From a virus: a stretch of 23,824 nt of DNA. Position numbers and translations under genes: made by a program. Shown in pieces: positions 1-23,824 of the stretch. The stretch is taken from the IMG/VR virus record IMGVR_UViG_3300035661_002495, positions 1-23,824 of that record; one strand, written 5' to 3'. Position 1 is the stretch's first letter. Every line of letters starts with the position of its first letter. The notes beneath the pieces were generated by a model. The model ran no database searches and was not told the DNA's origin. It saw only the letters and a list, made by a program, of their open reading frames with translations.

Positions 1-716
1 TGCTGGAAACGGTATGAGTCGTTCCCTGTCTCGACGATATGGCAGTGATGCGTCAGGCGATCAAGCAGTGCCGTGGTCATCTTCGCGTCACCGAACACGG
101 CTGACCATTCCGAGAAGCTCAGGTTGGTCGTTATGGCGACGCTGGTGTGCTCATACAACTTCGACAGCAGGTGGAACAGTAGCGCCCCGCCGGCCTGGCT
201 AAATGGCAGATAGCCCAGTTCATCAAGGATGACCAGATCCATGCGCATGAGCGAGAGCGCGATCCGGCCCGCCTTGCCGTCGCGCTTTTCGCGTTCGAGC
301 AGGTTGACCAGGTCGACCGTTGAGTAAAAGCGCACCCGCTTGCCCTTGGCCGCGATGCCGGCCACCGCGACCGCCGTCGCCAGATGCGTCTTGCCGGTGC
401 CGGGACCGCCGATGAAGACCGCGTTCTGGGCCGTGTCGGTAAAGGCAAGCGTGGCCAACTGGCGCACCAGTTCCTGGTCAACCTTCGAGGCCTCGAAGTC
501 GAAGCCGGCCAGATCACGGTGCGCGGGGAACTTGGCCGCGTTCATCTGGTGGCTCACCGAACGCATGGCGCGGTCGGTGTTCTCGGCTCGCAGCAGGTGC
601 TCGATCAGCCACTTCGACGAATCGACCATGCTGGCCCCTTGCGCCATCAGATCGCTCCAAGCGCTGACCATGCCGTGCAAGCGCAGGTCCTTGAGTTCGG
701 CAGCGACGTCACGCAT
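1..716 (-). CDS. istB: IstB-like transposition helper ATPase, 3' end outside the window
   Basis: IstB is the AAA+ ATPase that helps the IstA transposase choose and capture target DNA. The first 238 residues are visible; the family is usually about 250-265 aa, so only the C-terminal tip is missing. A Walker A motif GGPGTGKT lies at residues 103-110, a Walker B motif LVILDELG at 161-168, a sensor-1-like ITTNLS at 195-200 and an LLDR arginine at 220. The N-terminal 80 residues are the helical IS21 adaptor part. The ATG at 716 overlaps the istA stop by 8 nt (ATGCGTGA), which suggests translational coupling. I see no frameshift or lost motif in the visible part. Confidence 0.93.
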
Positions 717-2220
717 GATCGGCCTCCACGGTGATCTCATCGGCTTCGCGCAGGCTGTCGTAGCGGCCGGTATTTGCCACCGGCGCCTCCCTCAGTTCCA
801 GGCTGGTCTCGACGCACTCTGGCGCCGGTGCGGCATTGAGCCGTGCCAGCACATTTTCCACATGCTCGGCACTGAGCACGCCGGACTCAATCACCAGTTC
901 GACCGCGACCAGCACCGCCGACAGTCCTGCCGTCGGAACGGCGGCCAGTACATGCGCCATGACACGGTCACCACCGACATGGCGCATCAATCCTTGCTTG
1001 AGGCGCTGCAGCGGTACTGGCAAGTCTGCGAACGGGGCGCCATTGCGCAGCGCGCCGGGTTTGCGCTGAATGAGAGGAATGTAATGCTGCCAGTCGTAAC
1101 AGACCTTGTTGCGGTCGACGATGCGTTCGTGGGTGGCAACGATGGCATCGCCGGCCGCTACGCACACCCGCGTTGGATAGAGGCGCGTGCTGACCATCTG
1201 GCCGGCCAGTTCGCAGGGCACCGAGTACCGGTTGCGCTGCACCGTGACCAGGCAGGTCGACGACACGCGAGCCGCCTTCTCGACGTAGCCGTCAAAGGGC
1301 GTCGGCATGGGCATCAACTGCGACTGCTCCTGTTCGAGCATGTCGGCCACGCTGAGCGCCTCGCATTCAGGATGGCGTAGCTCGGACCACAGCTCCCGAC
1401 AGCGTTGCCCTAGCCAGGCATTGAGCTCATCAAAGGAGCCAAATTGGCGGGTGCGAGCTTCGATCCAGATCCGGCGGCGACTGTCCTGCACGTTCTTCTC
1501 GACCTGCCCCTTCTCCCAGCCCGAGGCCACATTGCAGAAATCAGGATCGAACAAGTAATGCGCGCACATGACGGTGAAGCGTACATTGACGGTACGACCC
1601 TTGCCCTTGTTGACCTTGTCCACGGCGGTCTTCATGTTGTCGTAGATGCCCCGGCGTGGCACCCCGCCCAACGCCGCAAAGGAGCGCGTGTGGGCGTCGA
1701 ATAGCATTTCATGGCCCTGGCTTGGATAGGCCACCAGCCAGAACGCGCGGCTGGCGCACAGCTTCATGTGCGAAACTTGCATGCGGCGGTAGATGCCGCC
1801 AATGACCAGCCCTTCCTCACTCCAATCGAACTGGAACGCCTCGCCATCTTCGAAGCTAAGAGGAACAAAGGCGTGTGGTGCCTTGCCTTCGGTCTCGCGC
1901 CAGGCACGGATGAAGGCGGTGACTTGGCAATAGGCGCCGCCGTAGCCACTCTCCTTGATCTGGGCAAACAGGGCCTTCGCGGTGCGGCGGTTCTGTTTGA
2001 TGCGGTGGGCATCGGCCTTCAGCGCCAACTCCAGCGCCGCGTGAAACGGCGTCAACTTGCCAGGCCCCGCTTCACGTCGATAGACCGGCGCCGTCACTTC
2101 CTCGTCCGTGCGCAGCCACTTCTTTATCGTATTGCGGGACAGGCCGGTACGCTTTGCAATCTCGTGTAACGACAACTGGTCGCGCAGGTGCATCCTGCGA
2201 ACTTTTCCAAGCATTTCCAT
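709..2220 (-). CDS. istA: IstA-like DDE transposase of IS21 family
   Basis: This is the transposase that cuts and joins the ends of the element. From the ATG at 2220 it is 503 aa; an upstream ATG at 2229 would add three residues (numbering below uses the 2229 start). I prefer 2220 because AAGGA then sits 8 nt upstream. An N-terminal helix-turn-helix (about residues 16-40, [19 protein letters not shown]) binds the ends. The DDE core is visible as D135 in FQFDWSEE, D197 in IYDNMK and E244 in GWEKGQVE, with spacings of 61 and 46 residues, as expected for an rve-type IS21 transposase. The C-terminal half fits the family's beta-barrel region. The gene looks complete and functional. Confidence 0.94.
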
Positions 2221-2241
2221 GGTGATCATCCTTTCTTGTCT

Positions 2242-2262
2242 CCCGCCTAAGAATTAGGCAGG
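2242..2262 (-). promoter_or_regulatory. Hairpin in istA leader
   Basis: On the minus strand CCTGCCTAA, loop TTC, then TTAGGCGGG can form a 9-bp stem with one G-U pair. It ends about 21 nt before the istA start and leaves the AAGGA ribosome site free. It lies where transcription from the interrupted tail operon would enter the element. A role in limiting outside transcription of istA is possible but is only inferred. Confidence 0.5.
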
Positions 2263-2276
2263 GCAAGTAGAACACC

Positions 2277-2337
2277 TGGGTCAATTTTGGATCAGCAAAA
2301 CCCTTCGAAGTGGGTCAATTTTCGGCCAGCGGCAACA
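2277..2337. repeat. IS21 terminal repeats (two TGGGTCAATTTT units)
   Basis: TGGGTCAATTTTGGATCAGC starts at 2277 and TGGGTCAATTTTCGGCCAGC at 2311. The first 12 bases are identical and the next eight are close. Internal copies of the terminal sequence are a hallmark of IS21 ends and are expected to be IstA binding sites. The matching repeats at the istB end lie outside the window. Confidence 0.8.
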
Positions 2338-2597
2338 AATAGTTCCATGAACGCAATCCGGGTCACGATAGTCGCGGGCGGGTTATGCTGCGCCTCCAGT
2401 GCAGTCACCTGAGCCTCGTTAGTTGCGTGAAGCGCGGCGAGTACCTCGCCATCGGCCTTGCCTGGGTACATGTCAGTCACGACATCGTTGACCAGTTCGT
2501 AGCGACAGGCCAGTGTCGAGCTGCCATTCGGTAGCGGGTAATCGCCACTGACCTCCGAGACCGAGGCGCCGCCCTTGTCATGAAAAGAAATAAACAT
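2338..2597 (-). pseudogene. Small phage tail-region gene cut by the IS
   Basis: About 87 phage-derived residues begin MFISFHDKGG with a good ribosome site (AAGGA, 9 nt upstream). At 2337 the frame passes into the IS end, which supplies 14 foreign residues (VAAGRKLTHFEGFC) and a stop at 2292. The last native residues, ITRIAFMELF-like (here IVTRIAFMELF), resemble the start of the conserved segment TRLAFLxRFTDAE of small proteins next to phage tail fibres, so the missing half was probably that C-terminal segment. Function is unknown; a fibre-associated or assembly role is a guess from position. It follows the 473-aa fibre gene by 12 nt and belongs to the same operon. Confidence 0.7.
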
Positions 2598-2609
2598 ATA
2601 TGCGTTCCT

Positions 2610-4031
2610 TTAATATGGCAGTTCAGATTGCAGGGCGAATTCCCACACCTGGCTCATGCCTGGGTAGTTCGTCGTATTTGGTGCCGGGGAAATCGGCAAA
2701 TACAGATTGGCGTTGGTCCACACGGGAGGTGCGCCAGCGATTACACCGGGCGTGACGAATCCCTGGATATATCCACCCTGGTTGTTGCTTGCGTAGAAGT
2801 TGCCGGCGAACCAGTTTGCAAAGCCGTCGTCCCCATACGGCAGAACCTGACAGCCGCCACTCGATAACGCGTACTGGAAGCCGCGTGCCCAGGAACTGTT
2901 CCGTTTATCGACCACGAAAGATTCGATGCCGGCGCCATAGTAGTAATACGGACAGAAGCAGATGACCAGCTGACCATTGCGCGACTGCATGGTTTTCATG
3001 CCGTAGTCATTGCCTTGCTCCAGCCCATAGCTGGTCGTGGTGCTGAGCGAATCAACCAAGGTAAAGGTGTTGGTGGTGTCGCCGCCAGTTCGCACCATCT
3101 TGAAAAGGCGAATGGCGGCGGCCGGAAAGAATGCCACCAGGTAGATATCACCGGTATCTACCAATACCGGCGTCACCCGATACTGCGACTCCGTCGTGCT
3201 CGAACCCCAGCCACCGACGGTATTCATGTTCACGGTTTGAGCAACGTCCGGCACGCCAAGCGCGGTCACGTCCACTGCATCAAAGTTCATGTTCTTCCAG
3301 ATCTTGACATCGTATTGTCCGGCGACGCTCGTGTTATAGGCGACTGTCACGAACTCTTTACGCACGTTGTTGTAGGATGCGGAACCGAACTGGCTGGTAA
3401 TCTGCGATCCGGCGCCGAACTGCGAAGCGATGGATTTCGTGCGTGTTTTGCTCTTTTGCAGCGCGAGCAGGGTCGGAGGCGTCGGACGCCAGCGGCTGGT
3501 CAGCGACACCTGACCGCCGTTAAGCGTCAACACGACGCTACGATCCTTGTGGTCGCTATTGATAAACGAAAAATTCGTTTGCGCCATGACGGTATTTGTT
3601 CCCGCGCGCTGGACCGTATTGCCTTGCAGGCCACGCTCGGACACCCAGGTATTGTCATTGCCGAACTCGCCGCTGTTATTGGTGGCATTGACCCAGGCGC
3701 TGGTCGTGCTGTTGGAACTGGGCTGTGTCTGGGTCGGGGCGCCGTTGTAGGCTCCGGAGGTCTGGCCATGATCTTTATAGGGCAGGAGGAAACGATCGAA
3801 GGAAGCGGATGCACCGCCACCAGTCGCTTGGCCGGCGCCAACCGGCCCAGTGTTATACGGCGCGATGGCGCGAAACTCCGCATCAAGGAACACGGTTTCA
3901 TCAATCGTGTTGGCGGAGTTGGCTGAAATGATCGCATACGACGCACGAGGCAAAGATGCCGCCGACATCTGGTGCGAAGGACTGATCACATTATTTACTG
4001 CTACCGGCATTGCGGTGATATTGCGACCCAT
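2610..4031 (-). CDS. Probable phage tail fibre/receptor-binding protein, 473 aa
   Basis: I do not recognise a named family. The chosen start MGRNITAMPV has a strong ribosome site (GGAGGAAT, 6 nt upstream) and lies 2 nt after the stop of the preceding small gene; the open frame extends further upstream but that part is out-of-frame reading of the neighbour. The product is rich in Ser, Thr, Asn, Gly and aromatic residues, with many short alternating beta-like stretches and Tyr/Trp patches (CFCPYYYYGAG near residue 375), and has no signal peptide or membrane segment. That composition and the place at the distal end of the tail module fit an exposed tail fibre or tip protein that contacts the host. 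The role is inferred from position. Confidence 0.7.
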   Translation of the reverse strand: MGRNITAMPVAVNNVISPSHQMSAASLPRASYAIISANSANTIDETVFLDAEFRAIAPYNTGPVGAGQATGGGASASFDRFLLPYKDHGQTSGAYNGAPTQTQPSSNSTTSAWVNATNNSGEFGNDNTWVSERGLQGNTVQRAGTNTVMAQTNFSFINSDHKDRSVVLTLNGGQVSLTSRWRPTPPTLLALQKSKTRTKSIASQFGAGSQITSQFGSASYNNVRKEFVTVAYNTSVAGQYDVKIWKNMNFDAVDVTALGVPDVAQTVNMNTVGGWGSSTTESQYRVTPVLVDTGDIYLVAFFPAAAIRLFKMVRTGGDTTNTFTLVDSLSTTTSYGLEQGNDYGMKTMQSRNGQLVICFCPYYYYGAGIESFVVDKRNSSWARGFQYALSSGGCQVLPYGDDGFANWFAGNFYASNNQGGYIQGFVTPGVIAGAPPVWTNANLYLPISPAPNTTNYPGMSQVWEFALQSELPY

Positions 4032-4033
4032 GC

Positions 4034-4345
4034 TTATTCCTCCAGTCCAAGTGCGATAAAGTTGGTATTGGCCGTGTCCGACTGCACCGTGATTGTCTCG
4101 CTCGCCGTCAGCTGGATGCCGGTACGCTCGAACACGCCGTTGCCGGGGATCGGCGTGTCGTATTCGATATAACTGATCGGCAACGTGGCGTTCTCTCCGA
4201 CGCTGCGCAGCGCCACGCGGATCTTGATCGGCACGGCGTTCCTGTTGCACACCTCAAGTGCCGCGAGGCCGTTCTTGCCGGCAGTGACTGTGTAAAGGAC
4301 GGCTTCGGTTGCTGCCGCCGGTGACTGTTTTCCTAAAATTGCCAT
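4034..4345 (-). CDS. Small beta-rich tail-associated protein, 103 aa
   Basis: The frame starts MAILGKQSP after a purine-rich GGGAAAAGGA site and stops 2 nt before the next start. The pattern VLYTVTAGKNGLAALEV-CNRN near residue 17 and the closing ITVQSDTANTNFIALGLEE are typical of small beta-sandwich proteins found beside phage tail fibres. It resembles the 112-aa product at 6139-6477 in the same order of segments (LY-V-A, then TN/RN, then VIIR/VALR, then a final beta strand), so the two are probably distant paralogues. Molecular function is unknown. A fibre-anchoring or tip-decoration role is plausible because each copy precedes a large distal protein. Confidence 0.75.
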   Translation of the reverse strand: MAILGKQSPAAATEAVLYTVTAGKNGLAALEVCNRNAVPIKIRVALRSVGENATLPISYIEYDTPIPGNGVFERTGIQLTASETITVQSDTANTNFIALGLEE

Positions 4346-4360
4346 GTTCCTTTTCCCTTA

Positions 4361-5866
4361 CTAAAATTGCGATGCGTAAAAAGCGGTTTTCATCCTGGAG
4401 ACTCCCTGCACCCAGACCGCGTTGATGCCGTCAGTGCCGAGCACCAGCCCCGCCTTGCTGGTCATGCTGGGCAGCACGCTCTGGCCCAGTGCCAGCACCT
4501 GCACTTTGGCGGCGGCAATGTCTGCAGAAATTGAGGCACCGGATGTATGGTCGATCGCCGCGATATAGGTCGACACGCCATCGGTAAAAATGTCATTCGC
4601 CAGATAAGCGGTCGCGGTTGCCCAGGTTCCACGCCATCGGATACCACTCGTGAACAACTGCCAGTTCGCCGCCATGTCGGTCGCAAACACCGTCGACGCG
4701 TGATAGCGCGTACAGATGAAGCTCTGACCGCCATAGGTGACCACCTCGCCCGGATAGTAGGCGGTGGCCGTCGCCCACGCGCCGCGATTGCCGAGGCCGG
4801 ACATCTGCAAGGCAAACTTCGCAGGATTGGTCGGCAGATCGCCCACCACGGTGTTGACGATCGAGCGGTACAGCGCCGGGCCATAGGTGACCAGGCTGCC
4901 GACCGGATAGGCCACCGCTGCGCTCCAGACGCCTTGTGGCGCGCTGCCGCTGACATAGAGCGACCAGTTGCTGGTGTCGGTCGGCAGATTTCCTGTGGTG
5001 TCGCGCACGGCGATGTAGGTGTTGCCGCCGTAGTTGACGATATCGTTTTGGTGATAGGCAGTCGCCGCCGCATACACTCCCTGAAACTGGCTGCCGTACA
5101 CGATAGCGGTCCAGTAGATGACATTGGTCGGCAGATTGCCGAGCGTGTCACTGATGGCGCGATACAGGTTCGCGCCGTAGCTCACGATGTCGTTTGCGTG
5201 GTACTGCGTGCCGGCAGCGTACACACCCTGGAATGCCAGGCCGGAGAGCAGCGGCGCCCAGTAAGTGGTATTGGTCGGCGTGTTGCCGGTCGTGCCGGTA
5301 ATCGCGCGATACAGGTTGGCGCCATAGGCCACGACATCGCCGGGGAAATAAGTATTTGCCGCGTTGTAGATGCCTTGCGGGTCGATGCCAGTAATAAAGG
5401 ACGCCCAGTACGCCGCTACAGTCGGCAGGTTATTGGTCGAGTCCTGCAGCGCGATGTAGACGCAACCGCCATACGTCACGATGTCGTTCTTTTTATAGGC
5501 GGTGGTGATTGAAAAGACGCCCATGTACTCGATGCCATCCGCGAACTGCGACCAGCAGGCCGGCGCTGGCGGAATCTGGCCGGCGTTATCGGCAATAGCC
5601 ACATACACCTTGCCGCCGTAGGTAACCGCCTCGCCGACGTGATACTGCTGCGTGGCGTTGAAGGCACCGGTAAAGTTGAAGCCCTTGACCATCAGCGCCC
5701 AGTGAGTGGTGTCGGTCGGCAGGATGCCGGCTTGCGCCAGCGCGAATGTGTAGCAATAGACGTTGCCGCCGTATTTCACGACATCGTTGGCTTCATACAC
5801 CGTGGTCGACAGCCAGTCCCCAGCGAAGTTGAAGCGCAGCTTGCCGAGATCGATGATTTGCGTCAT
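4361..5866 (-). CDS. Tail fibre with nine carbohydrate-binding-like repeats, 501 aa
   Basis: After a short start (MTQIIDLGKLRFNFAGDW) the protein is nearly all tandem repeats of 47-50 residues with consensus G-x-(W/Y/F)-x-A-x-x-x-Y-x-x-N-D-(I/V)-V-x-Y-G-G-x-x-Y, then about 15 residues, then LPT-x-x-x-x-W. I count nine copies over residues 14-450. This matches the CBM5/12 chitin-binding-like fold (aromatic W...Y...W pattern) used by many phages to bind surface sugars. The C-terminal 50 residues (LGQSVLPSMTSKAGLVLGTDG...) differ and may form the trimer tip. The ribosome site is GAGGAAC, 3 nt before ATG. The repeats are divergent at protein level, so this is an old array. A role in host glycan binding is inferred from the repeat type. 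Confidence 0.85.
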   Translation of the reverse strand: MTQIIDLGKLRFNFAGDWLSTTVYEANDVVKYGGNVYCYTFALAQAGILPTDTTHWALMVKGFNFTGAFNATQQYHVGEAVTYGGKVYVAIADNAGQIPPAPACWSQFADGIEYMGVFSITTAYKKNDIVTYGGCVYIALQDSTNNLPTVAAYWASFITGIDPQGIYNAANTYFPGDVVAYGANLYRAITGTTGNTPTNTTYWAPLLSGLAFQGVYAAGTQYHANDIVSYGANLYRAISDTLGNLPTNVIYWTAIVYGSQFQGVYAAATAYHQNDIVNYGGNTYIAVRDTTGNLPTDTSNWSLYVSGSAPQGVWSAAVAYPVGSLVTYGPALYRSIVNTVVGDLPTNPAKFALQMSGLGNRGAWATATAYYPGEVVTYGGQSFICTRYHASTVFATDMAANWQLFTSGIRWRGTWATATAYLANDIFTDGVSTYIAAIDHTSGASISADIAAAKVQVLALGQSVLPSMTSKAGLVLGTDGINAVWVQGVSRMKTAFYASQF

Positions 5867-5884
5867 TTGTTCCTCAGTAGATGG

Positions 5885-6139
5885 TCAGTAAATAGTTAAG
5901 AGAAGGTGCCCGTTGGAAGCGAAAGAAAAATTGAGCGTGTCTTGCGTCCAGACGAACTGCCGGTAGTCATCGGCACGAATGACCGAGGGGTCAGGCATGG
6001 ACACGACGGAGACTCCGTCGTTGATCACCTCGACATTCAGGTGCCCGGTTTGCGGATTCAGCCGAAATCCGTAGAAAGTCTTTTCACCGAGGTCGGTGCC
6101 GACGGTGTCGCCGCTGCCGACTGCGTAAAATTCAGCCAT
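5885..6139 (-). CDS. Small phage tail-region protein, 84 aa
   Basis: The start ATG at 6139 shares one base with the stop of the preceding gene (TAATG), which suggests coupled translation. The product (MAEFYAVGSGDTVGTDLGEKTFYGFRL... to LLLTIY) is beta-rich with no Cys, membrane segment or recognisable motif. It sits between the 112-aa small protein and the nine-repeat fibre. I do not recognise it. It may be a connector or accessory protein of the fibre; this rests on position only. Confidence 0.7.
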   Translation of the reverse strand: MAEFYAVGSGDTVGTDLGEKTFYGFRLNPQTGHLNVEVINDGVSVVSMPDPSVIRADDYRQFVWTQDTLNFSFASNGHLLLTIY

Positions 6140-6477
6140 TACGTCACTCCCTCAAGAACGGAAACAGTGGCGTCGAAAGCGTTGGCAATCACCGATTGCG
6201 CCATGACCTGATCACCGGGAAGCAGGACGCATTTCCTGCCCTGCGCGGGATCGACGGATTGCCCTCCAGCCACTTTCCCGTTCCGCAGCAGGTTGATGTC
6301 GCTCACGCCGGCATTGGCTGCGGGGCGAATGATCACCGTCAACGGTAATGCGCCAGGGGTTTTGTTCGTGAGTAGGCAGCCCACCAGTACCGCCTTGGTA
6401 TTGGCTGGCGCCACATACAGCGGCACCAGCGTTGCCCCAATGTTCGCCGTCGGATCTCTGGTAAATGCGGTCGTCAT
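6139..6477 (-). CDS. Small beta-rich tail-associated protein, 112 aa
   Basis: Starts MTTAFTRDPTANIG and has the pattern LVPLYVAPANTKAVLVGCLLTNKTPG, VIIRP, then LLPGDQVMAQSVIANAFDATVSVLEG. The order of strands matches the 103-aa protein at 4034-4345, so they look like members of one family placed before two different distal tail proteins. The gene begins 28 nt after the frameshifted fibre and overlaps the next gene by one base. No catalytic motif is visible. A structural role at the tail tip is inferred from context. Confidence 0.75.
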   Translation of the reverse strand: MTTAFTRDPTANIGATLVPLYVAPANTKAVLVGCLLTNKTPGALPLTVIIRPAANAGVSDINLLRNGKVAGGQSVDPAQGRKCVLLPGDQVMAQSVIANAFDATVSVLEGVT

Positions 6478-6505
6478 TCATGTGCTCCCTGTCAGGTGAT
6501 ACGAG

Positions 6506-8105
6506 TCAGCTTCCAAATACAAGTGCATAGGCGATCGGATCGACGTAGCCCGGTATTTGCGCGGCGGTCGGCAGATTGGACAGATCTGTGTAGCTGCCGG
6601 AGGTCGCAATTGCCGCCAGGCCCGATATATCGCTGGCGCCAAGCAGCACAGCACCTTGCCGGCCGGCCACCGATAGCACCAGATTGCCGGCCGTTGCTTG
6701 CTGCGCCCCTTGTGCGGCGATCGCAGCGGAGGCTGCGGCATCGCTCGCCTTGCTGGTCGCGGTTGTCGCCGCCGATACTGCGGCGTCTCTGCTGGTTCCA
6801 GCGGTCGCTTCCGACGCTGCGGCATTGATGGCGGAAGTGTTTGCGCTGGTTGCTGCAGCAGTGGCGATGCCAACTTCGGTCGCCGCCGTGGCGGCGCTGG
6901 CGGCTGCGGCTGTTGCCTGCGTGGTGGCAACGACCGCCTGTGTAGAAGAGGTCACGGCGCTGGCTGCTGCCGCGCTTGCCTGGGTTGTGGCGATACCGGC
7001 CTGCGCGGATGCAGTGCCAGCCGCTGCGGTCGCTGTCGAAGTTTGCGCGGTTGCGATACCCGCCTGGGTCGTGGCAACGGTGGCGCTGCCGGACGCGGCG
7101 CTTGCCTCGGTTGTGGCAATCCCGGCCTGGGCTGTGGCAGTGCCCGCAGCCGTTGTTGCGGTGCTTGCCTGCGTGGTGGCGATTCCTGCTTGCGTCGTGG
7201 CCGTCGTCGCCGCTCCGGTCGCCGTTGTTGCCGACGCGGCTGCACCGGCTGCGCTGAGAACGGCGCTTTGCGTGGCGGCCTGCGCCGTGCCATCGTAATC
7301 GGCCCATCCGCCGCCGCTGTATACGCGTAGCTTGCCGGAAACCGTATTGAAATATTCGGCGCCTGCAGTCAGGGCGTTGCCGTTTCCATCGGTACTCGGG
7401 TCGGAACTGAAATGACCGAGAAACACGGAGCGAAAAAATGACAAGGCCGCGTTCAGTGATGAAGCCGATCCCAGCCTGCGTGGTCGCCGTGCTTGCCTGC
7501 GTCGTTGCGATTCCGGCCTGGGTCGTGGCAGCGTTCGCGGCAGCGCTTGCCGTCGTCGCCGAGGCCGCAGCGGCGTTCTGGCTTGCCAGTGCGTTGGCCT
7601 CAGCGGTCAGATTGGCGGGATTGACGTCGCCGACATCCCCTTTCTGGCCCTGAATCGAACTGGATTTCCATGTCGTCCCGACCCACACATACAGACTGCT
7701 GCCGATCAGATAGGCATCCCCTGTTGCGCCGGAAGCGGGCAGCAGGCTGGGATCGGTCAGTACGCCTTTCAACTGCAGGCCGGCGCCGACAAGGTCGCCG
7801 GCCAGGTAGGCATCCCTGAAACCGCCGAAGGTGTTTAATAGTGAGGATGCCTGCGCGGCCAGATCGACAATGTAGGATTGCGTCGGTGCAATCGCATACG
7901 GCGCATTCGCTGCGGTCATGCCGGCGTAATTGGCGACCAGCGTCAACGCGGTCGCGCTGGCCACGCTGTTGACCTCGTAGATATGGCCATCCGGGGCGCA
8001 GAATATGCCGCCTGGCGAGACATTCGACACGAAGTCGGTGCCGATGCCGGTAACGGCATTGCTGCCATTGGTCAGCGAGACCGATCCTGTTTTATACCAG
8101 GCCAT
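6506..8105 (-). pseudogene. Ala-rich phage tail fibre gene broken by one-base insertion
   Basis: The N-terminus MAWYKTGSVSLTNGSNAVTG with a following GTxF..NV segment is the common head domain of tail fibres that attach to the baseplate or tip. Residues 160-211 are a shaft of Ala/Thr repeats (ATTQAGIATTQAS). At GGG 7470-7472 the frame is lost: read straight through, the rest is Arg/His/Gly-rich nonsense to a stop at 6492. Removing one G restores ATTQAG-SASSLNAALSFFRS, then a domain SSDPSTDGNGNALTAGAEYFN typical of tail fibres and a long second Ala/Thr shaft, ending VDPIAYALVFGS at 6506. The corrected product would be 532 aa. It could be a real mutation or a sequence error; no slippery heptamer is present. 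Confidence 0.85.
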
Positions 8106-8107
8106 GA

Positions 8108-8434
8108 TTAATCGGTTTCACTTACCAGGGTTGCGCCGGCGAAGACATTCTGTGAAGCAACCGCACTATCGATTCCTGCAGGCGCAGGTTTGACCGCCGC
8201 CGCATACAGCCAGTCGAGCGCACTGGCGGCGTCCGGAATGCCGGGCACCTGGACGTTGTGATGCATCAGCGCATTGCGCCCGGTGGCCTGGGCGTCCTGC
8301 GATACGTAGCCTTCAAGCAGCGCGGTGGAGAGCTGGTTGCGGACATCAACCGAATAGAAATGGATGACGTGAAATGTCGCGTCGTCCCCGGTATTCGGAT
8401 CCTCTATTTGCGCGCTGATTCCCTTGATGGTCAT
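8108..8434 (-). CDS. Conserved phage tail-region protein, 108 aa
   Basis: Start MTIKGISAQIEDPNTGDDATFHVIHFYSVDVRNQ is chosen because AAGGA sits 8 nt upstream; the open frame extends 15 codons further without support. The product has an N-terminal beta part and a C-terminal helical part (ALDWLYAAAVKP, then ASQNVFAGATLVSETD). I recognise the general look of small proteins encoded between J and the tail fibre in beta/gammaproteobacterial phages, but not a function. It is the first gene after the hairpin at 8469-8491, and it stops 2 nt before the fibre gene start. Confidence 0.7.
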   Translation of the reverse strand: MTIKGISAQIEDPNTGDDATFHVIHFYSVDVRNQLSTALLEGYVSQDAQATGRNALMHHNVQVPGIPDAASALDWLYAAAVKPAPAGIDSAVASQNVFAGATLVSETD

Positions 8435-8468
8435 GATGAATTTCCTTGTTTGGAGTAGTTGAGGGCGT

Positions 8469-8491
8469 AAAAAAGCCACCCGGAGGTGGCT
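8469..8491 (-). terminator. Rho-independent-terminator-like hairpin before the fibre block
   Basis: On the minus strand AGCCACC, loop TCCG, GGTGGCT form a perfect 7-bp stem followed by TTTTT. It lies between the 55-aa gene and the 108-aa gene, so it may partly end tail-tip transcription before the fibre genes. The loop and design match the hairpins at 14986 and 20391. Confidence 0.75.
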
Positions 8492-8514
8492 GGTTATGAA
8501 TGTGCAAATACTGT

Positions 8515-8682
8515 TTACGATTTTGGATAGCGCTGTTTGACGGCGTCACACCTGGCCAGATAGTCGGTCATTTTTGAAGCGTCCCCTTTCGCCTGCCAGT
8601 AAAGCGCATCGGCCAGATCGGCGAGCAACGGATATTCCTTTGCGCGCAGCACGCGATAATCCTCGATGTGATTGATGATCAT
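8515..8682 (-). CDS. Small phage tail-region protein, 55 aa
   Basis: A short gene MIINHIEDYRVLRAKEYPLLADLADALYWQ... ending AVKQRYPKS. The ATG at 8682 overlaps the previous stop as ATGA, a strong sign that it is real despite its size. The pattern YPxLADxADAxYWQAxGD...Y...CDAVKxxYPK is one I associate with small proteins encoded after J or beside tail fibres in many temperate phages. Predicted to be all helical. Its exact role is unknown; a small assembly factor is a guess. It is the last gene before the hairpin at 8469-8491. Confidence 0.8.
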   Translation of the reverse strand: MIINHIEDYRVLRAKEYPLLADLADALYWQAKGDASKMTDYLARCDAVKQRYPKS

Positions 8683-9023
8683 TTTGTAACGGTAAAAATG
8701 GCGTCGAGATAGGGGAAAGCGGTCACGGTGACGGTATAGGTGCCCACCAGCGCCAGATTAAGCGTCGCCGTGCTGTCGGTGCAGGGGTATTCGGATGCAT
8801 TGATCCGGATCACGCACGGTACCGGCAGGTTCGACAGGATGGTGCCGGAAAGCGTGGCCGGGTTCGCCGGCCTTGGTGTTGCCACTTCACCGACGATGTA
8901 CTGGAGATCTGCGTCTGCGGTGCCGACATAGATATTTCCGTCCTGTAGTTCCAGCATACTGGTGGGCATGCTGCCGGTCGCCAGTATCTTGCCGGTGTCA
9001 TCATATTTCGCAAAATCTGTCAT
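8679..9023 (-). CDS. Tail-tip accessory protein following J, 114 aa
   Basis: Starts MTDFAKYDDTGKILATGSMP at an ATGA overlap with the J stop and ends with an ATGA overlap with the 55-aa gene. The first part (KYDxTGKILxxGSMP...LELQDGNIYVGTADADLQYIV) is a pattern common in small phage proteins near J. The second part (TLSGTILSNLPVPCVIRINASEYPCTDSTATLNLALVGTYTVTVTAFPYLDAIFTVTK) looks like an immunoglobulin-like beta domain. Such domains are often displayed on phage particles and may bind surface sugars. No enzyme motif is seen. The longer open frame upstream to 9473 is an out-of-frame reading of J. Confidence 0.8.
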   Translation of the reverse strand: MTDFAKYDDTGKILATGSMPTSMLELQDGNIYVGTADADLQYIVGEVATPRPANPATLSGTILSNLPVPCVIRINASEYPCTDSTATLNLALVGTYTVTVTAFPYLDAIFTVTK

Positions 9024-12000
9024 CGCATGACTCCCAGTATTGTGATCGCCCACTGCCCCAGATTCCAGGTGCCGCCGCCGGGCCAGTCGTTGCCGAACCA
9101 GAGCGTGAATGAATGTGCGCCCGCGCCGAGACTGACGACGGTCGACGCAACATGCGAAGTCGTGATGCTGGAAGGTGCGGTGTCCGATGCAGTCAGCACT
9201 ACTCCGCCATCCGCGTGAACCTCGACCCGGGAGTTGCCACCTCTGCTGCCAGGCACTCCGGTCTGCCAGGTGACGATAATGACCACCGGCGTAGTAACTG
9301 GATAGCTGACATTCATGGCGGCCGCCGCGACCTGCGACATCACATAACTTGCGCTGCCCGTGAACGGCCCGGCGCCGCCATTGCCGCTGATCGATGCAGG
9401 GACCGTGACGGCGTTGCCGCCGATGCTGAGCGTGCCAACCGCCGCCGCAGCGATCTTCGCGTTCGTTATCCATGCGGTGCCGATGAGCGCCTGGCTGATA
9501 AAGGTCTGCCCGCCCTGTATCACGAACGGCGTGGTCAGGGTGCCGCTGCTTTCATCGATCATCGCGATGCGGTTGGCGGACAGCAGGATCTGCGATTCGA
9601 CGATGCCGGTGCTGTTCGAGACGCCGACGCCGATTGATGCCAGATAGGTACTACCTCCGACGGCGATCTGGGTCTTGATCGTCGACATTGCCGACAACTG
9701 GCCATTGGTTCCGGCGATCGCGCTGGTGGCGGTCTGTGCCGACGCACTGGCGTTATTCGCGGTTGCCGCGACCGTCGTGATGCTAGACGACAACGCACTG
9801 TCGGCACTGGCGCGCGAGCTCGCCTCCGACTGGATGGCGGCGATATTGCCGTTGGCCGTTGCTACTACGCTGTCGATGCGGGTCGACAGGGCGCCGTCCG
9901 CACCGGCCCGCGCATATTGTTCCGTGACGATGGCGGCCGTATTGCCATTGGCGGTCGCGGCCACACTGTCGATCCGCGTCGACAAGGCACCATCGGCACC
10001 AGCACGTGCAATCTGTTCGCTGGTAATGGCTGCCGTATTGTTGGCGGCAGTCGCCGCCACGGTTGTCACCAGCGTCGAAATCGCGCTATCGGCATTGGCG
10101 CGCGCGGTCTGTTCGGAGAGGATCAGCGCAGTATTGCCGTTGGCGGTCGCTGACACGCTGCTGATCTGGCTGGCCAGCGCATCGGTTGCGGTGATGCGCT
10201 GGGCCGTTTCTGTCGTTACCTGGGCGGCGACACCGCCGATGGTGGTGGTCAGGGTATCCCGCGCGATTTTGAGTGCGTTGTCTGCGGCGATCAGGCCGGT
10301 CAGCTGGGTCGCGGCCAGTTGGTCCTGCTGACCGACGCCGTTTAACAGTACGTCGATCTGCTGCAGCACCGGGCCTATGATTGCCTCGGCATCTTCGATT
10401 GGTTGCAGGACGTCCTGCCCGAGTTGCGTCTTGCCGATCTGGCCAGCCAGATAGCTGAGGATTTCGGTTGAGTCGGTACTGGTGGTGGCCGACGCCGGAC
10501 CCGACCAGGCGCTTGCGTTGCCACTGGTATCCACTACGCGCGCCCAGTAATAGAGCGTGATGCCGGCTGCCAGGCCCAGTTGCGTCCATTGTGCGGTCGG
10601 GTAGGCAATCTCGGCCAGTTTTACGGCATCGGTCTGGTCGTTTGATGCGCCGCCCCAGATCTCGATCAGCTTGGTATCGACCGATAGTGGGTAAATCCAG
10701 GCCAGCTGGATCTGGAGTATGCCACCTGAAGCAGACAGCGCCGTGAGCGGCTGCGGCGCACTGGTCTTGGCGCCGACCACATAGGTGAGGCTTGCTGGCG
10801 TCGATTCGAGGCCGATGGTGGAAACGGCCACCACGGAAAAATAGTACGTGCTCACGTCGACGTTGTCGATATCGATCGAACTCTGGTGCGCGTCGCGCGC
10901 GTCCGTCTGTCCGCTGGCGGTACGCCAGGAAACGTGGAAGGTTCCGGCAGCCGATGTCCACGACAGGGTTAGGCGCAAGCCGATCACCTGGCCCGCGACA
11001 ATATAGGGCGATGTCATGGCCGACAGATCGCAAGGACTATCCGGCACGGTCTTGATATTGCTGACCTGCGGCAGGTCGAACTGGGCACCGCTGTCGACCA
11101 GAGCGAACAGGCCGTCGTAGTGCGCGATGGCGACAATGTCGACCACATTGTTGCCGCTTTCCTGCACGCCCATCACGCGCCAGGTCTCGGCCGCCAGATC
11201 ATTGGCGGCAATCACGAAGATCGCATTGGTTTGCGGTGCCGCCGCCAGCGGTGGCGTGATGCTGACGGTGCGGGTCGTCCCCGGCGCATTGATGATTGCG
11301 CTCACATTGGTGCTGCCGTCGCTGCCGATCACGTTGATCGAGTAGGACTTGCCTTCTTCGATGACGAAGTCGGCATCCAGTGTCAGCGACGCGGGGGTGG
11401 ACGCAGGGGATGAACCTAGCCGGCCGCCCATGCGTTTGCCCGACCGGTTCAGGTCGGTGGTTTTGATGATCGCGCCAGGGTACAGCGTGCAGCTATCCAG
11501 CCCCGCCTTGAACGACAGGGATTCGGTCGCATATTTTTCCGTGGCCAGCAGCCACTGGCCCAGCCGGTGCGCCTGTCCCTTGGAGGCACAGCCAAATGCG
11601 GTCAATTGCGTCTGCACTACGCCCAGTTGCCTGATGCCGTCGTCGTCCTGTACATACTCGACCTTTTGCCGATAGAAGTCGGTCGGGTCGTTCCATGCCA
11701 CCAGGGCGACGGTGTGGCGCTGCTTGATCGAGGTGCCGGAGTAACTGAAGACCCCGTCAATGACGTTCGCATTGGTGTACAGCGCGCTGGCATCCGCCGG
11801 GCGATCCTGCATCGCGACGATGGTGCCGGCGCTCCAGAACGTGATCGCCCTGAAAATCGACGAAAAATTCTGGGCAACGGTATACGCTTCGGCGGATGTC
11901 TGCAGATACAGGTTGCAGGTAAAGCGCGGCTCGAACCCGCCATAGCCGTCCGGCACGATCTCATCGCAGTAACGTGCGATCGCATACAGCGACCACTTGT

Positions 12001-12982
12001 CGATACTGGATGGATCGATGAAATCACCCAGGCCGTAGCGGCTATTGGTCAGCAGATCATAAAAACACCAGGCCGGGTTATCCGACCATGCCAGCTTGAA
12101 GCTGCCATCCCATATATCGGCGTAGGTGCGCACGATCGGGTCATAATTGGCGGGCACGCGGATGATCAGTCCCTTGATGCCATACGCGCGACTCGGAATC
12201 GACGTGAATTGCGACGCGTCGATCTGCGTGCCGACCAGCGCCGAGTTCGGGTACGCCAGGCGCGAACTGACGATGCCGGTGTAACTGTCGAAGAAGGTTT
12301 TGTTGTTGACGGCGGAAGTCGTGGCATCGCCGCTGACACGCGTGACCCGCACATCCCACGGCCCCGTCCCATCCAGCCTGATCAGGTAAGCGCGCTGATA
12401 GCGGCTGCTGGTCTTGCCGGAAATGGTATCGCTGACTTTGTTGATGTAGCCGCCACCATCGGTCTGCACTTCAACCGTGATGTCGACGGAACTGCCGGTG
12501 ATGTTGCCGTTGGTGGTGTCCTGCGTGGTCAGTGCCGGCACCGATACGGTGACGCGCAGGCTGTCGAGATTCGGATCCGTCAGCGTGCGGACGATAGGCA
12601 CGCCGTTTTTGACCTCGACGCCGACCGCAGTTTCGTATTCAACGTCGGATACATTATCCAGCGGTAATTGGTCCTGCGTGCCGTTGCACCATTGCGCCGC
12701 GACGTTGACAAAATTAAAGGTGCCATCGGTATTTTGCAGCGGGCCGCCAGATACCTGAGCCGATCCATCCGGATTCTGCAGCGGCACCTCGTTCAGGTAG
12801 ATCGACTGCAAGCCATTGACCAGCCCGACGATCGGCCCTTCGCACAGCACATCGATCACCGTGGCGATCTGCGTGGAACGCAGGCTGTCGGAAACCTCCG
12901 TCGCACCGGACCCGCCACCGCCTTTGCTGCCACCCGCGCCGCGGATGGTCAGGGGCTTCATGGCGAAATTGACATCATTCAT
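9020..12982 (-). CDS. J: Tail-tip host specificity protein J (central fibre), 1320 aa
   Basis: Lambda J-type protein forming the hub and central fibre of the tail tip; it fixes host range. Start MNDVNFAMKPLTIRG overlaps the I gene stop as ATGA. The N-terminal half carries the conserved J core, including VIDVLCEGPIVGLVNG (about residues 40-55) and LLTNSRYGLGDFI (about 310), then the Phage-tail_3 region to about 470. Residues about 645-830 look like fibronectin-III-like domains, ending before EILSYLAGQIGKTQLGQDVL. Residues about 915-1065 hold five 30-aa repeats (TANGNTAAI..E..ARAxADGALSTRIDSV), a probable trimeric coiled coil. The last 170 residues form a distinct C-terminal domain, probably the receptor-facing tip. 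Lambda J is 1132 aa, so this one is somewhat longer. No frameshift seen. Confidence 0.95.
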   Translation of the reverse strand: MNDVNFAMKPLTIRGAGGSKGGGGSGATEVSDSLRSTQIATVIDVLCEGPIVGLVNGLQSIYLNEVPLQNPDGSAQVSGGPLQNTDGTFNFVNVAAQWCNGTQDQLPLDNVSDVEYETAVGVEVKNGVPIVRTLTDPNLDSLRVTVSVPALTTQDTTNGNITGSSVDITVEVQTDGGGYINKVSDTISGKTSSRYQRAYLIRLDGTGPWDVRVTRVSGDATTSAVNNKTFFDSYTGIVSSRLAYPNSALVGTQIDASQFTSIPSRAYGIKGLIIRVPANYDPIVRTYADIWDGSFKLAWSDNPAWCFYDLLTNSRYGLGDFIDPSSIDKWSLYAIARYCDEIVPDGYGGFEPRFTCNLYLQTSAEAYTVAQNFSSIFRAITFWSAGTIVAMQDRPADASALYTNANVIDGVFSYSGTSIKQRHTVALVAWNDPTDFYRQKVEYVQDDDGIRQLGVVQTQLTAFGCASKGQAHRLGQWLLATEKYATESLSFKAGLDSCTLYPGAIIKTTDLNRSGKRMGGRLGSSPASTPASLTLDADFVIEEGKSYSINVIGSDGSTNVSAIINAPGTTRTVSITPPLAAAPQTNAIFVIAANDLAAETWRVMGVQESGNNVVDIVAIAHYDGLFALVDSGAQFDLPQVSNIKTVPDSPCDLSAMTSPYIVAGQVIGLRLTLSWTSAAGTFHVSWRTASGQTDARDAHQSSIDIDNVDVSTYYFSVVAVSTIGLESTPASLTYVVGAKTSAPQPLTALSASGGILQIQLAWIYPLSVDTKLIEIWGGASNDQTDAVKLAEIAYPTAQWTQLGLAAGITLYYWARVVDTSGNASAWSGPASATTSTDSTEILSYLAGQIGKTQLGQDVLQPIEDAEAIIGPVLQQIDVLLNGVGQQDQLAATQLTGLIAADNALKIARDTLTTTIGGVAAQVTTETAQRITATDALASQISSVSATANGNTALILSEQTARANADSAISTLVTTVAATAANNTAAITSEQIARAGADGALSTRIDSVAATANGNTAAIVTEQYARAGADGALSTRIDSVVATANGNIAAIQSEASSRASADSALSSSITTVAATANNASASAQTATSAIAGTNGQLSAMSTIKTQIAVGGSTYLASIGVGVSNSTGIVESQILLSANRIAMIDESSGTLTTPFVIQGGQTFISQALIGTAWITNAKIAAAAVGTLSIGGNAVTVPASISGNGGAGPFTGSASYVMSQVAAAAMNVSYPVTTPVVIIVTWQTGVPGSRGGNSRVEVHADGGVVLTASDTAPSSITTSHVASTVVSLGAGAHSFTLWFGNDWPGGGTWNLGQWAITILGVMR

Positions 12983-13548
12983 ACCGCAACCTGCTCCACC
13001 GACAAGCCAGCGGAGACGACCTGTGAACCGATTATCATCGTGCCATAGCAGATCGGCACCGGATTGCCTTGCGCTGTCGTGTTGATCGGGCCATTGAAGC
13101 AATACGATGCCTGGTTATTGGCAGGCGTGGCAGGGCCGGGAGGGCGTATCAGCATCTGCGCGATACCGCCGACCACCATCGAAACGCCGATATTCACCAG
13201 CCACGACTGATCAAAATACGCGCCGACCACCACCAGGACGGCGCCCAGGATTGTCTGAAACACGCCGTGTCCGGCTCCGGCCACGACGGGTACGATCCTG
13301 ATGGCGGCATCGCTAACCGGTACAGACAGATCGTTTTTGCCGACATTGCGCTTGCCGACGAACACATGATAACCAGGCGCCGAATGCTCGAACATGTACG
13401 CCTCGAATCCTTCCAGATTGGCGCGCAGCGCGCGAATGGCTTCTGCCGGAGACTTGACGTCGAAGCGGAACACCCGCCCGAACCGCTTGCCCAGATGCCC
13501 GTACAGTCTCACTTCACGCATCGCGTTTTGCATCGCATTGTGCATCAT
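12979..13548 (-). CDS. I: Tail assembly protein I, 189 aa
   Basis: Lambda gpI-type protein, needed for tail-tip assembly and generally not retained in the tail. The N-terminal part (REVRLYGHLGKRFGRVFRFDVKSPAEAIRAL) is the ubiquitin-like fold of this family, followed by VFVGKRNVGKNDLSVPV and two hydrophobic Gly/Val-rich segments (GVFQTILGAVLVVVGAYF and LVNIGVSMVVGGIAQMLI, residues about 95-135). It ends with NPVPICYGTMIIGSQVVSAGL, the conserved end of the family. The double ATG at 13548/13545 has AGGAG 5-8 nt upstream. The gene overlaps the 3' end of K by 35 nt and J by 4 nt. Confidence 0.92.
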   Translation of the reverse strand: MMHNAMQNAMREVRLYGHLGKRFGRVFRFDVKSPAEAIRALRANLEGFEAYMFEHSAPGYHVFVGKRNVGKNDLSVPVSDAAIRIVPVVAGAGHGVFQTILGAVLVVVGAYFDQSWLVNIGVSMVVGGIAQMLIRPPGPATPANNQASYCFNGPINTTAQGNPVPICYGTMIIGSQVVSAGLSVEQVAV

Positions 13549-14278
13549 CCAGGCTCCTGTGTCGCACTACCTTGACGGTGCTGCGCTGCCAGTAGCCGCC
13601 GTAGATATCGCGGCTCGACAGGCGGTTCATGCAGTGCTGCAAAATGCATCCGTCGCCGATGTATACGGCGGCGTGGTTCGGCACTACCGAGCCGATTTGC
13701 ATTAACAGCACATCATGTTTTTGCATTGTGTCTTCCGCGGCTACCGGGACGAAGCCCGCTTGTCCGAAATTATGCAGATACAGATTGCTGCCCTTTGCGT
13801 TGCGCTCTTTCAGCCACCATTCCTCGTCGCGCTCGAAATCAGGAATGTCAAGCGACAGTTCGCACCGGTAGTAATCCCGGATCAGCGAGTAGCAGTCCAG
13901 AATCCCGTGCGAAAAATTGCGCCCTACCAGCGGCGCCTGATAACCTGTCGGCGCAAACGTATGGATCGCACCCGTGGGCCAGTTGACGATGATCCACGGC
14001 AAGCCCGAGCGTTCGCAGCCAACCAGATCGGCCTCGGACGGCAGCGGCGACATGCCGGGATGGCTGTGGACGATGTGCGTGATCTCGCCGGCTTCCTCGG
14101 CTGCGGCATAGTCTTCCGGCCTGATCGCGAAGTGGCTGTTACCGGAAGCGATATTGGCGCAGGGGATATAGCGCTGTCTGCCACGGGCGATGATCACCAC
14201 GCCGCAGCATTCGCGCGGATAGGCGCGTTCGGCGTCGGCGCGGATCGCTGCGAGAACAGAATCGGTGACCGGATTCAT
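13514..14278 (-). CDS. K: Tail-tip protein K: JAMM peptidase plus NlpC/P60 domain, 254 aa
   Basis: Lambda gpK-type tail assembly protein. The N-terminal JAB/MPN domain keeps the full metal set: E23 in RECCG, H71 and H73 in HSHPG, S81 and D84 in PSEAD. The C-terminal NlpC/P60 domain keeps C129 in ILDCYSLIRDYYR and H202 in PNHAAVYIGDG, so both a metallopeptidase and a peptidoglycan cysteine hydrolase activity are possible. This would suit opening the cell wall on infection or processing tip proteins. Start MNPVTDSVL overlaps the L stop as ATGA; the frame upstream is an out-of-frame reading of L. All key residues are present, so it looks active. Confidence 0.94.
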   Translation of the reverse strand: MNPVTDSVLAAIRADAERAYPRECCGVVIIARGRQRYIPCANIASGNSHFAIRPEDYAAAEEAGEITHIVHSHPGMSPLPSEADLVGCERSGLPWIIVNWPTGAIHTFAPTGYQAPLVGRNFSHGILDCYSLIRDYYRCELSLDIPDFERDEEWWLKERNAKGSNLYLHNFGQAGFVPVAAEDTMQKHDVLLMQIGSVVPNHAAVYIGDGCILQHCMNRLSSRDIYGGYWQRSTVKVVRHRSLDDAQCDAKRDA

Positions 14279-14979
14279 TGCACCAGCCCACAGCCGGGGA
14301 AGCCGCCATACGGCAGGACACCAGTACCGAAGCGCAATTTGCAGTCGGTGAGCCGCTTGCCGCACAGGTCCTGGGTAAGGTCAGTGGTGGCCGTGCCGTC
14401 CTCATTGGCGACTGCGCCTCCTGTATATCCGCACTCGGGCGAGCGATAGACCCAGGCGCAGCAATTCTGGATCATCTGCCGACGCGGCAGCGTCACGCCC
14501 TGCATGTCCAGTGCAGATGCCAGCTCGAATTCCAGTGTTGACGGGTTTTCGTTCGATTTGCGGTCGATGATCCAGATATCGTCCGGCAGCGCCTGATTCG
14601 GATCAGCTTGCGGGTTACCGGCCGCGAAGTTTGCGGCGTCCAGGAAGCGCGCAAAGGTGCGCTTGCGGATGAATTTGCATCCCAAAAAATAGCCGAACTG
14701 GCGCGCCTCGGCGCCCATCAGTCCTTGTGTATTGGATACTTTCACCAGTGGACGCGGCAGCGCGCCCGTGCTGCGCTTGTCAAAACCAGTCGCTTCGATC
14801 GGAAAGCGGGCATAGGTCTGCCCCTGCCACACGACGTCACCGGCCAGTTCGTTGGTGCCGGCATGAAAATAAAACATGCCGCCCCCCTGTTTGCTCAGGT
14901 CCAGCACGAACAGTTCGATCATTGCCGAAGGCGCCAGACTTTGTATTTCAGACTGGATGGTTTCAGATTGGAGTGTCAT
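14275..14979 (-). CDS. L: Minor tail protein L, 234 aa
   Basis: Lambda gpL-type tail-tip hub protein. The pattern APSAMIELFVLDLSKQGGGMFYFHAGTNE at residues about 17-45 and FPIEATGFDKRSTGALPRP at 59-77 are typical. The C-terminal third has the family's conserved cysteines: NCCAW (about 177), PECGY (about 187), LCGK and DCKLRFG, expected to hold an iron-sulphur cluster. The start is 54 nt after the M stop; there is no clear ribosome site and the hairpin at 14986-15010 lies immediately upstream, which may lower its expression. Its stop overlaps K as ATGA. Confidence 0.93.
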   Translation of the reverse strand: MTLQSETIQSEIQSLAPSAMIELFVLDLSKQGGGMFYFHAGTNELAGDVVWQGQTYARFPIEATGFDKRSTGALPRPLVKVSNTQGLMGAEARQFGYFLGCKFIRKRTFARFLDAANFAAGNPQADPNQALPDDIWIIDRKSNENPSTLEFELASALDMQGVTLPRRQMIQNCCAWVYRSPECGYTGGAVANEDGTATTDLTQDLCGKRLTDCKLRFGTGVLPYGGFPGCGLVQ

Positions 14980-14985
14980 GGATGC

Positions 14986-15010
14986 AAAAATGCCGCTCGG
15001 AGAGCGGCAT
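14986..15010 (-). terminator. Terminator-like hairpin between M and L
   Basis: On the minus strand ATGCCGCTC, loop TCC, GAGCGGCAT form a perfect 9-bp stem, followed by TTTTGC. It ends 7 nt before the L start codon, with no space for a promoter after it. It may reduce expression of the tail-tip genes relative to tube and tape measure genes. Confidence 0.7.
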
Positions 15011-15033
15011 CATGGTTGATGAGTGATTAATGA

Positions 15034-15369
15034 TTAATTCCCGAAATCCTGCTCAAAGGTGGCGGTGATTGTCCACAATTTGTCGGTGTTGATTTGCGCC
15101 GCATAGTCGGCGCAGGTAAAGCGGAAACTGACCACCTCTCCCGGCGGCTGCCAGTCGAACGCAGTTACGCCGGCGGCAGCGCGCAGAAAACCCATGATCG
15201 CGTCGCGGTCGGCGGCACGCTTGTTCGAGAACGTGAGCGACCATGACTGCGGGTTGATATTCAGGCCAAATGCCGTGCGCTGCGCATAGCCGTCCCCGAA
15301 CTTGGCGACCACGACTCTGGGTTTTTCGGTGAGCTGGGCGTTGCTGGGCGGGAAAGTAAAAGCCGTCAT
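15034..15369 (-). CDS. M: Minor tail protein M, 111 aa
   Basis: Lambda gpM-type (Phage_min_tail) protein of the tail tip. It shows the family pattern: an N-terminal MTAFTFPPSNAQLTEKPRVVVAKFGDGYAQRTAFGLN, a central WSLTFSNKRAADRDAIMGFLRAAAGVTAFDWQPPGE, and a final LWTITATFEQDFG. The length matches lambda M (109 aa). The ATG overlaps the tape measure stop as ATGA. No unusual features. Confidence 0.94.
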   Translation of the reverse strand: MTAFTFPPSNAQLTEKPRVVVAKFGDGYAQRTAFGLNINPQSWSLTFSNKRAADRDAIMGFLRAAAGVTAFDWQPPGEVVSFRFTCADYAAQINTDKLWTITATFEQDFGN

Positions 15370-18134
15370 GTCGCTAATAACCCGCCGGAGCGCTTCTCTG
15401 TCACGATAACTTCACGTACCTTGGCGGCGATCAAGGTGCCGAGTTGCGTCATCTGCTGCGCATTGCCGGTCGACGAGGTGGTGCTGTCGCCGGTTTGCGC
15501 ATTCACGGTGATATTGACTGAAATGTCCCCGCTGCTGGCAGGTGGATTTCCGGCCAGGCCGCGAATCACGTCTGCCTGCTGCGCCGGCAGCACCATTTCG
15601 TTTTCATGCAACTGCGTCAGCGGATTCACGCCGGACGGTACGTCATAGCCGCTGGCAGCCGACATCACATCCATGCTGGCGCCGGCATCGCCACCGGCCC
15701 ATAAACCTGACGAACCGGTGCCGGAGCCGGTGCTGCCGCCCGATCCGAAGCTGAAGCCGGACGAGAAGCCGCCCACCGCCATGTCAACAATTCCGGCGAT
15801 CGCTTTTTTAATCAGGATGCGCTCTATATCGGCGAGGATGGAAGTCGCCAGACTCTTGAACGACAGCTTCCCGGTCTGCACAAAATTGACAAAGGCATCT
15901 TCGGCGCCTTTGAAGGCATTGTCCATTGCGTTGCCGATTTGCGTGCCGACATCATTGGCAGCCTCTCCATACTTGCGGATGGATTCGCGGGCGTTGAACC
16001 ACGGATCCTTCTGTTTGTCATTTTGCTGCTGGATCAGGTCGATCGCCTTCTGGGTTTGTGCGGAGCCGGCAGCGAGTGCGCCGGAGACGTCTGCATTGGG
16101 ATCCTTCAACCTCAGTTGGCGGATCCGCTCCTGCACTTCCAGATCGACTTTGTGCGCGGCGGTCAGCTTGGCAACTTCAAGGGTGCTTTTGCCCATCAGA
16201 TCGATCGAAAATTGCTGCTGGGCGTTCGACAATTCCTGGTTACGGATCCATTCGATCGTGGCGCGGTTGAAGTCGGAGTAGATCTTGAGCTGCTCGGAAC
16301 CGGCCTTGATCATAGCCGAGCTGGCCTCGGCTTCCGCTGCGGCGCGCTTCGCGGCAATCTCGATCAGCTTGACGTCGGCAGCGGCAATTTTTACCTTGTC
16401 GGTGTCGGTGCTGAGTGCTGCCTTGTACTTGACCACCGCAGCCGCTTCCTTGTCGTAAGCGGCCAGAGTCTCTGCATAGTTGTCGGCGATGAGTTTGCGT
16501 CTCTCGTCGTAATAGGTGCGGGCATTGATGTATTCGCTGTCATACGACTGTTTCAGGAAAGCCGTGCGCGTGTCCATGCTCTTTTTCTCGGCGGCGATCA
16601 GGGCGTCTTCTGATTTCAGGTAGCCTTCGAGGATTGTCTTTGCCGGATCATCTGCCGGGCCGTCCGGTTTTTCCTTTGGCTTCGGCACCCATGTCTTGCC
16701 TTTGGCGTTTGCCATGCCGGACGCGTTACGATCATCCAGCGCCCATGCCTGTTTCATCGCGTCCGCGTTATGCCGCGCTTGCGCGACGATGTTGTCGCCG
16801 ATCTCGCCCAGCCGGCCTTTTGCATCGGTCCAGCCGGCAATCAGTGCATTCTTTGCGCCGGTAAAGTCACCCTGGAGCACCTTGACTCCGGCAGTCGCGA
16901 CGCCGCCCAGGCTGGAGCCAATGGCGGCGATGCTGCCGACGATCGATTCCGCCACGATGTAGACCACGGTCTTGAGGCCGTAGAAAAGTGACGTGATGGT
17001 CGCGAGGCTGTAGCGGAAGGTATTGACCGCAAACGGAAAGCCGTCGCGGAAAAATTCCGCAAAGTCGGTCAGGACCGGCATGATACTGTCGGCCCACGCG
17101 CGCTTGAATCCATCCGATGTCAGTTCGGTTTCGCGATTGAAGTCGCGCATCGCATCTTCATACCGTTTGACCTCCGCCTGCGAATCGGCGCCGATGCCGA
17201 GGTTATAGTCGTTCAGGCGACTGGAGGCGGCTGCCATCGCTTCTTTGGTAACCGTTGCAGCCGCAGCGACCTGTGCTGCTGTCCCGAGTCCCAGCGATGA
17301 CGCTGCCTGATTGCGGTCCCAGCCCACCGTGTATTCATTCAGAACCGCGTTCGCATTCTGGATCGTATCCGTCAATGGCAGCAGGTTGCCGTTCGCGTCC
17401 TTGTATTTGACCCCGAGGCGATCAAGTTCGTCGGTGTTGGTGCGGATCGCGCTGGCTGCGTTGCTGAACACCGACGTGTAATCCGATTTGTTCACGCCGA
17501 GCGCAGCGATCGCCGCGTTGGTTGCCGACGCCTCCTGGGCTGTCAGATTCAGAGAATGCTGGATTTCCTTGATCTGGTTGTTGGTCGCGACAAGCGCGTC
17601 GATGCTGGGACTCTTGTAGCTTTCGCCAGTGAACAGGCCTTCGATGAAACCTATTGCTTCCTTTATCACTTTGTAGGTGACGTAGATTGCAGACAGCGCA
17701 GCGGCGCTGACGCCTGCGATCAGCGCAATGCCGGTGATGACCAGCTTGGTCTCAACGTAGGATTTGAACGCCCCGATGGCGTTGTCGGCAGTAGTTGCTC
17801 CGGCTCCTACGCCGGCCCCGAACGCCGCAGCGAATTTCTCGGAGGTTGATTTGAAATCGACGTTGTCGGCGGCGTTTTGCAGGTCGTCGAGCGCGGCGGT
17901 TGACTTTTCGGTACTGGAAGCAATCGCATCGTTGGCCGCTTCCATATTGGTGCTCATGGCTTTGGCCGCACGTTCCAGTTCAGTGGCGGCTTGCATCAGG
18001 CTGCTCTGGAATTGCTCGACCGATGCCGTCGAGTCGCCCATGCCCGACTGAGCCGCACGCGAAGCAGCGTCCATGTTGCTCACGAATCGGGATACGTCCG
18101 CGTTGACCGTGATGGAGAGATTGCCAAGAGCCAT
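15366..18134 (-). CDS. H: Tail tape measure protein (lambda H type), 922 aa
   Basis: Sets tail length and is ejected into the host envelope on infection. The chosen start MALGNLSITVNADVSRFVSNMDAASRAAQ matches the usual N-terminus of this family. It has no good ribosome site, and the open frame extends 30 codons further into the HigB promoter region without support. Residues about 131-160 (VITGIALIAGVSAAALSAIY) and about 390-420 (VVYIVAESIVGSIAAIGSS) are hydrophobic, as expected for membrane insertion. Long Ala/Lys/Glu-rich helical parts fill the middle. The end FVNFVQTGKLSFKSLATSILADIERILIKKAIAGI is the lambda TMP C-terminal domain. Lambda H is 853 aa, so the tail should be a little longer than lambda's. 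Next upstream on this strand is the opposite-strand HigBA cassette. Confidence 0.94.
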   Translation of the reverse strand: MALGNLSITVNADVSRFVSNMDAASRAAQSGMGDSTASVEQFQSSLMQAATELERAAKAMSTNMEAANDAIASSTEKSTAALDDLQNAADNVDFKSTSEKFAAAFGAGVGAGATTADNAIGAFKSYVETKLVITGIALIAGVSAAALSAIYVTYKVIKEAIGFIEGLFTGESYKSPSIDALVATNNQIKEIQHSLNLTAQEASATNAAIAALGVNKSDYTSVFSNAASAIRTNTDELDRLGVKYKDANGNLLPLTDTIQNANAVLNEYTVGWDRNQAASSLGLGTAAQVAAAATVTKEAMAAASSRLNDYNLGIGADSQAEVKRYEDAMRDFNRETELTSDGFKRAWADSIMPVLTDFAEFFRDGFPFAVNTFRYSLATITSLFYGLKTVVYIVAESIVGSIAAIGSSLGGVATAGVKVLQGDFTGAKNALIAGWTDAKGRLGEIGDNIVAQARHNADAMKQAWALDDRNASGMANAKGKTWVPKPKEKPDGPADDPAKTILEGYLKSEDALIAAEKKSMDTRTAFLKQSYDSEYINARTYYDERRKLIADNYAETLAAYDKEAAAVVKYKAALSTDTDKVKIAAADVKLIEIAAKRAAAEAEASSAMIKAGSEQLKIYSDFNRATIEWIRNQELSNAQQQFSIDLMGKSTLEVAKLTAAHKVDLEVQERIRQLRLKDPNADVSGALAAGSAQTQKAIDLIQQQNDKQKDPWFNARESIRKYGEAANDVGTQIGNAMDNAFKGAEDAFVNFVQTGKLSFKSLATSILADIERILIKKAIAGIVDMAVGGFSSGFSFGSGGSTGSGTGSSGLWAGGDAGASMDVMSAASGYDVPSGVNPLTQLHENEMVLPAQQADVIRGLAGNPPASSGDISVNITVNAQTGDSTTSSTGNAQQMTQLGTLIAAKVREVIVTEKRSGGLLAT

Positions 18135-18172
18135 GTTTTTTAGCAAAGACGCGTGAAATGGGTTGAATGGGC

Positions 18173-18209
18173 TATAATGTTTGCTGCTTACCGATAAACG
18201 ATATATAAT
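18173..18209 (+). promoter_or_regulatory. Promoter region of higBA with two TATAAT boxes
   Basis: TTGCTG (18181-18186), a 17-base spacer and TATAAT (18204-18209) form a near-consensus sigma-70 promoter. Its expected start lies almost on the higB ATG at 18216, so the transcript may be leaderless; no ribosome site is visible. A second perfect TATAAT at 18173-18178 has no good -35 box and would give a leader of about 30 nt. The short inverted repeat ATATA...TATAT (18201-18217) around the proximal -10 box could be the HigA operator. Confidence 0.7.
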
Positions 18210-18215
18210 CTGTAT

Positions 18216-18494
18216 ATGATTCAATCATTCGCCTGCGCCGATACGCAAAGGCTTTACGAAGGCAAGAAAGTTGCTCGTTTCGCCAACATCGCCTCAGTTG
18301 CAGAACGGAAATTGCAACAACTTGACAGTGCTGCGACGGTGGATTTTCTGCGATCGCCGCCGGGTAACAGGCTGGAGCAATTGAGCGGCGACCGGGCCGG
18401 ACAGCACAGTATTCGTATTAACGCGCAATGGCGACTTTGCTTTGTCTGGTCCGAGAAGGGGCCGGAGCAAGCCGAAATTGTCGATTATCACTAG
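18216..18494 (+). CDS. higB: HigB-like toxin (RelE-fold mRNA interferase), 92 aa
   Basis: HigB/GraT-type toxin that cleaves mRNA on the ribosome. The family pattern is complete: an N-terminal MIQSFACADTQRLYEGKK, RKLQQLDSAATVDFLRSPPGNRLEQL (residues about 31-56), GQHSIRINAQWRLCFVW (62-78) and AEIVDYH at the end. The basic and aromatic catalytic surface (R68, R73, Y91, H92) is present. It precedes its antitoxin, the normal order in higBA. It lies on the strand opposite to the tail operon, between the tape measure and GT genes, so it looks like a moron that serves lysogen maintenance or stress response. Confidence 0.93.
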   Translation: MIQSFACADTQRLYEGKKVARFANIASVAERKLQQLDSAATVDFLRSPPGNRLEQLSGDRAGQHSIRINAQWRLCFVWSEKGPEQAEIVDYH

Positions 18495-18503
18495 GAGCAC
18501 AAC

Positions 18504-18815
18504 ATGACCAAATTCAAGAACGGCATGCGCCCGATACACCCGGGCGAAATCCTGCGCGAGGATTATCTGAAGCCGCTTGACATGAGCGCGCATGCGCTGT
18601 CCAAGGCGCTGCATGTACCGCCGGCCCGTGTCAACGATATCGTTTTGGAGCGGCGTGGCATCTCGCCGGATACTGCCCTGCGGCTGGCCAGGTATTTCGG
18701 CGGCGATGCGCAGTCATGGCTTAATCTTCAACAGGCTTACGATCTGAAATTGGCCGAGAAAGAGGTGCTGCCGAAAATCGTCAAGGAAATTCAACCGATG
18801 GCGCTTGCGGCTTAA
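18504..18815 (+). CDS. higA: HigA-like antitoxin, 103 aa
   Basis: XRE-type helix-turn-helix antitoxin of the HigA/VapI family. It begins with the family signature MRPIHPGEILREDYLKPL and has the DNA-binding helices at about residues 27-74 (SAHALSKALHVPPARVNDIVLERRGIS...LARYFGGDAQSWL). It neutralises HigB and represses the operon. The start has GGAG 7 nt upstream and lies 9 nt after the higB stop. It seems complete. Confidence 0.94.
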   Translation: MTKFKNGMRPIHPGEILREDYLKPLDMSAHALSKALHVPPARVNDIVLERRGISPDTALRLARYFGGDAQSWLNLQQAYDLKLAEKEVLPKIVKEIQPMALAA

Positions 18816-18820
18816 ACAAT

Positions 18821-19222
18821 ATGTCCGAACAACTTGCATACACGTTGGCCGCAGCTTGTTTTGGTTTCATATCGGCGATTTATTTGTGTATCGGCACAGC
18901 ACTTCTTAGTCAACGGAAAATGGTCTTGTTGTGTGGGACCTATTGGGGATTCAACGAAGAGCAGGCGCGCGCAATCGTTTCTCAATCAACGCAATATGCA
19001 ATTGGCGGGCTATTACTAGTCGTATCGTTTTTTCTTCAAGTTGTGGCAACCCTTGCATCGGCAACCAATCGGATCACGCTTTATACAGTTTTTACCCAAC
19101 CATTGATTTTTGTTGCATTTATTCTTGTCGTGCTCGGAATTTTGTCTTTTGCGACCTATCGGATAGCCATTTCATTCCGGTTGCCGCAGGCAATCGCGGC
19201 TCTAAGACCTCCAGTTGCATAA
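18821..19222 (+). CDS. Three-helix membrane protein of unknown function, 133 aa
   Basis: Starts MSEQLAYTLAAACFGFISA 5 nt after the higA stop, so it is probably in the higBA transcript. Hydrophobic helices are clear at residues about 5-29, 56-82 and 90-113. A soluble loop (QRKMVLLCGTYWGFNEEQARAIVSQ) lies between the first two. Base composition is more AT-rich than in the flanking tail genes, which suggests separate acquisition. No family recognised. Small membrane proteins in phage morons often block superinfection or change the envelope; that is only a possibility here. It ends 12 nt before the convergent GT stop. Confidence 0.7.
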   Translation: MSEQLAYTLAAACFGFISAIYLCIGTALLSQRKMVLLCGTYWGFNEEQARAIVSQSTQYAIGGLLLVVSFFLQVVATLASATNRITLYTVFTQPLIFVAFILVVLGILSFATYRIAISFRLPQAIAALRPPVA

Positions 19223-19234
19223 TTGCATACGGCT

Positions 19235-19941
19235 TCAATGTTTTCCGGTATCCAATTGTTGTCGCAGTGCCTCGAATCCCATCAGCAGCTTGTGTTGCGC
19301 CGCCGTCAGGCCATTGACGCGGACTGGTTCATCCGGGATGGTATGTGGTTTCTGTTGCGGGGTGCTGAATATCAGGAATTCGCTCAATTGGTACGGATCA
19401 GGACGTTTCTTGCTGTCGCGATTCACATTGGCGATGATCGACGCCAGATGGGCCTGCATGGCATCCTGCACCGACAATCCCCACGGCTCAACGGCATAGA
19501 ATTCCTGCAATTCCAGGTAATCGGCGTAAGGCATGGCATCTATTTCGCCCGGCAACTTGCCAAGAGTGATCGCCAGTCTGCATCTGAAACGGCGATCCGG
19601 GCTGTCTCTTAGTTTTTTGTGTCGGCAACCTTCTTGAAGCCGTTAACTTCAAGCGCCTTGCCAACCAGCACATCCATGACGGCGTTGCTGGCCGACTTCA
19701 AAGCCGGCATGTCTGCATCCATAAAAACACGATTGCCGTCGCTGTCCACCACCGACAGTATGACCATGTTCAGACCGAACTGGTCGGTTTTATCATCACT
19801 TTTGAGAGCGGAGCGGAGCCCCTCAACCTCCGCCACGCTCAACTGCATGATGCCGATTTCGCCGAATCCATCGACGGCAAATAAGATGGTTTTAGGTTTC
19901 AACGCAAGCAGCAGCGCTGCCTTATCAAATTGTAGTGTCAT
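19235..19941 (-). CDS. GT: Tail assembly chaperone GT, made by -1 ribosomal frameshift (235 aa)
   Basis: In lambda-like phages gpGT binds the tape measure and tube proteins during tail assembly. The T part is in the -1 frame relative to G and has no start of its own with a good ribosome site. Reading through the slippery site at 19612-19618 joins G to SPDRRFRCRLAITLGKLPGEIDAMPYADYLELQEFYAVEPWG, which is the usual T sequence (RxAxxLGxTVxEL..MxxxEL.EW.AYY.LEPWG). The T part continues VNRDSKKRPDPYQLSEFLIF and ends at 19235. The fusion is 110 + 125 residues. T stops 12 nt from the convergent membrane-protein gene. Confidence 0.88.
19568..19618 (-). promoter_or_regulatory. Programmed -1 frameshift signal: A-AAA-AAC plus stem-loops
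   Basis: The minus strand at 19618-19612 reads AAAAAAC, in the G frame as ACA-AAA-AAC, a canonical X-XXY-YYZ heptamer. The G stop TAA follows at once. Downstream, GATCGCC (19597-19591) and GGCGATC (19574-19568) form a perfect 7-bp stem 14 nt after the heptamer. A possible outer stem pairs GCCCGG (19602-19597) with CCGGGC (19552-19547), 9 nt after the heptamer. Confidence 0.88.
19609..19941 (-). CDS. G: Tail assembly protein G, 110 aa (unshifted product)
   Basis: Lambda gpG-type tail assembly chaperone, made when the ribosome does not shift. It begins MTLQFDKAALLLALKPKTILFAVDGFGEIGI and has the helical and beta pattern of the family, with ADMPALKSASNAVMDVLVGKALEVNGF before the slippery end ADTKN. 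It lies 12 nt after the tube gene. A lambda-like ratio of G to GT is expected, since an excess of G is needed. Confidence 0.85.
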   Translation of the reverse strand: MTLQFDKAALLLALKPKTILFAVDGFGEIGIMQLSVAEVEGLRSALKSDDKTDQFGLNMVILSVVDSDGNRVFMDADMPALKSASNAVMDVLVGKALEVNGFKKVADTKN

Positions 19942-19953
19942 GTTTTTTTCTGA

Positions 19954-20373
19954 TTAGCTGGTAATGGTAACGCCGGTGATCTTCAGGCTGATGGAGAGAT
20001 CGAGTTTGCCATCGACCTTGGCGGTCGGACCGTCGTATTTGGTGACATAGGCGTTGAAGCTGATCGTGATTGGTGTCGCCGATCCACCTAAAATCAACTG
20101 GTAGGGAGATGTCTGGCCTGCCAGCACGTCGGCATAGAGCGCCTTTTGCACTGCGCCGCCGGTGTAATTGCAGGTCAGCGTAATGGTGCCGGGGTCGAGC
20201 AGACCCGGCACCGATTCCTTGCCCAGTGACAGCAGATGTGTGACGTCGACCACGGCGACACTGACGCCGCCGAGTTGAATATCGGTGCATTCTTCAATGT
20301 CGGCGAAGACGACCGGGTTGGCGCCGGTACCGTGTTGCAACCTCGTACCCTGGCTGCGAATGGCGTTGGTCAT
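19954..20373 (-). CDS. V: Major tail tube protein (lambda V-like), 139 aa
   Basis: Forms the stacked rings of the tail tube. The start MTNAIRSQGTRLQHGTGANPVVFADIEECTDIQLGG and the following VVDVTHLLSLGKESVPGLLDPGTITLTCNYTGG are typical of short siphovirus tube proteins. The end ...TAKVDGKLDLSISLKITGVTITS is the common closing beta strand. It lacks the C-terminal Ig-like domain that lambda V (246 aa) carries. Ribosome site AGGAG, 6 nt before ATG; an overlapping out-of-frame ATG lies 4 nt upstream. It is the first intact gene of the late tail module here. Confidence 0.85.
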   Translation of the reverse strand: MTNAIRSQGTRLQHGTGANPVVFADIEECTDIQLGGVSVAVVDVTHLLSLGKESVPGLLDPGTITLTCNYTGGAVQKALYADVLAGQTSPYQLILGGSATPITISFNAYVTKYDGPTAKVDGKLDLSISLKITGVTITS

Positions 20374-20390
20374 GCATGGCTCCTAAAATG

Positions 20391-20411
20391 AAAAAGCCGC
20401 CCGGAGGCGGC
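20391..20411 (-). terminator. Terminator-like hairpin upstream of the tube gene
   Basis: On the minus strand GCCGCC, loop TCCG, GGCGGC form a 6-bp GC stem followed by TTTTT. It is 17 nt upstream of the tube gene start. It is the same design as the hairpin at 8469-8491, differing mainly in one base pair. Confidence 0.7.
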
Positions 20412-20432
20412 CATCTGTGAAAGAAAGAATTG

Positions 20433-20560
20433 CTAGTCGTAAAACCAGAGTGAAAAATCGATACGCTCGCGAAACAGCTTGGTGTCCGGTTCGAACGTCG
20501 CGCCTTCCCCGATATGAACCGCGCCAAGAACCGGATTCGCCAGCATCGCCTGTTGCGCGA
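20433..20560 (-). pseudogene. C-terminal fragment of a tail gene (possible tail terminator)
   Basis: The last 40 or so residues before the stop at 20433 (AMLANPVLGAVHIGEGATFEPDTKLFRERIDFSLWFYD) read like the end of a small siphovirus tail protein, and the place just before the tube gene is where tail terminator or completion genes normally lie. Upstream of about 20560 this frame is only an out-of-frame reading of the primase-like fragment, so the N-terminal part is gone. The family is inferred from position and a general pattern; it could be another head-tail joining protein. Confidence 0.45.
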
Positions 20561-20796
20561 TCGGTCCATAACCCAGCCTTTTCGCTATCGAGGACGATCT
20601 CCAAGCTGTCGCCCGGGCTGCCCAATACGTCACCGATATGAAACTTGCCGCGCCGAACTTTGCCAGCCGGAAAAATGCTGAGCAATGCCGATTCAAGCCG
20701 CGTCAGCAAGGCCGCCCGGATTTCTTTTCGCTGATGATCGCCATTACCTGTGCGCGGCGTGGCGGGCAAATCTCCGTCATCATTGAAGTCGATCAT
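20535..20796 (-). pseudogene. N-terminal fragment of a phage/plasmid primase-like protein
   Basis: Starts MIDFNDDGDLPATPRTGNGD with a perfect AAGGAGG ribosome site and an ATGA overlap with the upstream gene. Residues about 40-86 (LLSIFPAGKVRRGKFHIGDVLGSPGDSLEIVLDSEKAGLWTDRATGDAGE) match the N-terminal segment I associate with primase-helicase proteins of phages and genomic islands (GxFxVGDxxGxPGDSLxVxLxGxxAGxWxDxATGxGGD). After about position 20535 the reading changes to Arg/Ser-rich nonsense until a stop at 20383, and the primase core is absent. The fragment looks like the survivor of a deletion that joined two modules. Confidence 0.6.
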
Positions 20797-21029
20797 TCGG
20801 CCTCCTTGATGGCAGGCTGGGCACTCTCGCTTTGTGCCCACGCTGTGAGTTCGGACATGCGAAACCGCACCAGTCCACCAAGTAGGTAGTGGGGAATCCG
20901 TTTGGCTGAGCGCATGCTGCGATCGCTGAACCAGTAGTACGGCAGGCGAAGCGCATAGGAGGCTTGGCGGGCGTCGACCATGCCTTCGCTGGTCATCGGC
21001 ACTGGGAGATGCACATTCTCTTCATTCAT
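20793..21029 (-). CDS. Small AlpA/excisionase-like DNA-binding protein, 78 aa
   Basis: Starts MNEENVHLPVPMTSEGMVDARQASYALRLPYYWFSD at an ATGA overlap with the preceding gene and overlaps the primase fragment as ATGA. The segment MVDARQASYALRLPYYWFSDRSMRSAKRIPHYLLGGLVRFRMSELTAWAQ has the winged helix-turn-helix layout of excisionase/AlpA proteins: recognition helix, then R-x-P-(H/F)-Y-x-x-G-x-L-V-R-F and a final helix. Likely controls transcription or excision of the element. Family assignment rests on this pattern. Confidence 0.65.
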   Translation of the reverse strand: MNEENVHLPVPMTSEGMVDARQASYALRLPYYWFSDRSMRSAKRIPHYLLGGLVRFRMSELTAWAQSESAQPAIKEAE

Positions 21030-21244
21030 GGTTTTGTCCTCCAGCAACGATCTGCCCACGCGCAGAACTTGCATTCGAAATGGGTGGAATCGGTGAACGA
21101 GCGCGGCAGCAGATCTCCTGCTTCACTGGCGGTGATAACGCGCGCAGCACGGTCCGACATGCGCTGCGCCAGGGCTGCATCGAACGGAATCAGTTCGGCG
21201 TAGATCTCCATCGTGTCGGCGGGGAATATGGTCAGGTCAGTCAT
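21026..21244 (-). CDS. 72-aa Cys-rich protein resembling a RecB/Cas4-like nuclease C-terminus
   Basis: The ATG at 21244 has AAGGA 7 nt upstream; ATG 21250 and GTG 21259 are alternatives, the last overlapping the previous stop. The segment IYAELIPFDAALAQRMSDRAARVITA followed by HFECKFCAWADRCWRTKP is like the end of PD-(D/E)XK phage exonucleases, where CxxC...C helps hold a metal or Fe-S centre. The catalytic core is absent, because families of this kind are near 250-300 aa. Either it is a remnant or a small protein evolved from one. Translation is coupled to the next gene by ATGA, so it is probably expressed. Confidence 0.6.
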   Translation of the reverse strand: MTDLTIFPADTMEIYAELIPFDAALAQRMSDRAARVITASEAGDLLPRSFTDSTHFECKFCAWADRCWRTKP

Positions 21245-21255
21245 GGCCATTTCCT

Positions 21256-21519
21256 TCACAGATACGCACGAGCGGAAGTCGAGTGGCGTGAAACGCGCCG
21301 CTCAAACGATTCGACTTCGGAGATCAGGTAGGTGACTCGGGCGCCCAGCTTGCAGAAGACTGGACCCAAGGACTCTTGCCGCCAGCGGCGCAAGGTTTTG
21401 ACAGAGAGCCCCCAGCGGGTAGCGAGCTCGTTTTCGTCGAGGGCGATGCGCGTGACACCGCCCGGCAGGTTGTGGCTGGAAAAACGACCGGATTGAACAG
21501 ATGGGGCTTGTGTTCCCAT
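21256..21519 (-). CDS. Helix-turn-helix DNA-binding protein, 87 aa
   Basis: First gene of the four-gene minus-strand operon. Residues about 26-75 (ALDENELATRWGLSVKTLRRWRQESLGPVFCKLGARVTYLISEVESFERR) form an excisionase-type winged helix-turn-helix: ELAxRWxxSxxTLxRWR...GPxFxKLGxRVxY. This is typical of small regulators in genomic islands and phages. The N-terminal 25 residues are unordered. It stops 3 nt from the GTG of the next frame. No strong ribosome site or promoter was found upstream in 21520-21560. Confidence 0.75.
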   Translation of the reverse strand: MGTQAPSVQSGRFSSHNLPGGVTRIALDENELATRWGLSVKTLRRWRQESLGPVFCKLGARVTYLISEVESFERRVSRHSTSARAYL

Positions 21520-21640
21520 TAAATAGATTTAGCCTTTTGGCTTGTGCGAGTGAAATTTCGGCTTTGGTGTGTGGCTTGCGGGGAGCTCGGCAATCCGTCG
21601 CTGCGCTAAGTTGTTGATTTGTATGTATCCGTCCGTGTCG

Positions 21641-21677
21641 TTTCGGTTATTGCGATTTCGGTTATTTCGTTTATAAT
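21641..21677 (+). promoter_or_regulatory. Promoter and direct-repeat operator of the HTH-PIN operon
   Basis: TATAAT at 21672-21677 with TTGCGA at 21650-21655 and a 16-base spacer forms a likely sigma-70 promoter. Two identical 11-bp repeats TTTCGGTTATT (21641-21651 and 21656-21666) overlap the -35 box and the spacer and lie 15 bp apart, centre to centre. They are a probable operator for the first gene product. The rest of 21520-21640 holds nothing I can assign. Confidence 0.7.
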
Positions 21678-21715
21678 GGACTCATTCTGAACTTCATCCC
21701 CATAAGGAGACCGCT

Positions 21716-22177
21716 ATGAATGCTCCCGCAATCACCAAAACGCTGCCGTCGGCAGAGGACATCGCGCTGGCTCGGGAGTCGGGCCGGGCGTTGTCGACCG
21801 TGCTTCTGACGCGCTCCGAAACCCAGCAGATCGACTTCCATGACGACAAGGGGGCTGTGCGTGCCGTGCGCATCCCCACCTCGGCACTGCGGCTGCTGCT
21901 GGAAGTCCTGACCGAGATCGGCCAGGGCAACGCCGTGTCGATCATTCCTATCCACGCTGAACTCACCACGCAGGAAGCCGCCGACGTCCTCAATGTTTCG
22001 CGGCCATTCCTCGTTCAGTTGCTGGAGAAGGGAGACATGCCGTTTCACAAGATCGGGACTCACCGCCGCGTGCGCTATCAGGACGTGATCTCGTACAAGA
22101 AGCGCATTGATACCGAGCGCCGCCAAGCTCTGGACGAATTGGCGGCGGAGGCTCAAGAACTCGGTATGGGGTACTGA
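21716..22177 (+). CDS. Excisionase-fold helix-turn-helix protein, probable antitoxin, 153 aa
   Basis: Residues 83-132 (LTTQEAADVLNVSRPFLVQLLEKGDMPFHKIGTHRRVRYQDVISYKKR) are a clear HTH_17/excisionase-type domain. The N-terminal 80 residues (LSTVLLTRSETQQIDFHDDKG...IPTSALRLLLEVLTEIGQGNAVSIIP) match the conserved front part of antitoxins paired with PIN-domain toxins. AAGGAG lies 6 nt before the ATG. The PIN gene follows 4 nt after the stop. Expected to bind the direct repeats upstream and repress the operon, and to bind the PIN protein. Confidence 0.85.
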   Translation: MNAPAITKTLPSAEDIALARESGRALSTVLLTRSETQQIDFHDDKGAVRAVRIPTSALRLLLEVLTEIGQGNAVSIIPIHAELTTQEAADVLNVSRPFLVQLLEKGDMPFHKIGTHRRVRYQDVISYKKRIDTERRQALDELAAEAQELGMGY

Positions 22178-22181
22178 TTGG

Positions 22182-22754
22182 ATGAGTTCACATTTCACCG
22201 TCGTCTATGACGCCTGCGTTCTCTATCCGGCACCACTGCGGGACCTGCTGATGCATCTGGCGCTATCAGATTTATTTCGGGCGCGCTGGAGCAACACTAT
22301 CCACGATGAGTGGATTCGCAATGTTCATGCAAACCGCCCCGATCTCAGCCTTGAGCGTCTGGTGCAGACGCGTGCCCGGATGAACCATGCTGTGCGCGAT
22401 TGTCTTGTCACCGGTTTCGAACATCTTATTCCGGCCATCAATCTCCCAGACCCGGACGACCGGCACGTCGCAGCGGCCGCTATTCATTCCGGTGCCAGCC
22501 TGATCGTCACGTTCAATCTGAAAGACTTCCCTGACGAGGCGCTCAAGCCATACAACCTTGCTGCCCAGCACCCGGATGACTTCATCGTCGATTTGCTAGA
22601 TCTGCACCCGGCCGGCGTTCTGGAGGCCGCCGCCGGTCACCGGCGGTCATTGAAATCGCCACCCAAAACAGCAGACGAATACCTGGATACCTTGCTCGCT
22701 CAAGGTTTGACTCAATCGGTGGCGGTCATGCGCCAATGGACTGTGGCCATATAA
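22182..22754 (+). CDS. PIN-domain ribonuclease, probable toxin, 190 aa
   Basis: PIN-fold nuclease of the long (PIN_3-like) type, larger than VapC (about 130 aa). The acidic metal site is visible: D10 in VVYDACVLYPAPLRD, E43 in IHDEW, D92/D93 in LPDPDDRHV, and D115 in TFNLKDF. Start MSSHFTVVYD is the only sensible one; the frame further upstream is antitoxin sequence out of frame. Residues 135-190 form a helical extension (DLLDLHPAGVLEAAAGHRRSLKSPPKTADEYLDTLLAQG) typical of this group. Expected to cut RNA when not bound by the HTH partner. A third gene follows 19 nt later. Confidence 0.87.
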   Translation: MSSHFTVVYDACVLYPAPLRDLLMHLALSDLFRARWSNTIHDEWIRNVHANRPDLSLERLVQTRARMNHAVRDCLVTGFEHLIPAINLPDPDDRHVAAAAIHSGASLIVTFNLKDFPDEALKPYNLAAQHPDDFIVDLLDLHPAGVLEAAAGHRRSLKSPPKTADEYLDTLLAQGLTQSVAVMRQWTVAI

Positions 22755-22773
22755 AAGGCCGAAGGGAGACATC

Positions 22774-23824
22774 ATGGGCAAAAAGACCCTCACCAATGCG
22801 CACTGCCTGTTTGATCTGATCGAGAAATCCCCCGTTCCGATCCTCAAAGCCTTCAGCGGGCTCCCCGAATGTCAGGCGCTTGTCCGTGGCTTCGATTGGC
22901 TGCAGGACGTCGCCGCGTTGCCTGCGGCCTTGATCGAGCATGTCAAACACTTGCGCAAAGACCAGCGCGACCCAGCCGAGCGCGAAGCACTGCGGGTGCT
23001 GCGTCTTGCATCCCCCGGGGGTGCAGCGATCCTCAGTACTGTCGACGAGCAACTCAACGACAACGACCTGATTGCGGTATTCATGGCACAGGACGGCGGT
23101 GAGATCGGCCGTTCGGTCTGGATGCGCACGCAGTCGGAAGAATCAGCACGCCTGTTCGACGTTGCCGAGTCGATCTTGAACACCGGCGACCTTCGTGGTA
23201 ACAAGCGCCTCTACGATGCCTTCGACGTGCCGTGTGACGACGCGCCTCCCTTCATCTGGAACGACACGGTCAAGAAAGAACTGGAGTCGCAGCTCACCAG
23301 CGCGATGCGTCTCGGTGAATCCTGTGAGGTGGTCTATGTGCCGCTCGCCGATGAGAACAAAAACGGCGATATCACGACCATCCACTACCTCGTCGTGCGT
23401 TTTGCCGGAGACCAGGTCACGGCGGTCCAGGTGGTCAACCGTAACCGAAAGAGTTTCTGTTACTTCCCGGCGCGCGACGCCACGCTCGTCTATTCACCGG
23501 ATCGCAAGGTAGTCGAGGTCTACGCGCACACATTGTCAACGCGTGCGCCACTGGCGAATGCGTTGTCCAAGCATGGCTTCAAGGTACCGTTATCGAACCG
23601 CCCCCTGAACCGGTCTCGTTATGACTTATCCCGTTTCGCGCTGCCGCTGAAAGATGCGAAGCCACTCCTTGACGGAGCGAAAGTCGAGCGCCTGTATCTG
23701 ACCGAGGCCAAGGCTTTGCTCGGCCATTCGACCGATGCCGTGTCGCTTCATCTCGACAGCGGTGCGGAATTGCATGACGTGATCAGCGGACGGTGGACCG
23801 ACCATCCGTTCGCACAAGCTGGCG
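22774..23824 (+). CDS. Unknown protein following the HTH-PIN pair, at least 350 aa (3' end outside window)
   Basis: Starts MGKKTLTNAHCLFDLIEK with GGGAG 5 nt upstream and runs open for 350 codons to the window edge. I do not recognise a family. The first 130 residues are helical and Leu/Ala-rich (ALIEHVKHLRKDQRDPAEREALRVLRLASPGG). Residues about 165-260 are mixed alpha/beta with a repeated beta pattern (SCEVVYVPLADENKNGDITTIHYLVVRFAGDQVTAVQVVNRNRKSFCYFPARDATLVYSPDRKVVEVYA). A basic Asn/Arg-rich segment SNRPLNRSRYDLSRF lies near 276-290. No signal peptide or membrane helix is seen. The short gap to the PIN gene suggests co-transcription and a shared role. No nuclease, ATPase or methylase motif was seen in the visible part. 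Confidence 0.8.
   Translation, partial: MGKKTLTNAHCLFDLIEKSPVPILKAFSGLPECQALVRGFDWLQDVAALPAALIEHVKHLRKDQRDPAEREALRVLRLASPGGAAILSTVDEQLNDNDLIAVFMAQDGGEIGRSVWMRTQSEESARLFDVAESILNTGDLRGNKRLYDAFDVPCDDAPPFIWNDTVKKELESQLTSAMRLGESCEVVYVPLADENKNGDITTIHYLVVRFAGDQVTAVQVVNRNRKSFCYFPARDATLVYSPDRKVVEVYAHTLSTRAPLANALSKHGFKVPLSNRPLNRSRYDLSRFALPLKDAKPLLDGAKVERLYLTEAKALLGHSTDAVSLHLDSGAELHDVISGRWTDHPFAQAG

Follow-up and report, generated by a model that had tools for sequence, protein, structure and literature searches.

A primase-tail terminator join at six shared bases in a probable degrading lambda-like prophage remnant

We observed that a metagenomic virus record of 23,824 bases, analysed in full and hereafter called the window, carries on its minus strand a join between the start of a phage primase gene and the end of a tail terminator gene, with the exact microhomology GCGATG (20544..20549) at the point of contact. 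Judging from the sequence and its relatives, this feature most likely marks an illegitimate, microhomology-associated deletion within one prophage, that is, within the genome of a temperate lambda-like siphophage. The minus strand further holds a lambda-like tail module (tube, chaperones, tape measure, M/L/K-like proteins, tip protein J and fibres), upstream of which lie a small number of ORFs of regulatory and replication type; no host flanks were recognised in this metagenomic window. We regard the finding as ordinary prophage decay, and the element as a degrading lambda-like prophage remnant.

The join and its two parental genes

We compared the window base by base with relatives of both sides. 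On the primase side, loci L012-L015 match at 93-94% DNA identity from window position 21220 down to 20537, where the match ends and their own primase sequence goes on. On the tail side, loci L003-L007 match at 80-90% DNA identity from 20549 downwards, and upstream of that position their sequence carries on as tail terminator. The original prediction had placed an out-of-frame junction between a primase-like N-terminus and a tail gene C-terminus at about 20535-20560 on the minus strand, and had proposed alignment to the full-length genes of relatives; this alignment located both breakpoints in that interval, together with the shared GCGATG. A looser homology spans 20537-20549, in which L012 differs from the window only at 20543, L003 at 20541 and L004 at 20543. 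Since the window shares its C at 20543 with L003 but not with L012 or L015, the crossover most likely lies inside GCGATG. At random joins of these two genes, at least six identical bases are expected with a probability of 0.0023.

The primase remnant (20537..20796, minus strand) retains ~86 codons from the start of the gene for a ~766-aa D5-type phage primase/helicase and is 94% identical in DNA to L012-L014. The full-length primase of G012 (766 aa from the aligned start) matches D5_N and phrog_6088 DNA primase, which bears out the primase-like assignment. Because D5_N starts at residue 332 of that protein, the 86-residue stump contains none of it. Among the 161 closed primase-type ORFs in the fetched loci, window and L002 included, 152 are 700-799 aa long. 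Another short primase ORF, of 146 aa, starts at L128:2291 in a Nitrosomonadales MAG. A primase search of bacterial genomes returned relatives of the primase part only, mostly in betaproteobacterial records. When 300 genomes from a single order were searched, the primase/exonuclease and HTH segments found matches that end at the same break edges, and none crosses the junction.

The tail gene at the join is the tail terminator itself. Its remnant (20433..20549, minus strand) preserves ~38-40 codons from the 3' end of a 119-aa gene of the tail completion gp17 family, identified through the intact homologue L003:3098-3457 (119 aa), which matches the tail completion gp17 and tail terminator families (PF11367 and phrog_78). 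In close relatives the terminator is complete at 119 aa. A search of bacterial genome contigs with the neighbouring tube protein found no relative.

The terminator frame ends at 20433, and 20796 to 20435 is 361 bases; the primase and terminator frames therefore differ, as predicted. Translation across the join instead yields a chance 137-aa ORF (20383..20796, minus strand), in which the primase N-terminus is followed by out-of-frame tail DNA up to a stop at 20383. This ORF gave a weak primase match in its N-terminal part only and no Pfam match. We considered a functional primase-tail fusion gene and rejected it: outside the window the join occurs only in L002, where the fused frame stops after 67 codons, and relatives have full-length separate genes, with a ~700-790-aa primase and a 119-aa terminator. 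No intact orthologue of the fused length was found.

L002 is a separate public contig with the identical junction, flanked by 100% and 99.98% identity on the two sides, and was the only other record retrieved in an exact-junction pattern search of viral contigs. The junction is therefore not a one-off assembly error. The join is present in a second assembly, which may come from the same population. It also carries a 60-bp insertion (L002:2320-2380), ~100 bases from the join and absent from the window, which is made up of a 28-bp repeat whose copies are separated by 32 bp of unknown origin.

Missing genes and a second deletion

TerL, portal, protease and capsid genes are absent from the window, and primase, exonuclease and terminator are truncated. 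This agrees with the original prediction for the head and packaging genes; the terminator, which it had also listed as missing, is truncated at the join rather than wholly lost. The intact relative G006 (54.3 kb) carries on one strand, in order, the primase, a gene related to the ParB/methyltransferase-like gene of G012, TerL, portal, an S49-type protease, capsid, terminator and tube, and the arrangement of the window fits this module order. In G006, ~18.3 kb separate the primase break site from the terminator break site (positions in L183, part of the same record). G012 has the replication side but a different tail; in G006 it is the tail that is shared, and the primase is more distant. An intact phage with an L012-type primase and an L003/L004-type tail at high identity was not found among the fetched loci, and a terminase-protein search for an intact parent returned none with both modules at high identity.

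Further upstream we found a second deletion junction with the microhomology GCCGACA (21214..21220, minus strand). Its two sides lie 1.7-4.1 kb apart in 59 other loci, which are partly overlapping pieces of the same record and not all independent; in L012-L014 the distance is 4,005 bases. They are adjacent only in the window (L001 being part of it) and in L002, and bacterial-genome matches end at the same edges. A 7-base match at this join has a chance probability of 0.0007. The element has thus undergone at least two deletions. The prediction of a single deletion or recombination holds for the cause of the primase-terminator join, but one event is insufficient for all missing genes.

At the second junction, a 77-aa ORF (21026..21259, minus strand) fuses in frame a leader, MTDLTIFPAD, with the C-terminal ~64 aa of a Cas4-like exonuclease. 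It matches phrog_1990 at positions 180-239 only, without most of the PD-(D/E)XK domain; G012 has the full 250-aa gene. Both this ORF and the 137-aa ORF at 20383-20796 should be annotated as gene remnants. Beyond this region, on the plus strand, overlapping genes for an HTH protein and a PIN-domain protein (21716-22754) are likely a toxin-antitoxin pair, the latter with 82% identity in G017. Next to them lies an open-ended 350-aa protein (22774-23823, plus strand) without a Pfam match, whose sole match is phrog_37634, of unknown function.

Remaining tail genes and selection

The tail tube gene (19954..20373, minus strand) is intact; its product matches phrog_158, with Phage_TTP_11 below its cut-off, and is 96-100% identical among close relatives. 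The rest of the tail module (chaperones, tape measure, M/L/K-like proteins and tip protein J; 9020..19941, minus strand) is open. Relative to G003, one tail fibre gene (6492..8105, minus strand) aligns with a 74-base deletion and a frameshift; the other tail genes are open. An IS21-type istA/istB (3..2229, minus strand) occupies the left end of the window, and the adjacent phage gene (2292-2597) is shortened relative to its homologue in G003.

Polarising the tail-gene changes with G006, we counted 245 synonymous and 44 amino-acid changes on the window branch (dN/dS about 0.06), and 284 synonymous and 26 amino-acid changes on the G003 branch (about 0.03). The window value is about twice as high (Fisher p 0.011). 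This pattern is consistent with prolonged selection in a phage and only a brief relaxation thereafter, which suggests that the deletion is probably recent.

Several other features of the tail region were observed. A terminator-like hairpin, GCCGCCTCCGGGCGGCTTTTT (20390-20411, minus strand), lies just ahead of the tube gene start; it is conserved in G003, occurs in G006 with an altered loop, and has short matches in several bacterial genomes. A HigBA-type toxin-antitoxin pair (18216-18815) sits on the plus strand, opposite to the tail operon, between the tape measure and chaperone genes. The tail fibre protein at 4361-5866 (minus strand) contains five CBM_5_12 carbohydrate-binding stretches.

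Origin of the join and known systems

Deletion inside one prophage is the simplest account of these observations. The ancestral genome would have carried, all in one direction, regulation, replication (exonuclease, primase), terminase, portal, protease, capsid, connectors, tail terminator, tube and tail. The hexamer GCGATG of the primase gene may have paired with its copy in the terminator gene, by slipped replication or end annealing, with the loss of ~18 kb and a primase stump left out of frame with a terminator stump. Both parental segments would then have been present in one prophage beforehand. The similar upstream deletion of about 4 kb, the fibre-gene frameshift and the IS21 insertion are signs of further decay. 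Both stumps are expected to be non-functional, and the element accordingly to be unable to replicate or package itself.

Direct observation covers the two parental segments, where they break, the bases they share and the genes that are lost; the origin of both sides in one prophage is the probable part, no intact parent that combines them having been retrieved. A single recombination at the short shared sequence could instead have joined two separate phages or prophages, an L012-type partner giving the replication side and an L003/L004-type partner the tail side. Phages of this group are mosaic, and each of the two sides has its nearest relatives on a different contig (G012 versus G006). However, gene order and direction match an intact genome and make a second partner unnecessary, and a join of the same type is seen at the second deletion close by; we consider such an exchange rather unlikely. 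It is highly improbable that two phages were joined at a short overlap by chimeric assembly or a library artefact, as a metagenomic record with a short overlap and the odd insertion near the join in L002 might suggest: a separate contig has the exact same junction with 99.98-100% identity on both sides, and the overlap falls far below the k-mer lengths commonly used in assembly.

We also weighed whether the host keeps the head-less element as a tail-like bacteriocin (F-type tailocin). The deletion would then have been favoured for stopping phage replication while sparing the production of tail-like particles, despite the shortened terminator. Reading frames are open from the tube gene through to the tip protein gene, and dN/dS on the window branch is low, but a low value is equally expected if the deletion is recent, and it exceeds that of the G003 branch. 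A complete tail module with terminator and fibres is not present, given the truncated terminator and the frameshifted fibre gene, and we judge both the tailocin and its selective advantage scarcely plausible.

Among known systems, the element is closest to defective (cryptic, incomplete) prophages, in which terminase, portal and capsid genes are likewise gone and tail genes and a transposase are kept, a reported trend (PMC7744054). Essential replication and packaging genes have been lost relative to intact relatives, and we found no structural difference from such prophages, except that the window is known as a virus record without recognised host flanks. The two joins also resemble short-homology illegitimate recombination in bacteria and phages: identical parental bases beyond chance are present at both, six at the first and seven at the second, although the mechanism is here deduced from sequence. 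Illegitimate recombination is among the discussed causes of variation in bacterial genomes (PMC2884548), and the literature on prophage deletions at microhomology provided general background only. Because both the trend and the process are already reported, the finding is correct but ordinary. It offers a base-resolved example of a temperate phage becoming a defective prophage through two deletions with 6-7 shared bases at the joins, which removed replication and head genes, whereas the majority of tail genes stayed open. Since this process is familiar, the value lies mainly in correct annotation.

Among lambda-like siphophages, G006 and G012 differ from the window in keeping terminase and head genes, of which the window has none. 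Related replication genes occur in G012, and related tail genes in G006 and, over a short stretch, in Acidithiobacillus phage AcaML1.
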